Shown here piece by piece: positions 1 through 64,000 of a DNA stretch of 64,000 nt. Numbering within the stretch: the first letter of the stretch is position 1; every line of letters begins with the position of its first letter. The position numbers were made by a program, and so were the translations under genes. The stretch is taken from the IMG/VR virus record IMGVR_UViG_3300042350_002797, positions 248,001-312,000 of that record; one strand, given 5' to 3'. The notes below the pieces were generated by a model. The model made no database searches. It saw only the letters and a list, made by a program, of their open reading frames with translations, and was not told the DNA's origin. The stretch is from a virus.

Positions 1-588
1 AAAAAATAAACCTTTGTTTCCTTCTTTATTAATTTGTACTAAATTAACCGGATTATCTTTATCTATATGTTCTATAAAAAATCTACTATTGGAATATGAA
101 CCTACTTTGTATCCACAGTATACTTTGATATTGTTAATTTTTTCTTTTATGTCGCTAGGCAAATCTTCATAAGAACGGATGTTGTTTATCCAACTAGTTC
201 TTGAACCTTTTGTTCCTTCTACACCATACAACCAAATTAATGGAGATCGTTGCTTGTTGCTAGGTTGATTTGCATGCCAATCTAAAGCAGCTTTATGACC
301 AAATAATCCTTCCTCACCATACTCGTTCTTTTTTCCGGTAACACGTAGTATACCATCATTTACTCTGATGTGTTTAATTCTTTCTACGTCTGGAGGATAA
401 TATTGATATTTTCCTATTTTAGAACAAAAATTTAACTCTTGTTCAGGAGTAAGTTTTTGATTTTTAAAAACAACAACCATGTTTTTTACAACTAACTTAC
501 CTATTTCTATAATTTCTTGATCGGACAGATCATTTAAATTTTCATTTATAAAAACGGTCCACCCGTTGTCTGCATAACTTATATTCAT
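1..588 (-). CDS. TauD/TfdA-like Fe(II)/2-oxoglutarate dioxygenase, C-terminus beyond window edge
   Basis: The minus-strand frame is open from an ATG at 588 to base 1 (196 codons) and continues off the left edge. Residues 100-145 read like the TauD family, with LDWHANQPS, a run giving LYGVEGTKGSRTSW, and then a YEDLP segment. TauD enzymes use Fe(II) and 2-oxoglutarate to hydroxylate small substrates. The expected HxD iron-binding pair appears as H105-x-N107, so the carboxylate is replaced by Asn; activity is therefore uncertain. The start codon overlaps the stop of the upstream gene (ATGA), which implies translational coupling. The substrate cannot be inferred. Confidence 0.75.
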   Translation of the reverse strand, partial: MNISYADNGWTVFINENLNDLSDQEIIEIGKLVVKNMVVVFKNQKLTPEQELNFCSKIGKYQYYPPDVERIKHIRVNDGILRVTGKKNEYGEEGLFGHKAALDWHANQPSNKQRSPLIWLYGVEGTKGSRTSWINNIRSYEDLPSDIKEKINNIKVYCGYKVGSYSNSRFFIEHIDKDNPVNLVQINKEGNKGLFF

Positions 589-878
589 AGATCTTCTACA
601 TCTTTTCCATTATCTACATAAAATTTATCTTGTTTGTGTTTACGTTCCTGCATAGTTTCTTCTTTGAACCATTTTCGAGGATTACCACACATATAACACT
701 TGGGATCACCGCAGTTTAGTATATGTTTCTTATGATTACGATGCGGTTGTTCTAAATACTTCCACTTACCATTGTGATGCATATAGTAATCTTTGGCTAT
801 ACGCACTTGTCTTTCGATTGCCACTTCATCTTTATGAAGTCTCTTGCTATGATGAAACTTATCTAATTCTGTACTCAT
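585..878 (-). CDS. Conserved phage protein with C-x4-C-x2-C motif (97 aa)
   Basis: This is a small, His/Lys-rich soluble protein. Residues about 56-68 read NCGDPKCYMCGNPRK, a compact cysteine cluster that recurs in T4-like phages of aquatic bacteria and could bind zinc. The start at 878 is supported by AGGAG upstream (CTAGGAGATTGTTATG). The stop overlaps the start of the downstream TauD-like gene by four bases. Its function is unknown. The motif is seen directly; the metal binding is inference. Confidence 0.75.
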   Translation of the reverse strand: MSTELDKFHHSKRLHKDEVAIERQVRIAKDYYMHHNGKWKYLEQPHRNHKKHILNCGDPKCYMCGNPRKWFKEETMQERKHKQDKFYVDNGKDVEDL

Positions 879-892
879 AACAATCTCCTAGT

Positions 893-982
893 TGGCGGAA
901 GCGGTGAGATTCGAACTCACGGAACATTTCTGTTCGTCTGTTTTCAAGACAGGTGCAATAAACCGGACTCTGCCACACTTCC
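893..982 (-). tRNA. tRNA-Ser(TGA)
   Basis: Acceptor stem GGAAGTG pairs with CGCTTCC. The anticodon loop CTTGAAA gives TGA. There is a long variable arm as expected for Ser, a normal T-loop (TTCGAAT), and CCA is encoded. It is the last tRNA of the array in transcription order. Confidence 0.95.
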
Positions 983-1001
983 ATAATACTTATACTAATA
1001 T

Positions 1002-1093
1002 TGGTACCAGCGGTAGGAATCGAACCTACTCAAGAACGCTAATCTGGCGCTAAAAGGTGTATAAGACCTCTCTGACTTCCAAGTCTCGCTGGC
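1002..1093 (-). tRNA. Type II (long variable arm) tRNA with apparent TAT anticodon
   Basis: Acceptor GCCAGCG/CGCTGGT with A73 and encoded CCA, T-stem GTAGG/CCTAC with loop TTCGATT. The best anticodon arm is GAGGT-CTTATAC-ACCTT, giving anticodon TAT with A37, i.e. Ile decoding AUA. A 24-nt variable region folds as AGCGC-CAGATTA-GCGTT, a Leu/Ser/Tyr-like long arm that Ile tRNAs lack. Position 8 is A rather than T, and the D-arm (GAC/GTC) is short. It is clearly a tRNA by its ends; the amino-acid identity is unresolved. Confidence 0.65.
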
Positions 1094-1112
1094 ATATTTG
1101 GTAGGAAAAATT

Positions 1113-1186
1113 TGGTAGCCCGTGACAGAATCGAACTGCCGTAACCGCCGTGTAAAGACGGAGTTCTACCATTAAACTAACGGGCC
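1113..1186 (-). tRNA. tRNA-Val(TAC)
   Basis: Acceptor GGCCCGT/ACGGGCT, anticodon arm CCGTC-TTTACAC-GGCGG giving TAC, T-loop TTCGATT, A73 and encoded CCA. Confidence 0.95.
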
Positions 1187-1240
1187 TTAAATTCTCTAAG
1201 ATAAGAATTTCGTTTTGTATCTTTTTTGTATCGTCTGTAG

Positions 1241-1265
1241 TTTCTACCAACTGAGCTAACCTCCC
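1241..1265 (-). pseudogene. 5' half of a decayed tRNA
   Basis: The minus strand reads GGGAGGTTAGCTCAGTTGG followed by TAGA, a canonical acceptor 5' strand, T8-A9 and D-arm. No anticodon arm, T-arm or matching 3' acceptor strand follows within the next 60 nt before tRNA-Val. It is best explained as a truncated tRNA remnant. The amino-acid type cannot be determined. Confidence 0.6.
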
Positions 1266-1334
1266 ATACAGGAACACACTCACGTTTCTTATGTCTCTAT
1301 ATGCTATCTGCATATCGAGTGTGTTTTTATATGG
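1264..1334 (-). other. Inter-tRNA spacer hairpin H1
   Basis: ACACACTC (1274-1281) pairs with GAGTGTGT (1317-1324). The stem can be extended outward so that the CCA end of tRNA-Glu faces the 5' GGG of the tRNA remnant. An inner hairpin ATATGC/GCATAT lies in the loop. It resembles H3 (3451-3535), with compensatory stem changes. Confidence 0.55.
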
Positions 1335-1407
1335 CGTCCCGTACCGGATTCGAACCGGTGTGTTCGCCGTGAAAGGGCGGTATCCTAGGCCTCTAGATGA
1401 ACGGGAC
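1332..1407 (-). tRNA. tRNA-Glu(TTC)
   Basis: Acceptor GTCCCGT/ACGGGAC, anticodon loop CTTTCAC giving TTC, T-loop TTCGAAT, G73 and encoded CCA. Confidence 0.95.
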
Positions 1408-1483
1408 TTTGTTTTTAAAATTGTTAAAGAACACTTACTATGCCAACAGTATACAATCTTACTTTGTTACTGTCAACAGTATT

Positions 1484-1559
1484 TGGTGCTGCCTCCAGGT
1501 TACGATCCTGGTTCCTCGGTTCTTCAGACCGGTGCTATGACCACATCAGCTAAAGCAGC
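1484..1559 (-). tRNA. tRNA-Phe(GAA), unusual T-loop
   Basis: Acceptor GCTGCTT/AGGCAGC, anticodon loop CTGAAGA giving GAA, A73 and CCA encoded. The T-stem CCAGG/CCTGG is perfect, but the loop is ATCGTAA instead of TTCGANN, so T54 and A58 are exchanged to A54 and T58. Confidence 0.92.
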
Positions 1560-1561
1560 TT

Positions 1562-1637
1562 TGGGGTGTCCTACCGGTATCGATCCGGTACTTCCAGTTT
1601 CACAGACTAGTATGCAGGCCACTACATTAAGGACACC
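1562..1637 (-). tRNA. tRNA-His(GTG)
   Basis: The extra G-1 opposite C73, diagnostic for His, is present. Acceptor GTGTCCT/AGGACAC, anticodon loop CTGTGAA giving GTG, CCA encoded. The T-loop ATCGATA has A54. Confidence 0.95.
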
Positions 1638-1643
1638 ATTGTT

Positions 1644-1718
1644 TGGCACCGCCTAAGAGAATCGAACTCCTATTTCCTGGTTCGCAACCAAGTGTACTAT
1701 CCATTGTACTAAAGCGAT
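1644..1718 (-). tRNA. tRNA-Arg(GCG)
   Basis: Acceptor ATCGCTT/AGGCGGT with two G-T pairs, anticodon arm CTTGG-TTGCGAA-CCAGG giving GCG, T-loop TTCGATT, G73 and encoded CCA. GCG is uncommon in bacteria, where CGN is usually read by ACG; reading it as Arg assumes no wobble editing. Confidence 0.85.
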
Positions 1719-1731
1719 AATAAATATTGCC

Positions 1732-2451
1732 ATGGAACTTCTTGATATATTATATACACCACTGGATCTGCCTGCTCCGCCTACTTGCAATGCACAATCT
1801 ATAATTGATTGGATCGATCATAATAAAGAACAATTAGAACCTTACAAACAATATGCATATGATAATGAATTAACTTCTGAAAAAAATACTAAAGTTAAAT
1901 GGCCTTGGAACATGGGGCTTGCTTATCTTAATTGGCAAGATCAAGGACCTGGGTGGCTATGTAACTTTGACAAAGAGTTTCCAGAACTCAGTAAGTATAT
2001 GTACGAAGTATTTGAAATACCTTTAGAAGATTTAGGTACTATTGTAATACTGCCTGTAAGACACAAACATACTGGCATGGGATTCATGCACCAGGATCCT
2101 GGTAACTTTGGTCTTAGAATATATTTGGAGTTCGAGCATATAGGAAAAAATAAATTGTTTTTACAAAAAACAAGAGTTCCTTATATTAAAAGACCTAAGT
2201 ATGAACCGCCAGTAGATCCAAAAATTTTACAACCAGAATTAATTGAATGTCGAACATTTTCTAATAGAGGTTGTTGGTTTATTAATAATACTCGTGCATT
2301 CCACGGTACATATACTGAAGTAGAAGACAGTACAAGAATTGCTGTTATTGTTAGTGGCAATCCTCGAAGTGATGCTAAAATCTATGACAGACTTAAAAAT
2401 AAAATCATAGCCTCTGCCGAAAAATACAAAGACTATGCAGTGTTATGGTAA
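1732..2451 (+). CDS. 2-oxoglutarate/Fe(II)-dependent oxygenase-like protein (239 aa)
   Basis: This plus-strand gene is inserted in a minus-strand tRNA array. Residues about 115-140 contain FMHQDPGNFGLRIYL, which supplies an HxD iron-binding pair, and the distal histidine is in AFHGTYTE near residue 191. This is the double-stranded beta-helix arrangement of aspartyl/prolyl-hydroxylase-like enzymes common in aquatic phages. No good Shine-Dalgarno sequence precedes the ATG. The last codons (TGG TAA) overlap the CCA end of the convergent tRNA-Gln. Substrate unknown; it could modify host or virion proteins. Confidence 0.7.
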   Translation: MELLDILYTPLDLPAPPTCNAQSIIDWIDHNKEQLEPYKQYAYDNELTSEKNTKVKWPWNMGLAYLNWQDQGPGWLCNFDKEFPELSKYMYEVFEIPLEDLGTIVILPVRHKHTGMGFMHQDPGNFGLRIYLEFEHIGKNKLFLQKTRVPYIKRPKYEPPVDPKILQPELIECRTFSNRGCWFINNTRAFHGTYTEVEDSTRIAVIVSGNPRSDAKIYDRLKNKIIASAEKYKDYAVLW

Positions 2452-2521
2452 GGGGTACAGGGATCGAACCTGTGACACGCGGAATCAAAATCCGCTGCTC
2501 TACCAACTGAGCTAACCCCCA
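2446..2521 (-). tRNA. tRNA-Gln(TTG)
   Basis: Anticodon arm GCGGA-TTTTGAT-TCCGC giving TTG. The gene starts with T1 as bacterial Gln tRNAs do (TGGGGGT/ACCCCTT, with a T1-T72 mismatch). T-loop TTCGATC, A73, encoded CCA. The CCA end overlaps the last codons of the convergent oxygenase gene. Confidence 0.9.
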
Positions 2522-2528
2522 ATAAACT

Positions 2529-2804
2529 ATGAAAGACAGAATACCAACTAATCTAAGACGCATGGTAATTGAAAGAGATGGTCTTCGATGTGTTTATTGT
2601 GACTTAGATTTAACAAACAATGAAGTTCATCTAGATCATGTAATACCTGAATCTAAAGGTGGAAGAACATCGTTTGATAATTTACAAGTTACTTGTAGAA
2701 AATGTAATCTTGAAAAAGGTATTCTGACTGAAAGCGAATTCGTAAATAAGTTACGAACCAGAGCTTTAAATATTCTTAGTAGAATAGGTAATGGTGGAGG
2801 ATAA
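2529..2804 (+). CDS. HNH endonuclease (91 aa)
   Basis: Residues 20-65 hold the HNH core: CVYCDLD supplies two Cys, HLDHVIPESKGG the His-Asp-His region, FDNLQVTC the Asn, and CRKCNLEKG the second Cys pair. Such enzymes cut DNA with one metal ion and often act as homing nucleases. It lies on the plus strand between two tRNA genes, and its last codons (GGA GGA TAA) run into the 3' acceptor strand of tRNA-Ala. Placement and orientation fit a free-standing mobile HNH gene. Whether it targets the tRNA locus is inference. Confidence 0.85.
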   Translation: MKDRIPTNLRRMVIERDGLRCVYCDLDLTNNEVHLDHVIPESKGGRTSFDNLQVTCRKCNLEKGILTESEFVNKLRTRALNILSRIGNGGG

Positions 2805-2865
2805 CAGAATCGAACTGTTAATCTCGGCTTGCAAAGCCGATGTTATCCCATTTAACTAATCCCCC
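2792..2865 (-). tRNA. tRNA-Ala(TGC)
   Basis: Acceptor GGGGGAT/ATCCTCC, anticodon arm TCGGC-TTTGCAA-GCCGA giving TGC, T-loop TTCGATT, A73 and encoded CCA. The 3' end overlaps the 3' end of the convergent HNH gene. Confidence 0.95.
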
Positions 2866-2867
2866 AG

Positions 2868-3113
2868 TTATTCTACATCTTTCTTGTCAACACAAGTTTC
2901 GCCTCTGAACACATAAACATCGCTGTCTATTCTCAGTTGTTCAAATACTTGATTGTTTACACAGATGAATGGATCTTTATGATTTTGAGCATAGTAATAC
3001 GCACCGTATCCTATGCCACCTAAAATCATAAGAATAGGAATATATTTTAAGAATGATATAATCTGAGGCATCATGCCTAAAATTTGCGGTAGTTTTTCCA
3101 ATAATTCTTTCAT
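2868..3113 (-). CDS. Small single-pass membrane protein (81 aa)
   Basis: One membrane segment spans about residues 21-42 (FLKYIPILMILGGIGYGAYY). It is followed by a soluble tail with two cysteines (ICVNNQVFEQL and GETCVD) that could form a disulfide if periplasmic. No family recognised with confidence. It lies within the tRNA array in the same direction as the tRNAs and ends 2 nt before tRNA-Ala. Confidence 0.65.
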   Translation of the reverse strand: MKELLEKLPQILGMMPQIISFLKYIPILMILGGIGYGAYYYAQNHKDPFICVNNQVFEQLRIDSDVYVFRGETCVDKKDVE

Positions 3114-3130
3114 ACTGTTATTTAACTGGT

Positions 3131-3206
3131 CTTGGTTGTTTGCCGCACAACCAAGGAAAGCGGGGGTCTGTTGTTGACAATTTGTCCTACTCTACGCCGT
3201 CAACAA
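3131..3206 (-). other. Two spacer hairpins (H2a, H2b)
   Basis: CTTGGTTGT (3131-3139) pairs perfectly with ACAACCAAG (3147-3155) over a 7-nt loop. TTGTTGAC (3171-3178) pairs perfectly with GTCAACAA (3199-3206) over 20 nt. They fill the gap between tRNA-Asn and the small membrane protein gene; neither is followed by a T-run typical of a terminator. Confidence 0.5.
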
Positions 3207-3216
3207 GGGCGAGTAT

Positions 3217-3291
3217 TGGCTCCGAGAGTAGGGATCGAACCTACGACCAAAAGATTAACAGTCTTCTGCACTACCGCTGTGCTATCTCGGA
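3217..3291 (-). tRNA. tRNA-Asn(GTT)
   Basis: Acceptor TCCGAGA/TCTCGGA, anticodon loop CTGTTAA giving GTT, T-loop TTCGATC, G73 and encoded CCA. Confidence 0.95.
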
Positions 3292-3301
3292 ATAAACTTT
3301 A

Positions 3302-3375
3302 TGGTACCCTTGGAAGGTAACGCTCCTACGTCTTTCGATTATCAGTCGAGTGCTCTACTTTTGAGCTACAAGGGC
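3302..3375 (-). tRNA. tRNA-Ile(GAT), unusual T-loop
   Basis: Acceptor GCCCTTG/CAAGGGT, anticodon loop CTGATAA giving GAT, A73 and encoded CCA. The T-stem GTAGG/CCTTC has one mismatch and the loop is AGCGTTA, lacking the usual TTC. Confidence 0.88.
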
Positions 3376-3377
3376 AT

Positions 3378-3452
3378 TGGTAGTAGTGGTAAGAGTCGAA
3401 CTTACACTGTACACCGTATGAAGGTGCTGCACTACCATTATGCTACACTACC
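3378..3452 (-). tRNA. tRNA with CAT anticodon (Met or Ile2)
   Basis: Acceptor GGTAGTG/CACTACT, anticodon arm GCACC-TTCATAC-GGTGT giving CAT, T-loop TTCGACT, A73 and encoded CCA. The G1-T72 pair excludes a normal initiator (C1 x A72). Elongator Met versus lysidine-modified Ile2 cannot be settled by eye. Confidence 0.9.
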
Positions 3453-3535
3453 ATATAGAAACACATTCTTGGGCTCTCGTAACAGTAGCCCATAGCTCCG
3501 GACGCCATTATGTGTTTGAATGTGTTTTTATATGG
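3451..3535 (-). other. Inter-tRNA spacer hairpin H3
   Basis: Bases 3451-3468 (containing ACACATTC) pair almost perfectly over 17-18 bp with 3518-3535 (containing GAATGTGT). In the transcript this places the CCA end of tRNA-Lys directly against the 5' GG of the next tRNA. An inner stem TGGGCT/AGCCCA lies in the loop. Confidence 0.6.
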
Positions 3536-3609
3536 TAGGTGCGGTGAGACTCGAACTCACAACTTATCGGTTAAAAGCCGATTACTCTAACCAGTTGAGT
3601 TACGCACCC
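3533..3609 (-). tRNA. tRNA-Lys(TTT)
   Basis: Acceptor GGGTGCG/CGCACCT, anticodon loop CTTTTAA giving TTT, T-loop TTCGAGT, A73 and encoded CCA. Its 5' end overlaps the stop codon of the small ORF at 3600-3716. Confidence 0.95.
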
Positions 3610-3716
3610 ATTCTTACTCCGTATAACTGCCACATAATTGCGGCTAGCTTATGCTTGTTTTGATATGTGTAACCATATCTTAGCAATCCGCCTTTACAGC
3701 TCTTGTCACTATCCAT
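3600..3716 (-). CDS. Small ORF overlapping tRNA-Lys (38 aa)
   Basis: ATG at 3716 is preceded by AAGGAG seven bases upstream, a strong Shine-Dalgarno sequence. The product begins MDSDKSCKGGLLRYGYTY and ends YGVRMGA; it is basic and aromatic with no recognisable family. The stop codon (TAA) lies inside the 5' acceptor strand and positions 8-9 of tRNA-Lys, so translation would run into the mature tRNA boundary. The ribosome site is the main evidence that it is a gene. Confidence 0.5.
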   Translation of the reverse strand: MDSDKSCKGGLLRYGYTYQNKHKLAAIMWQLYGVRMGA

Positions 3717-3728
3717 AACAGGATCTCC

Positions 3729-3788
3729 TTATCTTAAATTTTTGTGTATATAAATTACTAAAATTCCAACCATTATTATAACTGTCAC
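3729..3788 (-). CDS. Possible 19-aa membrane peptide
   Basis: A GTG-started frame of 19 codons encodes an almost purely hydrophobic peptide (VIIMVGILVIYIHKN core). AAGGAG lies about 13-15 bases upstream, nearer to an ATG that opens only three codons, so initiation is uncertain. It ends just before the Shine-Dalgarno sequence of the 38-residue ORF. Confidence 0.25.
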   Translation of the reverse strand: MTVIIMVGILVIYIHKNLR

Positions 3789-3813
3789 GCCCCCATGATA
3801 TTTCTCCTTATAA

Positions 3814-3888
3814 TGGCGACTCGTAGGAGAATCGAACTCCTGTGTCCGGATAGACAGTCCAGCATAATTACCTCTATATGAACGAGCC
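3814..3888 (-). tRNA. tRNA-Asp(GTC)
   Basis: Acceptor GGCTCGT/ACGAGTC, anticodon loop CTGTCTA giving GTC, T-loop TTCGATT, G73 and encoded CCA. Confidence 0.95.
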
Positions 3889-3890
3889 AT

Positions 3891-3964
3891 TGGCTCCGGT
3901 GGAGGGAATCGAACCCCCACTAACGGTTTTGGAGACCGTCGCACTGCCATTATACTACACCGGA
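3891..3964 (-). tRNA. tRNA-Trp(CCA)
   Basis: Acceptor TCCGGTG/CACCGGA, anticodon arm ACGGT-CTCCAAA-ACCGT giving CCA, T-loop TTCGATT, G73 and encoded CCA. Only two bases separate it from tRNA-Asp. Confidence 0.93.
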
Positions 3965-3970
3965 ATTATT

Positions 3971-4058
3971 TGGTGGGTGCTGATGGTAACGCTCCACGAA
4001 CCTGACTTCCTATCTCTTAAGGTAACGGTTTTACAGACCGCCGACAGGGGCAACACCC
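3971..4058 (-). tRNA. tRNA-Tyr(GTA), shortened D-arm
   Basis: Acceptor GGGTGTT/AGCACCC, anticodon arm GCGGT-CTGTAAA-ACCGT giving GTA, long variable region, A73, encoded CCA. Only about ten bases separate the acceptor and anticodon stems, so no standard D-arm can form. The T-loop is AGCGTTA. It may be a divergent functional tRNA or one losing function. Confidence 0.75.
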
Positions 4059-4165
4059 ATAACACTCTCACGCTATGCGTGTCAAGGGTGACTAGAGAGT
4101 GTGTATTAAAAAGCACTACTCATCTGCTTGCGCAATTTGACTGTTCGGCAATGCTTTTTAATACG
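4059..4165 (-). other. Hairpins H4 and H5 upstream of tRNA-Tyr
   Basis: ACACTCTC (4062-4069) pairs with GAGAGTGT (4095-4102) around an inner CACGC/GCGTG stem, and abuts the tRNA-Tyr 5' end. TATTAAAAAGCA (4104-4115) pairs perfectly with TGCTTTTTAATA (4152-4163). No tRNA or ORF with a ribosome site was found in 4059-4275; the rest holds only short inverted repeats. Confidence 0.5.
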
Positions 4166-4275
4166 CTACCATTTTTTTATCCACACAAGGATAATCCATC
4201 CGGTAGGCCGCCCTTTTACTGGATGTTTATAGTGCCCAGCGAGGTCCTCGTTACCTCTTTACACACTGTACTGCT

Positions 4276-4313
4276 AAAAACAAAAAACCCCAGGGTTTCT
4301 AATCCTAGGGTCC
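4276..4313 (-). terminator. Rho-independent-like terminator
   Basis: On the minus strand an imperfect GC-rich stem (ACCCTAGG with CCCTGGGGT) is followed by TTTTTTG and TTTTTAG. It follows the 43-residue ORF and precedes the tRNA array, so tRNA transcription from the promoters upstream would need read-through. Confidence 0.65.
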
Positions 4314-4338
4314 TTTGAAGTTTGTGTTTTGTATTTTA

Positions 4339-4470
4339 CTACGTTACACGATCCTCCATGGACCCTTTACCTGGTGTACGATCATTACTCTCAATCGTTG
4401 ACCAATAAGAGGGCATAAAGCTCCCTTGCTTGGCTATCGTTTTGATTGTATAATGAATCGTGTGTTGCAT
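4339..4470 (-). CDS. Small ORF behind tandem promoters (43 aa)
   Basis: ATG at 4470 follows AGGA with normal spacing (TTTAGGAACAAAAATG). The product starts MQHTIHYTIKTIAKQ and ends KGSMEDRVT; no family recognised, no signal or membrane segment. It lies directly downstream of two consensus promoters and is followed by a terminator, so it is probably abundantly transcribed early. A leader-peptide role for the tRNA operon is possible but unproven. Confidence 0.55.
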   Translation of the reverse strand: MQHTIHYTIKTIAKQGSFMPSYWSTIESNDRTPGKGSMEDRVT

Positions 4471-4500
4471 TTTTGTTCCTAAAAATTAACTTATGATGTT

Positions 4501-4529
4501 ATTGTATAGTCTAATTTGATTGCTGTCAA
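4501..4529 (-). promoter_or_regulatory. Sigma70-type promoter P2
   Basis: Minus strand TTGACA, exact 17-base spacer, TACAAT. It lies about 30 nt upstream of the 43-residue ORF. Confidence 0.75.
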
Positions 4530-4588
4530 CAACTTTTTACCTTTTTGGCAAAGTTGCTATACTTGCAACAAAACTCAACTATGCTTCT

Positions 4589-4617
4589 ATTATATGAGTA
4601 TTTATATCTTTTGTCAA
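4589..4617 (-). promoter_or_regulatory. Sigma70-type promoter P1
   Basis: Minus strand TTGACA, exact 17-base spacer, TATAAT: a full consensus promoter in tandem with P2, feeding the 43-residue ORF and the tRNA array. Confidence 0.8.
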
Positions 4618-4667
4618 GAACTAGTCTGAAATGTGGTATTTTTACGACATTAGTTATTAAATAACAG

Positions 4668-5246
4668 ATGCATAGATTATTACATTACGAAGATTATATT
4701 CAGTTAGAATTACCTGTTAATAAAAACGCAATTGATTTGGAATCTTTAAACTGGATGCCTTATAATCCTAGAAAGAATATAAATCGATTTGGTTGTAGTA
4801 TTACAAGTTTAGATGGCAATGATTCTGGAATACCAGATCTAGATAGTTTAACAGAATATAATCGTTTACACGGCACAAAGTATACTGAAAAAGATTTTTC
4901 GAAACCTACAGTTCATGCTACACCATTCTTAGATTTTTTGAATACGTTTACAGTAGGACGTAGTCATTATTTAAAACTGAATCCTGGAGGGTTTTTTCCT
5001 TGGCATAGGGATAATGATCCAACTACTTTTAGAATAATCTACACAATCCAAAATTGTTCAAATCATTCAATGATTTGGTTAGAAGACGATAAGATCTTGC
5101 CTTTAGAAAATCATTCTTGGTATTATATAAACACTAGAAAAAAACATGCTTTATTTTCTTTTGATGGATCTATAATGGCTGTTTTTAATGTAGTGTTTAA
5201 TACTACAACATATAATTTACTTCAAAACAGTATGATGATAAAGTAA
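4668..5246 (+). CDS. Aspartyl/asparaginyl beta-hydroxylase-like oxygenase (192 aa)
   Basis: Residues about 100-125 read LNPGGFFPWHRDNDPTTFR, giving the HxD iron pair (H-R-D). The distal histidine lies in NTRKKHALFSF. This is the layout of phage 2-oxoglutarate/Fe(II) hydroxylases. It is a single plus-strand gene, divergent from the tandem promoters at 4501-4617 and convergent with pqqA, closed by a bidirectional terminator. The substrate is unknown. It is distinct in sequence from the oxygenases at 1732-2451 and 17270-17827. Confidence 0.72.
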   Translation: MHRLLHYEDYIQLELPVNKNAIDLESLNWMPYNPRKNINRFGCSITSLDGNDSGIPDLDSLTEYNRLHGTKYTEKDFSKPTVHATPFLDFLNTFTVGRSHYLKLNPGGFFPWHRDNDPTTFRIIYTIQNCSNHSMIWLEDDKILPLENHSWYYINTRKKHALFSFDGSIMAVFNVVFNTTTYNLLQNSMMIK

Positions 5247-5275
5247 AAGGACCCGAAGGTCCTTTTATTTTTGTA
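5245..5275. terminator. Bidirectional terminator
   Basis: AAAAGGACC-CGAA-GGTCCTTTT with T-runs on both strands, between the convergent oxygenase gene and pqqA. Confidence 0.85.
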
Positions 5276-5283
5276 ATTACTAA

Positions 5284-5358
5284 TTAACGATTAGCAATAT
5301 ACATGGTGATTTCGAAACCGAAGCGCATATCGGTTGCTGATGGAGTAGTCCAATTCAT
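5284..5358 (-). CDS. pqqA: PqqA, pyrroloquinoline quinone precursor peptide (24 aa)
   Basis: The 24-residue product ends GFEITMYIANR and begins MNWTTPSATDMR. Proteobacterial PqqA peptides are 23-24 residues with the same W-x-x-P start, FGFEVTMY core and YxANR end. The Glu (E16) and Tyr (Y20) that PqqE cross-links and that become PQQ are present with the required E-x3-Y spacing. AAAGGA lies eight bases before the ATG. It is downstream of rubrerythrin, DUF3501 and a 102-residue gene on the same strand. No pqqB-E is in the window, so maturation would rely on host enzymes or genes elsewhere. Confidence 0.88.
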   Translation of the reverse strand: MNWTTPSATDMRFGFEITMYIANR

Positions 5359-5379
5359 GTTAATTTCCTTTCTAAGTTA

Positions 5380-5398
5380 ACATACTGCATTAGTATGT
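5380..5398 (-). promoter_or_regulatory. Inverted repeat in pqqA leader
   Basis: ACATACT-GCATT-AGTATGT lies 22 bases before the pqqA start. It could be an operator or a leader hairpin. No clear promoter hexamers were found in 5399-5468. Confidence 0.35.
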
Positions 5399-5468
5399 AT
5401 CTGTATTTTACAATGTTTTTACCATAAAGTACATACAGATAATCATTAAAAGACTATCAGCTGATTAT

Positions 5469-5777
5469 TTAGGAAATTTTTAATACAGTTAGAAGTGCTT
5501 CTTCTTTACTCCAAAACGCCCAATACCATTTACCGTGTGTATCACGGCTTAAAAATATTGGAGCCATTTTATAACCGGTGTCTACCATTTGATTATGACA
5601 AGTATCCCAATTACTCCATGTGATTCCATTTCGTAAATTCGTTTTGACCCTATCTGCTGGATTAATAATCAATACAACTTCGGGAGGGTTATCAAAATAC
5701 CTAGTACGTTGCTGATCAACTTCGTAGTAGGGTATATATTTGTCTAACCAATCAAGCCAAGATACTATTTTCATCAA
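5469..5777 (-). CDS. Hypothetical protein (102 aa)
   Basis: A soluble, Trp-rich protein (WLDWLDKYIP start; NGITWSNWDTCHNQM and GKWYWAFWSKEEA later). No family recognised. Its start overlaps the 3' end of the DUF3501 gene by 26 bases, so it is co-transcribed with rubrerythrin and DUF3501 and lies between them and pqqA. Confidence 0.65.
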   Translation of the reverse strand: MMKIVSWLDWLDKYIPYYEVDQQRTRYFDNPPEVVLIINPADRVKTNLRNGITWSNWDTCHNQMVDTGYKMAPIFLSRDTHGKWYWAFWSKEEALLTVLKIS

Positions 5778-6348
5778 AATCCTTGACCAACATTTCCTTA
5801 GTCAAAGTATTTACTCTAGTATATTCTTTATAAGAAGGATGATCTGAACCGACAGTAAATGCTGTGTTAAGATCACGCAAGTCTGCTATCATTTCTGGTG
5901 TTAGTTCGAAACGTAAAAAATGTACTGCGGCGGTTTTAGTATCTGTGCTGCGATCCATATCTTCATCAGCAATAGCATACACAGGTTGATGACCTTCTAC
6001 TTTAACATAGATGCGATCTTCTACACCGTGTAGTTCTTCTAACTTTTGAGTACGTACAGTTGGATCGCTGTATTCTATAGTTAGTGTGGCTTTTAAATTT
6101 GTACCTGTGGGAATAAGTGGATTGTAAGCGTCTAACTCGTCTTGAATACCTTCAGAGGTAAATGTTTTTTCGATTAATAACATTTCCTGTATTTGATATT
6201 TTACAGTAACACGATCTTCAAAATGAAGAGTCATATGATCGCCTAATTCTACTTGGCGATGTTTTCTATGATTAACAGCGTGTCGTTTGAAATCATTTCT
6301 AATACGACTGTATTCTTCCAGTGAATGTAAGTCTTTATGTGTAAGCAT
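5752..6348 (-). CDS. DUF3501 family protein (198 aa)
   Basis: The sequence follows the DUF3501 family along its length: SLEEYSRIRNDF at the start, LHFEDRVTVKYQIQEML, the DELDAYNPLIPTGTNLKAT block, RIYVKVEGHQPVYAIADED and KTAAVHFLRFEL. In bacteria these genes typically sit beside a rubrerythrin and an Fe-S oxidoreductase; their biochemical role is unknown but an oxidative-stress link is assumed. Here rubrerythrin is directly upstream and the Fe-S oxidoreductase partner is missing. AAAGG precedes the ATG. The length is normal, so it looks intact. Confidence 0.9.
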   Translation of the reverse strand: MLTHKDLHSLEEYSRIRNDFKRHAVNHRKHRQVELGDHMTLHFEDRVTVKYQIQEMLLIEKTFTSEGIQDELDAYNPLIPTGTNLKATLTIEYSDPTVRTQKLEELHGVEDRIYVKVEGHQPVYAIADEDMDRSTDTKTAAVHFLRFELTPEMIADLRDLNTAFTVGSDHPSYKEYTRVNTLTKEMLVKDFDENSILA

Positions 6349-6360
6349 GATGTACCTTTG

Positions 6361-6382
6361 AAAAAAGGGGACTAGGTCCCCT
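6361..6382 (-). terminator. Terminator between rubrerythrin and DUF3501
   Basis: Minus strand AGGGGAC-CTA-GTCCCCT followed by TTTTTT. It may reduce DUF3501 expression relative to rubrerythrin. Confidence 0.75.
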
Positions 6383-6397
6383 ATTAAGTGCTACAAA

Positions 6398-6835
6398 TTA
6401 AACGTTGTCTGCTTTGTAAGCATCAAGTGTCTTCTGAAACTTGCCAGCATGGCTACGCTCTGCCTTAGCAAGAGTGTCGAACCAATCAGCAATTTCATCA
6501 AAACCTTCTTCACGAGCATCACGAGCCATGCCAGGGTACATGTCAGTGTACTCATGTGTTTCGCCATGAATAGCACTTTCAAGAGCCTGCACAATGTTCT
6601 TAGCTGGTAGACCGGTTTCTGGATCACCGCTACCGCCATCAATCAAATATTCCATGTGACCATGTGCGTGACCTGTTTCACCTTCTGCGGTATGACGGAA
6701 GATGTTAGCAACATCAGTTGCTCCGGCGATGTCAGCCATGTTCGCGAAATACAAGTAACGACGATTTGCTTTTGATTCGCCTGCGAACGCATCCTTCAAA
6801 TGCTGTTCTGTTTTGGTTCCTACTAATTTTGCCAT
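6398..6835 (-). CDS. Rubrerythrin-family diiron protein (145 aa)
   Basis: A ferritin-like four-helix diiron domain: E20 in [13 protein letters not shown]51-x-E53-x2-H56 in [10 protein letters not shown], the HGETHEY helix near residue 92, and E126-x2-H129 in [10 protein letters not shown]. Rubrerythrins reduce hydrogen peroxide using a diiron centre. The C-terminal rubredoxin domain of classical rubrerythrins is absent, so electrons must come from another carrier. AAGGAGA precedes the ATG. It has its own promoter at 6889-6917 and is followed by a terminator. Confidence 0.92.
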
Positions 6836-6868
6836 TTTAAGTCTCCTTGTGTGTAAAAAATGGTACAG

Positions 6869-6881
6869 CAGTTTAAAACTG
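6869..6881 (-). promoter_or_regulatory. Palindrome at the rubrerythrin transcription start
   Basis: CAGTTT-A-AAACTG is a perfect dyad centred about 14 bases downstream of the -10 box, well placed for a repressor operator. Confidence 0.45.
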
Positions 6882-6888
6882 TCTTAAT

Positions 6889-6917
6889 ATTATATGTTTA
6901 TTTAATCTATAAATCAA
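6889..6917 (-). promoter_or_regulatory. Promoter of the rubrerythrin operon
   Basis: Minus strand TTGATT, 17-base spacer, TATAAT, 54 bases upstream of the rubrerythrin ATG. Confidence 0.75.
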
Positions 6918-6969
6918 GCGATTTCAATAGATTTCTTATGGTATTTTTCTATAGAGACAATAGATAAAA

Positions 6970-6993
6970 TTAAAGGACCGAAAGGTCCTTTAA
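6970..6993. terminator. Bidirectional terminator
   Basis: TTAAAGGACC-GAAA-GGTCCTTTAA directly follows the coiled-coil membrane protein gene. Confidence 0.85.
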
Positions 6994-7617
6994 TTAATTG
7001 GCTAGCGGATTGTCTAAGGCTTTTTTGATCTTATCATCGATTTCTCGACGAAGTTGTTTGATTTCTTGCTGTGTTTCTTTTTGGTTACGTGTAAGTTCTT
7101 GATTAATTTCTTTAATAGTTTGATCGCTGTAACGACGTATGTCTTTAATAGCATTGTCACTTTCTTTACGTATTTCTTTTACAGCCGAATCTACTTCTTT
7201 TTTTGTACTGTTTACTGTTTGGTCAGCATCACGTAGTCCACTTTTGCTACTACGCTCCACATTCTCTACCACAGTTTCTAAACGACGTATATCATTTTTT
7301 AAATCATTTTTGATATCTTGTGTATATTCTGTGCTCTTGTTTACGCTAGCTTCAATGACTTCTAATTTCTTTTCTAGTTCACTGAGATCAGGTGCTACAT
7401 AGTTTGCTATTTTATCTTTCATATCCATATAGTCTTTATAAACTTCGAATGCTCCATAAAGACCACCTAGTATGGTACTAACAATAGTGCCGGCTATCAT
7501 TAATTTAGCAGGAGTAAATTCATAACCACCAATACTGATAACAGTGTTAGCACTGGCATACTTTTCTGCTGCTTCTTCTAATTTGTCTACTTGTTCGTCT
7601 ATATTTTTATTTGACAT
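6994..7617 (-). CDS. Membrane-anchored coiled-coil protein (207 aa)
   Basis: One hydrophobic segment lies at about residues 36-58 (KLMIAGTIVSTILGGLYGAF). From about residue 75 to the end the sequence is charged and heptad-like (long KKEVDSAVKEIRKESDNAI runs), predicting an extended coiled coil. Similar small coiled-coil membrane proteins occur in marine T4-like phages without a known role. The stop codon abuts the terminator stem. Confidence 0.7.
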   Translation of the reverse strand: MSNKNIDEQVDKLEEAAEKYASANTVISIGGYEFTPAKLMIAGTIVSTILGGLYGAFEVYKDYMDMKDKIANYVAPDLSELEKKLEVIEASVNKSTEYTQDIKNDLKNDIRRLETVVENVERSSKSGLRDADQTVNSTKKEVDSAVKEIRKESDNAIKDIRRYSDQTIKEINQELTRNQKETQQEIKQLRREIDDKIKKALDNPLAN

Positions 7618-7626
7618 TTTGTTTCT

Positions 7627-7656
7627 TTACGAATTTTTCTCTAGAGAAAAATTCAT
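7627..7656 (-). CDS. Nine-codon ORF coinciding with a 24-bp palindrome
   Basis: GGAGG precedes ATG at 7656; the frame encodes nine residues (MNFSLEKNS) and stops 9 bases before the coiled-coil gene start. Bases 7631-7654 are a perfect palindrome (arms GAATTTTTCTCT and its complement). It may be a leader peptide, an operator, or an RNA hairpin. Confidence 0.35.
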   Translation of the reverse strand: MNFSLEKNS

Positions 7657-7665
7657 AACGCCTCC

Positions 7666-7803
7666 TTATTTTTTAGTAATGAATGGAATCATATTGATGT
7701 ATTTTTGTAAGTTTTTTTCTTGAAAACTTTTTGCCCAACTTGGTTGCGGTAAGTTCCAACCTACAAATGCTCCGACTACGATCCAAAATAATGTTTCTAA
7801 CAT
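7666..7803 (-). CDS. Small membrane protein (45 aa)
   Basis: ATG at 7803 follows AGGGGACC. The product begins MLETLFWIVVGAFVGWNLPQ, a single N-terminal membrane segment, then a basic tail ending MIPFITKK. Comparable tiny proteins accompany tail or membrane genes in marine T4-like phages. The stop is followed directly by GGAGG for the next ORF. Confidence 0.6.
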   Translation of the reverse strand: MLETLFWIVVGAFVGWNLPQPSWAKSFQEKNLQKYINMIPFITKK

Positions 7804-7813
7804 AGTGGTCCCC

Positions 7814-9364
7814 TTATCTTAAGTTATATTGTTGCTCTATCATCATTTGATGTAGAACATCGCTTTTGCCGTTTAAAAAACGCTCGGCTCTTGCGTTATC
7901 TACTGTACGCTGACCTTTATATATTTCTTTAGGTGCGTAAAACTGTCCATCTCTCATACTATTCATATATGTTTCAAACCCTGCTGGTGTCTGTGCTATT
8001 GATGCTATATCTACGTTGCCAGCTGCTGTGTTTGGTTGTACATTTTTATTTACTGAACTAGTAGCATTTTCTTTAGTAGCAGTTTCAGGTAGTCTGGGTT
8101 GCATGATATTTTGTAAATTACTCATTGGTCCAAATGTAGATAATCCTTGCCCAGTAGAATCTTCATTACGTGTCTGTGCTGTTTCTTGATTAGGTCTACT
8201 AGTGTTAGTAGTTATAGATAATGCACTGTTAACTGTTATACTTAAAGCTATGTTTTGACTTTGTTCTTGTGTACGACTAACTAAATCTCCTACTAAAGCA
8301 TCCTGACCGACACGATTTTGTAGGGCAGTAGTTTCATTACGTTGTAGTACATCCCTAACTATGTTCTGTTCTCTTTCTGCGTTTCGTCTTATGGTGTTTA
8401 ATGCTATGCTTAAAGCCATTGGGTTAACTTCACGTTTTTCACGTTCCTGCGTTTGACTTTGATTATTAGCTGCCACTACTGCTTCTTTACTCACAGTAGG
8501 CACACCGTCAGGAGCACTAATAGAGCCTGTAGTAGTCATTTCAACACCGCCAGCATTTTGTACTGTAGGGTCAGTACGTGTGCTATCAGGTGTTAATGTT
8601 ACACTAGTATATCCAGAAGAGGAGTTATAGTTTACTGTAGGTGTGCTTGTTGAAGTACTAGGACTTAATGATGCTACAAAAGCAGCACCGTATCCTGGGC
8701 AGGCAGGACTGTAGAGAGGATTTCCTACACAAGGATCTAGTTTATAATTTAAACTAAGATTAAAATTCATAAATTCTGGACCATAATATCCTGCCCAGAA
8801 CCCTGAGTCTTTGGCGGTTACTGCCAGTTGAATATTACCTAATGCTGCTAGAGAATATGGTGTATCGTAGTTTCTTGTACCAGAGAATGTGGTCCAACTT
8901 GGAATATGATAGCCATAATTGTATCTGTCATTAACTAATAATGAACCTGTATTACTATAAAGATTAACATCAACGTAGGTGATAGGATCAAACCCGCCTG
9001 GTTGCTGTCCGTTAATGTTAGAATTTTTTACACTCCAAGAATAATTATAGCCATTAATTTGTAAACCTGTGCCAGCATTGGCCAATGCTTGATTAATGGC
9101 TATAGTCTGACTTAGAGTATATTGGCCATAACTAAAAATAATTTGTCCAGTACTGGAATCGTAGCCTGGACAAGGACCACCTGATGTTCCTCCCCAGAAA
9201 GATCCACTCTGGTTGGTATAACAGCCGGACCAAGCATTTCCAGTATTACCTACTAAATTATTAGTAGTATAGACCTGTGAAGGATCTAATTCCTGAGCGT
9301 TAGAACAAACTGAAAAGAAGGATGCCAAGTAAAGCACCCCAACCAGTTTTCTTATAGAAATCAT
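7814..9364 (-). CDS. Secreted or envelope protein with signal peptide (516 aa)
   Basis: I prefer the start at 9364 (MISIRKLVGVLYLASFFSVCSNAQ), which gives a classical signal peptide cleaved after SNA; the frame is also open for 24 codons further upstream. Residues about 25-215 are rich in Gly, Tyr, Ser and Asn, like a beta-structured exported or adhesin domain, with cysteines in pairs. The C-terminal half is Gln/Asn/Thr-rich with helical stretches. The 5' end overlaps the upstream exported-protein gene by 65 bases in another frame. No family recognised. Possible roles are envelope remodelling or superinfection exclusion. Confidence 0.65.
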   Translation of the reverse strand: MISIRKLVGVLYLASFFSVCSNAQELDPSQVYTTNNLVGNTGNAWSGCYTNQSGSFWGGTSGGPCPGYDSSTGQIIFSYGQYTLSQTIAINQALANAGTGLQINGYNYSWSVKNSNINGQQPGGFDPITYVDVNLYSNTGSLLVNDRYNYGYHIPSWTTFSGTRNYDTPYSLAALGNIQLAVTAKDSGFWAGYYGPEFMNFNLSLNYKLDPCVGNPLYSPACPGYGAAFVASLSPSTSTSTPTVNYNSSSGYTSVTLTPDSTRTDPTVQNAGGVEMTTTGSISAPDGVPTVSKEAVVAANNQSQTQEREKREVNPMALSIALNTIRRNAEREQNIVRDVLQRNETTALQNRVGQDALVGDLVSRTQEQSQNIALSITVNSALSITTNTSRPNQETAQTRNEDSTGQGLSTFGPMSNLQNIMQPRLPETATKENATSSVNKNVQPNTAAGNVDIASIAQTPAGFETYMNSMRDGQFYAPKEIYKGQRTVDNARAERFLNGKSDVLHQMMIEQQYNLR

Positions 9365-10187
9365 CACTCTTTGGTTCCTCGTATTTTGGCCACTTGTTGG
9401 TATTTTCGTTCCATGCCACGCGAGCCTGCTCGCCAATTACACCCTCGTAAGGACAAGGTGTACCAGCATTCCACATAGCATCAAAAACTCTACGATCTTG
9501 ACACATAATAGACACCGCAGCAACTTTCATTCCCATATCATAAAGTGTCTTGGCATTCTTTAATCTTTCGCAATTCATATCACGTATTGTACCTCCACTA
9601 CTGATACCTAGTATCTGTGTTTGTACAGCACCACTAGTTCCTGTAGTACATAAGTCATTATTACCGCCACTCATCATTGCCGGAGCAATAGCAGTCGGCG
9701 GAGGTTGTATAACTTTCTGTGTTATATTACTGTCATTAATATTTCTATTGGTCATATCACCAGTATTAATATTATTATTTGTATTTGTATTATTCAACCC
9801 GCCACTTTGTATATTACGATTAGTCATATCACCGGTATTGATATTTCTGTTAGTCATATCACCGGTGTTCACGTTATTATTTGTATTGGTACTAGTACTA
9901 GTAGATGTGTTTACGTTGTTATTATTAAAAGTCTGTGTACCACTGTTTATATTATAATTTGTATTAGTGCTTGTACTGGTATTATTATTGTTATTCGTGT
10001 TTGTGCTAGTGCTGTTCACATCTGTGGTGTTTACATTCGTACTGGTACTGGTGCTTGTGCTGTTACTGTTAACCGTGCTGGTGCTTGTACTAGTGCTATT
10101 TGTATCTACTAATGTGCTACTATCATATGTTTGGGCATAGACATTTGAAATTAACGCCCACATTATTATTGTTATATACTTCTTCAT
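9300..10187 (-). CDS. Secreted Ser/Thr/Asn-repeat protein with C-terminal membrane segment (295 aa)
   Basis: A signal peptide (MKKYITIIMWALISNVYAQ) is followed by about 140 residues of STSTST/NTNN low-complexity repeats, including four copies of a GDMTNRN-type unit. A conserved-looking domain with cysteines (CTTGTSGAVQTQILG, MNCERLKNAK, IMCQDRRVF, TPCPYEG) spans about residues 178-260. The last residues (WGALLGILLFSLF) form a hydrophobic segment. It is likely an envelope protein made in the host. It forms an operon with the downstream exported protein. Function unknown. Confidence 0.65.
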   Translation of the reverse strand: MKKYITIIMWALISNVYAQTYDSSTLVDTNSTSTSTSTVNSNSTSTSTSTNVNTTDVNSTSTNTNNNNNTSTSTNTNYNINSGTQTFNNNNVNTSTSTSTNTNNNVNTGDMTNRNINTGDMTNRNIQSGGLNNTNTNNNINTGDMTNRNINDSNITQKVIQPPPTAIAPAMMSGGNNDLCTTGTSGAVQTQILGISSGGTIRDMNCERLKNAKTLYDMGMKVAAVSIMCQDRRVFDAMWNAGTPCPYEGVIGEQARVAWNENTNKWPKYEEPKSDDFYKKTGWGALLGILLFSLF

Positions 10188-10257
10188 AGTTGATTCGCTC
10201 CCAACTTATTTTATTTAAGGAGTTATGAACAAGAATAGTGTGAGTGTTTAATCAATA

Positions 10258-10281
10258 AAAAAGGACCTATAGGTCCTTTTT
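10258..10281. terminator. Bidirectional terminator
   Basis: A perfect 24-base palindrome (arms AAAAAGGACCTA and complement) with T-runs both ways, between OprP and the secreted-protein operon. Confidence 0.85.
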
Positions 10282-10326
10282 ATTACGGGTTACGAGTTCC
10301 CGCAGCACTCTATAAGTGTGCTCGAT

Positions 10327-11730
10327 TTAAAAACTAAGTTGGCTTCTAAACATTACAGCACGGTCACCGTTTACACGACTACCTGAACTGCCTACCAGAC
10401 TGTCAAACTTTGTGTCTACATAATTTAACATAAAACGTAGATTATCTGTACAGAACCAAGTGATACCGTAAGTCATTGCAGTAGCACGATTAGATTTGCC
10501 TGTTGCTACTGATATGTCGCTGGCATCAAACTCACTCATACGCACACCCACTTGCCAAGCACCACGACCACCTTTGTCAACGGGATTGTTTGGTTTGATC
10601 CAACCAAATGCGCCATCTTTATAAGCGTGTGATTCTCCTGTTAGGTTGTACACAGCTTGAACATAGTATCCATTTATTTTCTGATCGTTGCCTGTTGCTG
10701 GATCATAATTGAATTGGAACTGTTCGCCCTGTACCTTAAAAGCATTATAAGCAAATGCAGCTTCGAGTCCCTGTCGTGTTCTTGTAGTCGCATCGCTAAG
10801 GGCGGACCCGGTGAACCATGCTGACTGCATACGTGACTCTGTTCTGCCACTTACTGGAATAACACCACTTTTAATTTCGCCTGTACTGTAAGCAGCACCT
10901 AAGTGTGCTGTATATGCTTTGCTTCCGGTTAGTTCAGCAATGTTTGTGGTTATACGACCAATGTAATCAAAGCCATCAAACTCGGCACTCTTATTACTCT
11001 TGCCTCTGCTTAATGCTAGAGCGTATGTTAATCCAGGTTTAGGAATACCGTGTAGCATGAATCCGGTTTCTTTAGCAGGAATTAATTCGCTATCGTTTTG
11101 ACCAATCAAACTACGCTCCATAAAATCTAGATTGTTTGAACTAGTCATTTGTTCTAAACTGAAAGGCATTTTAAACAAACCAAATTGAAATTGCATTTCA
11201 GGATTAGCAGCCCAGTTAACCCACATTTCATCTGCTGTACTTGATGTGGAACTAAAACCATCGCTTGCACCAAAGTTTGCTAACAATTGATATTTGAAAT
11301 CTTTGGCAAACTGTCCTCTTATTCCAAATCTGGCTCGTCGTGCTTCAGCGGTGTTTTGATACGAATCCGTGGTTTGACCTGTACCGTAATCCGGGGAGTA
11401 CTGACGATAGTCCATATGTAGTCTACCTGTAAGTTGGACGGTATTGTTGCCATCTTTACTTTTAAGTCCGATTCCGTTTTCAGTGACTGACCCATCATTA
11501 GCCTTTGTAAATCTTGAATTGTTGTTATCACGCAAATCTTTATCAATACGAGCAGCATTAAACTGTTTGTTCTCTAAACGCTCTGCGTGTGCTTCAATTT
11601 TTGTGTTGTACTCTTGTTGAGTAATAATACCTTTTTGTAGTAGAATATCAAGTGTGTCTTTATATTCATCTGCAACAGCCGGTGCTGCAAAGCACAAGGC
11701 CATAGCAGCTATGATCGTAATTTTTTTCAT
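10327..11730 (-). CDS. oprP: Phosphate-selective porin OprO/OprP family (467 aa)
   Basis: A cleavable signal peptide (MKKITIIAAMALCFAAPAVA) is followed by a short coiled-coil region (KGIITQQEYNTKIEAHAERL) and then a beta-barrel with the family blocks VQLTGRLHMDYRQY, RRARFGIRGQFAKDFKYQL, QFGLFKMPFSLEQMTSSN, ERSL and a terminal SQLSF. The terminal Phe is the usual signal for outer-membrane barrel assembly. OprP-type trimers pass phosphate through the outer membrane. It lies 9 bases after pstS in the same operon, so phage-directed phosphate capture is the likely role. Confidence 0.92.
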   Translation of the reverse strand: MKKITIIAAMALCFAAPAVADEYKDTLDILLQKGIITQQEYNTKIEAHAERLENKQFNAARIDKDLRDNNNSRFTKANDGSVTENGIGLKSKDGNNTVQLTGRLHMDYRQYSPDYGTGQTTDSYQNTAEARRARFGIRGQFAKDFKYQLLANFGASDGFSSTSSTADEMWVNWAANPEMQFQFGLFKMPFSLEQMTSSNNLDFMERSLIGQNDSELIPAKETGFMLHGIPKPGLTYALALSRGKSNKSAEFDGFDYIGRITTNIAELTGSKAYTAHLGAAYSTGEIKSGVIPVSGRTESRMQSAWFTGSALSDATTRTRQGLEAAFAYNAFKVQGEQFQFNYDPATGNDQKINGYYVQAVYNLTGESHAYKDGAFGWIKPNNPVDKGGRGAWQVGVRMSEFDASDISVATGKSNRATAMTYGITWFCTDNLRFMLNYVDTKFDSLVGSSGSRVNGDRAVMFRSQLSF

Positions 11731-11739
11731 GTCTATCCC

Positions 11740-12765
11740 TTATTTCCAAATTGGATTGTTGTCCGGACCTTTAAGATCCCGTTTCCAGTTATCCTGTACT
11801 AATTTGATAACTGACTGCGGCAAGTGAACATATTCTAAATCTTCACTCATCTTGGCACCGTTCTTGTAACTCCAATCAAAGAATTTAAGAACTGCACGAC
11901 CCGTTAATGCGTCAGCTTGTTGCTTGTGCATAAGGATAAAACTAGCACCAGTGATAGGCCAAGCATCCTTACCTTTTTGATCTGTAAGCAACAAATACAT
12001 GCCTGGAGCACTGTTCCAGTCTGCGTTGGCTGCTGCGGCCTTGAATGTGTCATCGCTAGGCTGTACAAAGTTACCATCACGATTTTTGACTTGTGCGTGT
12101 GGAATCTTGTTGCGTTTAGCATAGGCATATTCTACATAACCGATACTATTTTTTAACTGTTGAACTACAGCACTTACACCTTCATTGCCTTTACCGCCTA
12201 CACCTACCGGCCATTTAACTGCTGTACCATCCTTAACTTTATCTGCCCATTCTGGATTAGTTTTGCTTAACCAGTTAGTCCATATAAAGGTTGTGCCTGA
12301 ACCATCACTGCGGTGAACCACAGAGATATTTGCGTTAGGTAATTTAAGTCCTGGATTAATTGCTGTGATACTAGGATGATCCCACTTGGTAATCTTGCCC
12401 ATATAGATATCAGCAATAACGTCCGAAGTAAGTCTAAGTTGTCCAGCAGCAACACCATCGATGTTAACGATTGGCACAACACCGCCTATAATAGCAGGAA
12501 ATTGCATTAGACCTTCTTTGTCTAATTCATCTTGTTTTAGTGGCATGTCACTAGCACCAAAGTCTACAATCTTAGCTTTGATTTGACGGATACCACCGCC
12601 AGAGCCAATTGATTGATAATTTAAACCAATACCAGTCGCGGCTTTGTATGCTTCGGCCCATTTACTGTAGATTGGATATGGAAATGTAGCACCTGCTCCG
12701 GTTAAATCTGCTGCGGATGCTAGAGAGGATACTGCTAATAAAACTGTTGCGATAAGATTTCGCAT
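11740..12765 (-). CDS. pstS: PstS, periplasmic phosphate-binding protein (341 aa)
   Basis: A signal peptide (MRNLIATVLLAVSSLASA) precedes the PstS signatures: GAGATFPYPIYSKWAEAY, YQSIGSGGGIRQI, DFGASDMPL, VVHRSDGSGTTFIWTNWL and GSGGGI-type phosphate-contact residues. PstS delivers phosphate to the PstABC transporter, which is not in this window and would be host-encoded. PstS is a known auxiliary gene in cyanophages. A candidate Pho box lies 63-80 bases upstream, implying PhoB-type control. Confidence 0.95.
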   Translation of the reverse strand: MRNLIATVLLAVSSLASAADLTGAGATFPYPIYSKWAEAYKAATGIGLNYQSIGSGGGIRQIKAKIVDFGASDMPLKQDELDKEGLMQFPAIIGGVVPIVNIDGVAAGQLRLTSDVIADIYMGKITKWDHPSITAINPGLKLPNANISVVHRSDGSGTTFIWTNWLSKTNPEWADKVKDGTAVKWPVGVGGKGNEGVSAVVQQLKNSIGYVEYAYAKRNKIPHAQVKNRDGNFVQPSDDTFKAAAANADWNSAPGMYLLLTDQKGKDAWPITGASFILMHKQQADALTGRAVLKFFDWSYKNGAKMSEDLEYVHLPQSVIKLVQDNWKRDLKGPDNNPIWK

Positions 12766-12786
12766 TGTGTGTCTCCTATTTGATTA

Positions 12787-12806
12787 TGTAGAAATCTTTT
12801 TCTACA
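12787..12806 (-). promoter_or_regulatory. Leader hairpin of pstS
   Basis: TGTAGAAA-4-TTTCTACA, a perfect 8-bp stem in the pstS 5' untranslated region, ending about 20 bases before the start codon. Confidence 0.4.
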
Positions 12807-12827
12807 CATCTATTTAAACACACAAAG

Positions 12828-12845
12828 ATTACAAGCGTATTACAA
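12828..12845 (-). promoter_or_regulatory. Candidate Pho box of pstS-oprP
   Basis: Two direct repeats TTGTAAT separated by ACGC (11-base period), the spacing of PhoB half-sites (CTGTCAT-type with 4-base gap). A TTAAAT -10-like hexamer follows about ten bases downstream. Confidence 0.55.
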
Positions 12846-12847
12846 AC

Positions 12848-13495
12848 TTAATTATTTTCCATCAATTGGTTAACAAAGTCTAATAGTAGTTTATGATGAG
12901 CACCTCTATGCCAATGACGAGGCATCCAAGAATAGTCATCATACCAATGTCGTTCACTTTCTGGATGACACCCTATTAGACCTATGTTGTTTTGAATTAT
13001 GGCCATAGGATCGCCATTAGCGTAAGTGGCAATAGTTTTAAATTTTGAGCGATCTCCTACAATAGCACAACCATCGTAGAAAAACATTTTATGAGGTTTG
13101 CGTTGCCATTTAACATCGATAGCTTTAGCGTGTGGACGTTTTGTATCTGTACTAGGACGTTTGATATATTGTACAGCGCGAGCACCTTCTAATAAATTGA
13201 AGTAATCTTGATCAGCCCAATACGCTCCCATACAGATACCAAGATATTTTCCTCCACGTTGTACGAATCTTCTGATTTGTTTTACATGATGTTGTAGTAA
13301 GTAATCATAGCTATCGCTGTCTCCGAATCCTCCAGGAAAAGCCACAATGTCTACGTCTTTAAAAAACCCTCGTTCTATTTCATGTTTTGTGAATATTTTA
13401 AAATCGTAGTGTGAACTTAAAGCGGTTATTATACCGTTACCGCTTTGGATGCTGGCTTTAGGTTGATGTAGAAATAATGCTATTTTTGGTTTCAT
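12848..13495 (-). CDS. BPL_N / class I glutamine amidotransferase-like protein (215 aa)
   Basis: Resembles the N-terminal domain of biotin-protein ligase-like proteins. AFPGGFGDSDSY is the loop motif, YLGICMGAYWA carries the putative nucleophile Cys, and GCHPESERHWYDD the catalytic-type His-Glu. No ATP-grasp or ligase partner is fused. It follows two radical SAM genes on the same strand (separated by about 30 bases), so it may act on the same product. The catalytic reaction is unknown. Confidence 0.8.
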   Translation of the reverse strand: MKPKIALFLHQPKASIQSGNGIITALSSHYDFKIFTKHEIERGFFKDVDIVAFPGGFGDSDSYDYLLQHHVKQIRRFVQRGGKYLGICMGAYWADQDYFNLLEGARAVQYIKRPSTDTKRPHAKAIDVKWQRKPHKMFFYDGCAIVGDRSKFKTIATYANGDPMAIIQNNIGLIGCHPESERHWYDDYSWMPRHWHRGAHHKLLLDFVNQLMENN

Positions 13496-13497
13496 TT

Positions 13498-13521
13498 AGT
13501 TATATTAGCATATAACTATAT
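13498..13521 (-). promoter_or_regulatory. Inverted repeat before the amidotransferase-like gene
   Basis: TAGTTATAT-4-ATATAACTA, perfect 9-bp arms, with GATAAATA immediately upstream. Could be an operator or late-promoter context. Confidence 0.35.
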
Positions 13522-13524
13522 TTA

Positions 13525-15009
13525 TCATTTATTGTAGTTCAATTTATTAACTACGTATTTTTTCAAATACTCATAAACTCCTGGATTTTTCCAAAAATCT
13601 GAATCGACGTTAGCATAGCCTATCGTTGCTTCTCTAGAATCAATCCATCGCTTGTTCGCTGCTTCCTGAAAATCTAAATCAAAAATTAATCTTTGTTCTC
13701 CAATTAACCACGCACTGACTAGTGACTCTCCTTTATGACATAAAGGATGATTAATGACCGTATCGTATGCTCCTTCGTATGATGTTCCTGTTTCATAATT
13801 AATCCAGTTAATTACATCATCAGTATCATTATCTTCTTTTAAATTAGTATATCCGTATTTTTCATAGTTTTCGGATATTGAGTTAGATTCTTTTCCTATT
13901 CTTTTATTTCGATTGTAAATATTCAGAGGATAAAAAGTAGGAGCACAACATTCCAAATTATCTCTAATCCATTTTATACCGTTGAGGAAACTATCGTAAG
14001 TTTCATGCGGAAGCCCACAGATAAAAGTAGTTCTACTACGATAGAAACTTCTTTGCGAAAAATATTTTTCAATATCTAACAAACCCTGTTTAACTTTATC
14101 TGGATGCATGCCTTTTTTAATCGATTTACCTGTTGGATGATTAAAACTTTCTATTCCGTATGTATGTCCAGTATATCCCATAGCAATCATGTCATCCCAC
14201 GTTTCAGGGTGTGCTATCATTAAGTCTATCCTGGTAAATGCCATAATCCAAGGATCGAAATTTATTTTTGATTGTGTAGCTTCTGCTAGTAATTTTAATT
14301 TTTCTGGATTAACATTGGCTGTACTATCGGCACTGAAAAAGGTTGTAACTCCAAAATTTTCATAAAGATAGTTCATATTATCTACATAATTTTGTACTTC
14401 TCTAAAATTGTCACCTTTAACTCCTAAAGGTTGATATGTACAAAAGTCGCAACTAAATTTACATCCTCTGCTCCATTCTATACCTAATTGTTCATTAGAT
14501 TGAATAAAATCTCTTGCTTCATATTTTAAAGTAAGATCTTTCATAAAAATAGAAGGATAATCTAACGTAGCTTTAATTAACTTACCTTTTCCGTACAACG
14601 TATATTTTAGTTTTTCGGTATTAGTTCCTAAGATGTTTTTAATAACTTCTATCATAGCATTTTCGCCATATCCTTCTATATAATAATCTGCTGGTATAGG
14701 ACTTCTGATAATTTTTTGTCCACCAACAATTATTTTAACTCTTGGAAATTTATTTCTTAACCAATTAGTAAGTTCGGAAAAGTCCAGCTGATGCACAGTT
14801 CCCCAGGTGTCACTGAAACCTATAAAGATAGTTTTATCAGATACTCTGGTTTTAACAATCTTTGTTATGTATTCCACACCAATTAATCCAGCATAGTCTA
14901 TTACTTCTACGTCCCAGTCATGACTTCTTAAAAAACTAGCAATTTTATGTGCTCCGAGATTTCTCGTAATAAACACATTTTGAATACTGATAATAATAGC
15001 ATGATTCAT
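13525..15009 (-). CDS. Radical SAM protein with cobalamin-binding-like N-terminus (494 aa)
   Basis: Residues about 5-115 form a Rossmann-like domain as in B12-binding radical SAM enzymes (FSDTWGTVHQL, VKIIVGGQKI, YYIEGYGENAM), without an obvious DxHxxG cobalt-ligand motif. The [4Fe-4S] motif is WSRGCKFSCDFC (C-x3-C-x2-C). A GIESFNHPTGKS block and ICGLPHET follow, typical of this family. It is a tandem paralogue of the next gene. The substrate is unknown. Confidence 0.85.
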   Translation of the reverse strand: MNHAIIISIQNVFITRNLGAHKIASFLRSHDWDVEVIDYAGLIGVEYITKIVKTRVSDKTIFIGFSDTWGTVHQLDFSELTNWLRNKFPRVKIIVGGQKIIRSPIPADYYIEGYGENAMIEVIKNILGTNTEKLKYTLYGKGKLIKATLDYPSIFMKDLTLKYEARDFIQSNEQLGIEWSRGCKFSCDFCTYQPLGVKGDNFREVQNYVDNMNYLYENFGVTTFFSADSTANVNPEKLKLLAEATQSKINFDPWIMAFTRIDLMIAHPETWDDMIAMGYTGHTYGIESFNHPTGKSIKKGMHPDKVKQGLLDIEKYFSQRSFYRSRTTFICGLPHETYDSFLNGIKWIRDNLECCAPTFYPLNIYNRNKRIGKESNSISENYEKYGYTNLKEDNDTDDVINWINYETGTSYEGAYDTVINHPLCHKGESLVSAWLIGEQRLIFDLDFQEAANKRWIDSREATIGYANVDSDFWKNPGVYEYLKKYVVNKLNYNK

Positions 15010-15011
15010 GG

Positions 15012-16445
15012 TTAACGTCCTGCAATAGATTTTAACATACTTTTATATTTGTTGAATAATCGTGCTTCGTGATCGTAGATATCTCCACACAAATTTAATA
15101 TTTCTTTAGTACCTAAATTGGTTAATTGTTCCATCTTAAATCCCAACGCAGTAAATGCACCTAAACTCCATGCAAACGCCTTATCTTGAACTCTTATATG
15201 TCTGTTCAATTCGCAAGCTAACTTATACGAATTAACATAGTTTGTGTCTCCCCAGACCCAGTAGGCAGGTTCTTTTTCGTCCGGCCATTCAATTTTTAAT
15301 TTCGAAGAATCTATTTCCCAAGTACTCATAGTGCTTTCTGCACCTTTTACCATAAGTAAAGGTTTAAAATTAAAAAATCCAAGTTTCGAATTTAAAAACC
15401 AATCAGCTAATTCATAATGATATTCGTTAGACACTCCGGGTAACCCTGCTATAAGACTACAATCAATATGAACTTTGTTCCAACGATTTCTTAATTCTAA
15501 TAAAAAATCTTTTCCTCTTTTTGCACTCCACGGTTTAAGAACTAATTTAGCACCTTCAGGATGAAAAGTTTCTATTCCAAACAGCACTGCTCTTAATCCA
15601 GAATCTTGAAGCATATCGATAGTATGAGGATGCTTATCGATTAAATCAGCTCTTCCATAAATTATGTATTCTAATTGAAACGGCAATTGTTGACTTACTT
15701 CGTGTAGAGTTTCTATTCTTTTTACATCAGCATTAAATGTTTCATCGACGAAATAATAACTAGTAGTTCCAAATCGTTCGTACATCTCTGTAAACACATC
15801 TACCATCAATTCTACACTTTTTTCATCGGACCCGCTTTTTTTACCTAAGTTTGGACTACGGCAGAAAGGACATTTGAATATACATCCACGGCCCCATTCC
15901 ATAGGTAAGCTTTCTCCAGGTAAAATACAATCGTGCTCTCTAAAAACAAATCTATGTGTATTAATGTCGAAAGATTTTCTTTTTAATTTTTGTGCTAATG
16001 GTTTATCAGTTAATTCGTCTAACAATTTAAGTAACCAGTCTTCTCCGTAGTCGATTATGCATTTGTAATCAAACACATCTAAATCTTCTAATTGATTATA
16101 AAATCTATGACCTCCTACAACTGTTTTAATTTTTGGAAATTCTTTTTTTATTTCAGATAAAGAAAAGTATATACTCTCGGGAACCTTTTTAGCATGTATG
16201 TTCATCATTAATTCTGAACTCCATGTTGACCACATACTAGAACTAGCACCGATCAAAATAGTATCGTCGTCGATGAACATTTTGGTATATTCTAACAATT
16301 CTTCTGGATCAAATAAATGTGTAAATTCTATTACTTGGCAAGTGTAACCATGTTCTTCGATCCATCGAGCTAATAGATAACAAGATATAGTTCTCCAAAT
16401 CAGTGGTCTATATCCTAATTGGTTGTATAAAATTACATTTGCCAT
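15012..16445 (-). CDS. Second radical SAM protein, tandem paralogue (477 aa)
   Basis: Same domain layout: an N-terminal Rossmann-like domain (IGASSSMWSTW, IKTVVGGHRF, CIIDYGEDWL), then WGRGCIFKCPFC (C-x3-C-x2-C), FVDETFNADVKR, FGIETFHPEGAK and LIAGLPGVSNE. Only 2 bases separate it from the downstream paralogue, so they are co-translated. The pair could form a heterodimer or do successive steps on one substrate. It is preceded by the terminator of the tmRNA gene. No DxHxxG motif is seen. Confidence 0.85.
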   Translation of the reverse strand: MANVILYNQLGYRPLIWRTISCYLLARWIEEHGYTCQVIEFTHLFDPEELLEYTKMFIDDDTILIGASSSMWSTWSSELMMNIHAKKVPESIYFSLSEIKKEFPKIKTVVGGHRFYNQLEDLDVFDYKCIIDYGEDWLLKLLDELTDKPLAQKLKRKSFDINTHRFVFREHDCILPGESLPMEWGRGCIFKCPFCRSPNLGKKSGSDEKSVELMVDVFTEMYERFGTTSYYFVDETFNADVKRIETLHEVSQQLPFQLEYIIYGRADLIDKHPHTIDMLQDSGLRAVLFGIETFHPEGAKLVLKPWSAKRGKDFLLELRNRWNKVHIDCSLIAGLPGVSNEYHYELADWFLNSKLGFFNFKPLLMVKGAESTMSTWEIDSSKLKIEWPDEKEPAYWVWGDTNYVNSYKLACELNRHIRVQDKAFAWSLGAFTALGFKMEQLTNLGTKEILNLCGDIYDHEARLFNKYKSMLKSIAGR

Positions 16446-16465
16446 GAGTAGTACTTATTGAAAAT

Positions 16466-16488
16466 AAAAGGCACCGAAGTGCCTTTTA
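16466..16488. terminator. Terminator after the tmRNA coding piece
   Basis: AAAAGGCAC-CGAA-GTGCCTTTT, a strong stem-loop with T-runs on both strands. Confidence 0.85.
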
Positions 16489-16490
16489 GA

Positions 16491-16700
16491 CTATTGGGTA
16501 ACAAGGTGGTCAACCCCGAAGTTCTGCTGTTTTTTAGGCAGCTAAAGCAAAAGCTTCATCGTTAGCGGCTACGCTAACTGGGCTCTGCCAGAACTTGAAT
16601 GTAGATACGTTTGCATCTATAGTTTTGCTTGATTGACAGTCATCGCCTACTGTGTAGATCCTTTGAATACTTGCTCGTCAATCGATACTATTTCCGGCCC
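16491..16700 (-). ncRNA. ssrA: Circularly permuted tmRNA, coding piece (tag ANDEAFALAA)
   Basis: The piece starts GGGCCGG (16700-16694), which pairs with CCGGTCC of the acceptor piece at 16913-16919. A D-loop-like segment (AAATAGTATCGATTG) follows. The tag reading frame is at 16566-16534: resume codon GCT preceded by TAGCC (compare TAGTC in E. coli), then codons for ANDEAFALAA and TAA. A GGGGTT...ACCC stem and terminator follow. The 3' boundary is approximate. tmRNA rescues stalled ribosomes and tags the nascent protein for ClpXP-type proteolysis. Confidence 0.87.
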
Positions 16701-16701
16701 A

Positions 16702-16896
16702 TCATAAGAAAACTTCTTCGCCTTGCTCATCACAAAGCATTGTGTAAAAATCATTTGGTCCGCCAACGAACTTAAACATCCAACTACCTTGGTTTGCTTC
16801 TCGTTCAGTGCGAACTAAAATATCCTTTTCGGTAAACCTGGTGCCATAAATTACAGGCAATATGTCTCCGTCACGGGTTTTAACACAAATCTTCAT
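16702..16896 (-). CDS. Small protein encoded between the two tmRNA pieces (64 aa)
   Basis: ATG at 16896 has AAGGA eight bases upstream. The protein begins MKICVKTRDGDILPV and ends EQGEEVFL; it is soluble, with SWMFKFVGGPNDFYTM in the middle, and no family is recognised. It lies wholly in the intervening sequence of the permuted tmRNA: the start is 13 bases after the acceptor CCA, and the stop is one base before the coding-piece 5' end. Processing of the tmRNA would excise or destroy its message, so synthesis may compete with tmRNA maturation. Confidence 0.65.
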   Translation of the reverse strand: MKICVKTRDGDILPVIYGTRFTEKDILVRTEREANQGSWMFKFVGGPNDFYTMLCDEQGEEVFL

Positions 16897-16908
16897 CAAA
16901 CTTCCTTA

Positions 16909-16987
16909 TGGTGGACCGGCCGGGTACCGCCCCCGGGTCTTGTCCGATCTTTCTTCTTAGGCATTGTACTACAATATCTTCCTACCT
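16909..16987 (-). ncRNA. ssrA: Circularly permuted tmRNA, acceptor piece
   Basis: The piece ends CCGGTCC-A-CCA and its acceptor strand pairs with the coding piece. The T-stem CCGGG/CCCGG with loop GGCGGTA matches the form of permuted proteobacterial tmRNAs as I remember it. Further upstream are TGTAGTAC and TCGGAC, both conserved in the corresponding part of E. coli tmRNA. The 5' limit is approximate; the gene upstream stops at 16988. A 22-codon frame through this segment is discounted. Confidence 0.83.
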
Positions 16988-17140
16988 TTAGTATAACCCT
17001 TCATACAACAATTCTTTTAACTTTGAACAATATTCTTGACATTGTCCACAGTTGTGATCTGCTTGCATTATACGCTCTATAAGATCCTCTTGTCTAGTGT
17101 AATCGGATTCTTTTATATTTCGACACACACAAACAACCAT
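16988..17140 (-). CDS. BFD-like [2Fe-2S] mini-ferredoxin (50 aa)
   Basis: The product starts MVVCVCRNIKESDYT and later has DHNCGQCQEYCSKL. The CxC near the N-terminus and CxxC about 30 residues later match the cysteine pattern of bacterioferritin-associated ferredoxin (BFD) domains, which bind one [2Fe-2S] cluster. AAGGAAGAAG precedes the ATG. A role in iron release or electron supply (for example to the rubrerythrin or bilin reductase) is possible. Shorter than E. coli Bfd (64 aa). It lies directly upstream of the tmRNA acceptor piece. Confidence 0.65.
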   Translation of the reverse strand: MVVCVCRNIKESDYTRQEDLIERIMQADHNCGQCQEYCSKLKELLYEGLY

Positions 17141-17141
17141 T

Positions 17142-17264
17142 TTAATCTTCTTCCTTTTTTTCTATAGACTCGTAATATATTATAGCACCTGCTATTGTTA
17201 AACACAATGTTATTAATAATCCGAGTAAAAATCCAATTATAAAATACAGTTGCTCGGTTCCCAT
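17142..17264 (-). CDS. Small single-pass membrane protein (40 aa)
   Basis: Starts MGTEQLYFIIGFLLGLLIT; a membrane helix spans residues 6-30, then a short acidic/basic tail ending EKKEED. It sits between the oxygenase-like gene (4 bases) and the BFD-like gene, whose Shine-Dalgarno sequence it encodes in its last codons. Function unknown. Confidence 0.55.
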   Translation of the reverse strand: MGTEQLYFIIGFLLGLLITLCLTIAGAIIYYESIEKKEED

Positions 17265-17269
17265 AATTT

Positions 17270-17827
17270 TTATTTATTGATAAGTTCTATACTATTTAAA
17301 ATTGTATGATAATCGTAATCTTGCCAGCCCCAACGAATTGCATACCGATTGACATCTTGTTCAAGTTTAAAAACATTATGAATTTTTCTAACATTTAATA
17401 AAAAACATTCTCCTTTTTTAGCGGAAAAAGAACAAGCCATTTTCAAATCTTTAATCTCATAAACTTTAGCATTATTTTTATACAATTTGCCATCGCCGTA
17501 GTGTTGAGGAATAGTGTCTCCTTCTGTATCTATTTTTTGATCCCAAAAACTTGTTATTGACTTATCGGCTTCGAGATAATAATTAAGAGCTACAGTATGT
17601 TGGTCAACATGAGGATCGATACCATCGCCTGTGATTTCTGTAATTAATACTAAAGATGGATCAATGTTAAATTTAATTTTTTCTTTTATTAAACTGTCGA
17701 AATAGTCCTTATCTTTTATCAGATAATTTTTAAAAGTTGTACCGTATCCTTCGAAATATTTTCCTTTAATACGATCAAGATCGACGTTTTCTAAATGTAA
17801 ATCTAATTTTACAAAATAGTCTTTCAT
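17270..17827 (-). CDS. 2-oxoglutarate/Fe(II) oxygenase-like protein (185 aa)
   Basis: The start at 17827 (MKDYFVKLDLHL) is preferred; an upstream in-frame extension overlaps the divergent metallothionein-like gene. GDGIDPHVDQHTVALNYYL near residue 70 supplies HxD, and RKIHNVFKLE plus RYAIRWGW give the distal His and the 2-oxoglutarate-binding Arg. This is a prolyl-hydroxylase-like double-stranded beta-helix. It is the fourth oxygenase-like gene in the window. Target unknown. Confidence 0.68.
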   Translation of the reverse strand: MKDYFVKLDLHLENVDLDRIKGKYFEGYGTTFKNYLIKDKDYFDSLIKEKIKFNIDPSLVLITEITGDGIDPHVDQHTVALNYYLEADKSITSFWDQKIDTEGDTIPQHYGDGKLYKNNAKVYEIKDLKMACSFSAKKGECFLLNVRKIHNVFKLEQDVNRYAIRWGWQDYDYHTILNSIELINK

Positions 17828-17863
17828 CCAATATTTATAAATACGCTGTCCAGGAGCAAATAA

Positions 17864-18025
17864 ATGCAGCCTATTTTTGAAGATAATACATCTTATATAA
17901 AACCAAATAAATGTTCGTGTGGTTGCTATCGGCACTGTGGGCATAGTTGTTTAACAGATGACTGCGACTGTAATGAATGTCAATGTCCAAATTGTAAAGA
18001 TATTGAAAGGAATCTAAATGGCTAA
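17864..18025 (+). CDS. Cys-rich metallothionein-like protein (53 aa)
   Basis: A plus-strand ORF with AGGAG eight bases before the ATG. Residues 17-44 contain ten cysteines plus two histidines, in CSCGC, CGHSC, DCDCNECQC and PNC groupings. This density of CxC motifs is typical of metallothioneins that bind Zn, Cu or Cd in clusters. No database family can be assigned by eye. It is divergent from the oxygenase-like gene at 17827 and overlaps the start of a basic ORF downstream. Confidence 0.68.
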   Translation: MQPIFEDNTSYIKPNKCSCGCYRHCGHSCLTDDCDCNECQCPNCKDIERNLNG

Positions 18026-18158
18026 AGCTAAAGGTACTACAACAGCAGCACATACATCAGTAGTTAAAAAAACTAAACAGGGTGGTAAAGTAAAAACTAG
18101 CTCGATGAATAAAAGCGAAAAAATAGGACATAAATCCTATCGTGGACAAGGACGTTAA
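18018..18158 (+). CDS. Small basic protein (46 aa)
   Basis: ATG at 18018 overlaps the end of the metallothionein-like gene and has AAAGGA upstream. The product is Lys/Thr/Ser-rich (MAKAKGTTTAAHTSVVKK, ending SYRGQGR) with no hydrophobic core, suggesting a disordered nucleic-acid-binding protein. Its stop overlaps the stop of the convergent metallopeptidase gene. Confidence 0.5.
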   Translation: MAKAKGTTTAAHTSVVKKTKQGGKVKTSSMNKSEKIGHKSYRGQGR

Positions 18159-18763
18159 TCTTGTTTAGCGTAGGCTAATACACGGTTGACGATTCTTTGA
18201 TAACCTGGGTATTCTGTAAGTTTTAACTCTTCTAACATGTTTTTAATTTCAGGCCAGATGTCTTTGATATCTGCACCTGGGTTATCTCTTTTAATGTAAT
18301 CTACATTATGCAATGCTTGTTGAACACGAGCATTAATTTCGCTAGGCTTACTCCAATAAGGTTCGTCTTTCTTTTTAGGTTGCTGATACCTATCCTGTGC
18401 AGCCCAATAACTTACGTGATGTTTTCCTTTAAATTTGATATCGTCCAAGGCATGTCTTAGTTCATGCGCTACATATTCTGCTATACTGGCGTAATCTCCT
18501 TCTTGCCATTCATCTAAATTTATCACAATCAAAGGTTTTCCACCTTGTTCTCTATGATATTCAGCTACAGTGTCTTTGTCAAGATAATCAAAAGTCACAC
18601 CTAGTTTACTTAAAGGAGAATCTTTAATACCAGTTATTTTGCCAATACTTTGAACAGGATGTTCTGCTGGTTCATTTTGATACATCCATTTAGCCACATT
18701 ATTGGCTATCTTGTTTATTAGATTACTATCCTTAACTGTTTCCGTTATTTCAAAAATTCGCAT
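18155..18763 (-). CDS. Putative zinc metallopeptidase, virion-targeted? (202 aa)
   Basis: EYVAHELRHALDD near residue 94 gives the HExxH zinc motif. A third ligand cannot be identified with certainty; Glu/His residues follow in KGKHHVSYW. The N-terminus MRIFEITETV resembles the short leader shared by several other proteins here and by T4 capsid-targeting sequences. If packaged, it could act on host proteins after injection; this is inference. No signal peptide. Confidence 0.65.
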   Translation of the reverse strand: MRIFEITETVKDSNLINKIANNVAKWMYQNEPAEHPVQSIGKITGIKDSPLSKLGVTFDYLDKDTVAEYHREQGGKPLIVINLDEWQEGDYASIAEYVAHELRHALDDIKFKGKHHVSYWAAQDRYQQPKKKDEPYWSKPSEINARVQQALHNVDYIKRDNPGADIKDIWPEIKNMLEELKLTEYPGYQRIVNRVLAYAKQD

Positions 18764-18775
18764 CCAGTATTTAGT

Positions 18776-18856
18776 TTACCTTTGTGGTGTGCGATGGGGC
18801 TCCGGTGGAGAGGGTGGTGCTGGGTAACGTTTAGATTTATGTGAGAACCATGACAT
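18776..18856 (-). CDS. Small proline-rich ORF (26 aa)
   Basis: ATG at 18856 with TGGAG eight bases upstream. The product starts MSWFSHKSKRY and continues with PAPPSPPEPH. No family. It sits between a terminator and the metallopeptidase gene. Confidence 0.4.
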   Translation of the reverse strand: MSWFSHKSKRYPAPPSPPEPHRTPQR

Positions 18857-18865
18857 TTTTGACTC

Positions 18866-18893
18866 CAAAAAAAAGCCTGGAAAATCCAGGCTT
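18866..18893 (-). terminator. Terminator
   Basis: Minus strand AAGCCTGGA-TTT-TCCAGGCTT followed by TTTTTT, overlapping the stop of the 112-residue exported protein. Confidence 0.8.
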
Positions 18894-19230
18894 ATTGATA
18901 AATTACTTTAGTTCCTATACTTAAATTATTAAGTGGACTTTCTTTAGGTGTATAAATTTCTTTTCCTACACCTATCATACAATAGTCGTCTGTTTGTAAA
19001 TCGTGTATGAACCAACTACTTGTGTGTGTTTCAAAATTTACATATAATAAATTTACTGTTTGTTCATTAGGAGCTTGAGTAGCTATAACTAACTTTTCTC
19101 CGTATTTTTCCATAGTTGCTTCTACATCTTCGAAACTGCCACACATAAATTTAATTTGTCTGCTTCTTGGTTCAGCATTAGCTGCCAAGGCTGTAGTAGC
19201 CAGTAAGATGGCAGCTAATAAGTTTTTCAT
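18892..19230 (-). CDS. Exported periplasmic protein (112 aa)
   Basis: A clear signal peptide (MKNLLAAILLATTALAANA, cleavage after ANA) leaves a 93-residue mature protein with two cysteines (FMCGSFED and DDYCMIGVG), likely a disulfide. No family recognised. It lies 4 bases downstream of the 491-residue protein gene, so it is co-transcribed. Confidence 0.65.
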   Translation of the reverse strand: MKNLLAAILLATTALAANAEPRSRQIKFMCGSFEDVEATMEKYGEKLVIATQAPNEQTVNLLYVNFETHTSSWFIHDLQTDDYCMIGVGKEIYTPKESPLNNLSIGTKVIYQ

Positions 19231-19234
19231 ATAA

Positions 19235-20710
19235 TTATTTATTGGTTATATCAAAATTATCATCTGTAGTTAAATTAGGTTCTGTTGGAATAGACGGTTT
19301 TTTAGCTACAGGAATTGCTTGAGTTGCATTTACTGGTTTACTTATAGGTTGAATTTTAGTCTTATCTTTTTGAATCATTGTTAAGCTGTGTAATAGTGGT
19401 CCTTTTTCGAAAACATGGGCACTTTTATCTCTTTGTTGAGTAGAGAAATATCTTATTTTAACTAGGACTTTTCCTGAAGTTTTATCAGCAATTGTAATAG
19501 TAGGATATCCTGATCTACCAATACTTGTACTAGCTGTAAGATCTACTTTAGCACTGATCATTCTTTGTTTAAGAGAAGCAAAACTGTGAATTGTGGATTG
19601 ATCTTTTTCTAGATTTACAATTCGAACATTAGGAACTTTTAACGTAGCTTGATGAAAAATTACATCAGCAACTTTTTCTACAAATGTAGTTTCATTTCTT
19701 ATATTCGATCCTGCTAATTCTTGATTTAATTTTTCGCCAGCTTGTATATATGCTGCTTTAAAAAAGATCACAATGTCTTTTTTGGCACCTTTAGCTAATA
19801 CATCAGACATTGTTATACCAAAAGGCTCAAATAATTTTCGTGCGGATTCCATCCATTTGTCATAGCCTCCTGATACACCGCCGGTACCTATTTGACCAAA
19901 CTGTTTGCTATCTGCTTTAAGACTTATGTCTACATTTTTTAAATTTCTGACTTTGCCTGATTCAGGATCTCTTACAACTACACTAACATCAGTCTTTCTG
20001 CTTTTTTGTCCGCTCAAGCCATCACTACTAATATAAATTTCATCAACCTTACCATTTTTATAAAAATATTCACTGTACCTTTCTGCATCTAAACTATTTG
20101 CATAATGAGCAGTTGATGAAAATAGAAATTCAAATTTGCTCCATTCTTTCATATCTGAAATAATGTCTAAGCTAGGTCCAGTTAATTTAACACTGAATAC
20201 AATCTTGTCTGCTATGTTACTGTTTCTGTCATTTACTGTATATGTTAAAGACGATCCTATTTTTTGTGTTGCCTTGGCCAATACTTGTTTTACATCTTCT
20301 GGAGTAATATCACCTATCCTGTCTTTGCCTCTTTTAATTAACTTTGCAGTAATTGCAGCTCCTAACACACCTTCTGCTATATCACCTCTATTGAATTTCT
20401 TTGCCTTACCTGCATGATTTAGTCCACTTTGAATAACTGAATCTGACCCTCTGATTATCAACCCCTGATTATTACTTCTTAGAAAATATTTTTCATTTCC
20501 TAAAGCTTTGCCTAAATTAATAACCGGTGATTTTTTCGGCAGTTTTTCAACCCAAATTAGAGTTTCTTCGGGTGCAAAATCTGGTACTACTTGTTGGATA
20601 GCAGCCAGGAGTTTCTTTCCATTCTCCGAGCTAGCGACTTTAACTTCGTGCCCGAAAGTGTAGGTACCTCTAGTAAAAATACTAGCTTCTTTAAGTTCTG
20701 TAAATCTCAT
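19235..20710 (-). CDS. Large protein with possible nuclease-like core (491 aa)
   Basis: The N-terminus MRFTELKEAS matches the capsid-targeting-like leader pattern. Residues about 240-280 contain KTDVSVVVRD and NVDISLKADSKQFGQ, an acidic strand followed by D-x-S-x-K, which is suggestive of a PD-(D/E)XK-type core but not conclusive. The C-terminus is Pro/Thr-rich and disordered. Similar large proteins of unknown function occur in marine T4-like phages. A packaged DNA-active protein is one reading; confidence in the function is low. Confidence 0.6.
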   Translation of the reverse strand: MRFTELKEASIFTRGTYTFGHEVKVASSENGKKLLAAIQQVVPDFAPEETLIWVEKLPKKSPVINLGKALGNEKYFLRSNNQGLIIRGSDSVIQSGLNHAGKAKKFNRGDIAEGVLGAAITAKLIKRGKDRIGDITPEDVKQVLAKATQKIGSSLTYTVNDRNSNIADKIVFSVKLTGPSLDIISDMKEWSKFEFLFSSTAHYANSLDAERYSEYFYKNGKVDEIYISSDGLSGQKSRKTDVSVVVRDPESGKVRNLKNVDISLKADSKQFGQIGTGGVSGGYDKWMESARKLFEPFGITMSDVLAKGAKKDIVIFFKAAYIQAGEKLNQELAGSNIRNETTFVEKVADVIFHQATLKVPNVRIVNLEKDQSTIHSFASLKQRMISAKVDLTASTSIGRSGYPTITIADKTSGKVLVKIRYFSTQQRDKSAHVFEKGPLLHSLTMIQKDKTKIQPISKPVNATQAIPVAKKPSIPTEPNLTTDDNFDITNK

Positions 20711-20719
20711 AATACATAT

Positions 20720-21400
20720 TTAGCGTATCTCTGGGAACAAACATTGTTCTATAAAGATCTTAACATCCTCTTCATTTAACCCTAAACTAGCCATTACTTT
20801 AGGAGTATGTGGGTTCTGTTTTTGATTTTCGCAATAATAATTCTGATTATCTGTGGTATTTTTGTGTGTAAAATTAGATTTAGCTACATTACTTAGATAG
20901 TATTTTATGCTTGTATTTGCTATGTTAAAAATTTGATCTAATTCGTAGTCTTCTTGCACATTACCTGCGGCAATCATACTACCAGTAAAAATACGATCTG
21001 CCCATTCAGGAAGTTTACGTGTCTTATTCCATTGAAGTTTTACTGCTTCTCCGGCAAACCAGTCTATTAACGGATGCTCGTGATCTCCTGCTGGACTGAA
21101 ATCATGAAAACACCCAGTGATTTTACTTTTTCCTGCTATAACATCAAATCCATATATTGGTGCCGGATTGTGTACATGCGGAAACACGCAACAATGCATC
21201 ATCCATAGCCCTTTGGTTTCTCTGGCATCTACAACATCTATGTGTGCTCTGCGATAACGATCGCTACTCCATACGCGATTAATCCAGCCAGGCTGGTTAA
21301 AACGATCCATGCCAGGCTCGAATACTTCTCTTCCGGTTTCATTAAACTGGTCCTCTAATAATTTTTGTATATCAATAAGTGTATCCCAAACAGTTTTCAT
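20720..21400 (-). CDS. Ferredoxin-dependent bilin reductase (PcyA/PebS/PcyX family, 226 aa)
   Basis: Start at 21400 (MKTVWDTLIDIQ) is chosen because AAGG precedes it and the upstream gene stops at 21402. Residues about 45-110 match the family: RRAHIDVVD, LWMMHCCVFPHVH, APIYGFDVIAGKSK and CFHDFSPAG. A His in MMH and the Asp in GFDVIAG are 17 residues apart, the same spacing as catalytic His88 and Asp105 of PcyA (numbers from memory). The enzyme reduces biliverdin using ferredoxin. With heme oxygenase three genes upstream it forms a heme-to-bilin pathway. PcyX of marine phages is the closest precedent. Confidence 0.88.
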   Translation of the reverse strand: MKTVWDTLIDIQKLLEDQFNETGREVFEPGMDRFNQPGWINRVWSSDRYRRAHIDVVDARETKGLWMMHCCVFPHVHNPAPIYGFDVIAGKSKITGCFHDFSPAGDHEHPLIDWFAGEAVKLQWNKTRKLPEWADRIFTGSMIAAGNVQEDYELDQIFNIANTSIKYYLSNVAKSNFTHKNTTDNQNYYCENQKQNPHTPKVMASLGLNEEDVKIFIEQCLFPEIR

Positions 21401-21401
21401 T

Positions 21402-22199
21402 TTATACCTTAAAAAACTTTTCAATTATCTTTGCACACAAATCAAACTCACCTTTGTTCTTTGCAAAATTATAGTTAGAAGGATCTGCATGATGATTATT
21501 ATGATACCCTTCTGCTGTTTCGATTATCTGAATCCATTTATTATTATAACTATTGTCCTTGGTATCAAAACTTTTATATGATCCTGGCAACTTAATATGC
21601 ACTAGGTACCCTACTACTATATTGCTGGTTAAAATGCTAAGTCCTCCTGCGAAAGGCATAAGAAACAAGAACAATTTCCAATCTATTAAAAATAGTATTG
21701 CTGATATTAAAAACCAGCAGGCGAAATAATACTTATGAATAAAATTTACAACCCTATCTTTTAAGATAAACATGGGAATTTTCATTTCTTTTTCTTCTAA
21801 AAACCATTTTTTAGAATTTAGTAACCAAGAAAAACATGAATGTAATATTCCATCTTTAGGGCTATGTAAATCTAACTCTTTATCACTGTGTCTATGATGA
21901 TGTGTATGTTGAGCAGCAAATGCAATTGGACTACCGTTACCGCTAATAATGGATCCTATAGCAAACAACAAGTGTCTTTTATATCCAGTTTTAAAACTTC
22001 TATGAGTAAAATATCTATGTAATCCTATTGATACAAATAATATGCCTACTATGCGATACCATACAATGCCTAGTACAAGCCACCATAGCGATGTATAGAA
22101 AGCAACAACGATTCCTACTGGAATACTTAAAATATTAAAACAATAAAATAATCTAAATTTATCTAAGTAATTTATTTTTTCAAACATTTTATAATCCAT
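21402..22199 (-). CDS. Membrane fatty-acid desaturase (265 aa)
   Basis: All three histidine boxes of acyl-CoA delta-9-type desaturases are present: HRYFTH near residue 61, HTHHHRH near 97, and YHNNHH near 232, around four hydrophobic segments. The di-iron enzyme inserts a double bond into acyl chains in the membrane using oxygen and electrons. It is the second of two tandem desaturases and overlaps the first by up to 28 bases. Between heme oxygenase and bilin reductase it appears to be part of the same operon. Confidence 0.92.
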   Translation of the reverse strand: MDYKMFEKINYLDKFRLFYCFNILSIPVGIVVAFYTSLWWLVLGIVWYRIVGILFVSIGLHRYFTHRSFKTGYKRHLLFAIGSIISGNGSPIAFAAQHTHHHRHSDKELDLHSPKDGILHSCFSWLLNSKKWFLEEKEMKIPMFILKDRVVNFIHKYYFACWFLISAILFLIDWKLFLFLMPFAGGLSILTSNIVVGYLVHIKLPGSYKSFDTKDNSYNNKWIQIIETAEGYHNNHHADPSNYNFAKNKGEFDLCAKIIEKFFKV

Positions 22200-22924
22200 G
22201 CACTGGGATCAAGCTCAAACCATTTTTTACTAAAATTCCAATTTGAAGAATCTGCATGATGGTTTGCATGTAGAGTGCTGCCTCCTGTTATAAATGCTAA
22301 ACTTATATAGTTAACACTTTTCCATTCCCCATCTAATTGTTTATGAGCGAAACAATTAACACTCATTTCTATATGAAAAGTGATTACCATAGCGAGTAAT
22401 AGACTTAATGCAATTTCGTAATCTAGCACTGTTAAAAAAAGTAAAGTAATGTAAACAATTTTTTTACAATTTCTATCAATACGTATCAAATTGTAATCTA
22501 AAATATGGTCTTTTATTATTCTTAGAGGTACATGTGGAATGTTTAAAAACCATGTAAAATAACTATGTAAGTATCCATGTTTAGGACTGTGTGGATCTAA
22601 ATCAGTATCACTATGTGCATGATGCCACCTGTGCATTAAACTCCATAGTATAGGACCCCCCATGATTCCAAAACAAGAAATAATGCCAATGGAATAAGTG
22701 ATCCATTTATATTTTGGTATCCAACTTTTATGAGAAAATAATTTATGAGAACCACATTGGATACCTGCCCAATAAATTAAAATATGAAAAAATATCGTAA
22801 ATAAAAGAACTTTGACTATATTAAAAGATAAAAAAATTGTCGCTGTAATTGCGACAATTTGTAAAGGAAGATTAAATTTTAAATAATAATCTCGAAATTC
22901 TTTATTTAAATCCAATCCGGTCAT
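22172..22924 (-). CDS. Membrane fatty-acid desaturase (250 aa)
   Basis: Histidine boxes HKLFSH, HRWHHAH and HANHHAD are in order with multiple membrane segments. It differs enough from the downstream copy to suggest either old duplication or separate acquisition. The start (ATGA) overlaps the stop of the heme oxygenase gene. Changing membrane fluidity during infection is a plausible role. Confidence 0.92.
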   Translation of the reverse strand: MTGLDLNKEFRDYYLKFNLPLQIVAITATIFLSFNIVKVLLFTIFFHILIYWAGIQCGSHKLFSHKSWIPKYKWITYSIGIISCFGIMGGPILWSLMHRWHHAHSDTDLDPHSPKHGYLHSYFTWFLNIPHVPLRIIKDHILDYNLIRIDRNCKKIVYITLLFLTVLDYEIALSLLLAMVITFHIEMSVNCFAHKQLDGEWKSVNYISLAFITGGSTLHANHHADSSNWNFSKKWFELDPSAWIIKCLKK

Positions 22925-23463
22925 TCTTCTCTAACCAATGCTTTCATTATCTTAATAGCCCATTGAAAAGCGACCTTTGCTTCGTCACCAAGGTCGTCTG
23001 TTAATTCAGCACGTATAGCAGTTTTTAAATTTTCCGCATCTTTGAATTGATAAAATCGACCTTGACCTGGACATTTCTTTGCAATGATTTGCCCACCAAA
23101 TAAATCTCCCATATGGCGACAATATAAATGAGCTTTGATTAAATGTCTACGTTCTTGATCGTAATTTAAATCTAACAAATACTTGCAATAGCTAATGGTT
23201 TCAGGCAACCAAGTTAAATTATGATAAGGCCCTACTAATTCAATACAGTCTTGATAAATCTTATGTGCTCGTTCAATGTCAGGAAGATTTTTCAACATTC
23301 CTTGACTGTTAGCCGCAGTTTCGATACCATTATACACCAGTACCATTTGCCAAAGATAGTTAGCGTATTCTTCTTTAGTGAAAGAACCTGTAACTAGCTT
23401 TTTGGCAAATACTGTTCTTTCTGCATCTGAGTGCAAATCTTTAGTTATTTCTCGTAGACTCAT
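22921..23463 (-). CDS. hemO: Heme oxygenase (180 aa)
   Basis: An all-helical heme oxygenase. LREITKDLHSDAER carries the proximal-type His near residue 10, and MGDLFGGQIIAKK near residue 120 is the distal helix signature (GDLSGGQ in HO-1). The enzyme opens heme to biliverdin, CO and iron. It shares ATGA overlaps with both clpS upstream and the desaturase downstream. Products could feed the bilin reductase or supply iron. Confidence 0.9.
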   Translation of the reverse strand: MSLREITKDLHSDAERTVFAKKLVTGSFTKEEYANYLWQMVLVYNGIETAANSQGMLKNLPDIERAHKIYQDCIELVGPYHNLTWLPETISYCKYLLDLNYDQERRHLIKAHLYCRHMGDLFGGQIIAKKCPGQGRFYQFKDAENLKTAIRAELTDDLGDEAKVAFQWAIKIMKALVREE

Positions 23464-23765
23464 TCTTCTTCTAATTTAATTTGTAAAGGAAACCCTTGAG
23501 ATCTAGAAATTGAAGTTGCTTCGACTGCTTTTACTTCTGCAATTTCAAAAGTGTAAACTCCAGCAATTCCACTTCCTTCATTATGTATCTGCATTGTAAT
23601 ATCTTTAGCAGTATCTTGGCTGTGTTTAAATATTGTAGTTAATACGGAAATTACAAAATCCATTGGAGTATAATCGTCATTTAACAAAATCACTTTCCAA
23701 CGTTTTGGTTCTTGTATATTTTGTTTGATTTTTTCGTCAATTTTTACGTCGTGTTCTACAGACAT
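23460..23765 (-). CDS. clpS: ClpS, N-degron adaptor for ClpA-type unfoldase (101 aa)
   Basis: WKVILLNDDYTPMDFVISVL is the ClpS core including the Asn-Asp pair that binds destabilising N-termini; AKDITMQIHNEGSGIAGVYTFEIAE completes the fold. AGGAG precedes the ATG. It is the first gene of a tightly overlapping operon (clpS, hemO, two desaturases, bilin reductase). It could redirect the host ClpAP protease. Confidence 0.95.
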   Translation of the reverse strand: MSVEHDVKIDEKIKQNIQEPKRWKVILLNDDYTPMDFVISVLTTIFKHSQDTAKDITMQIHNEGSGIAGVYTFEIAEVKAVEATSISRSQGFPLQIKLEEE

Positions 23766-23787
23766 GTTTAACTCCTGTGATGTTTAT

Positions 23788-23808
23788 AAGGGGACATAAA
23801 GTCCCCTT
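23788..23808 (-). terminator. Hairpin at start of the clpS transcript
   Basis: AAGGGGAC-5-GTCCCCTT. It ends hsp20 transcripts, but it also overlaps the predicted start site of the promoter at 23811-23839, so it could be an operator or 5'-protective hairpin. Confidence 0.65.
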
Positions 23809-23810
23809 GT

Positions 23811-23839
23811 ATTATATTACTTAACTTCTACAATGTCAA
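23811..23839 (-). promoter_or_regulatory. Promoter of the clpS-hemO-bilin operon
   Basis: TTGACA, exact 17-base spacer, TATAAT, lying in the last codons of hsp20. Confidence 0.75.
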
Positions 23840-24266
23840 TTACCCTGGCTTTCTTTTCTTCTGGAATAATGTATTCTAGATTAATAGTCAAGATACCATC
23901 TTTGATTTCAGCACCGTTAACAACCATGTGTTCTGCAAGTTGCCAACTTCTTACAAAGCTTCTACTGCTTAGTCCACGATGTAAGTACTGTTTAACAGTA
24001 TTTTCATTAGGTGTTTCTGATTCTCCCTTTACAGTTAGAATCTCTTGTTCAACTTCGATACTAATTTCATTTTTCTTGAAACCTGCAATTGCTATTTCAA
24101 TTTGATAATGAGTATCATCTGTTTTTATAATATTATGTGGAGGATAATTTGTTGATAGTTGATTTGCAAACCTTGTTTCAAAAGTATCAAATAATCTATC
24201 AAATCCTACCAATGCCTTATTCAAGGCCGTTGTATCAAAACGTGTTAAAGTTCCATTCATTGTCAT
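23817..24266 (-). CDS. Hsp20/IbpA-type small heat-shock protein (149 aa)
   Basis: An alpha-crystallin domain spans about residues 45-140: IIKTDDTHYQIEIAIAGFKKNEISIEV, ILTVKGES, YLHRGLSSRSFVRSWQL and the GILTINL strand. Small heat-shock proteins hold unfolded proteins for DnaK. The upstream leader shares TTGCTTAA and AAGGAGAAAA with the dnaK leader, and the gene follows dnaK on the same strand. Confidence 0.95.
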   Translation of the reverse strand: MTMNGTLTRFDTTALNKALVGFDRLFDTFETRFANQLSTNYPPHNIIKTDDTHYQIEIAIAGFKKNEISIEVEQEILTVKGESETPNENTVKQYLHRGLSSRSFVRSWQLAEHMVVNGAEIKDGILTINLEYIIPEEKKARVIDIVEVK

Positions 24267-24293
24267 TTCTTTTCTCCTTTATTTAAGCAAGAT

Positions 24294-24326
24294 AATAAAA
24301 ATATTTGACCCAATGGCGTCAAATAT
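24294..24326 (-). terminator. Terminator after dnaK
   Basis: ATATTTGAC-8-GTCAAATAT followed by TTTTATT on the minus strand. Confidence 0.75.
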
Positions 24327-24331
24327 AGTTC

Positions 24332-26209
24332 TTAAGCAGTTTCCTTAAATTCTGCATCTACTGCAACATCTTCGGAAGTTCCGCTTGAAGATTCCTTTTT
24401 ACTTTTTGCAGTTGCAACTATTTGTTGTACTTCAAAAAGTGTAGTGATAGATTCGTTAATTTTTTCCTTGTCTGATTCTGCACAAGCTTCTTCAGCTACT
24501 TTGCAAGCATCATTCACTTTGGTTTTTTCTTCTTCAGTAAGAAGAGTTTCAACTTCTTTCATATCACTACGAATGTTATGTATAATACCTTCTGCATTAT
24601 TTCGTGTTTCTATCAACTCTCGTTGTTTACGATCTTCGTCTGCATTGGCTTCGGCGTCCTTTACCATACGTTCAATTTCTTCTGGAGTTAATCCGCTATC
24701 GCTTTTAATGGTAATTTTATTTTCTTTACCTGTGTTCTTATCTTTGGCACTCACGTGCATAATACCATTAGCATCTATATCCAATGTCACTTCAATCTGC
24801 GGCATGCCTCTACGTGCAGGAGCGATTCCTTCTAAATTAAATTCTCCTAACAACTTATTGTAAGAAAACATTTCGCGTTCACCTTGTGCAACTTTAATAG
24901 TTACCGCAGGCTGATTATCTTCGGCTGTAGAAAATACCTGACTATGTTTTGTAGGTATAGTAGTATTCTTACTGATTAGTTTAGTAAAAATGCCTCCCAT
25001 TGTTTCAATGCCTAGACTTAGTGGAGTCACATCTAATAACAGAACGTCTTTTCTATCTCCACCTAGAACTGCGCCTTGTACTGCTGCTCCAGCTGCAACT
25101 GCTTCATCTGGATTAACATCTTTACGTGGTGCTTTACCAAATAGTTTTTCAACTTCTTCTTGCACTTTAGGCATACGTGTTTGCCCACCGACTAGAATAA
25201 TTTCATCAATATCGGCAGCACTAACTTTTGCATCTTGCATTGCTTGACGACAAGGTGCTAAACTTCTTTGAATTAAGTCTTCTACTAAACTTTCTAATTT
25301 TGCTCTAGTTAATTTAAGATTTAGATGCTTAGGACCTGAAGCATCAGCAGTGATATATGGAAGATTCACATCAGTTTGTGAACTGTTGGACAATTCAATT
25401 TTTGTACGTTCAGCTGCTTCTTTAAGACGTTGCAGTGCCATGACGTCTTTACTAAGGTCAATACCTTGCTCTTTCTTAAATTCAGATACAAGATAATCCA
25501 TAATTCTATTATCAAAGTCTTCGCCGCCAAGGAATGTATCGCCGTTGGTAGAAAGAACTTCGATTTGTTTATCTCCGTCGACGTTAGCGATTTCTATAAT
25601 GCTGATATCGAAAGTACCGCCACCTAGATCATATACAGCAACTTTTCGATCACGTTTATCTGTTTTATCGACGCCATAGGCTAGAGCTGCTGCGGTTGGT
25701 TCGTTAATAATACGCAGAACTTCTAGCCCTGCAATTTTTCCTGCATCTTTAGTAGCTTGACGCTGACTATCGTTGAAGTAAGCAGGTACAGTGATAACAG
25801 CCTGTGTTACTTCTTGCCCAAGATAGTCTTCTGCGGTTTTCTTCATCTTACGTAGTACTTCCGCTGAAACTTGTGGAGGAGCCAATTCTTTGCCATTAGC
25901 TCGTATCCAAGCATCTCCGTTAGTAGCCTCCATGATCTCGTAAGGCATTAAGTTGATATCTTTTTGTACAGCGTCTTCTTTAAATTTACGTCCGATAAGA
26001 CGCTTTGATGCATGAATTGTATTTTTTGGATTAGTTACTGCTTGACGTTTGGCTGGTGCGCCGACTAGGATTTCTTCATTAGTATAAGCAACAATACTAG
26101 GTGTAGTTCTAGCACCTTCTGAATTTTCAATTACTTTGCTTATACCGTTTTCAATTATTGCTACACAACTATTAGTAGTACCCAAATCGATACCGATGAT
26201 TTTGCTCAT
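24332..26209 (-). CDS. dnaK: DnaK, Hsp70 chaperone (625 aa)
   Basis: Full-length Hsp70: [13 protein letters not shown] phosphate-1 motif, [43 protein letters not shown], the linker region [15 protein letters not shown], then the substrate-binding and lid domains. The C-terminus (DAEFKETA) departs from the usual DAEFEEVKD ending, so interaction with co-chaperones may differ. No dnaJ or grpE is present in the window. With hsp20 and clpS it forms a proteostasis block. Confidence 0.97.
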
Positions 26210-26240
26210 GTTTTTCTCCTTAAATTAAGCAAGATTTTTG
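26210..26240 (-). promoter_or_regulatory. dnaK leader shared with hsp20
   Basis: The leader reads ATCTTGCTTAA then TTTAAGGAGAAAA; the hsp20 leader at 24267-24292 has the same ATCTTGCTTAA and AAGGAGAAAA blocks. No convincing sigma32 promoter (CTTGAAA/CCCCAT) is seen upstream. Confidence 0.45.
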
Positions 26241-26285
26241 GACTCGTGTCCTTTGTACAACCCTTAAGGCGCTGCACAATCTTAT

Positions 26286-26867
26286 TTATCTCTGATTTGC
26301 CAGAGGTTGTATTAAATTTCCATTAAATTGTGTACTGCTCCTTAATCTTTGAAAAACGTTCTGTACTCCCACTGCTTGGTTCCACGCATCTTCTAAAGCA
26401 TGATGTTTAAGTACCGGCGGTCTTTTTGGGTCAATGCCCAAATCAAACAACGTTCTAGTATCCCTAACTTCCCAAAAACTCCAAGGGATTGCCTTATTAA
26501 GTTTTCTAAAAATATTTTCACAAATAACAGTGTCAAAAGCGGCACCATGACTCCAAACACGTTTAGCTCCCCAACAAAATTTATACAATTGATTAAAGGC
26601 TTCTCTTACATGAATCCTGTCTTCTGTACTAAATGCTTCTTCTTGTGCTTCTTTACTCTGCTTACTCCACCATTCTAGAGTATCATTTGAAACATCTAAT
26701 TCTAATTCGTCGCAACTGTCTATGTCTACTTTGACATAAAATTTTTCACAACTAGGACTATCGAGTTCATTACTAAACGGATCAAATTTAACAGCTCCAA
26801 TTGTCAATACTGCTGCATTAGGTGAGGTGGCAAGAGTCTCTAAATCTATCATTATATCAGATAGCAT
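26286..26867 (-). CDS. DEDDh 3'-5' exonuclease, T4 DexA-like (193 aa)
   Basis: Exo motifs are present: MIDLETLAT (DxE), SHGAAFDTVICENIF (second Asp), and HHALEDAWNQA (H-x4-D). The overall form matches T4 DexA and Rv2179c-type exonucleases, which digest single-stranded nucleic acid from the 3' end. A possible promoter lies at 26887-26915 (TTGTTT-17-TATAAT). Confidence 0.85.
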   Translation of the reverse strand: MLSDIMIDLETLATSPNAAVLTIGAVKFDPFSNELDSPSCEKFYVKVDIDSCDELELDVSNDTLEWWSKQSKEAQEEAFSTEDRIHVREAFNQLYKFCWGAKRVWSHGAAFDTVICENIFRKLNKAIPWSFWEVRDTRTLFDLGIDPKRPPVLKHHALEDAWNQAVGVQNVFQRLRSSTQFNGNLIQPLANQR

Positions 26868-26886
26868 AAAATCTTTCTAAAATTAT

Positions 26887-26915
26887 ATTATACAAAAAAA
26901 ATTAAATTAAAACAA
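26887..26915 (-). promoter_or_regulatory. Candidate promoter of the exonuclease gene
   Basis: TTGTTT, 17-base spacer, TATAAT; it overlaps the end of the bS21 gene. Confidence 0.55.
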
Positions 26916-27137
26916 CTTTTTTGGCAATTGTTCTTTTTTTAATTTGTTTAAGAAACGAGCTCGACCTGCTGCTTTTTTACGTTTACGAGCTGTTGTTGGT
27001 TTTTCATAAAATTCTTTTTTTTGTAGAGTCTTTAATGTACCAGCTTCCTCTACTTTGTTTTTTAATTTGCGTAAAGCTCTGTTTACATCGTCTCCATCTC
27101 TTAGCACTACTGTAGTTCCTTTTCTAGGCATCCTCAT
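26907..27137 (-). CDS. rpsU: Ribosomal protein bS21 (up to 76 aa)
   Basis: TTVVLRDGDDVNRALRKLK and the hallmark EFYEKPTTARKRKKAAGRAR define bS21, the small-subunit protein next to the anti-Shine-Dalgarno helix. Phage-encoded bS21 can replace host copies and bias initiation. Two in-frame starts (27137, 27131) are possible; the Shine-Dalgarno sequences are encoded by the acidic tail codons of the preceding gene. Confidence 0.95.
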   Translation of the reverse strand: MRMPRKGTTVVLRDGDDVNRALRKLKNKVEEAGTLKTLQKKEFYEKPTTARKRKKAAGRARFLNKLKKEQLPKKLF

Positions 27138-27525
27138 CCTCGTCGTCTTTATCTAGAACTTCTAAAACCCAATCTAAATTATACATTCTATTTCTGCTTA
27201 TTAAACTCCACGGTGTGATTTCATCTGTGGTATAATAGTAAGCATTAGATTGTGTTAGAATTAAGGAAACAAATAGTTTAGTAAGATCGTCACAATTATC
27301 AATGTCTACAACAATCCTATCGACACTTTGGCTCACTGACAATAACCAGTTGATATCCGATTCAGCATCATCAAACACATATACATTTACATCTTCTCCA
27401 ATCTTACTTAGAGTAGCTTGAAATTGCAGTTTGATTTTAGTAGACGGTTTGACTAATAAGAATGATAAGTTCGAATTGTACAGTCTGTCAGGAGGTGTAA
27501 TTAAGTTAATATTTGTTCCACTCAT
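27124..27525 (-). CDS. Conserved phage protein with acidic tail (133 aa)
   Basis: A soluble alpha/beta-looking protein (NVYVFDDAESDINWLLS, RIVVDIDNCDDLTKLF) ending DKDDEDEDA. No family recognised. Its last codons overlap and provide the ribosome site of rpsU, suggesting coupled expression. Five bases separate it from the upstream membrane protein gene. Confidence 0.65.
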   Translation of the reverse strand: MSGTNINLITPPDRLYNSNLSFLLVKPSTKIKLQFQATLSKIGEDVNVYVFDDAESDINWLLSVSQSVDRIVVDIDNCDDLTKLFVSLILTQSNAYYYTTDEITPWSLISRNRMYNLDWVLEVLDKDDEDEDA

Positions 27526-27529
27526 ATAA

Positions 27530-29134
27530 CTACTTATTCTTTTTTTCCTGAATCTTTTGCCACAATGAATCAGGGCTTTGTTCTGAATTTTGCTTGTAAT
27601 TTAGATCATTAGATTCTTCAGTTTCCGCATCAAAATGTGCTACAGTTTCCCAAGGTAGTTTATCTATAAGGCCTCGTTCGTATAAAGAACGCTGACGCTT
27701 CAACGTATCGTGCGGATTAGATGCCTTCCATGCTCTACGAGCATCTGTATCTGCTTCCTCGTCTTCCTCGTCTATTACTCGTTGTGCCCATGTTTCTTCA
27801 TTTTCTAGAACAGGAACACTGTTAATTAGATCCTGATCTAACTTGGCTTGTCCTTCTAATGGACGTACCATTGGAAACGGATATGGCTTTTCATATTCAT
27901 TTAGATCTGCGATATCACTTGGCATTTCTGAATGCTCATCAACAGAGTCTTTAATTTGTTTGATTTGTTCTTCTGTTAAAGGACCGTCGTCTGGTTCGTA
28001 GTTATATCCATCTTCTTTTGGAATCTCTGATATCAGACGATTAGCTTCTTCGATGTCTGCTTGATCGTCTTCGATATCTTGCAATTTAGCAATTACTCTT
28101 AGACGTTTAAAAAATTGCTCTGTTTCAGGATCGATTGTGCCATACAATCCATCGACTACATCACACTCTTTATTAGGACAAAAAGGACCAATTCCTGGGG
28201 CATCCATAACTTCTGTCCTGCACTTAGGACAATGCGTTATTACTTCTTGGGGATCTCCGGTAGCCACCACAGGATTGGTTCCACCACTATCTCCCACCAC
28301 ATGTACACTATTAAGTTCGGCATCAGTATTAGCATCTTGTTCCTCCTTGACTCGTCTGAAGTATTGAAAACTGTATTGACTAGACAATAATAGAACAACT
28401 GCTAACGGATCAAAAATAACAACAATCAAAATTATGACCCAACGAACTGCACGTTCTAAAACATTTTGATCCGGATTATCGCCATACAGTAAAGCCGCAA
28501 TGTATTTAATCGGCCCTACTTCAGCCTCTACCTTGCGTAACTCGCTAGCTATTGGTGCCCGTTCTTGATTAAGAGCAGCGATTGTTTTTTGAGAACGTGC
28601 AATATCTGATTGCAGAGCAGTGCGTTCTTTGGCTTGATTGCGACGAATTTGTACAGCACGTTCAGCACCACGTTCTGTATCGCTACGACCTAACATTTGA
28701 TCAACTTGTGCATCCATTTGAGTCAATGCTCGTCTAGCCGCATCAATATTGTCACGTTCTGTTTTAATTTTCTCGTCTATAAGAGCGACTTTAGCAGCAA
28801 CATCACCGGTAGGTACGGCCTGATCTAAATGTGCTTTCGACAAATAACCAAAAATTCCCATCGATGTAATTAACATCAAAATGGATACTGCTATAAGCAG
28901 GTAAGTTTTAATTAGTCTAGGAGCAATAAACCAATTCTGTTTCAACCAAACAGTGGCAACTAATTTACTAACTTCTAATACTATTCCCATAATGGCAATA
29001 GGTACAGCCGCGGCGGCAAAAATACTTATTAGGCCTGCGACAGAATACCAAACAGCCACAGCAGAAATGGCAAGTCCGCTGAATAGAGCAAACCATGCAA
29101 TACTTTTATCAGCAAATGTAATTTTCATAGTCAA
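27530..29134 (-). CDS. Multi-pass membrane protein with coiled coil and zinc-ribbon-like motif (534 aa)
   Basis: Three to four membrane segments occupy residues 10-105, a charged coiled coil about 115-205 (ERDNIDAARRALTQMDAQ), and another membrane segment about 228-250 (WVIILIVVIFDPLAVVLLL). A CPKC...CPNKEC pair near residue 300 resembles a zinc ribbon. The tail is acidic. Proteins of this layout recur in T4-like marine phages. It could reorganise the host inner membrane; function unknown. Confidence 0.7.
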   Translation of the reverse strand: MTMKITFADKSIAWFALFSGLAISAVAVWYSVAGLISIFAAAAVPIAIMGIVLEVSKLVATVWLKQNWFIAPRLIKTYLLIAVSILMLITSMGIFGYLSKAHLDQAVPTGDVAAKVALIDEKIKTERDNIDAARRALTQMDAQVDQMLGRSDTERGAERAVQIRRNQAKERTALQSDIARSQKTIAALNQERAPIASELRKVEAEVGPIKYIAALLYGDNPDQNVLERAVRWVIILIVVIFDPLAVVLLLSSQYSFQYFRRVKEEQDANTDAELNSVHVVGDSGGTNPVVATGDPQEVITHCPKCRTEVMDAPGIGPFCPNKECDVVDGLYGTIDPETEQFFKRLRVIAKLQDIEDDQADIEEANRLISEIPKEDGYNYEPDDGPLTEEQIKQIKDSVDEHSEMPSDIADLNEYEKPYPFPMVRPLEGQAKLDQDLINSVPVLENEETWAQRVIDEEDEEADTDARRAWKASNPHDTLKRQRSLYERGLIDKLPWETVAHFDAETEESNDLNYKQNSEQSPDSLWQKIQEKKNK

Positions 29135-29541
29135 TATTTATCGATGAATTTCCATGTTTTAGTGCTGTTATAATAACATGCAGTATCTTCAAAACTTTTT
29201 TCGTCAGCACCTAGACGAACCCAACTGTGTACACGTCGACAAATATTACCATTACCAGGATAGGTATAAACTACTCTAGCTTTGCCTTGAGCATCAGTTC
29301 GATCATTAAACCATTCTACTGACTCTCCATTTTCAAGATTATTCAATGCATGATAAACTGCATGTGAGTGTAGATTTTGATCTTGTGGTTTTAATTTTGT
29401 ACCAAAAAATTTAGAAAGGTTATATGCCATACCCAGTAAAGAATCATTACTCATCCAATGATTATTTACAGGTCCTTGCCAGCTTTGAGCATAGCTATTG
29501 GTACATACTAGGATGAGGCACAACTTCCCAAGTACCATCAT
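29131..29541 (-). CDS. Exported surface-antigen-like protein (136 aa)
   Basis: The signal peptide MMVLGKLCLILVCTNSYA supports the start at 29541; the frame also opens at 29562. The mature part ALNNLENGESVEWFND...GNGNICRRVHSWVRLG...DTACYYNSTKTWKF follows the C-terminal pattern of Rickettsia-type 17-kDa surface-antigen-like proteins (two conserved Cys, ACY and W). It overlaps the upstream lipoprotein gene. Confidence 0.68.
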   Translation of the reverse strand: MMVLGKLCLILVCTNSYAQSWQGPVNNHWMSNDSLLGMAYNLSKFFGTKLKPQDQNLHSHAVYHALNNLENGESVEWFNDRTDAQGKARVVYTYPGNGNICRRVHSWVRLGADEKSFEDTACYYNSTKTWKFIDKY

Positions 29542-29836
29542 ATTTCTTACATGCATAACCACGCCTTTCTACTGGTCGATTGTTTAATGTAATAAAGTAT
29601 TTGTATTCTCCACAGTCTTGTGCCATACCACTTTGAGCATGAAATAATCTATCAACTTTATTGTCGTTGCACTTCATTACTTCTACTGTTTGGCCATCAA
29701 CAGTTTTACCGGATTTATCTTTAACAATACGTGTTTCAGTTTTTATGTCACAGTACTGATCAGGTATGTTAGCTCGAGGAGTATAGGTAGTACAGCCTGA
29801 TAGAGCTATACTACCTATTAACAAATAGCGTATCAT
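29495..29836 (-). CDS. Lipoprotein (113 aa)
   Basis: The lipobox SIALSGC predicts lipidation at Cys15 after a short signal. The mature protein has further cysteines (YCDIKTE, VMKCND, DCGEY, ACKKYDG). No family recognised. It is in an operon between the LPP20-like lipoprotein and the surface-antigen-like protein, with overlaps on both sides, implying a joint envelope role. Confidence 0.7.
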   Translation of the reverse strand: MIRYLLIGSIALSGCTTYTPRANIPDQYCDIKTETRIVKDKSGKTVDGQTVEVMKCNDNKVDRLFHAQSGMAQDCGEYKYFITLNNRPVERRGYACKKYDGTWEVVPHPSMYQ

Positions 29837-30447
29837 TATTTGTTACGATTCTTAGTTTGGTTTAAAAGTTCACCAGCGACTTCGTTAACATTTTTGCCGG
29901 CATGCTTACGTTCACTACGTTCAACTCTGGCATCGTATTCCTTAGCCATAGCTTCTACATCTTTCTTGGTAATTTTCATTAACACGAAAGCACGGTAGTG
30001 AGCAGTGTCTGGATTATACACAATCATTTTCTTATCTACAGCATAAGTTCGAAGTACACTTTCTGCGATAAGATTAACAATTACGTCTTGACCTTGTTGA
30101 AATGCTTCTAGTTTTTCTGGCCCACCTTCTTCATCATAGATGATAGTAGTTCGATTGTTCATTTCTCCTGTAATGCGATCAAGAACTTTGGCCTTGGCTT
30201 TAAGCGTAGCTTTCTTTAGAGCCATTTCCATACTAGGACTGACATCTTCTGCTACTGCATAGAGATATCCTTCTTTGTCCCAAAACTTCCAACCATCTTT
30301 AGATTCTTTACCTACATCAGAATGTTCTAAATACCAATTAGGAACTTCACGTTTAGTTACATTTTCGGTACGTAATGGTTCCATACTGGTAGTGCCGCAA
30401 GCAGCAAGGATTGATGTTAACGAAACTACTACAAGAGCCTTTTTCAT
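29836..30447 (-). CDS. LPP20/FlgP-like lipoprotein (203 aa)
   Basis: Lipobox SILAACG gives lipidation at Cys17. The mature domain (WYLEHSDVGKES, LYAVAEDVSPSMEMALKKATLKAKAKV, then YRAFVLMKI) matches LPP20-type outer-membrane lipoproteins, in which an A-E-D-x-S helix packs on a beta-sheet. It is first in the lipoprotein cassette and follows the promoter at 30495-30523. It may modify the outer membrane of the infected cell. Confidence 0.75.
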   Translation of the reverse strand: MKKALVVVSLTSILAACGTTSMEPLRTENVTKREVPNWYLEHSDVGKESKDGWKFWDKEGYLYAVAEDVSPSMEMALKKATLKAKAKVLDRITGEMNNRTTIIYDEEGGPEKLEAFQQGQDVIVNLIAESVLRTYAVDKKMIVYNPDTAHYRAFVLMKITKKDVEAMAKEYDARVERSERKHAGKNVNEVAGELLNQTKNRNK

Positions 30448-30476
30448 ATTTGCCTTTCAAAGTGTGTGTATAAAAG

Positions 30477-30512
30477 AAAACCTCTACAGTACCAAGTATA
30501 CTGCAGAGGTTG
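30477..30512 (-). terminator. Hairpin overlapping the lipoprotein promoter
   Basis: AACCTCTGCAGTA pairs with TACTGTAGAGGTT, followed by TTTTC. It terminates the upstream lysis transcripts and contains the -10 box of the next promoter. Confidence 0.6.
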
Positions 30513-30523
30513 GTAAATGTCAA
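30495..30523 (-). promoter_or_regulatory. Promoter of the lipoprotein cassette
   Basis: TTGACA, 17-base spacer, TATACT; the -10 lies within the 30477-30512 dyad. Confidence 0.7.
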
Positions 30524-30533
30524 TGTATTTTGG

Positions 30534-30845
30534 TTATTTAAAAAATATCAGCATCATTAAGACACTTTGAACGATAAATCCGAAACCAATAGTTGCTACA
30601 TTTAACATGTCTTTTACAATGACTGCTTTTAAAAATAGCAGCGTCAATGCGCCCCAAGTTAGCAGAACTAAATCTACACTGGGCAGTCTATCTGTTAAAC
30701 TCATACTAACTGCTATCAAACTAGGGATAGTAGCAGCATGTAACATAATATTGGCTAACCAAGCCATTGTTTCAGAACTAATAATGCCAATTTTTTTGGT
30801 TATAACAAATTTAGCATGTTCATATAAACGATTAAATCTTGACAT
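30534..30845 (-). CDS. Small multi-pass membrane protein, possible holin (103 aa)
   Basis: The start at 30845 (MSRFNRLYEHAKF) is preferred. Three hydrophobic segments lie at about residues 25-47, 57-75 and 80-102, the last ending at the C-terminus (MLMLIFFK type). Its gene overlaps the 3' end of the cell-wall hydrolase gene by 14 bases. A holin or lysis-membrane role is inferred only from size, topology and this neighbour. Confidence 0.5.
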   Translation of the reverse strand: MSRFNRLYEHAKFVITKKIGIISSETMAWLANIMLHAATIPSLIAVSMSLTDRLPSVDLVLLTWGALTLLFLKAVIVKDMLNVATIGFGFIVQSVLMMLIFFK

Positions 30846-31407
30846 TTCGATCCCTATAAAAAATGTGATTACCAATTACGCCAATTCTTTCTTTGCCCCA
30901 ATTTGGATTGACATATACAGCATGAAAGTACATGGCATCTTTCATAGAACTTAATCTAAAGTTTTCTAAAAGAACTTTTTTAGCAACTTCATAACTTTCT
31001 TTATAAAGTTCAGGGTGCTTAATCCTTGGTCGGCCACCGTTTTCACAGTACCAACTAAATTGACAAACTACTTTTTCCATAAAAATAGTTTTTTGGTAAA
31101 CTACTTGGCAAATATCGTTAGGAAAATTTGGATGCTTTGATCTATTCAAAGTTACCTGGGCCACTGCCACTTTTCCTTCAAACGACTCACTGCCTGATTC
31201 AAAATAAATGTTTCGAGCTAGACATTCTAGTTGACGCTCTCTATCTTTGAGAGCTACAAGTTCTCGATTTTTAGATTCGATTTTTGCTTGAGTAGCTAAT
31301 TCAACTCTTTGATAATGGGCTATACGATTTTTAGTAATAGCCTGTATTGCTGATCCTACTAAGAATACACCCAGCACGAGCATACCGATTCTTAGATATT
31401 TTTCCAT
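30832..31407 (-). CDS. Signal-anchored cell-wall hydrolase, SleB family (191 aa)
   Basis: An N-terminal membrane anchor (IGMLVLGVFLVGSAIQAI) and short coiled coil precede a Hydrolase_2/SleB domain: CLARNIYFESGSESFEGKVA (catalytic-type Glu), VAQVTLNRSKHPNFP, CQFSWYC and YFHAVYVNPNW. SleB-like enzymes cleave peptidoglycan. GGAGG precedes the ATG. It is the likely endolysin of this phage. Confidence 0.85.
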   Translation of the reverse strand: MEKYLRIGMLVLGVFLVGSAIQAITKNRIAHYQRVELATQAKIESKNRELVALKDRERQLECLARNIYFESGSESFEGKVAVAQVTLNRSKHPNFPNDICQVVYQKTIFMEKVVCQFSWYCENGGRPRIKHPELYKESYEVAKKVLLENFRLSSMKDAMYFHAVYVNPNWGKERIGVIGNHIFYRDRNVKI

Positions 31408-31528
31408 AGTTACATCCTCCTATTATATTAATGTGTATCGCTACACACCAGCAATCCAAAAAATATTAAAAATTGCTGTAGTTTGAAAAAATCAAAACGT
31501 TAAGTAGTTATCAAAGTACATAGAATCA

Positions 31529-31912
31529 TTATCTACGCATTTTGCTAATGTCTACTGCTTCTTCATCACTGAAGATAGGCACAGCATTACTTTTATGCAT
31601 AGTGCCAATTCCTTTAACTTTAGTACCTGTGTAAACCTTTTGTTCAGGTTTAGTACAAGGGCCTCCAGTAAAAGGCAAACTAGGTATTTTGGGCTGATCC
31701 GAACCTCGATGAGCAACTTTTGGTGCCACATATACTGATGCAGACATAGCACGGTTAGCTCGTTTTTTTTCAGCTTCAATGCCCCATTTTTTCTGTAATT
31801 CTTTCCAATCGTCTTCCAATTCTCTTGCCTTACGTGCCTCTTCGGAATTTCGAAATTTACGTTTGCCTTTTCGTTTGCCTGTAGTAGTTAGCCAAGGGCC
31901 TTCGAGATGCAT
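31529..31912 (-). CDS. Conserved marine T4-like phage protein (127 aa)
   Basis: The preferred start gives MHLEGPWLTTTGKRKGKRKF, an N-terminal signature frequent in aquatic T4-like phages. A basic helix-rich region follows, then a Pro-rich middle and a short acidic C-terminal segment. Function unknown. The frame opens with GTG at 31924, but the Shine-Dalgarno GGAGAG fits 31912 better. A promoter lies at 31947-31975. Confidence 0.7.
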   Translation of the reverse strand: MHLEGPWLTTTGKRKGKRKFRNSEEARKARELEDDWKELQKKWGIEAEKKRANRAMSASVYVAPKVAHRGSDQPKIPSLPFTGGPCTKPEQKVYTGTKVKGIGTMHKSNAVPIFSDEEAVDISKMRR

Positions 31913-31946
31913 AGTCAAAATCACTCTCCAAATCGTTAAAAATGCT

Positions 31947-31975
31947 ATTATACTAGACTTTTTGGTTTTTGTCTA
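31947..31975 (-). promoter_or_regulatory. Promoter with inverted-repeat core
   Basis: TAGACA, 17-base spacer, TATAAT. CTAGAC and GTCTAG form a dyad flanking the spacer, a possible operator. Confidence 0.65.
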
Positions 31976-32299
31976 GTCTCTAATAAAATCACGACTGACT
32001 TTATATAGCAAACTTTCGTGATCGAGATTTTGAAATTCTTCACCCAATTCATACAAATCATCTGAATAGTCTGGTTGATCGAACCCTAAAATTTCAAACA
32101 ATTCTCTTTTGGTAAGCTTTTCGCCTCTCATATAGTTGACCCAAACTATAGTCATTGTGTAGCACATAAACAACTGTGCATCATTGACGATACCATGATA
32201 TTCGCACCATGATTCGGTTTGTTTTAAATAGTAATCAAAATCTTCTAACCTGTGTCTAATTTGGAATAACCAATTTTTGGTATCTTCTCTAGACCACAT
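31973..32299 (-). CDS. Hypothetical phage protein (108 aa)
   Basis: The start at 32299 (MWSREDTKNWLFQIRHRL) lies two bases after the iscA stop codon. An acidic, helical, Trp/Tyr-rich protein (DFDYYLKQTESWCEYHG) without membrane segments. No family recognised. It is co-transcribed with iscU and iscA. Confidence 0.6.
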   Translation of the reverse strand: MWSREDTKNWLFQIRHRLEDFDYYLKQTESWCEYHGIVNDAQLFMCYTMTIVWVNYMRGEKLTKRELFEILGFDQPDYSDDLYELGEEFQNLDHESLLYKVSRDFIRD

Positions 32300-32300
32300 T

Positions 32301-32621
32301 TCAAACTCTAAAAGATTCACCGCAACCGCATCGATCCTTTTCTTTGTTATTGATAAAGTCAAATCCTTCGTTAAGACCTTGACGTCGCCAATCCATGGTC
32401 ATACCATCGATATATGGTAAGTCTTTTGGATTTACAAAGATAGTAACACCGTTGCTTTCGTATGTAATTTGATCTGTGTGTGGCGTGTCTACATATTCTA
32501 ATTTATAGGCAAGTCCTGAACATCCGGTAGTTCTTACTCCTACCATTATTCCAAGACCGTGCCCTCGATTAGATAACTGCTGCTGTACTTTCTTGGCTGC
32601 TATTTCTGTTAATTGAATCAT
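32301..32621 (-). CDS. iscA: IscA/ErpA A-type Fe-S carrier (106 aa)
   Basis: The three conserved cysteines are present: GCSGLAY near residue 34 and CGCGESF at the end. MIQLTEIAAKKVQQQL and KDLPYIDGMTMDWRRQGLNEGFDF match the family. A-type carriers pass Fe-S clusters from IscU to targets. The start is embedded in the iscU gene by 53 bases in another frame, ensuring co-translation. Confidence 0.95.
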   Translation of the reverse strand: MIQLTEIAAKKVQQQLSNRGHGLGIMVGVRTTGCSGLAYKLEYVDTPHTDQITYESNGVTIFVNPKDLPYIDGMTMDWRRQGLNEGFDFINNKEKDRCGCGESFRV

Positions 32622-32991
32622 GTTTTGATTTATAATCCGATAAAGCTGCTTTTATTGCATCTTCTGCAAGAATCGAACAGTGTATTTTGACAGGTGGTAA
32701 TGCGAGCTCTTCGGCAATTTCCGAATTCTTGATGGCATTCGCTTCATCAAGACTTTTACCTTTGAGCCATGTAGTAACAAGCGACGAACTTGCAATCGCT
32801 GAGCCGCAGCCATACGTCTTGAATTTGGCATCAGTGATGATATTATCTTCTACTTTAATTTGTAATTGCAGAACATCTCCGCAAGCCGGTGCTCCTACTA
32901 ATCCTGTTCCTACAGTAGGGTCGTTCTTATCAAGTTTGCCGACATTACGAGGATTCTCATAATGATCTATAACTTGATCAGAATATGACAT
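32569..32991 (-). CDS. iscU: IscU Fe-S scaffold (140 aa)
   Basis: LVGAPACGDVLQLQI, TYGCGSAIASSS and KIHCSILAEDAI carry the three cluster cysteines and the regulatory Asp. LPPVK, the motif recognised by the HscA-type chaperone, is intact. The C-terminal extension (about 15 residues) overlaps iscA. No iscS is present, so sulfur must come from the host. GGAG lies just before, with a 20-codon ORF overlapping the start (TAATG). Confidence 0.95.
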   Translation of the reverse strand: MSYSDQVIDHYENPRNVGKLDKNDPTVGTGLVGAPACGDVLQLQIKVEDNIITDAKFKTYGCGSAIASSSLVTTWLKGKSLDEANAIKNSEIAEELALPPVKIHCSILAEDAIKAALSDYKSKHDSINRNSSQESTAAVI

Positions 32992-33053
32992 TAGCGTTTT
33001 CTCCTACTTGCTGCCTTAGTTTTTGCTGCTCTTTTGCGTAGTTGCTTTCCCAT
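32991..33053 (-). CDS. Tiny basic peptide B (20 aa)
   Basis: AAGGAGAAGTC precedes ATG. The product is almost only Lys, Arg and Ala (MGKQLRKRAAKTKAASRRKR) and its stop overlaps the iscU start. Likely nucleic-acid or ribosome binding if expressed. Confidence 0.45.
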   Translation of the reverse strand: MGKQLRKRAAKTKAASRRKR

Positions 33054-33062
33054 GACTTCTCC

Positions 33063-33134
33063 TTAGATTTTTCCTCTACGGCGTAGCACTCTACGTACCG
33101 CAGCTTTAGTTTTTGTCTTTGCTCTGTAACCCAT
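33063..33134 (-). CDS. Tiny basic peptide A (23 aa)
   Basis: GAGGA precedes ATG. The product starts MGYRAKTKTKAAVRRVLRRR, similar in composition and start to peptide B nine bases downstream, which suggests duplication. Confidence 0.45.
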   Translation of the reverse strand: MGYRAKTKTKAAVRRVLRRRGKI

Positions 33135-33151
33135 AATTTTTCCTCTTTAAA

Positions 33152-33346
33152 TTATTTAGTTTTGGACTCTTTACGTTCGTTCTTAACTGCGGTAACATCA
33201 TTTCTTGCTTCTTTACAGAATTTAGTCAATTCTTGAAGTCCTTTACGCACACGGGTTCCAGCACTGCCTACGCCCTTGTCGTAGAATTTTTCAAAATCAC
33301 TTTCCATCGATTCTACTAATTTTACTAATTCTTGATACTTACTCAT
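33152..33346 (-). CDS. Histone H1-like Hc1-type protein (64 aa)
   Basis: MSKYQELVKLVESMESDF and GSAGTRVRKGLQELTKF match the helical Hc1 domain found in many bacteria (AGTRVRKGLQEL-type core). Members bind nucleic acid or act as small structural proteins. The basic C-terminus (NERKESKTK) supports DNA binding. It overlaps the phosphatase gene end by 8 bases. Confidence 0.75.
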   Translation of the reverse strand: MSKYQELVKLVESMESDFEKFYDKGVGSAGTRVRKGLQELTKFCKEARNDVTAVKNERKESKTK

Positions 33347-33935
33347 AATCTTCTCCTTGTGTAATTATGTTATAAATTTGTTTCCAATTTTTGACTACAG
33401 GGTATGGACATTCGTGTTTCATATTGTGTCCATGTTCTACTAAAATACTTTTAAGTCCTAGTGCATGTCCAAGATCAGCATTGATAGGTTTATCTTCAAT
33501 CCAATACAATCCACTGTTCTTGTATTCAGACAGTGCATCATCTTTATCTGCACCAGTATCTAAAAAAACGAATTTTTCAAATGCTGTGGAACCAAATATT
33601 TTTTTAATATTCATTTCTCTAAGCTTTTGAGCATTTGTATCATTACTTAGACTAGTTATACAATGAAACTTAAATCCGTGTTCTTCATGTAAACGTTTTA
33701 CATAATATGTAGCATCTCTTAGACTAGGAAGAAAGCCAATTGCTGCACTTTCATTGAATATTCTAATCAATTTTTTAGCTTCGTATTGATCCAAATCTTC
33801 GTACTGGTCGTGTAAGTAATAACTGTGTTTTCCATTTGGTTTGCTAACGTAACCACGTTCGGACATCCAGACATGAAATGCCCATTCCCAATCGAGGATA
33901 ACTCCATCTGCGTCTGTAAGTATGATTTTTTCCAT
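33339..33935 (-). CDS. HAD-like 5'(3')-nucleotidase-type phosphatase (198 aa)
   Basis: MEKIILTDADGVILDWEW carries the DxDG nucleophile motif, SLSNDTNAQK gives motif II, and YWIEDKPINADLG the acidic motif IV. The start at 33935 follows a perfect promoter by only six bases after the -10, so the mRNA is predicted leaderless. The frame is open further upstream into the PAAR gene. A role in nucleotide or sugar-phosphate turnover is likely; substrate unknown. Confidence 0.8.
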   Translation of the reverse strand: MEKIILTDADGVILDWEWAFHVWMSERGYVSKPNGKHSYYLHDQYEDLDQYEAKKLIRIFNESAAIGFLPSLRDATYYVKRLHEEHGFKFHCITSLSNDTNAQKLREMNIKKIFGSTAFEKFVFLDTGADKDDALSEYKNSGLYWIEDKPINADLGHALGLKSILVEHGHNMKHECPYPVVKNWKQIYNIITQGEDYE

Positions 33936-33941
33936 ACTTAA

Positions 33942-33970
33942 AGTATATGTTAGATTTTTATTAATGTCAA
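33942..33970 (-). promoter_or_regulatory. Leaderless-type promoter of the phosphatase operon
   Basis: TTGACA, 17-base spacer, TATACT, then six bases to ATG (33935). Confidence 0.75.
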
Positions 33971-34257
33971 CCACCTGCAAATACGTTTGGTGAACCTGCT
34001 GCCACTGCGGTGCAACCAGAAAGACCATCCCCTATTCTTCCACATCCTTTATTGTTCACTTTGACTGTACTGCTACCTGCGGCGATTGGAGCAGAGTGTG
34101 CTGGGCAAGGACTACCTGGTAATAAATGAACTGTATTCACATCCCCTTGTCTACTTACAGGTTTGTTGTTAACAAAAACGTTACCGGATCCTACTGCCCT
34201 GACCATACCAGAGCAGTGCGCAACATCTGCATCACCAATTCTTGTAACTGCTGGCAT
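33967..34257 (-). CDS. PAAR-domain tail-spike tip protein (96 aa)
   Basis: MPAVTRIGDADVAHCSG, the NVFVNNKPVSRQGD repeat and NKGCGRIGDGLSGC are PAAR hallmarks with zinc-binding His/Cys. In T4 the equivalent gp5.4 caps the gp5 spike that pierces the outer membrane. It is encoded next to virion-type proteins at 34259-35222. Confidence 0.93.
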   Translation of the reverse strand: MPAVTRIGDADVAHCSGMVRAVGSGNVFVNNKPVSRQGDVNTVHLLPGSPCPAHSAPIAAGSSTVKVNNKGCGRIGDGLSGCTAVAAGSPNVFAGG

Positions 34258-34258
34258 A

Positions 34259-34711
34259 TTAACTTCCTTTGTAATTATAATTGGCCATAAATTGCCTCAT
34301 CGCTTCTAACGGATTTAATACTTGTTGTGTTACTGTTAGAGTTGAATTTCCATTGACAGTTAAAACATAAGTTCTTATTTCTGACTGTCGCTGATCTTGA
34401 GCTAATTCAAACAAATTTTTATCAGGAGGCATATTACCTCGACTTACTACAGAAATAGGAGTAGTAGTTAAATCACTTTCTCCTGGCTCTGTATATTTAA
34501 AAGTGTCTGTAAATGTAAATTCATATTTTCCGCTAATAACTACAGACGAAGCCCCTCCTGTTATATTAATTCCAGGTTCAGAAGGAGATCCTGAAAGAAT
34601 AGCAGAAACAGAAGAAATAGTTTCAAGCATATCAGGAACAATGTTTATTGTTACTGTAAAAGTTTCACCTATTGTTACAGGAGTTAATGTAGCAGGACTA
34701 GCCGAGGCCAT
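34259..34711 (-). CDS. Hypothetical virion-type protein (150 aa)
   Basis: Beta-rich, Thr/Ser-rich (VTIGETFTVTINIVPDM, KYEFTFTDTF, TYVLTVNGNSTLTV), one base from the PAAR gene. It resembles Ig-like or baseplate accessory domains but no family is certain. Confidence 0.6.
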   Translation of the reverse strand: MASASPATLTPVTIGETFTVTINIVPDMLETISSVSAILSGSPSEPGINITGGASSVVISGKYEFTFTDTFKYTEPGESDLTTTPISVVSRGNMPPDKNLFELAQDQRQSEIRTYVLTVNGNSTLTVTQQVLNPLEAMRQFMANYNYKGS

Positions 34712-34907
34712 GGTTTTTATTTTCCTTGTCTATTAACATTTGTAATCTTTTATGCCATTTTTCTATTTCTTCATGTTGCTCATGTGTATGTGGACCATCT
34801 GGTATTTCAGGCACGAACTCTATAATGTGATCGAAATCATCAGGAATAGATTCCCAAGTAGTAAATGTTTTTAATTCTTCATTAATTAAAAAAACAAACT
34901 TGTGCAT
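34698..34907 (-). CDS. Hypothetical protein (69 aa)
   Basis: A small, acidic, His-rich soluble protein (GPHTHEQHEEIEKWHKRL). Overlaps the next gene by 14 bases and abuts the LSm-like gene. No family recognised. Confidence 0.6.
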   Translation of the reverse strand: MHKFVFLINEELKTFTTWESIPDDFDHIIEFVPEIPDGPHTHEQHEEIEKWHKRLQMLIDKENKNHGLG

Positions 34908-35222
34908 TTAAGTTATGATACTTCCTGCACTTACTGGTTGAATACCTGTAGTTTGGAATACATATTGATTAGCTATTTCTTTGTCAGGTTCTGCAATCAC
35001 AGTAACTAAACTTTTATTAAAGTTTAATTTACTGTCAGGATTAACAGTCATGACATATGGAGCCATTCCTATGCCTTTTTGGCTCATGGCTAGCATTACT
35101 ACTTTTTCTAAAGTTATTGTACTCAAATCTTCCGATATATATTTTCCGATAACTTCTTCACCTGCTGACAACTTTAATGTTACTACGTCGCCGTCACTAA
35201 ATTTTGATTTTTCAAATAACAT
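34908..35222 (-). CDS. LSm-like conserved phage protein (104 aa)
   Basis: DGDVVTLKLSAGEEVIGKYISEDLSTITLEKVVML has the strand pattern of an Sm/Hfq-like fold (two strands with G-x-E-V-I-G turn). APYVMTVNPD follows. The family is common in marine T4-like phages with unknown function. Sm-like RNA binding is inference from the pattern only. Confidence 0.6.
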   Translation of the reverse strand: MLFEKSKFSDGDVVTLKLSAGEEVIGKYISEDLSTITLEKVVMLAMSQKGIGMAPYVMTVNPDSKLNFNKSLVTVIAEPDKEIANQYVFQTTGIQPVSAGSIIT

Positions 35223-35223
35223 A

Positions 35224-35448
35224 TTAGCCTTTTAAATATTGTTTAAGTTCTGTAAATCCACCAATTAGTTTATTATCTAAAAAAATCTGTGGAACTGTAC
35301 GTGCTGTTGGTACTGCTTCTAATAAATCTTCTTTGCTATAGCCATCTCCGATTTTGCGTTCTTCAAACTCAATTCCTTTGTGTGTTAGTAAGGCTTTAGC
35401 TTGATCACAAAATGGACAATGATACTTACTCCATACTACTGCTTTCAT
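35224..35448 (-). CDS. Glutaredoxin (74 aa)
   Basis: The redox motif CPFC is at residues 11-14; TVPQIFLDNKLIGGFTEL carries the cis-Pro and GG motif. Glutaredoxins re-reduce ribonucleotide reductase. The start overlaps the nrdB stop (ATGA), matching a reductant role for NrdAB. Confidence 0.95.
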   Translation of the reverse strand: MKAVVWSKYHCPFCDQAKALLTHKGIEFEERKIGDGYSKEDLLEAVPTARTVPQIFLDNKLIGGFTELKQYLKG

Positions 35449-36548
35449 AATGTTGGCAACTCCTCATAATCAATAGCGTCACTCATTACGCCTATAACAT
35501 AATTAGTCGACTCATTCTCTTGTAAGGCAGTTTGTTTCTTACTAGTATCGCTGTGTTTGTTAAACCAAGGAATTGGTGTAGTCTTTGGAGCAGCGTGTTG
35601 ATATTTGATTCCGATTTCCTTCAATGCGCCTACTGCTGTGTAGTCTACAAAATCTTTTAAGATATTAGCATTCAAACCAATAACAGGACCTTTCTTAAAA
35701 AGATAGTCGGCCCATGCTTTTTCTTCACGAATAACATCTTCATACATAGTGTATACTTCGATTTCACATTCGATTTTAGCACGAGCGAATCTTTCATCTT
35801 CTTTGACCACGTTGTTAATTAGCATGGCTGTCCATTCTTTATGGAGCAATTCATCTTGTAGAATCAAACTGATAATGTTGCCATTACCAATAAAGATTTT
35901 ATTCTCTACCATGGCTAAACTTGTAGCAAAACTAACCATAAAGCGGAATGCCTCTAAAGCATAACTGGCATTGAGTGCTAACCAGATTGCTTTGACATGT
36001 TCGATGTCAGTTACATTAGCTTCGTTTAATTCTTTACGACAGTTTAGTCTATGTAATAAATCATAATACTTGCCTACACTACTGGCCATGTCAATAATTT
36101 CTTGTGTGTCATGAATAGTGTTAAACACTTCCTTAGGCACATTATAGATGTTGCGGATAATGTGACTGTAACTACGACTGTGAATATTAGTTTCAAAGAA
36201 ACTCCAGTTGTACATAAGTGCTTCTAGTTCAGGCAAACTTACACAAGGAGTAAACACTTGTGCCGGGCCACGGCCTTGTAAACTGTCTAAGGCAGTTTGA
36301 CGTAATAAATTACTAGTAAAGATATGTTTAACCGCATCGCTGGCTTCTTTAAAATCTCCGGCATCTTTAGTTAGACTAATTTCTTCTGGCACCCAAAAGA
36401 AACCACGTGCTGTTTGTTCTATTTTTTGTATCTTAGGATACTTGACTTCTTCAAATCTCTGAATAGTAACTGGACCTTCTGGATCCAAGAACATTTTACG
36501 ACTTAAATAGTCTGTTTTTGTTTGTAAGTTATATTGTTGTTTGCTCAT
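35445..36548 (-). CDS. nrdB: NrdB, class Ia ribonucleotide reductase beta subunit (367 aa)
   Basis: Iron ligands and radical Tyr lie in ALMYNWSFFETNIHSRSYSHII (E-x2-H and Tyr) and EAFRFMVSFATSLAM...LQDELLHKEW. The C-terminus (DAIDYEELPTL) is the acidic tail that docks on NrdA. With NrdA and glutaredoxin it makes deoxyribonucleotides for phage replication. Confidence 0.97.
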   Translation of the reverse strand: MSKQQYNLQTKTDYLSRKMFLDPEGPVTIQRFEEVKYPKIQKIEQTARGFFWVPEEISLTKDAGDFKEASDAVKHIFTSNLLRQTALDSLQGRGPAQVFTPCVSLPELEALMYNWSFFETNIHSRSYSHIIRNIYNVPKEVFNTIHDTQEIIDMASSVGKYYDLLHRLNCRKELNEANVTDIEHVKAIWLALNASYALEAFRFMVSFATSLAMVENKIFIGNGNIISLILQDELLHKEWTAMLINNVVKEDERFARAKIECEIEVYTMYEDVIREEKAWADYLFKKGPVIGLNANILKDFVDYTAVGALKEIGIKYQHAAPKTTPIPWFNKHSDTSKKQTALQENESTNYVIGVMSDAIDYEELPTL

Positions 36549-37080
36549 TTATATGATTCCAATTAATTATTTTCCATTGGTTTTCTAAATACTTCTTTTT
36601 GTCAGCTTGGTAATCCAGAGCCCAAGAATGCTCCCACCAGTCTATCAATAGTACTATGTCTTTTTTTACTTCGTGATTTGTTATTGTTTTTATTTTACCA
36701 CTTTTACTAAGATATACCCATCCGCTACCTTGTATACTCATTGCTGTTTTTTCAAACTCTTCTTTAAACTTATCAAAGGATTTATAGTGTTTGTTTATAA
36801 ATTCTTCTATAGCACCTTCTGGTTTATTTTTGTTGTTCGGTGCTTGATATTGTTGAAAAAGAATGTTGTGTAAAAATACTCCTGCTTCATTGAACACAGG
36901 GTCACCTTCGCCTTTGTTATATCTTTCGGCATAGGTCTTAGCTAACTTTTCGTAATGATAGTTAATTGTATTTTCACTTATGCTAGGATTTAGTTCGTCC
37001 TTTTTATAAGGCAAAGGTTTAATACTTAATTTTTCATTACGGCCTTCTGCAATAAATCCTTTTATAAATTCATAACTCAT
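36529..37080 (-). CDS. sod: Fe/Mn superoxide dismutase (183 aa)
   Basis: Ligand regions: SENTINYHYEKLAKTY (first His), GVFLHNILFQQY (second His), DWWEHSWALDYQADKKKYLENQW (Asp and third His). GSGWVYLS is also typical. Superoxide is converted to peroxide. The gene is wedged between nrdA (TGATG overlap) and nrdB, so it is made with the ribonucleotide reductase, whose tyrosyl radical is oxygen-sensitive. Confidence 0.93.
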   Translation of the reverse strand: MSYEFIKGFIAEGRNEKLSIKPLPYKKDELNPSISENTINYHYEKLAKTYAERYNKGEGDPVFNEAGVFLHNILFQQYQAPNNKNKPEGAIEEFINKHYKSFDKFKEEFEKTAMSIQGSGWVYLSKSGKIKTITNHEVKKDIVLLIDWWEHSWALDYQADKKKYLENQWKIINWNHINEQTTI

Positions 37081-39416
37081 CACAGCTTACAAGCCTCACA
37101 GTCTGCATCATCTAACAAGCTTAAATCCATTTCATGGAACCCGTTCATCTTTGGTTCGCCTAGATCTTCTTGACTCTTAGATCCTGTTTTATTAATCAAG
37201 CTATAATAGAAGGTCTTAATCCCCCAATAATGCGCTTGCATTAAATTTTTTGCAATTAATGTTGTAGGCACTTTGCGATCCTGATAATGTGCAGGATTAT
37301 AAAAAGTATTTGTACTAATACTTTGATCAACATAGGCGGCTAACACTGCGGCAGTTTTAATATATCCTGCACAATCTCTTTGATCCCACATTAATTGATA
37401 TTTGTTTTTCAATCTGTGATACTCAGGAACCACTTGTGTAAACGAACCTGCTTTACTTTCCTTAACACTGATTAAGCTCATGGGCATCTCAATACCGTTC
37501 GTGCTGTTTATAACAACACTGCTACTTTCAACCGGAGCAATGGCCATTAGTGTAGCATTACGAACACCATGCTGTTTCATTTCAGCACGTAGAGGTTCCC
37601 AATCAAGTTCAGGAGCAAAGTTAGTTAATTCGTTTACACCTTCTGCTCGTAGTTCCCAAGGAAAAATACCTTGTCCATATCTAGTCTTATCGCTGTCTTT
37701 ACACTTGCCTCTTTCTTTGGCTAGTTCTACTGTAGCTTCAGTTAGGTAGTAAGCTTGATGCTCGATCCAGGTTTTAACCTCTCCCAATGCATCGGTTTCT
37801 CCGTATTTAAGACCTCGTTTAGCATGCCAATAAGCAAGATTAGTAACACCAATACCCAAAGGTTGAATTTCGTCATTGCTCAGTTTACTCTGAATTGATA
37901 AGAAATCTTGATAGTCCAGTATGTTACATAGACTACGTTGTAAGATGCGACAAGCACGTCGCATATCTTCCGGGTTACGAAAGGCACCCCAGTTGATTGA
38001 ACCCAGGGTGCATAGGGCAATACGTCCTTCTTCGTCATCTAATCTTTTAAATGCCTTAGTGGGCAACAATATTTCACAACATAGGTTACTTTGATATATC
38101 GTATGATACTCAGGATCAAATGGTCCTTGATTCATCACATTATCTATAAACACAAGATAGATACGACCCGTGTCTGTGCGTTCTTTTAAAATTCCAGATT
38201 TAAAAACTTCTTCTGCTGATATAACTTTCTTGCGCAGACCAGATACTTTCTCGTACTTGATGTATAAATCTTCAAACCGTTTCGTGTTTGTGTAGAAAGC
38301 TTCATAAAGGTCTGGTACTTCGTTGGGATCAAAGAAAGTAATGGATTCTTTATTTTTAAATCTGCGCCAGAAGAAAGCAGACAATACCACTCCGTAGTCC
38401 ATGTGTCTGACTCGGGTCTCGTCTGTGCCTTGATTATTCTTAAGCACGATAAGATCATCAAACTGATGATGCCAAATTGGATAAAAAACAGTAGCACTAG
38501 CATTACGTATTCCACCTTGACTGCAACTCCTTAAATCTGCGAACCATTTTTTTAAAAAAGGCAGCATGCCAGTGTGCATGATTTCGCCACCGCGAATCGG
38601 AGAGCCTAATGGACGTAGTCGACCAATTTCTAATCCAATTCCTGCACGTTTACTAGCATACTTAGCCATCATTTCTCCAGAAGCGAAGATACTATCAAGG
38701 TCATCATCGCTGCGTATAAGGACGCAGCTACTAAATTGCTTGGTTGGTGTTCCCAGACCAGCAAGAACGGGAGTAGCGAGAGTAAAAAGACCGTCACTGG
38801 CCGCTGTATAATATTCTTTAATATATCGCATACGTGCTTGATTGGGTTCTTCTTTATGAAAGACTGTAGCTGCTGCCACCATATATCTAACTTGAGGAGT
38901 TTCATATATTTCCTTGGTGCTACGATTCTTGACTAGATATTTTTCAATCAGTTGTTCAATAGCAGCATACGAATATTGTTCATCTTTTGAATGATCTATC
39001 ATATCATTCATTTTGTTCCAATCTTCTTCTGTATACCAGGACAACAATTCTTCTGTGTACAATCCTGTAGCAACATTTTTCTTTACGATTTCGTAAAGGT
39101 GAGGAGGCTCGTATCCACCATATACATCTTTGCGTAGCATACTGAGTCTCTGTTTGCCTGCTACATATTGATAATTGGTATGTCCTAAATCTGGATTGCT
39201 TTCTATATCAATCAAATCAACTATGGCTCTTAGTGTAATTTCGTCAATTTCTTTAGTAGTAATACCATCATAGAAATGTGGTTGACTTTTAATTTCGATC
39301 ATACTTTGACTAACATCGGCAATTCCACTGCATACTTTGGCGATCTGTGTCTGCCACTTTTCTATTGTTAAAGATTCTTTTTTTCCATTTCTTTTTATAA
39401 CAGTGATGTTCGACAT
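37080..39416 (-). CDS. nrdA: NrdA, class Ia ribonucleotide reductase alpha subunit (778 aa)
   Basis: A shortened N-terminal ATP-cone (VIKRNGKKESLTIEKWQTQI) precedes the barrel: TPVLAGLGTPTKQFSSCVL with the first redox Cys, NLCCEILLPT with the second region, ALCTLGSINWGAF with the radical Cys, and the C-terminal CEACKL shuttle pair. It starts the nrdA-sod-nrdB-grx operon behind a consensus promoter. Confidence 0.97.
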   Translation of the reverse strand: MSNITVIKRNGKKESLTIEKWQTQIAKVCSGIADVSQSMIEIKSQPHFYDGITTKEIDEITLRAIVDLIDIESNPDLGHTNYQYVAGKQRLSMLRKDVYGGYEPPHLYEIVKKNVATGLYTEELLSWYTEEDWNKMNDMIDHSKDEQYSYAAIEQLIEKYLVKNRSTKEIYETPQVRYMVAAATVFHKEEPNQARMRYIKEYYTAASDGLFTLATPVLAGLGTPTKQFSSCVLIRSDDDLDSIFASGEMMAKYASKRAGIGLEIGRLRPLGSPIRGGEIMHTGMLPFLKKWFADLRSCSQGGIRNASATVFYPIWHHQFDDLIVLKNNQGTDETRVRHMDYGVVLSAFFWRRFKNKESITFFDPNEVPDLYEAFYTNTKRFEDLYIKYEKVSGLRKKVISAEEVFKSGILKERTDTGRIYLVFIDNVMNQGPFDPEYHTIYQSNLCCEILLPTKAFKRLDDEEGRIALCTLGSINWGAFRNPEDMRRACRILQRSLCNILDYQDFLSIQSKLSNDEIQPLGIGVTNLAYWHAKRGLKYGETDALGEVKTWIEHQAYYLTEATVELAKERGKCKDSDKTRYGQGIFPWELRAEGVNELTNFAPELDWEPLRAEMKQHGVRNATLMAIAPVESSSVVINSTNGIEMPMSLISVKESKAGSFTQVVPEYHRLKNKYQLMWDQRDCAGYIKTAAVLAAYVDQSISTNTFYNPAHYQDRKVPTTLIAKNLMQAHYWGIKTFYYSLINKTGSKSQEDLGEPKMNGFHEMDLSLLDDADCEACKL

Positions 39417-39534
39417 TGATTTATTCTTTTTAATAATTGTGAAGCTATTTAGTGATAAGAGCTACCACTAAGGTATTTGTTTTGATATCAGTAGTTTTGA
39501 AGGCTACTCATTGTTTATCTTTTACAGATAGTTA

Positions 39535-39563
39535 ATAATATACTACTTTTTTTTGGATGTCAA
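39535..39563 (-). promoter_or_regulatory. Promoter of the nrdA operon
   Basis: TTGACA, 17-base spacer, TATTAT, with a roughly 110-base leader containing TAGTG/CACTA and other short inverted repeats. Confidence 0.75.
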
Positions 39564-39574
39564 GCTATACGAGC

Positions 39575-41191
39575 TTAACTAAGTGCTTGATATGTGTAGA
39601 TAAATGTAGTTTGGTTACTGACATTTACATTAACATATTTGATAATAACATCATTACCGGATTTAGTTGCACTAAAACTTATGTTATAAAAATCTCCAGA
39701 TCCGGTATAATCAAAATCGTCCGATAGTTGTACACCGCCACTTGAGTAGTTTACCGCAACTGTAATTTTACCTCGTCTTGTTTCTACTGGGCTTGTGCAT
39801 TTTGTTACATAATTTATTTCATATCCCATAGTTTGAGATATTGGTAATCTAAAGGCAAAAGTTTCGGTAAAATTAGTTTCTAAAATAATTGATCTTGGTT
39901 GACTATTTGAGTACAATGCGATTCCAGAAACCTCAGGCAAGTATGTATCTACTTGATTTCCGGTTAATGCGTATTGTCTATCAAAATTTTCTTGAAGACT
40001 AGAATTGCCTTGTGCTATAAATGCTATATTACTAGTTTGATTATTACTGTTTCCGCCTCTGTCATTGCCTACATTGATAAAAGTATTGCCTCTTGATCTA
40101 TTACCGTATCCAGTTTCAATATAAATTCCGTGTTCGTCGATATCTTCGAACGCACAATCTAAAATATGATTAAATCTTGGACCATACTGTTCGCCTACTA
40201 AAGGACTGCCTCCAGTGTTATCTCCAAAACTAAACCCTACACCGCATTCTGAAATATTACAATTATTGAAAACATTATTTTTAATATCTGTTTTACTGAA
40301 TACTGCTCGTTTAAATCCTTCAATGTCGATACGATTAAATTCGTTTCTTTGACAAGTTACTATGGAACTTAATGCATATAATCCTATAGCGATACTGTTA
40401 TCAGTACCTGACAACGTACTATCATCGAATGTTCCTTTTATTTCTAAATCTTCAAATACACTGTCTCTAACTGCATTTAATTGTAGTGCTTGATTAGTAT
40501 TGTCGCCTACATCTAAAGTAAAATCCTTAAGTAAAATAAATTTTGGCTGATCATTGAATACAGGTGTTCCAGGATTAATTCCTACAGGATATGTGATCGC
40601 TCTTCTATTAGTTGTTGTAGATTGATCTTCAATAAATCTAAAAACTGTTTTACTTACTGATGTGAATTGAAAAATAGTTTTCTTTATACCTGCACCTACT
40701 AATCTAACATGGCTAGGTAGAAAAATTGTATCACTGATATAGTACGTTCCAGCCGCAAATTCTAAAGTTACTCTGGTCTCTGGATTAAACATTGTAGATT
40801 TATTAAGATACAGATTATCAATAGCACGTTGAATGTTTACTGTTTGATCTTCTAATCCAGGATAGATACCATAGGAAGCAGCAGTTACACGTTCATCTAA
40901 TCGTTCTTGTAATGTTCGAGTGATTGGGTAATTTACATCGTCAGATGTTAAAATATTAGGATCATCAACTTTATATGTATAGCTAGTGGCTATATCTAAC
41001 AAGTTGTCTGCATCAGTAATAATTCGTGTATTACCAACAGTAGGTGCGCCTTCACTAACTGCACCATTACCAATGTATAATTTCTGAGTGTCAATAGCCC
41101 ATGCAAGTTCTCCGCTGGCTAATTGTGGAATTCCTGTTTCACTTTCTTTACCGCGTCTAAGTTGTATGCGGCTAATTTGAACTACGGCCAT
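39575..41191 (-). CDS. Tailspike or baseplate-fibre protein with beta-helix (538 aa)
   Basis: The N-terminus RIQLRRGKESETG...PQLASGELAWAIDTQKLYIGNG is the fibre-attachment domain found on many T4-like fibres. Residues about 110-400 follow a pectate-lyase-like right-handed beta-helix (AIDNLYLNKS, GTYYISDTIFLPSHVRLVGAG, repeated NNVFNNCNIS-type coils). The C-terminal part is a lectin-like beta domain. Likely receptor binding or polysaccharide depolymerase. A TAAATA late-type motif lies 22 bases upstream. Confidence 0.85.
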   Translation of the reverse strand: MAVVQISRIQLRRGKESETGIPQLASGELAWAIDTQKLYIGNGAVSEGAPTVGNTRIITDADNLLDIATSYTYKVDDPNILTSDDVNYPITRTLQERLDERVTAASYGIYPGLEDQTVNIQRAIDNLYLNKSTMFNPETRVTLEFAAGTYYISDTIFLPSHVRLVGAGIKKTIFQFTSVSKTVFRFIEDQSTTTNRRAITYPVGINPGTPVFNDQPKFILLKDFTLDVGDNTNQALQLNAVRDSVFEDLEIKGTFDDSTLSGTDNSIAIGLYALSSIVTCQRNEFNRIDIEGFKRAVFSKTDIKNNVFNNCNISECGVGFSFGDNTGGSPLVGEQYGPRFNHILDCAFEDIDEHGIYIETGYGNRSRGNTFINVGNDRGGNSNNQTSNIAFIAQGNSSLQENFDRQYALTGNQVDTYLPEVSGIALYSNSQPRSIILETNFTETFAFRLPISQTMGYEINYVTKCTSPVETRRGKITVAVNYSSGGVQLSDDFDYTGSGDFYNISFSATKSGNDVIIKYVNVNVSNQTTFIYTYQALS

Positions 41192-41212
41192 GTAAATATC
41201 CTCGCTATTTGA

Positions 41213-41220
41213 TATTTATC
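41213..41220 (-). promoter_or_regulatory. Late-promoter-like motif
   Basis: GATAAATA, 22-29 bases before the tailspike start, similar to the T4 late consensus TATAAATA. Confidence 0.45.
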
Positions 41221-41935
41221 CGTATAGTTTGTAGTATTGTTCTACACGATCACACCAGCGTTCTGTCCACATGTCAAAATCTCTAGATTCTAACACAAAT
41301 TGCTGATATTGCGGTTCGCCCCAGACACCAGGGTCTATTTCTGGTGGGCGTACACACATCATGATCACTCCTTTACGTATGTTTGTTCCATGTACTTCGT
41401 TATGTGCAAGAGCATAGGCAGTAAGTTGCAAGAAATAATCATCGATCCATTCTAATTTTTTAGGTTTGTTAGTTTGTTTAAAATCCAGTATTGCTTCATC
41501 GCCGTCATGTAGTCCTACGCAATCTGTGGTACCTGCATATAATCCTGGAAAGTATAACGGAACCTCGCTGCCCCAAACTTCATGAACTAAAGGAAATCCT
41601 TCTTTAATCACGTGTTTGGCCATTAACAAACTTTGTTGAGCATAAGGATTAGACACAGATTCTTTTAATGTATCTCCTTTAATATAGTCTTCGAGGAACT
41701 TGTGCATACGTGTTCCGCGACCAGCAGCTTCAGTAGTAATTTCTTGAGCACGTTTTTCACCTACTGCCTTTTTCCAATTTGCCAGTGCTTCTCGTGCTTC
41801 TGCAGGCTTGGTTTTGTCCAGGATTGTTGTTACGCTAGGAACTTTCGAACCGTCAGGGCAAGCATAAAGTCTTTTCCCTGACGATTCGTCTCTTTGTAGT
41901 TTTGAGTAGATAAATTTTGATTGTAATAAAGTCAT
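41216..41935 (-). CDS. PD-(D/E)XK exonuclease (239 aa)
   Basis: VPSVTTILDKTKP and GRGTRMHKFLEDYI lead to the active-site block YAGTTDCVGLHDGDEAILDFKQT, giving D-x(10)-D-x-K, and then QLTAYALAHNE. This RecB/Cas4-like nuclease family is standard in T4-like marine phages. The start at 41935 is six bases after a perfect -10 box, predicting a leaderless transcript. Confidence 0.9.
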   Translation of the reverse strand: MTLLQSKFIYSKLQRDESSGKRLYACPDGSKVPSVTTILDKTKPAEAREALANWKKAVGEKRAQEITTEAAGRGTRMHKFLEDYIKGDTLKESVSNPYAQQSLLMAKHVIKEGFPLVHEVWGSEVPLYFPGLYAGTTDCVGLHDGDEAILDFKQTNKPKKLEWIDDYFLQLTAYALAHNEVHGTNIRKGVIMMCVRPPEIDPGVWGEPQYQQFVLESRDFDMWTERWCDRVEQYYKLYG

Positions 41936-41941
41936 AGTAAC

Positions 41942-41970
41942 ATTATATAGTTACTAATGAATACTGTCAA
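41942..41970 (-). promoter_or_regulatory. Leaderless-type consensus promoter
   Basis: TTGACA, 17-base spacer, TATAAT, then six bases to the ATG of the exonuclease. Confidence 0.8.
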
Positions 41971-42287
41971 CCTGGTTGTTGGAGAACATTATTAGCAGCT
42001 CTTACTGCATCTGCATTGTTTGTTTGAGGTTTTTGACCTAATTCTGTAGGTGGTTCTTTTTCTTTAGTTTTAATAGTAATACCGTAGCTGCTAAAGTTTT
42101 GAACTAAATTTTTTACGTTAGGATCTTTATCAAAAATCATTTTAAATGTATCATAGTCTAAATCCTGACCTGTTACATTTTGATAAATCTTGCTGATAGC
42201 ATCCCAACTAAATTTAGATGTGGCTTTTTTTGAATTAGCTCTATGTTGAAGACTAGAAAGAACGCGAACTAGGTCCGCGCTCTCCAT
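41967..42287 (-). CDS. Hypothetical T4-like phage protein (106 aa)
   Basis: Helical, with ISKIYQNVTGQDLDYDTF and a disordered Asn/Gln-rich C-terminus (ending NNVLQQPG). Overlaps the preceding gene by one base. Similar proteins accompany the exonuclease in marine T4-like phages; role unknown. Confidence 0.6.
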   Translation of the reverse strand: MESADLVRVLSSLQHRANSKKATSKFSWDAISKIYQNVTGQDLDYDTFKMIFDKDPNVKNLVQNFSSYGITIKTKEKEPPTELGQKPQTNNADAVRAANNVLQQPG

Positions 42288-43192
42288 TACTTTTTTTTTG
42301 AATTTAAAATTTGGCCTAATTTTCTGCTGTATTCTATACTTTCTCTACGCTCTCGGCCTGCTGCTGCTTCTCCGCCTGCTGCTGGAGCACTGGCTGCAAA
42401 TTCATCGCCTGTGGCTGCTAACTCACCTTCTAAACCAGTTTCTCCTTCAGGAGCTGGCATTTCGGGTGCAGCCATACCAGGTGCTTCTTCACCTGTAATA
42501 ACGGCTACAGCTTGTGCTAGAGCAGTTCTATTTGTTTCTAAATTGCTGTATAAATCGTCTAATGCTGGCTTAACTTTTTGTTCAAATTGATTACTAATTT
42601 CAGATCCTAGTTCGTCTCTTATAGAGTCCACTAACTCTAGCATAGATTCTGATTTCAGGCTTGCAGTGTCTTCTAACCATCCAGTGATTTTGTCCACCAT
42701 GTCACGTGCTTTCATAATCAATGCTGCTTTTTCTTCTTCGCCTTCGTTTAATACTGTTTCACTTAGAGCCTGACGTAACACATCCATTGCTTCGCCTACG
42801 CTTTCTTTTTTAGCCATTTTAGTAGCCGTAGCATACATGACTTCGTCGCCTCGTTTGCCATATTTCTTTGAAAAGTCGCCTTTAACTTTCTTCATACCTT
42901 TCACGTATTTCTCACGCTTAGATTCTTCGTCTGGACTTAATGAACGCTCTGTTAATGCTTGAACAATAACATCTAAGAATGCACGATCTTTACGATATTC
43001 GTTATTCTCGTAAACAGCGTCATAATTTTGACTAGATTCAAATGTAGCAATTTTATCAACTAGACGGTCTCTGACCACTGCTAGTTGTTCGTAAGTAAAA
43101 CTGTCCAAATTAAGCTTATAGCCAAACTTCTTGGCCATGCTTTCATTCAATGTCTTACTGGTTTTTGGATGTGAAAGGTCTTTTACTTGCAT
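42287..43192 (-). CDS. Possible prohead-core or internal protein (301 aa)
   Basis: Highly charged and helical (KKYGKRGDEVMYATATKMAKKES; LVDSIRDELGSEISNQF), with an Ala/Pro/Glu-rich low-complexity tail and a basic end (KLGQILNSKKK). This composition fits phage scaffold or core proteins, but no family is certain. A GATAAATA motif lies 29-36 bases upstream. Confidence 0.55.
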   Translation of the reverse strand: MQVKDLSHPKTSKTLNESMAKKFGYKLNLDSFTYEQLAVVRDRLVDKIATFESSQNYDAVYENNEYRKDRAFLDVIVQALTERSLSPDEESKREKYVKGMKKVKGDFSKKYGKRGDEVMYATATKMAKKESVGEAMDVLRQALSETVLNEGEEEKAALIMKARDMVDKITGWLEDTASLKSESMLELVDSIRDELGSEISNQFEQKVKPALDDLYSNLETNRTALAQAVAVITGEEAPGMAAPEMPAPEGETGLEGELAATGDEFAASAPAAGGEAAAGRERRESIEYSRKLGQILNSKKK

Positions 43193-43220
43193 TGCTATGT
43201 CCTATAAGGTTTGTTAAAAT

Positions 43221-43228
43221 TATTTATC
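43221..43228 (-). promoter_or_regulatory. Late-promoter-like motif
   Basis: GATAAATA upstream of the 42287-43192 gene. Confidence 0.45.
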
Positions 43229-43658
43229 CGAAATTATAACTAAAGAGCTTTGAAATTTCTAGTTTATATTGTTCTGCTCTAGTTTTTGTAATATCCCATC
43301 TAGAAATATATATATCTTTCTTTATCATGTCCTTAGTTTTATTGCATTTTTCTCTAAAAATTAAAGAATCAATTATATTAGTCCAATATTTCGTATCTAA
43401 GTTTTTTACTTCGTTAAACTTTTCTATCTGATTTCTATCATAAAATTTTGCTGCTAGAGCAGCATTCACTTTTAATTTAAAAGTTTCTATTATACGACCG
43501 CTCTGATCTTGTAAATCCCAGTTTTCTAATACGTTCTTTTTAATTTTATAATGTTTATATAATAAACAGTTTTTATTAACAACTAGTAGAGGAACTTTTT
43601 TATTAAATTCCTCTTCTAATATTTTTTCCAGTTTCTCTGCTTGTTTTTTAAAATTCAT
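43224..43658 (-). CDS. Hypothetical protein (144 aa)
   Basis: Lys-rich helical protein (MNFKKQAEKLEKILEEEF; YISRWDITKTRAEQYKLEISKLF). Overlaps the preceding 66-residue gene by 11 bases. Function unknown; it resembles unannotated proteins of T4-like aquatic phages. Confidence 0.6.
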   Translation of the reverse strand: MNFKKQAEKLEKILEEEFNKKVPLLVVNKNCLLYKHYKIKKNVLENWDLQDQSGRIIETFKLKVNAALAAKFYDRNQIEKFNEVKNLDTKYWTNIIDSLIFREKCNKTKDMIKKDIYISRWDITKTRAEQYKLEISKLFSYNFG

Positions 43659-43848
43659 TGGCTATTACTTTAGGATCTTTGTCTCCTATCTTAATTACCA
43701 AACTTTTACGTATCATACCCTCAATTGTGAATTGCTCCCTTTCGCTAAAACTGCTTAATGCTCTAGGATAATTCAGTTTTTTTAACATTGCCTTTTCATC
43801 ATTTGAAGTGTAAATTTCAAATGTTTTAACTAGTTCATTTAATTTCAT
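43648..43848 (-). CDS. Hypothetical protein (66 aa)
   Basis: Begins MKLNELVKTFEIYTSND, partly like the leader family seen in neighbouring genes; helical and charged (FSEREQFTIEGMIRKSL). ATGA overlap with the Pro/Ala-rich protein upstream. No family recognised. Confidence 0.6.
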   Translation of the reverse strand: MKLNELVKTFEIYTSNDEKAMLKKLNYPRALSSFSEREQFTIEGMIRKSLVIKIGDKDPKVIANEF

Positions 43849-44849
43849 TTTAATCCAGATAGTTTTTTAATACGATCTATTTCACTGTTTGATTCAGCAA
43901 AATTTGATGGTACCATTGGTTGAGCTGTTTGACCTTGTGGTCCTGATGCAACAGCTGGTGCCTGCTTCTTTCCGAATAGTCTATCAAAGAATCCAGGTTT
44001 GTTAGGATCTTGTTTTGTTCTTCCAGTTTTAGGATCCCAATTACCTGCGCCAGGATATTTAGTAACATCAACTATACCAGTTTGTTTTGATCTCCAAGCC
44101 ATTTCATCATCCGATCCAGTAGTTATATTAGTTTTAGCTCCTGTTCCAGTTGTGACTGGCTTCGGAGCAGTACTTAATCCTGTATCTGGATTAGTTGCAG
44201 GCGTACCTGCGAAATCTTGAGCTGTCTGTATTGGTGCAGGTTGTGCAGCTTGAGCAGGTTCTGGTGCAGGAGCTGGTGCAGGAGCTGGTGCGGCCGCAGG
44301 TGGATTAGGGTTATCTGCTTGTGGTGCAGATTGTCCAAATGCTGCTCCAGATTGTGCTTGAATTCCTAATGCATTAGCTTGTGGAGGAGGAGTAGGTGCA
44401 GACTTCGCTGCCATAGCATTGGCTGCTGCTCCACCGTAAGGTGCTTCTGGTGCTGGAGCTGGTTGTTCACCGCCTATAGCTAATTGTTTTAGTCTGTCTA
44501 ATTCAGCACTAGGTGCCGCTTGACCTGTGGGCGCTGGAGTAGAAGTTTGTACTTGTCCGGTATAATTACTAGTTTGCTGATCTCCTGCATCTGCACCGGC
44601 CATTGCATCTACTGGTTTTTTAGGCTGTACTTTGTTAGTCTTTACTTTTTTAGTCTGTGATTTTTTCTGCGGATTATTAGGATCGTATGTCGGATTTTTG
44701 TTATTACCTGCCAGTCCGGTTCCAGCTGCTGGTGCAGCACTTGGTGCAGCTGTCGGTGCCTGTGGTCTACCAGCTGCTGCATCTTGAGCTGCTTTTAACT
44801 GTTGAGCATTCATAGGTCCTTCTTTCAATACAATATCATTAATTTTCAT
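43845..44849 (-). CDS. Pro/Ala/Gln-rich disordered internal-type protein (334 aa)
   Basis: The N-terminus MKINDIVLKEG resembles a capsid-targeting leader ending in K-E-G. The bulk is low complexity (PAPAPAPAPEPAQAA, Gln, Thr) with GAGNWDPKTGRTKQDPNKPG near the end. The C-terminus EIDRIKKLSGLK shares a short motif with two other proteins in this window. Likely disordered and possibly packaged in the capsid. Function unknown. Confidence 0.6.
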   Translation of the reverse strand: MKINDIVLKEGPMNAQQLKAAQDAAAGRPQAPTAAPSAAPAAGTGLAGNNKNPTYDPNNPQKKSQTKKVKTNKVQPKKPVDAMAGADAGDQQTSNYTGQVQTSTPAPTGQAAPSAELDRLKQLAIGGEQPAPAPEAPYGGAAANAMAAKSAPTPPPQANALGIQAQSGAAFGQSAPQADNPNPPAAAPAPAPAPAPEPAQAAQPAPIQTAQDFAGTPATNPDTGLSTAPKPVTTGTGAKTNITTGSDDEMAWRSKQTGIVDVTKYPGAGNWDPKTGRTKQDPNKPGFFDRLFGKKQAPAVASGPQGQTAQPMVPSNFAESNSEIDRIKKLSGLK

Positions 44850-44859
44850 AATTTTTTCC

Positions 44860-46770
44860 TTATTTGAAACCAGACAATCTGCGTATGTCTTGGAGTGATT
44901 CTACTTTACCTATTTCAACAGCATCTCCTGCTTTGATAGTTGGCTGTGCTGTAGCAGTTGCACTTTGAGCCCCTGTAGCTTGTGGTCCCATTAATTTTAA
45001 TTTACCTGTTGCTGGATCTTTAGTTAAACTTGTTGGATTTTTCTTAAGATCAACAATTGTAGTCATTCCTGGACCAGTGTTTAGTGTAGCAGTCTGTCCA
45101 GGTTTATAATCTACTATCTTACCCATTTCAGCTTCTTTAACGTCTGCATCTTGATCAGTTTCTGCTTCTATCTCTTCTACATAATCGTCTAAAATACCAG
45201 CTACAGTTTCTTTATCCATGTCATATATTTTAGCAATATCTTCATCACTAGTTCCGCCAGCAGCTAGTTTAACCATAGCTTGAATTTTATCTTCATCGGT
45301 AAATTCAGCGTTGCGTATGGCTTTTAATTCTTCTGGATTCATGTCGTATTCCGGTGGAGTCATTTCATCACTTTGTTGATCCCACTCGCCCTCTTTAATC
45401 ATAAGAGCATAGCGAATACGTGCTGCTCTTGCTTGATCATATGTTTCTGCCATTTCTTTATTTTTATGCTTTTGTCCACGTACTTCTTTACTGGCTTTTT
45501 TAGCATCTTTGTGTACACCTGCTCCTGCTGTCTTAGCATTTTTGGCCACAAAGTTACGCGGCTTAGATGCTTCTGGTTGTTTTGCCTCTTTCATATCGTC
45601 GATCTCTTTTTGTTTCTCGGCTGCTTTCTTTTTATATTCTTCTGGATCAGGTAAGCCACTTTTCTTTCTTAATTCTTGATGCTTCTTATATAACTTTTCT
45701 TGAGCAGTTTCTGGCGGATGTTTAATTTTTATTTTAATTTTACCTTCACTGATAACTCTAGTTTTCTTACCATATTTTTGTCGAATAGCATCAGCTGCTT
45801 TGTAAGCCTGTCTTTCGTCATCAAATGTTTTCCAAGAGTTGCCGTCAACTACCACGGTCCATGATTTTTTAGAATTATCGTATTCATCATAGCCGCCACC
45901 TTGCGGATTACCGTCACTATCATACCCTTTTGGTCTGCCTTCCTTAATGCCCGGAAATTGTTTAGCTATGTCAGGATATTTGGCCATTGCAGTTCTAGTT
46001 TCTTTACCTAATTTACCGTCCGCTCCATATCTTGGTAATGCTTTAGGATCACGTTTTAGTATTGCCTGTTGTAGTTTTTGTACATTAGAGTCAACTGGAA
46101 TTGAGTTTACTGCTGCCGTTTTGTCGGTAGCAGAACCGCTAGCACCTTGACTAAGTTGAGCAACTTTATCTTTGACACGTTGATATTGCTCTGCATCTTG
46201 AAGATGAGCACTCATGGAACCTATCTTATAAGCATGATTCTTGGCCTCACGTTCGTTGCCTTGTTGAAGTTGAGTATTAAGTTGCGTTTGATGAAACGCT
46301 ACATTTTTTTTCAGATTCTGAGGATCTCGAAAGGCTACCATACCTTTTTCTACCCAAGAATCATAGTCCTTGCCATTATTGGTCCAATTAAGATCTATTA
46401 ACGATCCATGAACTGTATGTTGAAAACTAGCTTCGACACCATCTGTGTCTTTATAGGAAACGGTCCTGGGTGTTTGAAATCCTAGTAATTTAGCTCTTCT
46501 TAACTGTTCTTCTGGACTTATACCCTCGTCATCAGCAGCATAGGAATAATTGGCTTCTACTAAATCGCTAATCTTCATACTATTTTTTTCCTTATATTCT
46601 AAAGTTGTCTTTAGTTTACTATGCTTTTCTAATTCTGTTTTAGGTGGAGCAGTTTTAACCTTGGCTTTCTTTTTCTGTGCTTCAGGACCAACAAGAGGCA
46701 CAGGCTTCTTGGCATATTTAACTGCCTTGACACCTTTTTTATGTTCGTTTAATAGTTGTTCTATTTTCAT
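44860..46770 (-). CDS. Large Lys-rich internal-type protein with two leader-like segments (636 aa)
   Basis: Begins MKIEQLLNEHKKG, and a second leader-like sequence MKISDLVEANYS starts at residue about 65, as if two such proteins had fused. RPKGYDSDGNPQGGGYDEYDN, long KKAAEKQKEIDDMKEAK helices and a TPPEYDMNPEELKAI helix-turn-helix-like region (DEDIAKIYDMDKETVAGIL) follow. The C-terminus is SLQDIRRLSGFK. Candidate internal or scaffold protein. Confidence 0.6.
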   Translation of the reverse strand: MKIEQLLNEHKKGVKAVKYAKKPVPLVGPEAQKKKAKVKTAPPKTELEKHSKLKTTLEYKEKNSMKISDLVEANYSYAADDEGISPEEQLRRAKLLGFQTPRTVSYKDTDGVEASFQHTVHGSLIDLNWTNNGKDYDSWVEKGMVAFRDPQNLKKNVAFHQTQLNTQLQQGNEREAKNHAYKIGSMSAHLQDAEQYQRVKDKVAQLSQGASGSATDKTAAVNSIPVDSNVQKLQQAILKRDPKALPRYGADGKLGKETRTAMAKYPDIAKQFPGIKEGRPKGYDSDGNPQGGGYDEYDNSKKSWTVVVDGNSWKTFDDERQAYKAADAIRQKYGKKTRVISEGKIKIKIKHPPETAQEKLYKKHQELRKKSGLPDPEEYKKKAAEKQKEIDDMKEAKQPEASKPRNFVAKNAKTAGAGVHKDAKKASKEVRGQKHKNKEMAETYDQARAARIRYALMIKEGEWDQQSDEMTPPEYDMNPEELKAIRNAEFTDEDKIQAMVKLAAGGTSDEDIAKIYDMDKETVAGILDDYVEEIEAETDQDADVKEAEMGKIVDYKPGQTATLNTGPGMTTIVDLKKNPTSLTKDPATGKLKLMGPQATGAQSATATAQPTIKAGDAVEIGKVESLQDIRRLSGFK

Positions 46771-47483
46771 AATGATTTAAGACTCAATTCTTCATCTTCT
46801 AAATTATAGATATGTTGCCTTAACTTATCTATTAATCCTCTAGCACGTAATACTTTAAAAGCTAGATTCTCTACGCTAAATTCACCCGCGCGGTCTAACC
46901 CTGCTTTGCGTATTCGTGCTATTTCGTCCTTAATTGCTTGAGCTTGATCAATATCTTTGCTCTGTAATGCCTGCTGTATTTTATCAGTGTAATTATTTAC
47001 CTTGTCTTGTACGTCGTCATCATTGATGTTAGCACGTTCTGATTTAGGTTCACTAATCCAACGATCGTCTAACACACTGTAAATACCTGCACTATGATGT
47101 ACCTGTTCACTGTCCTGCACATATACTTCAACATCTATACCCTTGACCTTGATATCATGATTAAAATTATACTGATTCTTTTTAGCATCAAATAAACTTT
47201 TTAGGTATATGGATTGTTCCTGAGATACTGTGACAATTAAGTGCAAATCTAAATCGCTATGTTTGGTATAAGTGTATGCGGCGTTGCTACCGCTGATAGT
47301 GATGTCTTTGAGATTTAACTTAGGAATATCAATGAAATCTATAAAATGTTTAGCAATTTGTAATAGTTTAAATCGAATTATAGGTTTTAATTGATTATTT
47401 TTCCAAAGACGTGGATTTAAAGTATCATGAAAGATAACAGCATCATCTACTACAGCTTCTTGTGTAAGTTCTCTCAAATACAT
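46767..47483 (-). CDS. Polymerase-beta-type nucleotidyltransferase (238 aa)
   Basis: ITISGSNAAYTYTKHSDLDLHLIV carries the GS-x(9)-SDLDLH catalytic motif, with a further acidic strand in GIDVEVYVQD. The family transfers nucleotides to RNA, protein or small molecules. The N-terminus MYLRELTQEAV fits the leader pattern (ELTQE/A). Substrate unknown. Overlaps the next gene by 4 bases. Confidence 0.8.
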   Translation of the reverse strand: MYLRELTQEAVVDDAVIFHDTLNPRLWKNNQLKPIIRFKLLQIAKHFIDFIDIPKLNLKDITISGSNAAYTYTKHSDLDLHLIVTVSQEQSIYLKSLFDAKKNQYNFNHDIKVKGIDVEVYVQDSEQVHHSAGIYSVLDDRWISEPKSERANINDDDVQDKVNNYTDKIQQALQSKDIDQAQAIKDEIARIRKAGLDRAGEFSVENLAFKVLRARGLIDKLRQHIYNLEDEELSLKSL

Positions 47484-47486
47484 TGT

Positions 47487-47873
47487 TCATTGTTCTAATA
47501 TTTTTACTACAGTTTCCCAATAAGCACCTATCCATCCTAATACTGCTATTCCACCTAGTATTAAGTATGACCATTTTGCTCTAAATTTTTCTAGATCTGA
47601 TATTTTATCAGCTAATTCATTATGTTGCTCTGTCTGTATCTTGTGCAGTTCGTCTGCATGAGCAAAAAATTTGTCTCTATTAGATCTATACTCACCTAGC
47701 ATAGTGTCCAGCTTCTCATTGACCTGATCTCTAGTACGATCTAGGCAATCATGCATGTCTTTAACATCGACTTTTAAGTCATCTAACTTTTCGTCAATCG
47801 CTTCTACTTTAGTTTCCAACACACTAACACGTTCTTGTGTAGGAATAGCTTCTAATTTTGCTGCTCGTGCCAT
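47487..47873 (-). CDS. Coiled-coil protein with C-terminal membrane anchor (128 aa)
   Basis: A coiled coil covers residues 15-95 (VLETKVEAIDEKLDDLKVDV) and one membrane helix about 99-120 (WSYLILGGIAVLGWIGAYW). The arrangement resembles phage spanin-like or membrane-tethered structural proteins. AAGGAG precedes the ATG, and an AATAAATA late-type motif lies further upstream near 47941-47951. Confidence 0.65.
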   Translation of the reverse strand: MARAAKLEAIPTQERVSVLETKVEAIDEKLDDLKVDVKDMHDCLDRTRDQVNEKLDTMLGEYRSNRDKFFAHADELHKIQTEQHNELADKISDLEKFRAKWSYLILGGIAVLGWIGAYWETVVKILEQ

Positions 47874-47947
47874 TGGGGCATCTCCTTGTAATTTTTGTTG
47901 TTAAAAAATGCCAAAAAAATGCCTAATTTTGTGCCTGTACATTATAT

Positions 47948-48322
47948 TTATTGTTTAAAATCAAAAATGATATTATGCCCTAATTTAAAATATGCAGCGT
48001 CTAGCTCCACATCTTCAGTTAAATTAGCTATAAATGGTACAAATTCAAAACTGTCTTTTAATTTTCCTATGTTGTCGCCATCTTTAGAAAATACTTCTTC
48101 AGATTCCATGTGCCATTCAAAGTACCAACAATCGATGTCAGGACGTCCAAATATATCAGCGGGTATTCGTTTAGGTGCTTGATCATAATGCATGTTGCCG
48201 CTGAGTTGTATGGTCTGTGTTACAGTATCAAAGTTTTGTTGTTGATTACGCTCTAGACTTTTACCACTTCTATGTTGTCCTGTGGCTGTAATGTCCGCTA
48301 ATGTATAAAGATAATAAAGCAT
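47948..48322 (-). CDS. Conserved T4-like structural-region protein (124 aa)
   Basis: The start at 48322 (MLYYLYTLADITATGQHR) matches a family common in cyanophage and other marine T4-like genomes (YTLADIT-TGQ; QNFDTVTQTIQLSGN). DIDCWYFEWHMESEEVF follows. Function not established. It follows the tail-type protein gene after a terminator; a GTTAAATA motif is just upstream of the ATG. Confidence 0.68.
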   Translation of the reverse strand: MLYYLYTLADITATGQHRSGKSLERNQQQNFDTVTQTIQLSGNMHYDQAPKRIPADIFGRPDIDCWYFEWHMESEEVFSKDGDNIGKLKDSFEFVPFIANLTEDVELDAAYFKLGHNIIFDFKQ

Positions 48323-48341
48323 TAGTTTATTTAACAGCCAT

Positions 48342-48368
48342 AAAAAAAGGCCTACAAAAAGTAGGCCC
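48342..48368 (-). terminator. Terminator
   Basis: GGGCCTAC-TTTTT-GTAGGCC followed by TTTTTTTA on the minus strand. Confidence 0.8.
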
Positions 48369-48391
48369 CTTCCCATCCCTAGGAAAAACTA

Positions 48392-48814
48392 TTATACGTG
48401 GTTAGCTAATAGTGGGAAACCTGTGCCACGAGTAACTGTTGCAGAGGTTAAGTCGATGCTGTTTGCACCAACTGTTGCACCTAGGCCCTGAATAAGGTCT
48501 TCTAAGTGAGCTGCGAAACTTTCGCTGTTTGTACCATCATATGTATCAGTACCAAAATCGCCTTCGACGTAGATGTCGATTAACTGACCTGCGTTAGCGC
48601 CTGAGTCTGCACGTAAAGCACTGTGACCAACAATGGTACACATTGTGCTGATAGTACGTAGTGCAATTTGTACACACTCATTTGGGCCCATTTCTGTTGA
48701 ACCAAAGTTTGTTGCGTTGACTGCAAAGTCAAGCGTGTACATGTCTAGGGTTTTACCTAGGAAAAATCTACCTGTATTTGCTAATTCTGGATTAACTTTT
48801 GTTTGAATCGCCAT
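48392..48814 (-). CDS. Small virion-type protein (140 aa)
   Basis: Compact, Gly/Ala/Thr-rich, no membrane segment (LDMYTLDFAVNATNFGST, DIYVEGDFGTDTYDG). A strong AGGAG and a long leader with two hairpins plus an upstream TAAATA motif and its own terminator suggest strong late expression, as for a structural protein. The exact role is not identified. Confidence 0.6.
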   Translation of the reverse strand: MAIQTKVNPELANTGRFFLGKTLDMYTLDFAVNATNFGSTEMGPNECVQIALRTISTMCTIVGHSALRADSGANAGQLIDIYVEGDFGTDTYDGTNSESFAAHLEDLIQGLGATVGANSIDLTSATVTRGTGFPLLANHV

Positions 48815-48838
48815 AATAAATCTCCTCGTTTGGCTTTT

Positions 48839-48892
48839 GCTTGTTCTCTACAAGCAGCCTACACCATGTAGGCCATTGTAATATTATTTACC
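48839..48892 (-). promoter_or_regulatory. Structured leader with late-promoter-like motif
   Basis: GGTAAATA (48885-48892), then CCTACA-3-TGTAGG (48858-48872) and GCTTGT-5-ACAAGC (48839-48855) hairpins upstream of the 140-residue protein gene. Confidence 0.45.
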
Positions 48893-48934
48893 AAAACTAG
48901 AAAAAATACTGCTGATATGCTGTATTTTGTTGCT

Positions 48935-50080
48935 TTAGGTAGGAGTCCACCGACGTCTAGGCACTAGTTTTACATTACCAAACTGTTTTTTAGGGTCTGC
49001 ATAGCGCACACGCCCTTCACCTTCTGTATCCCAAATTTCTCCTCGACCTTGTTCTGCCTGGTCAATAACTTGATCTTTGAGATTCATTATTCTAGATACT
49101 AAACCAAAAATAGCATCCAGTGCTTGTGAATTTTCTCTAGATTTTTGTTCAATTTTTGTCTGCTTAGGTGTACTAACTTTACTGGATTTTAACCAATTGA
49201 AAAAGTGGTTAGCACCTAAATTATCTAATTGGTGGCCTTTGGCTGTTTGATTAACATAGGTATATAAAATATTTTTTAGATCTCCTAGTCCAGGAGTTTC
49301 TTGTAAAAAGTTATCAATCTGTTTACTGTGCTGCCCAAGATAATTTTCTACGGCTTCTATTTCCGATGTATCTAAGCTGACAGGATTGCTATTATAAACA
49401 GGACCTTGAACAATCAATTGAGGATTTTTGTTAAACATGCTAAAATCATCTAAAGGCTTTTGTTCACTGTCATCCATGCCAAACTCAGGAAAGTAAGCAT
49501 GACCAACTACCATGACCCTAGCATTACTGATGCTCTGTCCTAGTGGACTATCCTGTCTAACATGGTAGCAAGTTTTACTTTTAGGATTAGGACAAAATGT
49601 ATAAACGCCATTTTCTAATTTAGGAGGAGCTAGGAACAATCCATCAGCATACACAAACCCAACAAAGTTTTTAGGTGTTGATCTATCAAATAATGGATAT
49701 AGATTAGCAAATTGTTTAGCAAACATTTGTCTAGCACGAGATTCTTCTGGGGTTTTAGGACTGCCACTTTTATTGGCAATAAAGTCTTCGAGATCGTTAG
49801 GATTATCAGTCTTAGCACCACGGGTCCAACCATTATGTCCAGATAAAATTAATGGGCCGCCTGCACGTTCTCTTCCCCAATAAATTTGGGGATTGCCATC
49901 CCATTTCATTCTAAGGCTTTGACTGCCTTCTGAGGACATTAATTCTTTAAGATGTTCTAGTGCTTCCATAGTGCCTCTGCTACCGTGAAAAAACACTAGA
50001 TCTTCTAAGTGGTTAAATGCTCTACCTAATTTTTTAAGCACAGGCTTTGTTTCTTCAAATAAAAATTCTTTAGCTCTCAT
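48935..50080 (-). CDS. Ligase-like adenylyltransferase-type protein (381 aa)
   Basis: SLRMKWDGNPQIYWGRERAG contains K-W-D-G, the motif I (KxDG) of DNA/RNA ligase and capping enzymes, near residue 80. FVGFVYADGLFL and a WNTEGEGRVRYA-type end resemble later ligase motifs loosely. The N-terminus MRAKEFLFEETK matches the capsid-targeting-like leader (cleavage would follow FLFE). It may be packaged. Related proteins are widespread in cyanophages. Confidence 0.7.
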   Translation of the reverse strand: MRAKEFLFEETKPVLKKLGRAFNHLEDLVFFHGSRGTMEALEHLKELMSSEGSQSLRMKWDGNPQIYWGRERAGGPLILSGHNGWTRGAKTDNPNDLEDFIANKSGSPKTPEESRARQMFAKQFANLYPLFDRSTPKNFVGFVYADGLFLAPPKLENGVYTFCPNPKSKTCYHVRQDSPLGQSISNARVMVVGHAYFPEFGMDDSEQKPLDDFSMFNKNPQLIVQGPVYNSNPVSLDTSEIEAVENYLGQHSKQIDNFLQETPGLGDLKNILYTYVNQTAKGHQLDNLGANHFFNWLKSSKVSTPKQTKIEQKSRENSQALDAIFGLVSRIMNLKDQVIDQAEQGRGEIWDTEGEGRVRYADPKKQFGNVKLVPRRRWTPT

Positions 50081-50484
50081 TCGAATATATCTCTATGTAA
50101 TTTACCGTATAGTTTCATTAGATAGCCAGCTTTTGCATCTGCTTCAACTTCTAATGGACTGCCTGGACCATGTTCCTTGGCACGTTGAATATCACCTACT
50201 TGTCCTTGTTTAACATGCACTAGTTCATGACACACAGTTCTTAATATGTCTACCATATTACGATTACCTACATAAACGACCATATGATTATTTTGAAAAT
50301 CATACTGTCCTGTTCTATGTTGATCTTGTGCGTCATCTTTATCGTAGCTAAACACTATCTGTAATGGCTCGTCAGCAAGGCCGATTCTTTTCTTTGACCA
50401 TTCAATAAAATGTTTAACTCTTTGTTCTCGACGATTACTAGGTTTAACAATGTCTTCGATACGATCTAATTCTTGAAATCTCAT
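50077..50484 (-). CDS. SprT-like zinc metallopeptidase (135 aa)
   Basis: VCHELVHVKQGQVGD contains HExxH, with an ExxA-type EVEADAKAGYL helix downstream supplying a possible third ligand. The N-terminus is MRFQELDRIED. ATGA overlap with the upstream nucleotidyltransferase and the downstream ligase-like gene. Together with the second metallopeptidase at 18155-18763 it suggests proteolysis of host or capsid proteins. Confidence 0.75.
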   Translation of the reverse strand: MRFQELDRIEDIVKPSNRREQRVKHFIEWSKKRIGLADEPLQIVFSYDKDDAQDQHRTGQYDFQNNHMVVYVGNRNMVDILRTVCHELVHVKQGQVGDIQRAKEHGPGSPLEVEADAKAGYLMKLYGKLHRDIFE

Positions 50485-51242
50485 TGTAACCTATCCATCA
50501 TCATACGGAACCAATCTGTAGTTCCGACATTTACACTTTCATTCTGTTTAGGCCAGTTTTCATCTGAAACCGCATTTCTGGCTCTAGGGTCATTGATGCC
50601 TTGTGGCAATTTTTCCAGTATTCTTTCTACACTGCCTAAGTCTTGACCTGACGCACCTGGTCCTAATAATACCACTGCTACTTCATCGGCATCTTGACTG
50701 ATTAGATCAGCTTTTTTACCATCAGGTCCTCGGGAAAATAATCCTTGAAATCCGCTCCACATCATTCCATAAGGGTGTTCAGATGTTCTAGTTTCTTTAG
50801 CAATACTGGATAAGAGAATATGTTTATGTACTCCTTTGAATGGAGTGTTTTCTACGCTATAATCATGTTGATGAAATTTACTGACCTGTCCTGCATTTTT
50901 TACCAACATTATGTCTACTTGAGCAAACTTATCACCGTTAGGTATTTTCACATGCACATTAATACCTGTTTGTGCAGATGCATAACCTCTATCCATTAAG
51001 TAATTTTTTAAACTGGCTCTAGCTGATTTTTCATCTTTAGTAGCTGTAGCTTTAAGCATTTGTTCTGCATCAACCATTATGTCCATATCGCCTGAACTGG
51101 CTTTATGTCCGGCGGATCCTACAGGAATTAAATCAATTCCTTTGGGCATGATATTCTGTGCAAATTTAAAAATTGCTTCTGCTTCTTTTTTGCTAAAAGG
51201 TTCTACATCGGGAAAAACATTTCCGCCCTCATTTAAGATCAT
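50481..51242 (-). CDS. Polymerase-beta-type nucleotidyltransferase (253 aa)
   Basis: IPVGSAGHKASSGDMDIMVD is the GS-x(8)-DxD active site; KFAQVDIMLV supplies the third acidic residue. The start at 51242 (MILNEGGNVFPD) is preferred because it lies just past the stop of the next gene upstream. This second nucleotidyltransferase and the ligase-like gene form a small nucleic-acid-modifying cluster. Confidence 0.8.
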   Translation of the reverse strand: MILNEGGNVFPDVEPFSKKEAEAIFKFAQNIMPKGIDLIPVGSAGHKASSGDMDIMVDAEQMLKATATKDEKSARASLKNYLMDRGYASAQTGINVHVKIPNGDKFAQVDIMLVKNAGQVSKFHQHDYSVENTPFKGVHKHILLSSIAKETRTSEHPYGMMWSGFQGLFSRGPDGKKADLISQDADEVAVVLLGPGASGQDLGSVERILEKLPQGINDPRARNAVSDENWPKQNESVNVGTTDWFRMMMDRLQ

Positions 51243-51489
51243 TTTTGCTTTCCTGTATTTTTTTAATGCCGCGTTTAAATTTAGCTGGTTCACCGGTACG
51301 GATAGCATTTAAGAATCGACGCTCTAATTCAGCTGCGGTTTCTAAATCATACTGTTCTTTGATCAAACTTAGTAAGTTGATTGCACTTTCGATTAGATTG
51401 CTGCCTCTGCTTTCGATGACTTGATCCTTATCTCGACTTATGCCCAAGTCACTTAATTCTTGTAGGATACTTCTAGTGCTTTTCCTCAT
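51229..51489 (-). CDS. Hypothetical helical protein (86 aa)
   Basis: Charged helical protein (MRKSTRSILQELSDLGIS; YDLETAAELERRFLNAI). First gene of the nucleotidyltransferase-metallopeptidase-ligase-like operon. No family recognised. Confidence 0.6.
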   Translation of the reverse strand: MRKSTRSILQELSDLGISRDKDQVIESRGSNLIESAINLLSLIKEQYDLETAAELERRFLNAIRTGEPAKFKRGIKKIQESKNDLK

Positions 51490-51538
51490 CGTAATCCGTT
51501 CCTTTTGTATATTTAACCTTTTTTACACTTACGTTACA

Positions 51539-51547
51539 TAATAAATA
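51539..51547 (+). promoter_or_regulatory. Late-promoter-like motif
   Basis: TAATAAATA on the plus strand, 30 bases before the 48-residue ORF, heading a three-gene plus-strand block. Confidence 0.45.
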
Positions 51548-51576
51548 CTGTACACATTTACACATAGGAGACACAA

Positions 51577-51723
51577 ATGTTAGCATTTTTTGAACGAATA
51601 GTCAAATTTTTCAGCCATCAAAGCGAGCTGGATCAATACATACAGTCACACAACCCTAAAAACGCCGCAGATGTCGAACGTATAGTACAAGAATATACCT
51701 ATAAACAAATGAGAGGCTGGTAA
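51577..51723 (+). CDS. DUF3563-like small protein (48 aa)
   Basis: AGGAG precedes ATG. MLAFFERIVKFFSHQSELDQYI then DVERIVQEY resembles small DUF3563-type proteins of proteobacteria (SE-x-D-x-YL and D-x-ER-R motifs). It heads a plus-strand operon with overlapping starts. Confidence 0.55.
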   Translation: MLAFFERIVKFFSHQSELDQYIQSHNPKNAADVERIVQEYTYKQMRGW

Positions 51724-51842
51724 TGAAATGGGTTTATAGATTTATTAACTGTATTGCAGAATTTCAACAACGTAGGGCAGATTTGTATCTTCAACATTTA
51801 TCCAGTCAAAATACTGCGGAAAAGAGCCAAAAAGAAAAATGA
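51723..51842 (+). CDS. Small protein (39 aa)
   Basis: Starts in the overlap TAATG. MKWVYRFINCIAEFQQRRA, basic and amphipathic, ends SQKEK. Its stop overlaps the start of the hydrolase. No family recognised. Confidence 0.5.
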   Translation: MKWVYRFINCIAEFQQRRADLYLQHLSSQNTAEKSQKEK

Positions 51843-52417
51843 TATTAGTTTATATTCATGGAGCCAGTGCTACTAGTGAAAGTTTTAACTACATAAGAGA
51901 ACACATTGGTCAACAAGATATTGTAATCAACTATGACAGTCGTAACGGGTTTGAAAAAAATCTAGCTGACATGAAAATTCAACTAGAAAATATTAAAGAC
52001 ATCTTTTTTATTGGACACAGCTTAGGTGGCATCTATGCTCTGTTTCTAGCTAATGAAATACCCGATCAGGTGTTAGGCGCTGTAACACTAAGCACACCTT
52101 ATGGTGGAGCAGAAGCTGCGGATTATGCCAAATACTTTTTACCTTTTAGTAGATTAATGAAAGATATTGGACCTAGTAGTTGGGTAATGAGACAAGCAGA
52201 CAAAATTAAGATACAACATCCATGGTCTAATGTAGTTACTACAAAAGGACAAAGTCCTTTCATTATCGAACCTAATGATGGTGTGGTTACCATTAAAAGT
52301 CAAAAGCATCATGAAAATATAGAATTAATTGAAATAGATTACAATCACTATGAAGTCGTTCTCAGTGAACGTGTAATAAAGATAATTAAAGAACGAATAA
52401 AAAAACTTAAAAAATAA
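51839..52417 (+). CDS. Alpha/beta-hydrolase, lipase-like (192 aa)
   Basis: ILVYIHGASATSESF is the oxyanion-hole strand, IFFIGHSLGGIYALF the nucleophile elbow with Ser in GHSLG, EPNDGVVTIKSQ the acid region and YNHYEVV the catalytic His. The length is short for a lipase. Substrate unknown; membrane-lipid or ester hydrolysis is possible. It ends the plus-strand block before an independent promoter. Confidence 0.85.
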   Translation: MILVYIHGASATSESFNYIREHIGQQDIVINYDSRNGFEKNLADMKIQLENIKDIFFIGHSLGGIYALFLANEIPDQVLGAVTLSTPYGGAEAADYAKYFLPFSRLMKDIGPSSWVMRQADKIKIQHPWSNVVTTKGQSPFIIEPNDGVVTIKSQKHHENIELIEIDYNHYEVVLSERVIKIIKERIKKLKK

Positions 52418-52418
52418 G

Positions 52419-52447
52419 TTGTATTTTATGTTCTAGGCATATATAAT
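52419..52447 (+). promoter_or_regulatory. Promoter of the 89-residue gene
   Basis: TTGTAT, 17-base spacer, TATAAT on the plus strand, 52 bases before the ATG. Confidence 0.65.
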
Positions 52448-52498
52448 ATTGTATCAGCAAAAATACTGATATCAGACATACACACAAAGGAGATTTTT

Positions 52499-52768
52499 AT
52501 GTCATTTGAAACACCAAAACTACCAGAAGTTAAATTCAATAAGAACGGATATGAAATCCGTACAGACATTTTAGCAATGGCCAAGGATCTTGTTGCTCAG
52601 GAATACACTTATAAATTCCAAGGTTGGGAAATGAGTGCTAAACGTGACGAAAAAACAGGTCAGATCGTTACTACGGTTGGTATGCCAGAAATTCCAGGTC
52701 TTGACAAAGTTCTTGAAACAGCTGAAAAGATGTATAGCTTTGTAAATCAAGGCACAGGTAAAAAATAA
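52499..52768 (+). CDS. Hypothetical protein (89 aa)
   Basis: AAGGAG precedes the ATG. Soluble (MSFETPKLPEVKFNKNGYEI; DILAMAKDLVAQEYTYKFQGWEM). Common in T4-like marine phages but uncharacterised. It has its own promoter and terminator, so it is probably strongly expressed as a single gene. Confidence 0.7.
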   Translation: MSFETPKLPEVKFNKNGYEIRTDILAMAKDLVAQEYTYKFQGWEMSAKRDEKTGQIVTTVGMPEIPGLDKVLETAEKMYSFVNQGTGKK

Positions 52769-52798
52769 TCCTGTATAACAGTAAGTTGTAAAAGCAAT

Positions 52799-52825
52799 AA
52801 AGGGCTCTTAGGAGCCCTTTTTTAT
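52799..52825. terminator. Bidirectional terminator
   Basis: AAAGGGCTC-TTAG-GAGCCCTTTTTT between convergent genes. Confidence 0.85.
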
Positions 52826-52827
52826 TA

Positions 52828-53025
52828 CTAAAAAGTTTTATTTGGAGTAATATAATCTCTAAAACTACAACTACCTGTTATTTGAGTATTTTTTAAGTAC
52901 AGTGCTTGCATAGCTTTAGCTAACTCTTTTTGGCATTCAGATTCAGAAGTGTAAAAGTTTTGAACACTTCCTTTATGTCTATAAGGGGGTTCTGAACTTA
53001 AGACTATAATAAGTAAAAGCCACAT
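52828..53025 (-). CDS. Small exported protein (65 aa)
   Basis: A short hydrophobic start (MWLLLIIVLSSEPPY) suggests a signal or anchor; two cysteines (ESECQKELA, GSCSFRDY) may pair. No family recognised. It follows the 53029-53667 gene by 3 bases. Confidence 0.5.
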   Translation of the reverse strand: MWLLLIIVLSSEPPYRHKGSVQNFYTSESECQKELAKAMQALYLKNTQITGSCSFRDYITPNKTF

Positions 53026-53028
53026 GTT

Positions 53029-53667
53029 TTATTCCCATGCTACCATCTTAAATCGTTCTCGGGGTATGCCAAAGTAGTTACACTTCCACTCACTCTGCGC
53101 AAAGAAATCTAAATGATGCCATTCTTCTTTACGTCGTAATACATTTACGGCTGCATCTTCCCAATCAATGTTAGACAGTATAGGTTCCACACATTGTTTC
53201 ATATCTAACATTTCTTCATAATTGAATCCATCATACTCCCAATGTAGCAATTCAAAACAATTGCCGTAACAGTCCACATAATCCATACTGTAATCTAATC
53301 CCCATTTAGGACGTAAGCTGATCAGTTGCCATATACGAGGAAAGTATTTGGTCCACATTTTAAGTTGACTCAGTGCTTCATCTTTGTATCCCTTACGTTC
53401 AAATAGCAAACTATGATTTAGAATAGCACCTTCTAGTTTGTCTGATTGATCAAACCAAGGTTGTTTGATTGCTGTGCGGTGATTGCGATGTGCCTGTGTT
53501 TCAGTTAGATTATACTTGGCATACATCTTTTCCAATTCAGTTAGGTCGTAGCCGTTTTGATCAAACAGTTCTAAGTGATGTATCTTAGGAGCGAAGTATT
53601 CTGTTATAGGAACGGTCCAGTGACCTTCTGCGTTCCAGGAGTTGTTGGTTAAAATTACATCTTTCAT
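53029..53667 (-). CDS. Hypothetical Trp-rich phage protein (212 aa)
   Basis: The start at 53667 (MKDVILTNNSWNAEG) is preferred because it overlaps the upstream stop as ATGA. Rich in Trp, His and Leu (KWGLDYSMDYVDCYGNCFELLHWEYDG) and probably alpha-helical. No family recognised. Confidence 0.6.
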   Translation of the reverse strand: MKDVILTNNSWNAEGHWTVPITEYFAPKIHHLELFDQNGYDLTELEKMYAKYNLTETQAHRNHRTAIKQPWFDQSDKLEGAILNHSLLFERKGYKDEALSQLKMWTKYFPRIWQLISLRPKWGLDYSMDYVDCYGNCFELLHWEYDGFNYEEMLDMKQCVEPILSNIDWEDAAVNVLRRKEEWHHLDFFAQSEWKCNYFGIPRERFKMVAWE

Positions 53668-54068
53668 TTGACAATTGGTCCGCCGGTGATCCAAAGTTCA
53701 CAACTACGCTCGCCTGCACATTTAAAATGTAGTAGAGTACAATAACCCAAGTCTGCTGCTTCACGAGTCTTTTCTGCTTGGTATGCTTCGGCGCCCATGC
53801 CATCGTGTATACACTTATACATAGCATCCGTGATGTTAAAGGCAGCACAGTTAGCACACTTCATAGTTTTGGCGGTCTTTTCAATAATGCCCCATTGCTT
53901 GGCACTGTCTTTCCAGTATGTGCCTGGCTCGTCTGGGTTAGCAGGACCGTAGTGATGTTTATCTATAGCAGTCTGTCTGTTCTTGACATTGACTTCTAGA
54001 TCGTATGTAGCTATGGGACAGCCTTTGTTGGCTGCTTCTACTATGTTAATATATTTTCTGTAGATCAT
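53664..54068 (-). CDS. Cys-rich protein, Fe-S or zinc candidate (134 aa)
   Basis: CANCAAFN, MYKCIHDG, LGYCTLLHFKCAGERSCELW and a GGPIV end give at least seven cysteines in a spaced pattern common to marine T4-like phage proteins of this class. The pattern could hold an Fe-S cluster or zinc. It is coupled to the tail-fibre-type gene upstream (ATGA). Confidence 0.65.
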   Translation of the reverse strand: MIYRKYINIVEAANKGCPIATYDLEVNVKNRQTAIDKHHYGPANPDEPGTYWKDSAKQWGIIEKTAKTMKCANCAAFNITDAMYKCIHDGMGAEAYQAEKTREAADLGYCTLLHFKCAGERSCELWITGGPIVK

Positions 54069-55384
54069 CTCTGTTCAATCCAAGTCATTGCGGCCAAGGC
54101 CGCTTTGTTAGTGTTAGGACAGGCTATGGCCAATGTCAGTGTGTCGCTGACTGTGCCTAGACTGCCACGGCCAAGTTGATACACAGTATCTCTGTCTAGT
54201 CTGATGCCCGTGCCGCCACCACCAGCAATCACAAAACCACTGTCAAGATCAATACCATTGGTATAACTGGTAGCACTAACATCGTATTGTGTGAATGCGT
54301 TGACATCGGGCATGTTTATAAAGTTAGCACCAGTTAAAGTAGCATTACGAACCAGTTTATAAAATACTGAAGTGTTGTCTATAGTAGCCGCTTGGAAGAA
54401 TGTGGGCAACACGATTCCTTTCAGTGCAGAACTTTTTAATCTAATGCTGAGTATGGGATAGAAAGTGTTGGCTGAGGCCATAGTGCGGCCTGTAATAGGA
54501 CCAGTAACGTTCTGTGCGATACCCAGTTTGGTCGCTTCACCTTCTGATATAAGACTGTTGGATCCTTGATAGAGATAGTGTGTGCCTGCTACACCTGTGA
54601 GATTTTCTATCTCTAGTCTAATGGGCAGGAATGGCGTTGAACTCCAAGGCACAGTGGCGATATTAGCGTGGTTGAATGTGTGTATGATATGTGTGAATCC
54701 ATCAATCACATAGCCTATGGCAATCTGTCCAGCACCATACCACTCATATTCAAAACTCACCATTTGAACTTTGTCAGGGTCGGCTGTTATGCCACTGTTA
54801 CCTAGGCCATCTAATCGATCGCCGTTCCATTGGCTGCGTGGCACACGATTTTCAACCAATATGCCTGATGTACTGGTACGCACTACCACATTATATTCTG
54901 GTAGTCCATCAGCACCTATGACTCCTGCGTCTTCAAAATAAAATCCATTGGCTTCATCAAATAGGCCAATGCGTCTGCGTATACCTGTTACTGGTGTTTG
55001 AAATCTCACAGCATAGGTCAACGAACTACTGCGTCCTGGAATATATCGCATGACATTGCGAGTCTGACGTATGACTTTGGATCCTAGTGTGTTAGTCACT
55101 GCCATATCCACCCAGTTGGTATTAGTGTTCCAAGTGGCGAATCCACCGTTAGCTGTTGCTTCATCCCAGACATCTGTTTCTTTGCCGTATTGGAACGTGT
55201 TGAAGAAGTCAGTTTGATAGTTTGATATCTTTAGTCTATTCTTGCTGGTATAACCTGCCTGGCTGTCGAGAGTTCTGACAGTTGGCCGACCTTCAGCATC
55301 GTAGGTCATGGCCATGGTTAGGTCATTGGTGTTCGGCTCGTATGAATGAACGTAGTTGGTGCTGTTAGGATACATGTTACCCAT
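54065..55384 (-). CDS. Virion-type fibre or tail protein (439 aa)
   Basis: Beta-rich with lectin-like stretches (YAVRFQTPVTGIRRRIGLFDEANGFYF; NVVVRTSTSGILVENRV; FEYEWYGAGQIAIGYVI) and a Gly-rich C-terminus. Probably a receptor-binding or fibre component. Located between the ubiquitin-like gene and the Cys-rich gene. Confidence 0.65.
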   Translation of the reverse strand: MGNMYPNSTNYVHSYEPNTNDLTMAMTYDAEGRPTVRTLDSQAGYTSKNRLKISNYQTDFFNTFQYGKETDVWDEATANGGFATWNTNTNWVDMAVTNTLGSKVIRQTRNVMRYIPGRSSSLTYAVRFQTPVTGIRRRIGLFDEANGFYFEDAGVIGADGLPEYNVVVRTSTSGILVENRVPRSQWNGDRLDGLGNSGITADPDKVQMVSFEYEWYGAGQIAIGYVIDGFTHIIHTFNHANIATVPWSSTPFLPIRLEIENLTGVAGTHYLYQGSNSLISEGEATKLGIAQNVTGPITGRTMASANTFYPILSIRLKSSALKGIVLPTFFQAATIDNTSVFYKLVRNATLTGANFINMPDVNAFTQYDVSATSYTNGIDLDSGFVIAGGGGTGIRLDRDTVYQLGRGSLGTVSDTLTLAIACPNTNKAALAAMTWIEQR

Positions 55385-55387
55385 AGA

Positions 55388-55846
55388 TTAACTCCAAGGG
55401 CGGCCTTTTTTAAGACCTCCAACATTAGCATTATCTACCACAGTGTTGCCTGAATATTTTGTTGGTAGGTTATCTCTATCGTAAGTGTTACCTAAACGAT
55501 AATAACCTACTGTTACACTGCTGTCATCGCCCGGAGTACCTCTACGCTTTAACTGTGCTATTTCTAGTTTTTGTATTTGTCTACGCTCTCTGCTACCACT
55601 TTGCTCCGGTGTACAAATAATTAAATCACCGTCGACTATACCTGCTGCTGCACAGGTAGTAGAACTATCTCCTAGAGCTATGCTATTAATACTAGGATTT
55701 CCTTCTACACTAATGTTATAGTAGTCTGTAGGAAGCCCTTCGTCTCCAGCAATAGCTGTAATCAAATCATCCAAGGTTGCTGTAACCAGATCAATAGTTA
55801 CATCATCTCTTATACCAGTCAGTCCTTTATAATACAGTGTAGCCAT
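55388..55846 (-). CDS. Possible beta-grasp (ubiquitin-like) protein (152 aa)
   Basis: Residues 1-80 (LYYKGLTGIRDDVTIDLV, ATLDDLITAIAGDEGLP, YYNISVEG, AAGIVDGDLIIC) follow the strand-helix-strand order of ubiquitin, including EG-x-P and GIxDGD. The C-terminal half is disordered and ends KKGRPWS with no diglycine. Located between two tail-type genes, it may be a fibre-assembly factor. The fold is inference. Confidence 0.5.
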   Translation of the reverse strand: MATLYYKGLTGIRDDVTIDLVTATLDDLITAIAGDEGLPTDYYNISVEGNPSINSIALGDSSTTCAAAGIVDGDLIICTPEQSGSRERRQIQKLEIAQLKRRGTPGDDSSVTVGYYRLGNTYDRDNLPTKYSGNTVVDNANVGGLKKGRPWS

Positions 55847-56181
55847 TATTGCTCCCTATAAGGATTATGTTGATGTGCTGGATACATACTAGAGTGAGCA
55901 GTTCTAATGTCAGCAGGATGCTTTGGTTCGTTAGGGCCACCGCCAGCGTCTGTGGTTACAGAACTTACAGGAGCGTATTGAGGATTAGGAGCGTTGCTTA
56001 AAGGACTCATTTCTCCTGGATCTTGCAAGCCTGCAATCTGCTTCATTCTACGAACTTCATCATCATAAGGATTGCTGTCGGATTCTGGTTCAGGTTTCAC
56101 AACTATAACAGGTTCCGGAGCAGGGTTTTCTGCCTGATCCAGCATCTGTAATACTGCTTGTATAAGTTCTTGTGCTCGCAT
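55846..56181 (-). CDS. Disordered leader-bearing protein (111 aa)
   Basis: Starts MRAQELIQAVLQMLDQAEN, then Pro/Glu-rich, with EVRRMKQIAGLQ in the middle, a motif also found at the ends of the 43845 and 44860 proteins. The rest is Pro/His-rich and disordered. A CTAAATA motif lies at 56200-56206. Confidence 0.55.
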   Translation of the reverse strand: MRAQELIQAVLQMLDQAENPAPEPVIVVKPEPESDSNPYDDEVRRMKQIAGLQDPGEMSPLSNAPNPQYAPVSSVTTDAGGGPNEPKHPADIRTAHSSMYPAHQHNPYREQ

Positions 56182-56199
56182 AATATATCCTCTATTAGA

Positions 56200-56206
56200 T
56201 ATTTAG
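56200..56206 (-). promoter_or_regulatory. Late-promoter-like motif
   Basis: CTAAATA 19-25 bases before the 111-residue gene. Confidence 0.4.
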
Positions 56207-56220
56207 CAGGGCAAAAAACT

Positions 56221-57084
56221 TTAATAATATCTGTGTGCTTTTAGATATTCTAAGTATTCTTCTACGCCCTGTTTTAAAGTTCTAAACTTGCTAATATCTA
56301 TTCCGGCAAATGTAAGAGCACTTGTGTCTGCTTGTGTCCAAGTTTGATACTGTTTTTGTAAATCCTCAGGCATATCAATATATTTCTTTTTACCTTTTAA
56401 ATTTTTCAGCATTTGATCAGCTACAGTTTCAAAATTATGCGCCGATCCTGTGCCTACGTCATACACACCAGGTTTGTAATTATTCATAAAATGCCAAATT
56501 ACCTGAGCCACATCTTCTACATAGATGAAGTCTCTATAATAAGACATACTTTCTTGGAATAATTTTAATTGTTTATCTTGTTGTAGCTGATTATACCAAT
56601 GAAATAGTGTACTAGCCATACGCCCTTTATGATATTCATTTGGGCCATACACATTAAATAATCTTAGAATTACAGCGTTGTCTAATTCTTGTTCACTTAC
56701 ATATTTGCTAAATGCATATTGACTAGCAGGTCTATTATCTCCTAGTCCGTAAACTCCTGCACTGCTGGTAAAGATAAAAGGTATATTCTTATACTGGCAC
56801 CAATTATACCATTCTCGTGTGCTTAGTACGTTTCTATTGTAATAATCTTTCCAATCTTTGTCTAAGGTACTAGAATTGGCACCAATGTGTATAACACAGT
56901 CTACGTCTACACCCCAGTCATCTGATCCTAACAACATCTTATACTCTTTGCCTACGAGATTTTTATATTGTTCTGGATGAGGCAAGTCATCAAATATGAT
57001 AATATCACTAATACCCTGTTGGTTAAGATATCCTAATACTACACTGCCAATAAATCCTCCGGCACCTGTAAGTGCTATCTTCAT
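56221..57084 (-). CDS. HldD-like ADP-heptose 6-epimerase (287 aa)
   Basis: MKIALTGAGGFIGSVVLG is the NAD-binding Rossmann motif; IHIGANSSTLDKDW, TSSAGVYG and YAFSKYVSEQ (YxxxK catalytic) follow. ASTLFHWYNQLQ, DFIYVEDVAQVIW and WTQADTSALTFAG match HldD closely. HldD inverts C6 of ADP-D-glycero-D-manno-heptose to form the L-glycero LPS precursor. ATGA overlap with the kinase gene. Confidence 0.85.
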   Translation of the reverse strand: MKIALTGAGGFIGSVVLGYLNQQGISDIIIFDDLPHPEQYKNLVGKEYKMLLGSDDWGVDVDCVIHIGANSSTLDKDWKDYYNRNVLSTREWYNWCQYKNIPFIFTSSAGVYGLGDNRPASQYAFSKYVSEQELDNAVILRLFNVYGPNEYHKGRMASTLFHWYNQLQQDKQLKLFQESMSYYRDFIYVEDVAQVIWHFMNNYKPGVYDVGTGSAHNFETVADQMLKNLKGKKKYIDMPEDLQKQYQTWTQADTSALTFAGIDISKFRTLKQGVEEYLEYLKAHRYY

Positions 57085-57839
57085 TGTATTTCCTCTAAAG
57101 TTGGAGCATATACTCCGATGTGCTGCACAGTAATGCTACTAGCTCGAACAGCAAATGGAATAGATTTTTTTATACTACCTTGTTCTAGATATGCGTAAGT
57201 CAATGCGGCGAGAAAAGTATCTCCGGCGCCGCATACATCTGCTACTTCTATTTCAGGAGTAGAGTATATAACATCTTTATATTTTGCACCTCGAGAACCC
57301 AGAGTAATAATTAAATCTGTACATTCGCTCTCTGCTTCTTTATATTCTTTTTCGTTTATTTTAACAAAGATGCCTTCAAAATGTTGAAGATCAGTCATTT
57401 TAGTATCCATAAAAATAGGACCATTGAATTTTTGTTTAATTTTACTTACTACTGTATAATCTACAGACCCTTTAGCATAATCACTAATTACTACAGCATC
57501 ATAGTTATTGATAGTTTTACAATCTATTTTTACCGGTCTACTGGTTTGATCTTGATCTACTCTAATCAATTGCTGTTTACTTCTAATATCTATTAATCTA
57601 GTTTTAATACAAGTTTTAGCCCCATGTATAAAATCCACATGACATCCTAAACGTTGTAAATTTGTCTGTACATTAGCTGCCATACCTGGTTTAGTTTCTG
57701 AATATTTAAAATCAAAAACAGGTACAGGTCCTTCTGGACTTATTCTTGTAACGTCCCCATATTGATATTGATCAATACCATTATCCCCGATTAATAATAT
57801 CTTGTATTGTTTTTGTAGTTGAGTGTTCTGTTCTATCAT
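57081..57839 (-). CDS. HldE kinase domain as separate protein (RfaE1, 252 aa)
   Basis: PfkB/ribokinase family of the HldE type: ILLIGDNGIDQYQYGDVTRISPEGPVPVF, GMAANVQTNLQRLG and DVCGAGDTFLAAL (GAGD phosphate-binding motif with catalytic Asp). It phosphorylates D-glycero-D-manno-heptose 7-phosphate. In most enterobacteria this domain is fused to the nucleotidyltransferase; here the two are separate genes overlapping by 59 bases. Confidence 0.85.
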   Translation of the reverse strand: MIEQNTQLQKQYKILLIGDNGIDQYQYGDVTRISPEGPVPVFDFKYSETKPGMAANVQTNLQRLGCHVDFIHGAKTCIKTRLIDIRSKQQLIRVDQDQTSRPVKIDCKTINNYDAVVISDYAKGSVDYTVVSKIKQKFNGPIFMDTKMTDLQHFEGIFVKINEKEYKEAESECTDLIITLGSRGAKYKDVIYSTPEIEVADVCGAGDTFLAALTYAYLEQGSIKKSIPFAVRASSITVQHIGVYAPTLEEIQ

Positions 57840-58179
57840 AAAATATTACCTTAGGAACATGTTGTTCTCCTACAATACTACGACCTCGATAATCACTGCC
57901 TTTTACCATTATGTCTGGTTTGTATTCTTTAATAATGTTGATTAATTCTTCCTTAGAATCAAATAACATCACAGTGTCAACTGTTCTTAAATTATACAAC
58001 ATAAACCTTCTATCATCTTGATTATTAATTGGTCGAGTATTGCCTTTTAGTTCTTTAACTCTACGATCTGTATCGATACAAACTAATAATTGATCTCCTT
58101 GACTTCGTGCAAATTGCAATAGTTCCAAATGTCCTCTATGCAATATGTCAAATGTACCATTAACTATTACTTTGCTCAC
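57781..58179 (-). CDS. HldE nucleotidyltransferase domain as separate protein (RfaE2, 132 aa)
   Basis: VIVNGTFDILHRGHLELLQFA carries the GTFD and HRGH nucleotide-binding motifs; KELKGNTRPI, MVKGSDYRG and HSTTKTIQDI complete the cytidylyltransferase-like fold. It adds ADP to heptose 1-phosphate. Followed by the kinase gene and HldD. Confidence 0.88.
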   Translation of the reverse strand: MSKVIVNGTFDILHRGHLELLQFARSQGDQLLVCIDTDRRVKELKGNTRPINNQDDRRFMLYNLRTVDTVMLFDSKEELINIIKEYKPDIMVKGSDYRGRSIVGEQHVPKVIFYDRTEHSTTKTIQDIINRG

Positions 58180-58543
58180 TTTGACTATCTCCTGGAGCGA
58201 TACGATAATTGTCTTCTACTGAATCAGCAGTGCTAACTTCGAAAATTATGCTGTTAGGTTGCAGTGCTTCTAATTGATGCGGCTGTAAAGGAGGATTGTG
58301 CCATACATCTCCTTCCTTAAGCAATTTTTCATGCATAGTGGCTGTTTTGGTATCTATATATCTAAGCATAAATTGTCCTGCATTTACAAACCAAGTTTCA
58401 TCTTTTTCCTTATGAAAATGCATACTGAATTTAGCTCTAGCACGTTCAAACACCATAAGTTTTCCACAATACTTGTCGTTAGTGGCCCAAATAATTTCAT
58501 AGCCCCAACCTTTCTTAACCATACCTTCTAATCGTTGTGTCAT
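58160..58543 (-). CDS. Cupin, sugar-phosphate isomerase-like (127 aa)
   Basis: KGWGYEIIWATNDKYCGKLMVF begins the cupin domain; FSMHFHKEKDETWFVNAGQF gives the metal-binding H-x-H-x4-E cluster, LQPHQLEAL the last His. Similar single-domain cupins occur next to sugar-nucleotide genes. A role in heptose precursor supply (a GmhA-like step is otherwise missing) is speculative. Confidence 0.7.
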   Translation of the reverse strand: MTQRLEGMVKKGWGYEIIWATNDKYCGKLMVFERARAKFSMHFHKEKDETWFVNAGQFMLRYIDTKTATMHEKLLKEGDVWHNPPLQPHQLEALQPNSIIFEVSTADSVEDNYRIAPGDSQSEQSNS

Positions 58544-61500
58544 TGTTTTTTCCTAAAATAGTAATCACCATCAGGCCCATTAGTACAAAATTGTCCAAGA
58601 TTTTCAAAACCCAAAGATTCCATATAGGTTATTACTTCATCTTTTAAAGGAGCCCCTTTATTATATTCTACACTTTGACATTCTAAAATAACATGATTAC
58701 AATTGGATAGAGTTTCTTGAGCACCTTTTAATACATCTAATTCAGCACCTTGCACATCCATTTTGATTAAATCTGGTTTAGGTAATTTTTTTAAATTCAC
58801 TACAGCATCTAAGGTAACAGTAGTATACTGTCGTCTATGACTGTCATTAAAGTATTCATGTGCTTCAGCATTGACTTCTATGTTTTCTCTATAATAACTG
58901 TTACCGCCTGGATGATAAGTGTTTTGATAGAAATCTACTTGTCGACCAGTAGTGTCACTAAGAACTCCAATATGATATTGTAAATTTTGTTCTTTATAGA
59001 TAAATTCACATTCTGGCATAGCTTCAAATACAACATATTCCGAGTCAGGCCAAATACGTCGAGCTTCGTTGGTCCAGTGTAATACACATGCACCTATATC
59101 ATAGACTACTTTAGGCTCTATAGATAAAGTTTTTAAATATTCTACATGCTGGTATGGAATTAATCTTTGACTGCCTAATTCTCTTAATCGATCTGTATAA
59201 TCTGTAATTTTGGGAATCGGAGCAACTTCTGGCGTAATGTTAAAATGTGTTTGACCTATATGGCTACATACAATACTAGTATCTGCCCAAATAGTAAATC
59301 CTTTATCTTTAGCTTTGCGACAAAAATCTATATCTTCGCTAATTGTATGGCTATGATCTAGTGCAGGATAATACATAAATTGTGGATATCCAATTGATCT
59401 AAACACTTCCGATTTAACTAGTACACAGCCAAACCCGCAAGCTGCTATTTCCACTACGCCTCGATTTTGTATTTTATAGTAAGGTATATGATTCACACCA
59501 CCAGTATTATTGTTTTCATATACTTCTAGTATTTGCTCAGGTTTACGTTGTCTGTAAATTCCAGTGACTACATCTTTGTTATGACTTAATAGTTTTTGTA
59601 ATGTATCAGGAGCGAATGCCATATCTGCATCTACTGCCCAAAGATAATCGTATCCTTTGACTGCCCAATCTGCAATAAGATTGCGAACTTGATCTACTCT
59701 ATATCCATAGAAGTACTGAAATGTGGTTTGGTAATCCTCGGGTATTATCTGATCGTAGATGCTCTTGAATGTCTCCGGCTCTATATTCCTGGCTGTGGGT
59801 ATGGCTATTAGTATCTTTTTTTTTAACATAGTAGGTTTACTTATAATGTTTCTTGCTGTACGATTTTGTTCTTCTGCATTAACTTTGTAATCATTTAACG
59901 GATTGGTATCATTATAATTGTACACTATATCCTGTAAACATGCAACTTTATTTGGATCAGCTTGTTCAATTAGTGCATAAAATACTGCGCCATCTCCTCC
60001 TGCCCTGTACCATTCATTGTTTTCATTTTGAAATAAACTATCATCACAATTATCTATGAGATATTTCTTAAATGTTCTTAAATGAGTGTAAGGTAAAATC
60101 CAATTAAAATGGTGCTGTCTATATGTTTTGCTTTGTTTTACTTCTTCAGGATATGGTTGGCTGATTAGGGGTATGTTATCAACCATACTCCAACAACTGC
60201 CATATGTAAATTCTAGATTGTCACTGTACAACGTATTGTAGTATGATAAAATAGTGTTGTCATTTATTAGGCTGTCGTCGCCATCTAGAATCATTATAAT
60301 GCTGTTTTGTTCTAATGTTCTAAACAATTCTACTTGATTACGTACAGCACCTAGATTTTGTTCATTAACAATCAGTGTTATCTTATTTTGTATATGTTGT
60401 GGTAAACTATCAATAAATCTATAGGCTACATCTACAGTATCATCTGTGCTAGCATCATCTATTAAGTAATGATGATAGTTGTCATAGTCTTGACAGATTA
60501 CACTTTCTATACAACGTTCAATGTAGTTTCTATTATTATAGAAAGTGCTGACTATATTGATCTGCTGTTCTGTATTAGATTTATAGTTTTCTAACTCTAC
60601 AACATTATGATAACGTCTATTATAAACTTTATGTACTCTACGATTTATTTTACTAACTTGACGATATTCTTCTAGGCTAAGATATAGTCCACAGGTTTTA
60701 TAGAAAAACTGTTTCCATTGTAATGCCACAGTGTCCCATCCTGCTATAGGCTTGACTACATTACAATAGTATTGTTTTTGTTGATGTAGATAAGTGTTAT
60801 GATACGCCTGTACAGTTTGCTCGACAAATTTTTTAATTTGAGCTTCTCGATTTATATCTGTGAAAAGAGAATTAGGTTCTATGGCATAATCAATAAGATA
60901 GCAACTACCTTCCAAGGCAACTTCTTCCAGCGCACCAAATCTACAAGTTATTACTGGTGTGTTATAACATATACTTTCTAGTGTACTGATACCAAATGTT
61001 TCGGGAAAAGCAGCAGGATATATCATAAAGTTAGCAGCAGCTAATCTATCTGCTATTTCACTCTGAGGAATGATACCTGTGAATTCTATATCTAGTTGTG
61101 CATTAGCAGGGTCATTGGCCATTTGACGCCAATCTAATTCTTGTTGGTCTGGTTGGCCATTTACTGTAAATCTATAATAGCCGCCTATTACAGTAAGTTT
61201 AGCTTCAGGTAATTGTTGTTTAACTCTAGGCCATATGTCTTTAACTAAAGGAATCATACCTTTGGTTACACTGGCATTATAAACGAATCTGTTAGGATCT
61301 TTGGCTTTTATGTCGACTTCTTGTTTGTGCAAGTGAGCACCGTTGCGTGTGATAAAAGTTTTGTTTTTAAGAACTTCAAAGTTTCGTCTACGTCCGTGAT
61401 GGCAATTTAGTACATAGGTCAAGTGCCAATCGCTGAGAGTAAAGATAGTAGTAATTTTATTTGAAGTTGTTAGTTCTTCAATAAAATTATCGCCAAGACA

Positions 61501-61890
61501 AAATGTATCGTGCATCCATAGGATACGCTGTTTGGCCTTGCTTAGAATTCTTTCATAGATGTTCTTACTGGCAAATGGTAGTGCTCTACTATCACCTACC
61601 TGTTGGAATTGATTATTGGTTAAGAATGGAATTACAGTTCTACTGCTGATCACAATATCAAAATCATAATCATTGGATAGTGCTGATAATGGCAAGTAAT
61701 TCACACCGTCGTATTGACCAGGTGTTGCATGATCCAAATTACAGTTATTGAACACTGTAACTTCAAAATTTAATTTGGCAAGTTCTTTACTGATGTATGT
61801 TACGGCACTTTCTGAACCGCCAAGACCTTGTTTAAAAACGGTTGAGCCGTCGTAAGGTATACCAATTATATCTATAATAGCTAATTTCAT
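58540..61890 (-). CDS. Four-domain glycosyltransferase/methyltransferase (1116 aa)
   Basis: Domain order: GT4-like (residues 1 to about 400, KQGLGGSESAVTYISKELA and FPETFGISTLESICYNTPVI), GT2 (about 437-600, IVSTFYNNRNYIERCIESVI and LIDDASTDDT), a second GT2-like domain (about 697-890, WAVDADMAFAPDTL), and FkbM-type methyltransferase (about 930-1116, VFEAMPECEFIY and LIKMDVQGAELDVLKGAQ). It probably builds and methylates a glycan. The start overlaps the cupin gene (ATGA). Confidence 0.85.
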   Translation of the reverse strand: MKLAIIDIIGIPYDGSTVFKQGLGGSESAVTYISKELAKLNFEVTVFNNCNLDHATPGQYDGVNYLPLSALSNDYDFDIVISSRTVIPFLTNNQFQQVGDSRALPFASKNIYERILSKAKQRILWMHDTFCLGDNFIEELTTSNKITTIFTLSDWHLTYVLNCHHGRRRNFEVLKNKTFITRNGAHLHKQEVDIKAKDPNRFVYNASVTKGMIPLVKDIWPRVKQQLPEAKLTVIGGYYRFTVNGQPDQQELDWRQMANDPANAQLDIEFTGIIPQSEIADRLAAANFMIYPAAFPETFGISTLESICYNTPVITCRFGALEEVALEGSCYLIDYAIEPNSLFTDINREAQIKKFVEQTVQAYHNTYLHQQKQYYCNVVKPIAGWDTVALQWKQFFYKTCGLYLSLEEYRQVSKINRRVHKVYNRRYHNVVELENYKSNTEQQINIVSTFYNNRNYIERCIESVICQDYDNYHHYLIDDASTDDTVDVAYRFIDSLPQHIQNKITLIVNEQNLGAVRNQVELFRTLEQNSIIMILDGDDSLINDNTILSYYNTLYSDNLEFTYGSCWSMVDNIPLISQPYPEEVKQSKTYRQHHFNWILPYTHLRTFKKYLIDNCDDSLFQNENNEWYRAGGDGAVFYALIEQADPNKVACLQDIVYNYNDTNPLNDYKVNAEEQNRTARNIISKPTMLKKKILIAIPTARNIEPETFKSIYDQIIPEDYQTTFQYFYGYRVDQVRNLIADWAVKGYDYLWAVDADMAFAPDTLQKLLSHNKDVVTGIYRQRKPEQILEVYENNNTGGVNHIPYYKIQNRGVVEIAACGFGCVLVKSEVFRSIGYPQFMYYPALDHSHTISEDIDFCRKAKDKGFTIWADTSIVCSHIGQTHFNITPEVAPIPKITDYTDRLRELGSQRLIPYQHVEYLKTLSIEPKVVYDIGACVLHWTNEARRIWPDSEYVVFEAMPECEFIYKEQNLQYHIGVLSDTTGRQVDFYQNTYHPGGNSYYRENIEVNAEAHEYFNDSHRRQYTTVTLDAVVNLKKLPKPDLIKMDVQGAELDVLKGAQETLSNCNHVILECQSVEYNKGAPLKDEVITYMESLGFENLGQFCTNGPDGDYYFRKKQ

Positions 61891-61927
61891 GCTATTATAT
61901 ATGCTTAGATATTTTATATTTGTGCTA

Positions 61928-62281
61928 TTATGACATATACCAAGTCTGAACAGGATCTTCGTTGATCACAATCGGACTGGCTTTAGTGTAAATGAAGGTA
62001 CTGGCTTGATACTGTAAATTCATAGAAGGCACAGTGAATCCTGATTGTGCGGCATTACCAGCTGATGGTAATAGTACAAGATCCGCATTGCCTATCGTAA
62101 AGAATTCTGTGGTTAAATTTACACCAAGGCTAGTAGTAGGTACACGCCACAGATACTCGGAGATAGTAGGCTGTGTAACACTGATTATTTCATTATCATC
62201 GACCGTGGTGAATTCGGTGCTAGGATTTTCTCCTAAAGATGCACTAGGAGTAGTTAATCCAAATGGTGCTGGTATAGCCAT
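61928..62281 (-). CDS. Virion-type protein (117 aa)
   Basis: Thr/Ser-rich beta protein with repeated SLGENPSTEFTTV / SLGVNLTTEFFTI-like segments, suggesting internal duplication. Overlaps no other gene and is followed by a gap of 37 bases to the glycosyltransferase gene. Likely a minor tail component; identity unknown. Confidence 0.5.
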   Translation of the reverse strand: MAIPAPFGLTTPSASLGENPSTEFTTVDDNEIISVTQPTISEYLWRVPTTSLGVNLTTEFFTIGNADLVLLPSAGNAAQSGFTVPSMNLQYQASTFIYTKASPIVINEDPVQTWYMS

Positions 62282-62282
62282 A

Positions 62283-63554
62283 TTATGATGATCTTAAAAA
62301 CCAAAGATCTTTATAGGTTGTGTTACCAGTTCTTATAGGTATATAAGTTTCTCCACCGATAGTGTAGGAACTGCCTGTGACAAAATAATCGGTCATAGCA
62401 GTGGTACCATTCATTCCTTTGTATATACCTGGTGCTGTACCTATGGCAGTGCTCATGTTATCCATTTGATTTAGGCAAAATACTACAGGATATACTGGCG
62501 GCACACTTAATCCTGTAGAAGTGTCTGCGACAACACCGTCAGCATAATAATAATAACCAGAATTACTATTGTATTGACCCCAATTACTGTTTAAGGGACT
62601 ATGAAACAGGGGCATTCTTAATATTCTATTTGAGTGATAGCTAGTGGATCCTATCATTGATATCCTATTCCAACCATCCATACCAGTTATAGCACAGGTC
62701 TGGGTACTAGTTCCGGTTCTGCTACCAAAAATTCCAGTAGTAGTTCCTGGAGCAAATTGTGTGCCAGCAGAATTAATTGTGGCTCCCCAAGCTGCCGCTG
62801 ATTCTGTATGATTATATTGATTACTCGATGTAGTGGTAGTAATACCATTGGTGTTCTCTCTTCTTGTATAAGAAAAGTGAACCCAAGGAGGATTATCCGT
62901 TCTGTTAATTTCCCAGCCGCCTACGGTTCTAATACCAAAATACCATAGATAATCAGGAGTCACAATGATCAAATAATTAGCAGTTATGGCTACAGTTACG
63001 GTTCTGGCTTCATCAAATCGCAGTTTATGAGTAGGGCTGGTACTACTTCCTGGGCAACTAACAGCGGTCGCTCCTGATGTATACTGAGCATTAAGTGGTT
63101 GGCTATAATAAGCAGCTTCTGCACTAGTAATCGCTACGCTAGCAGGGTTGCTAGTAGTACATCCGCACCACCATCTAAGACCTGGATAACTAGTAAAACT
63201 ACTGTTATACGGATAGTCATGAGGTCCTATCACAATTCTATAATAAGGATAAGTAGACTTTCCTGAAGCTTTGTATAAATCTAAATACTGAGCAGCAGCG
63301 GACCCACTGAACGTAGATGCATTGGTATAATGATTACTAGTGCCCGCAGTCCACCCTCCTGCTTCAGTATTAGAAATTACTGTAATACAGTTTAAGCTAT
63401 TGTTTCGTGTGCCAGAACTGTTTACTGGTCCGCAGGTTGGTGTTGAACCTGCTGCTGCTGTAGCAATGGCGTGTATACTGGCTAAAACATTGTAGTTATA
63501 CGAAGTTTGACTATTAGCGTGACCGCCGACTGCTGGATCTATTGTACATAACAT
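62283..63554 (-). CDS. Virion-type fibre protein (423 aa)
   Basis: Ser/Thr/Asn/Gly-rich, beta-predicted, with aromatic turns (YPYYRIVIGPHDYPYNSSF; LRWWCGCTTSN). The ending RTGNTTYKDLWFLRSS follows a fibre-like pattern of repeated GNT motifs. Likely a receptor-binding or distal fibre protein; no catalytic motif seen. Confidence 0.6.
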   Translation of the reverse strand: MLCTIDPAVGGHANSQTSYNYNVLASIHAIATAAAGSTPTCGPVNSSGTRNNSLNCITVISNTEAGGWTAGTSNHYTNASTFSGSAAAQYLDLYKASGKSTYPYYRIVIGPHDYPYNSSFTSYPGLRWWCGCTTSNPASVAITSAEAAYYSQPLNAQYTSGATAVSCPGSSTSPTHKLRFDEARTVTVAITANYLIIVTPDYLWYFGIRTVGGWEINRTDNPPWVHFSYTRRENTNGITTTTSSNQYNHTESAAAWGATINSAGTQFAPGTTTGIFGSRTGTSTQTCAITGMDGWNRISMIGSTSYHSNRILRMPLFHSPLNSNWGQYNSNSGYYYYADGVVADTSTGLSVPPVYPVVFCLNQMDNMSTAIGTAPGIYKGMNGTTAMTDYFVTGSSYTIGGETYIPIRTGNTTYKDLWFLRSS

Positions 63555-63562
63555 ATTATTTT

Positions 63563-63991
63563 TTATCCTTCTGCAACTACTGCATAATCGTTAGATACAC
63601 ATCGCGGTGTACCATTAATATTGTATACGGTATCGTTTACAATTAAGTTATTACCAAGTTTGAATAATCCGTAAATACCAAACGCACTAAAGCCTTGATT
63701 AGTGTGACTTAAAAATACTGGGTTTTCGATAACTACACCTTGGTTACTGGCATTACTCTTAAATGTAGGTGCTGTTAAATTAGTTAAGCTGCCGCTTAAA
63801 CTAGCATAACCAGAACTTGATCCTGCTATTGAATAGGCATAAGGTATGTTAAATGTCGAATCACTGGTTTTAACGAAGGCCATTTTCATATTACTAGTAT
63901 ATGTGGCAGTAATACCATTTTGTCCCATATCAAATAGTCCAAAACCTATACCACTAAATGGACTATTAAAGAACACACAGTTATTATTCAT
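63563..63991 (-). CDS. Virion-type protein, start near window edge (142 aa)
   Basis: Begins MNNNCVFFNSPFSGIGFGLF; Gly/Asn/Ser-rich, with AFGIYGLFKLGNN resembling the start motif as a repeat. The upstream region is cut off by the window end, and no in-frame stop lies in 63992-64000, so the true start could be further upstream. Confidence 0.5.
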   Translation of the reverse strand: MNNNCVFFNSPFSGIGFGLFDMGQNGITATYTSNMKMAFVKTSDSTFNIPYAYSIAGSSSGYASLSGSLTNLTAPTFKSNASNQGVVIENPVFLSHTNQGFSAFGIYGLFKLGNNLIVNDTVYNINGTPRCVSNDYAVVAEG

Positions 63992-64000
63992 TATGATATT

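Follow-up and report, generated by a model that had tools for sequence, protein, structure and literature searches.

Identification of a pqqA gene in a phage genome

Positions 5284–5358 of the window (the whole 64,000-nucleotide stretch of viral DNA analysed) raise the question of whether a reading frame of only 24 codons can be a genuine pqqA gene, and of what a phage would do with it. PQQ is synthesized from the PqqA peptide, which is bound by PqqD and in which PqqE joins a Glu to a Tyr; proteases, PqqB and PqqC then finish the molecule, and one PqqA is spent for each PQQ made. The preliminary description of this DNA had placed a PqqA micro-gene here, with coordinates that proved right and no strand given; the plus strand is not open across this interval, and pqqA reads on the minus strand, from 5358 to 5284. 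The gene and its surroundings are as follows.

5244–5267, minus strand, intrinsic terminator-like hairpin TAAAAGGACC-TTCG-GGTCCTTTTA, 3′ of pqqA
5284–5358, minus strand, pqqA, PQQ precursor peptide (PF08042 and TIGR02107), 24 codons plus stop, MNWTTPSATDMRFGFEITMYIANR
5366–5369, minus strand, Shine–Dalgarno AGGA, 7 nt ahead of the pqqA ATG, read from the sequence
5380–5398, minus strand, inverted repeat ACATACT-N5-AGTATGT, about 21 nt 5′ of the pqqA start codon
5469–5777, minus strand, ORF of 102 aa with a TTG start, of no known family, between DUF3501 and pqqA
5752–6348, minus strand, DUF3501 protein (PF12007, 220.5 bits)
6398–6835, minus strand, rubrerythrin without a rubredoxin domain (PF02915, 88 bits)

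The peptide matched the Pfam PqqA model PF08042 with 40.9 bits (E-value 1.9e-10; positions 1–19 of 19) and the NCBIfam model TIGR02107 with 40.5 bits (E-value 1.7e-10; positions 1–21 of 21), far over the curated cut-offs of 21.1 and 20 bits, respectively. A lack of any PqqA HMM match, which had been named in advance as evidence against the gene, was therefore not what we found, and the scores rule out a chance match. This was the single PqqA match in a genome-wide search of the entire 364,554-base virus record, and the 14 control genomes gave no match. The Glu-x3-Tyr pair (FEITMY) and the YIANR ending that had been described are both present in the translation, where the Glu of FE and the Tyr of MY form the pair cross-linked by PqqE. 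With 24 aa and its own ribosome site, the product is in keeping with a short peptide of about 22–29 aa.

Upstream on the same strand lie the 102-aa ORF, DUF3501 and rubrerythrin, such that the rubrerythrin–DUF3501 block at the end of which pqqA had been placed does exist, with the 102-aa ORF intervening. On the 3′ side we observed one terminator-like hairpin against 0.1 expected by chance, and a search for a consensus sigma-70 promoter upstream of the gene found none. The perfect 7-bp inverted repeat at 5380–5398 occurs once in the window, and is a possible operator or leader hairpin. The phage location given in the preliminary description is upheld by the 364.6-kb virus record and by a virion structural protein encoded in the window (phrog_1645, 460 bits), which together rule out host-contig contamination for this record. 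An array of 14 tRNA genes (893–3964, minus strand) is found close to pqqA, and in some related phages (L298) pqqA seems to sit in a similar variable region.

Conservation of the locus in related phages

A search with the DUF3501 protein returned 18 related viral loci. Intact pqqA genes directly follow DUF3501 in relatives at 100 %, 89 % (three relatives) and 70 % DUF3501 identity, and in a further relative (L269) a PqqA-like gene is located some 2 kb upstream. In a DNA alignment of the relatives the pqqA frame is kept, with changes mostly at synonymous sites and in the first few residues, and the flanks of the gene show much divergence; disruption of the frame in homologous phages, the second outcome that had been held to speak against the gene, was thus not observed. 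The terminator is retained along with the frame and the Shine–Dalgarno site, and the latter and the upstream inverted repeat are largely conserved, the repeat down to 70 % DUF3501 identity. PqqA HMM matches over the cut-off were obtained in 13 of 22 related or large phage records, nine of these 13 being DUF3501 relatives; in nine of the 18 DUF3501-related records, most of them fragments, the HMM search gave no PqqA over the cut-off.

Overlooked pqqA genes in named phages

When the 24-aa peptide was compared by tblastn with 50,697 phage records, 12 matched. Nine were Methylophilales phages of five lineages: Melnitz (four records), P19250A, Venkman, MEP301 and MEP401/MEP402; indeed, pqqA is present in every one of the nine named Methylophilales phage records that came up. 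A further match was the podovirus ctXG6705, and two matches to 'Acinetobacter phage MD-2021a' were discounted as probably bacterial DNA, since pqqA there heads a full pqqBCDE operon, one copy being located beside ppk. Every phage copy found by tblastn has a Shine–Dalgarno-like site and a proper stop. It had been suggested that gene callers miss pqqA, and in the isolates the gene in fact either lacks annotation or lies under an ORF called in antisense. Examples among the named records are these.

KX815270.1, 28082–28150, minus strand, P19250A pqqA, unannotated
MZ577095.1, 74882–74956, plus strand, Melnitz-1 pqqA, with an opposite-strand ORF annotated over it
MW202481.1, 2119–2190, plus strand, ctXG6705 pqqA, with an opposite-strand ORF annotated over it

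In a distant DNA search of 3.7 kb of MEP402 against P19250A, Venkman, MEP301 and Melnitz, the only DNA shared was pqqA itself, a pattern that points to probable independent capture from a host pool. PqqA was described together with methanol dehydrogenase in Lake Baikal viruses in 2020 (PMC7678222), and pqqA was listed among virus-encoded genes in 2026 (PMC13188868); it was not reported in the phage isolate papers (PMC9004378, PMC10580990, PMC8024684, PMC8163748). P19250A was said to have none of the AMGs of the Lake Baikal study (PMC7678222), a statement that, for pqqA, is contradicted by the P19250A gene located here.

Distribution of pqqA among viruses

IMG/VR was scanned with degenerate DNA patterns of the PqqA core. 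The pattern TTYGGNTTYGARRTNACNATGTAY matched at least 120 stretches, all 120 listed being intact PqqA genes, whilst MTNGGN... matched 42, every one of them PqqA, including one truncated by the end of its contig. FEITMYIANR, the type found in the window itself, gave at least 119 matches and FEVTMYIANR gave 47. With a Methylobacterium-like (alphaproteobacterial) pattern, three of 12 matches were PqqA and nine were chance matches in unrelated ORFs, so degenerate patterns can fail. Two viral contigs (L352 and L359, one of 266 kb) have a Methylobacterium-type PqqA (GMEVTSY...IDTFN), which suggests that alphaproteobacterial phages may carry pqqA likewise.

All scans and the DUF3501 set together yielded at least 319 intact viral pqqA loci and six truncated at contig edges; none of these listed matches held a disrupted copy. 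The scanned loci represent 262 distinct 120-nt contexts, some being near-duplicates. Among the matches listed, a Shine–Dalgarno-like site precedes 317 of the 319 homologues, compared with 17 % of random ATGs. Outside the searched codons pN/pS was 0.31 (109 distinct genes among the TTYGGNTTYGARRTNACNATGTAY-pattern matches listed); values inside the searched codons are biased by the search and were left out. A stable hairpin follows within 60 nt of the stop in 60 of 76 loci with enough flank, a count that has no shuffled control behind it. PHROGs contains no PqqA family.

If pqqA were a neutral passenger, acquired along with host DNA and under no selection, its capture would be made easy by the many dispersed pqqA copies of hosts. 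The pN/pS of 0.31, hundreds of intact copies, near-constant Shine–Dalgarno-like sites (317 of 319 among the matches listed) and independent presence in otherwise unrelated phages all tell against this explanation, which was already disfavoured and which we consider very improbable. The same data bear on a decoy or sink, in which phage PqqA would occupy PqqD and PqqE and so slow host PQQ synthesis or starve a host function, much as short peptides binding a host chaperone could, by analogy, titrate it. Nothing would stop a decoy from losing its reactive residues; the viral peptides, however, retain the cross-linked Glu, the Tyr and the core, with the remainder under purifying selection, and many are identical to host PqqA. 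As such, a decoy role stands only a slight chance of being correct.

The flanks of related pqqA loci are viral. Among the matches listed for the FEITMYIANR type, pqqA has among its neighbours a T4-type ssDNA-binding protein in 23 loci, a clamp loader in 14, a late-promoter regulator in 45 and an endolysin in 46. These T4-type neighbours rule out host-contig contamination for the related loci taken together, and complete isolate genomes carry pqqA as well. In 27 of 128 related loci of this type (among the matches listed), and also in L297, the upstream neighbour of pqqA on the same strand encodes rubrerythrin, a peroxide scavenger. This association would fit a redox-protection cassette, whereby phage PqqA raises PQQ and the benefit is antioxidant, alongside rubrerythrin, rather than in methanol or alcohol oxidation; the window also has Fe–S assembly, heme oxygenase and chaperone genes, and no PQQ dehydrogenase was found in its phage. 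Small phages of several lineages, however, have pqqA with no rubrerythrin in the listed neighbourhood, the gene goes with methylotroph hosts and not with stress genes among named phages, and in one virus it occurs together with a quinoprotein dehydrogenase. We therefore regard a purely protective function as unlikely.

Search for further PQQ genes and PQQ-dependent dehydrogenases

There is no phage PQQ operon among the components searched. The check for pqqB–E in the rest of the record, proposed in the preliminary description, returned no qualifying match: PqqB and PqqD are absent from the whole 364,554-base record, and PqqE gave nothing over the cut-off there, the 23-bit match being a generic radical SAM protein. 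PqqC, searched in related records, was found in none of 50 related or pqqA-bearing viral records, with a positive control that matched in 11 of 12 host genomes. The same 50 records held no PqqE over the cut-off, 45 of them lacking any PqqE-like match. Candidate phage PqqE proteins matched TIGR02109 with 17–28 bits against a cut-off of 381, and those examined further were generic radical SAM proteins.

These phages do encode several radical SAM proteins, and in one relative (L292, 4798–5853) pqqA is followed after 87 bp, on the same strand, by a radical SAM ORF that fits no named family, an arrangement that would suit a phage enzyme turning PqqA into a different product. Against this, the pairing occurs in that relative only, the enzymes score far under every named maturase cut-off, and PqqE-like matches are missing from 45 of the 50 viral records; of the alternatives weighed here, this is the one we find hardest to credit.

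No PQQ alcohol dehydrogenase was found in the window's phage, and one of 42 viral records searched had one. This record, IMGVR_UViG_3300025120_009955, encodes a full-length methanol dehydrogenase (608 bits) and a formate dehydrogenase alpha subunit (885 bits), and both dehydrogenases, pqqA and a quinoprotein-associated SoxYZ-like carrier fall inside 9 kb of a contig that also bears phage-type genes. Within its bases 31000–46000 (L517) the features lie at 2990–4864, 4944–7784, near 10885 (pqqA), 11071–11790 and 11821–12123; this virus-borne methylotrophy cluster also includes an RpoZ-like ORF. A search for pmoC, run without a positive control, gave no match.

Hosts and origin of the gene

All of 100 Methylophilaceae genomes contained pqqA, with 1–12 copies each. 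Members of this family have been described as holding 3–12 pqqA copies, the other pqq genes being single with one exception, and as having stand-alone copies away from pqqBCDE (PMC4109929). A lone pqqA is therefore no bar to membership of the PqqA family. By analogy, hosts multiply the substrate gene alone and phages would appear to follow the same logic. Genomes with the VMNK-tail pattern were those of Methylotenera, Methylophilus, Methylopumilus, OM43 and others, mostly Methylophilaceae. For phages of Methylophilaceae, pqqA is thus a homologue of a host metabolic gene, and many viral PqqA peptides are identical to those of hosts.

The window peptide (FEITMYIANR) is of another type. Its closest named matches are from Burkholderia and Caballeronia (87.5 %), and in the Methylophilaceae inspected, which had in part been selected with the VMNK pattern and whose type is FEVTMYVMNK, no IANR tail was observed. 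Because the peptide is nearest to the Burkholderia/Caballeronia type, this phage may infect something other than a methylotroph. Searches with PstS and DUF3501 among plasmids gave mixed best matches (Azospirillum, Burkholderia).

A proposed role in substrate supply

The explanation we prefer, and consider quite probable, is that phages carry a functional, host-derived pqqA as an auxiliary gene for substrate supply. The phage would make the PqqA peptide during infection; PqqD and PqqE of the host would bind the peptide and link its Glu to its Tyr, after which host proteases, PqqB and PqqC would complete PQQ. A presumed shut-down of host expression would stop renewal of the peptide long before the enzymes vanish; as PqqA is consumed one-for-one whilst the enzymes are catalytic and persistent, a 75-bp pqqA would be the cheapest way to sustain PQQ. 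The PQQ would then load periplasmic quinoprotein dehydrogenases, in methylotroph hosts XoxF-type methanol/alcohol dehydrogenases, which would sustain respiration for phage production. We infer the expression of pqqA, its use by host enzymes, the gain in PQQ and, for the host of the window's phage, the dehydrogenase that would benefit; the enzymes themselves are present in Methylophilaceae hosts.

In favour of substrate supply we count the 319 intact genes, the pN/pS of 0.31, the frame kept in relatives, the amplification of pqqA by hosts and the methanol-dehydrogenase contig; counting against it, hosts frequently possess several pqqA copies of their own, and substrate limitation is putative. 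The PqqA type of this phage, which differs from that of Methylophilaceae, the nine DUF3501-related records (mostly fragments) with no PqqA over the cut-off and the negative sigma-70 promoter search also weigh against it. As cited in PMC9851590, a cell-free extract turned added PqqA alone into PQQ at 70–80 % (Wang 2021), and one Methylovorus pqqA copy contributes dominantly, according to the title of that report (Ge 2015). A broader reading, to which we give an even chance, is that pqqA is near-universal and independently acquired in viruses of PQQ-producing methylotrophs and their relatives, overlooked as gene callers skip genes of 23–24 codons, and that repeated convergence on the consumed substrate, rather than the enzymes, sets PQQ-dependent methanol/alcohol oxidation in infected aquatic bacteria.

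Comparison with known systems

The nearest precedent is the Lake Baikal virus VP_266, T4-like and of about 35 % GC, for which a virus-encoded PqqA was likewise proposed as a methylotrophy auxiliary gene (PMC7678222). VP_266 encodes a methanol dehydrogenase, whereas no PQQ dehydrogenase was found in the window's phage, and its PqqA was treated as a single case, whereas here pqqA occurs in many viruses. Phage PqqA is therefore known as a kind; its prevalence, convergence and presence in cultured isolates appear new within the searchable literature. The window copy resembles bacterial PqqA (PF08042/TIGR02107) in length, motif, E-x3-Y spacing and full-length HMM match, and differs in standing alone in a phage without pqqBDE. 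It shares with the extra copies of Methylophilaceae (PMC4109929) the multiplication of pqqA alone, away from pqqBCDE, many viral peptides being identical; unlike them, it is virus-borne and has a Burkholderia-type IANR tail instead of VMNK.

The phage auxiliary genes psbA and pmoC each supply a single host-derived component of a host pathway and turn up in many unrelated phages that share a host group. In these respects pqqA would resemble them; what differs is that its component is a consumed peptide substrate, neither an enzyme nor a structural subunit. In lakes and coastal seas, PQQ-dependent methanol oxidation makes up a major carbon flux. Should viruses provide this expendable precursor of PQQ, infection would alter methanol carbon flux via one of the smallest metabolic genes known, one that current annotation of methylotroph phages misses. 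Cultured phage–host pairs exist (Venkman, Melnitz, MEP301, MEP401, MEP402 and P19250A), making the idea directly testable.

Additional features of the window

Several further genes were observed in the window. IscA-like (PF01521) and IscU-like (NifU_N, 174 bits) Fe–S assembly proteins are encoded side by side at 32301–32991, and a single run at 22921–26209 comprises heme oxygenase (PF01126), ClpS, a putative Hsp20-like small ORF and a full DnaK (857 bits). At 13525–16445 lie two adjacent radical SAM proteins, both weakly like PhpK-type P-methyltransferases and the first having a B12-binding-like domain. Finally, at 10327–12765 a PstS-like phosphate-binding protein adjoins a 467-aa exported protein, a putative phosphate porin.
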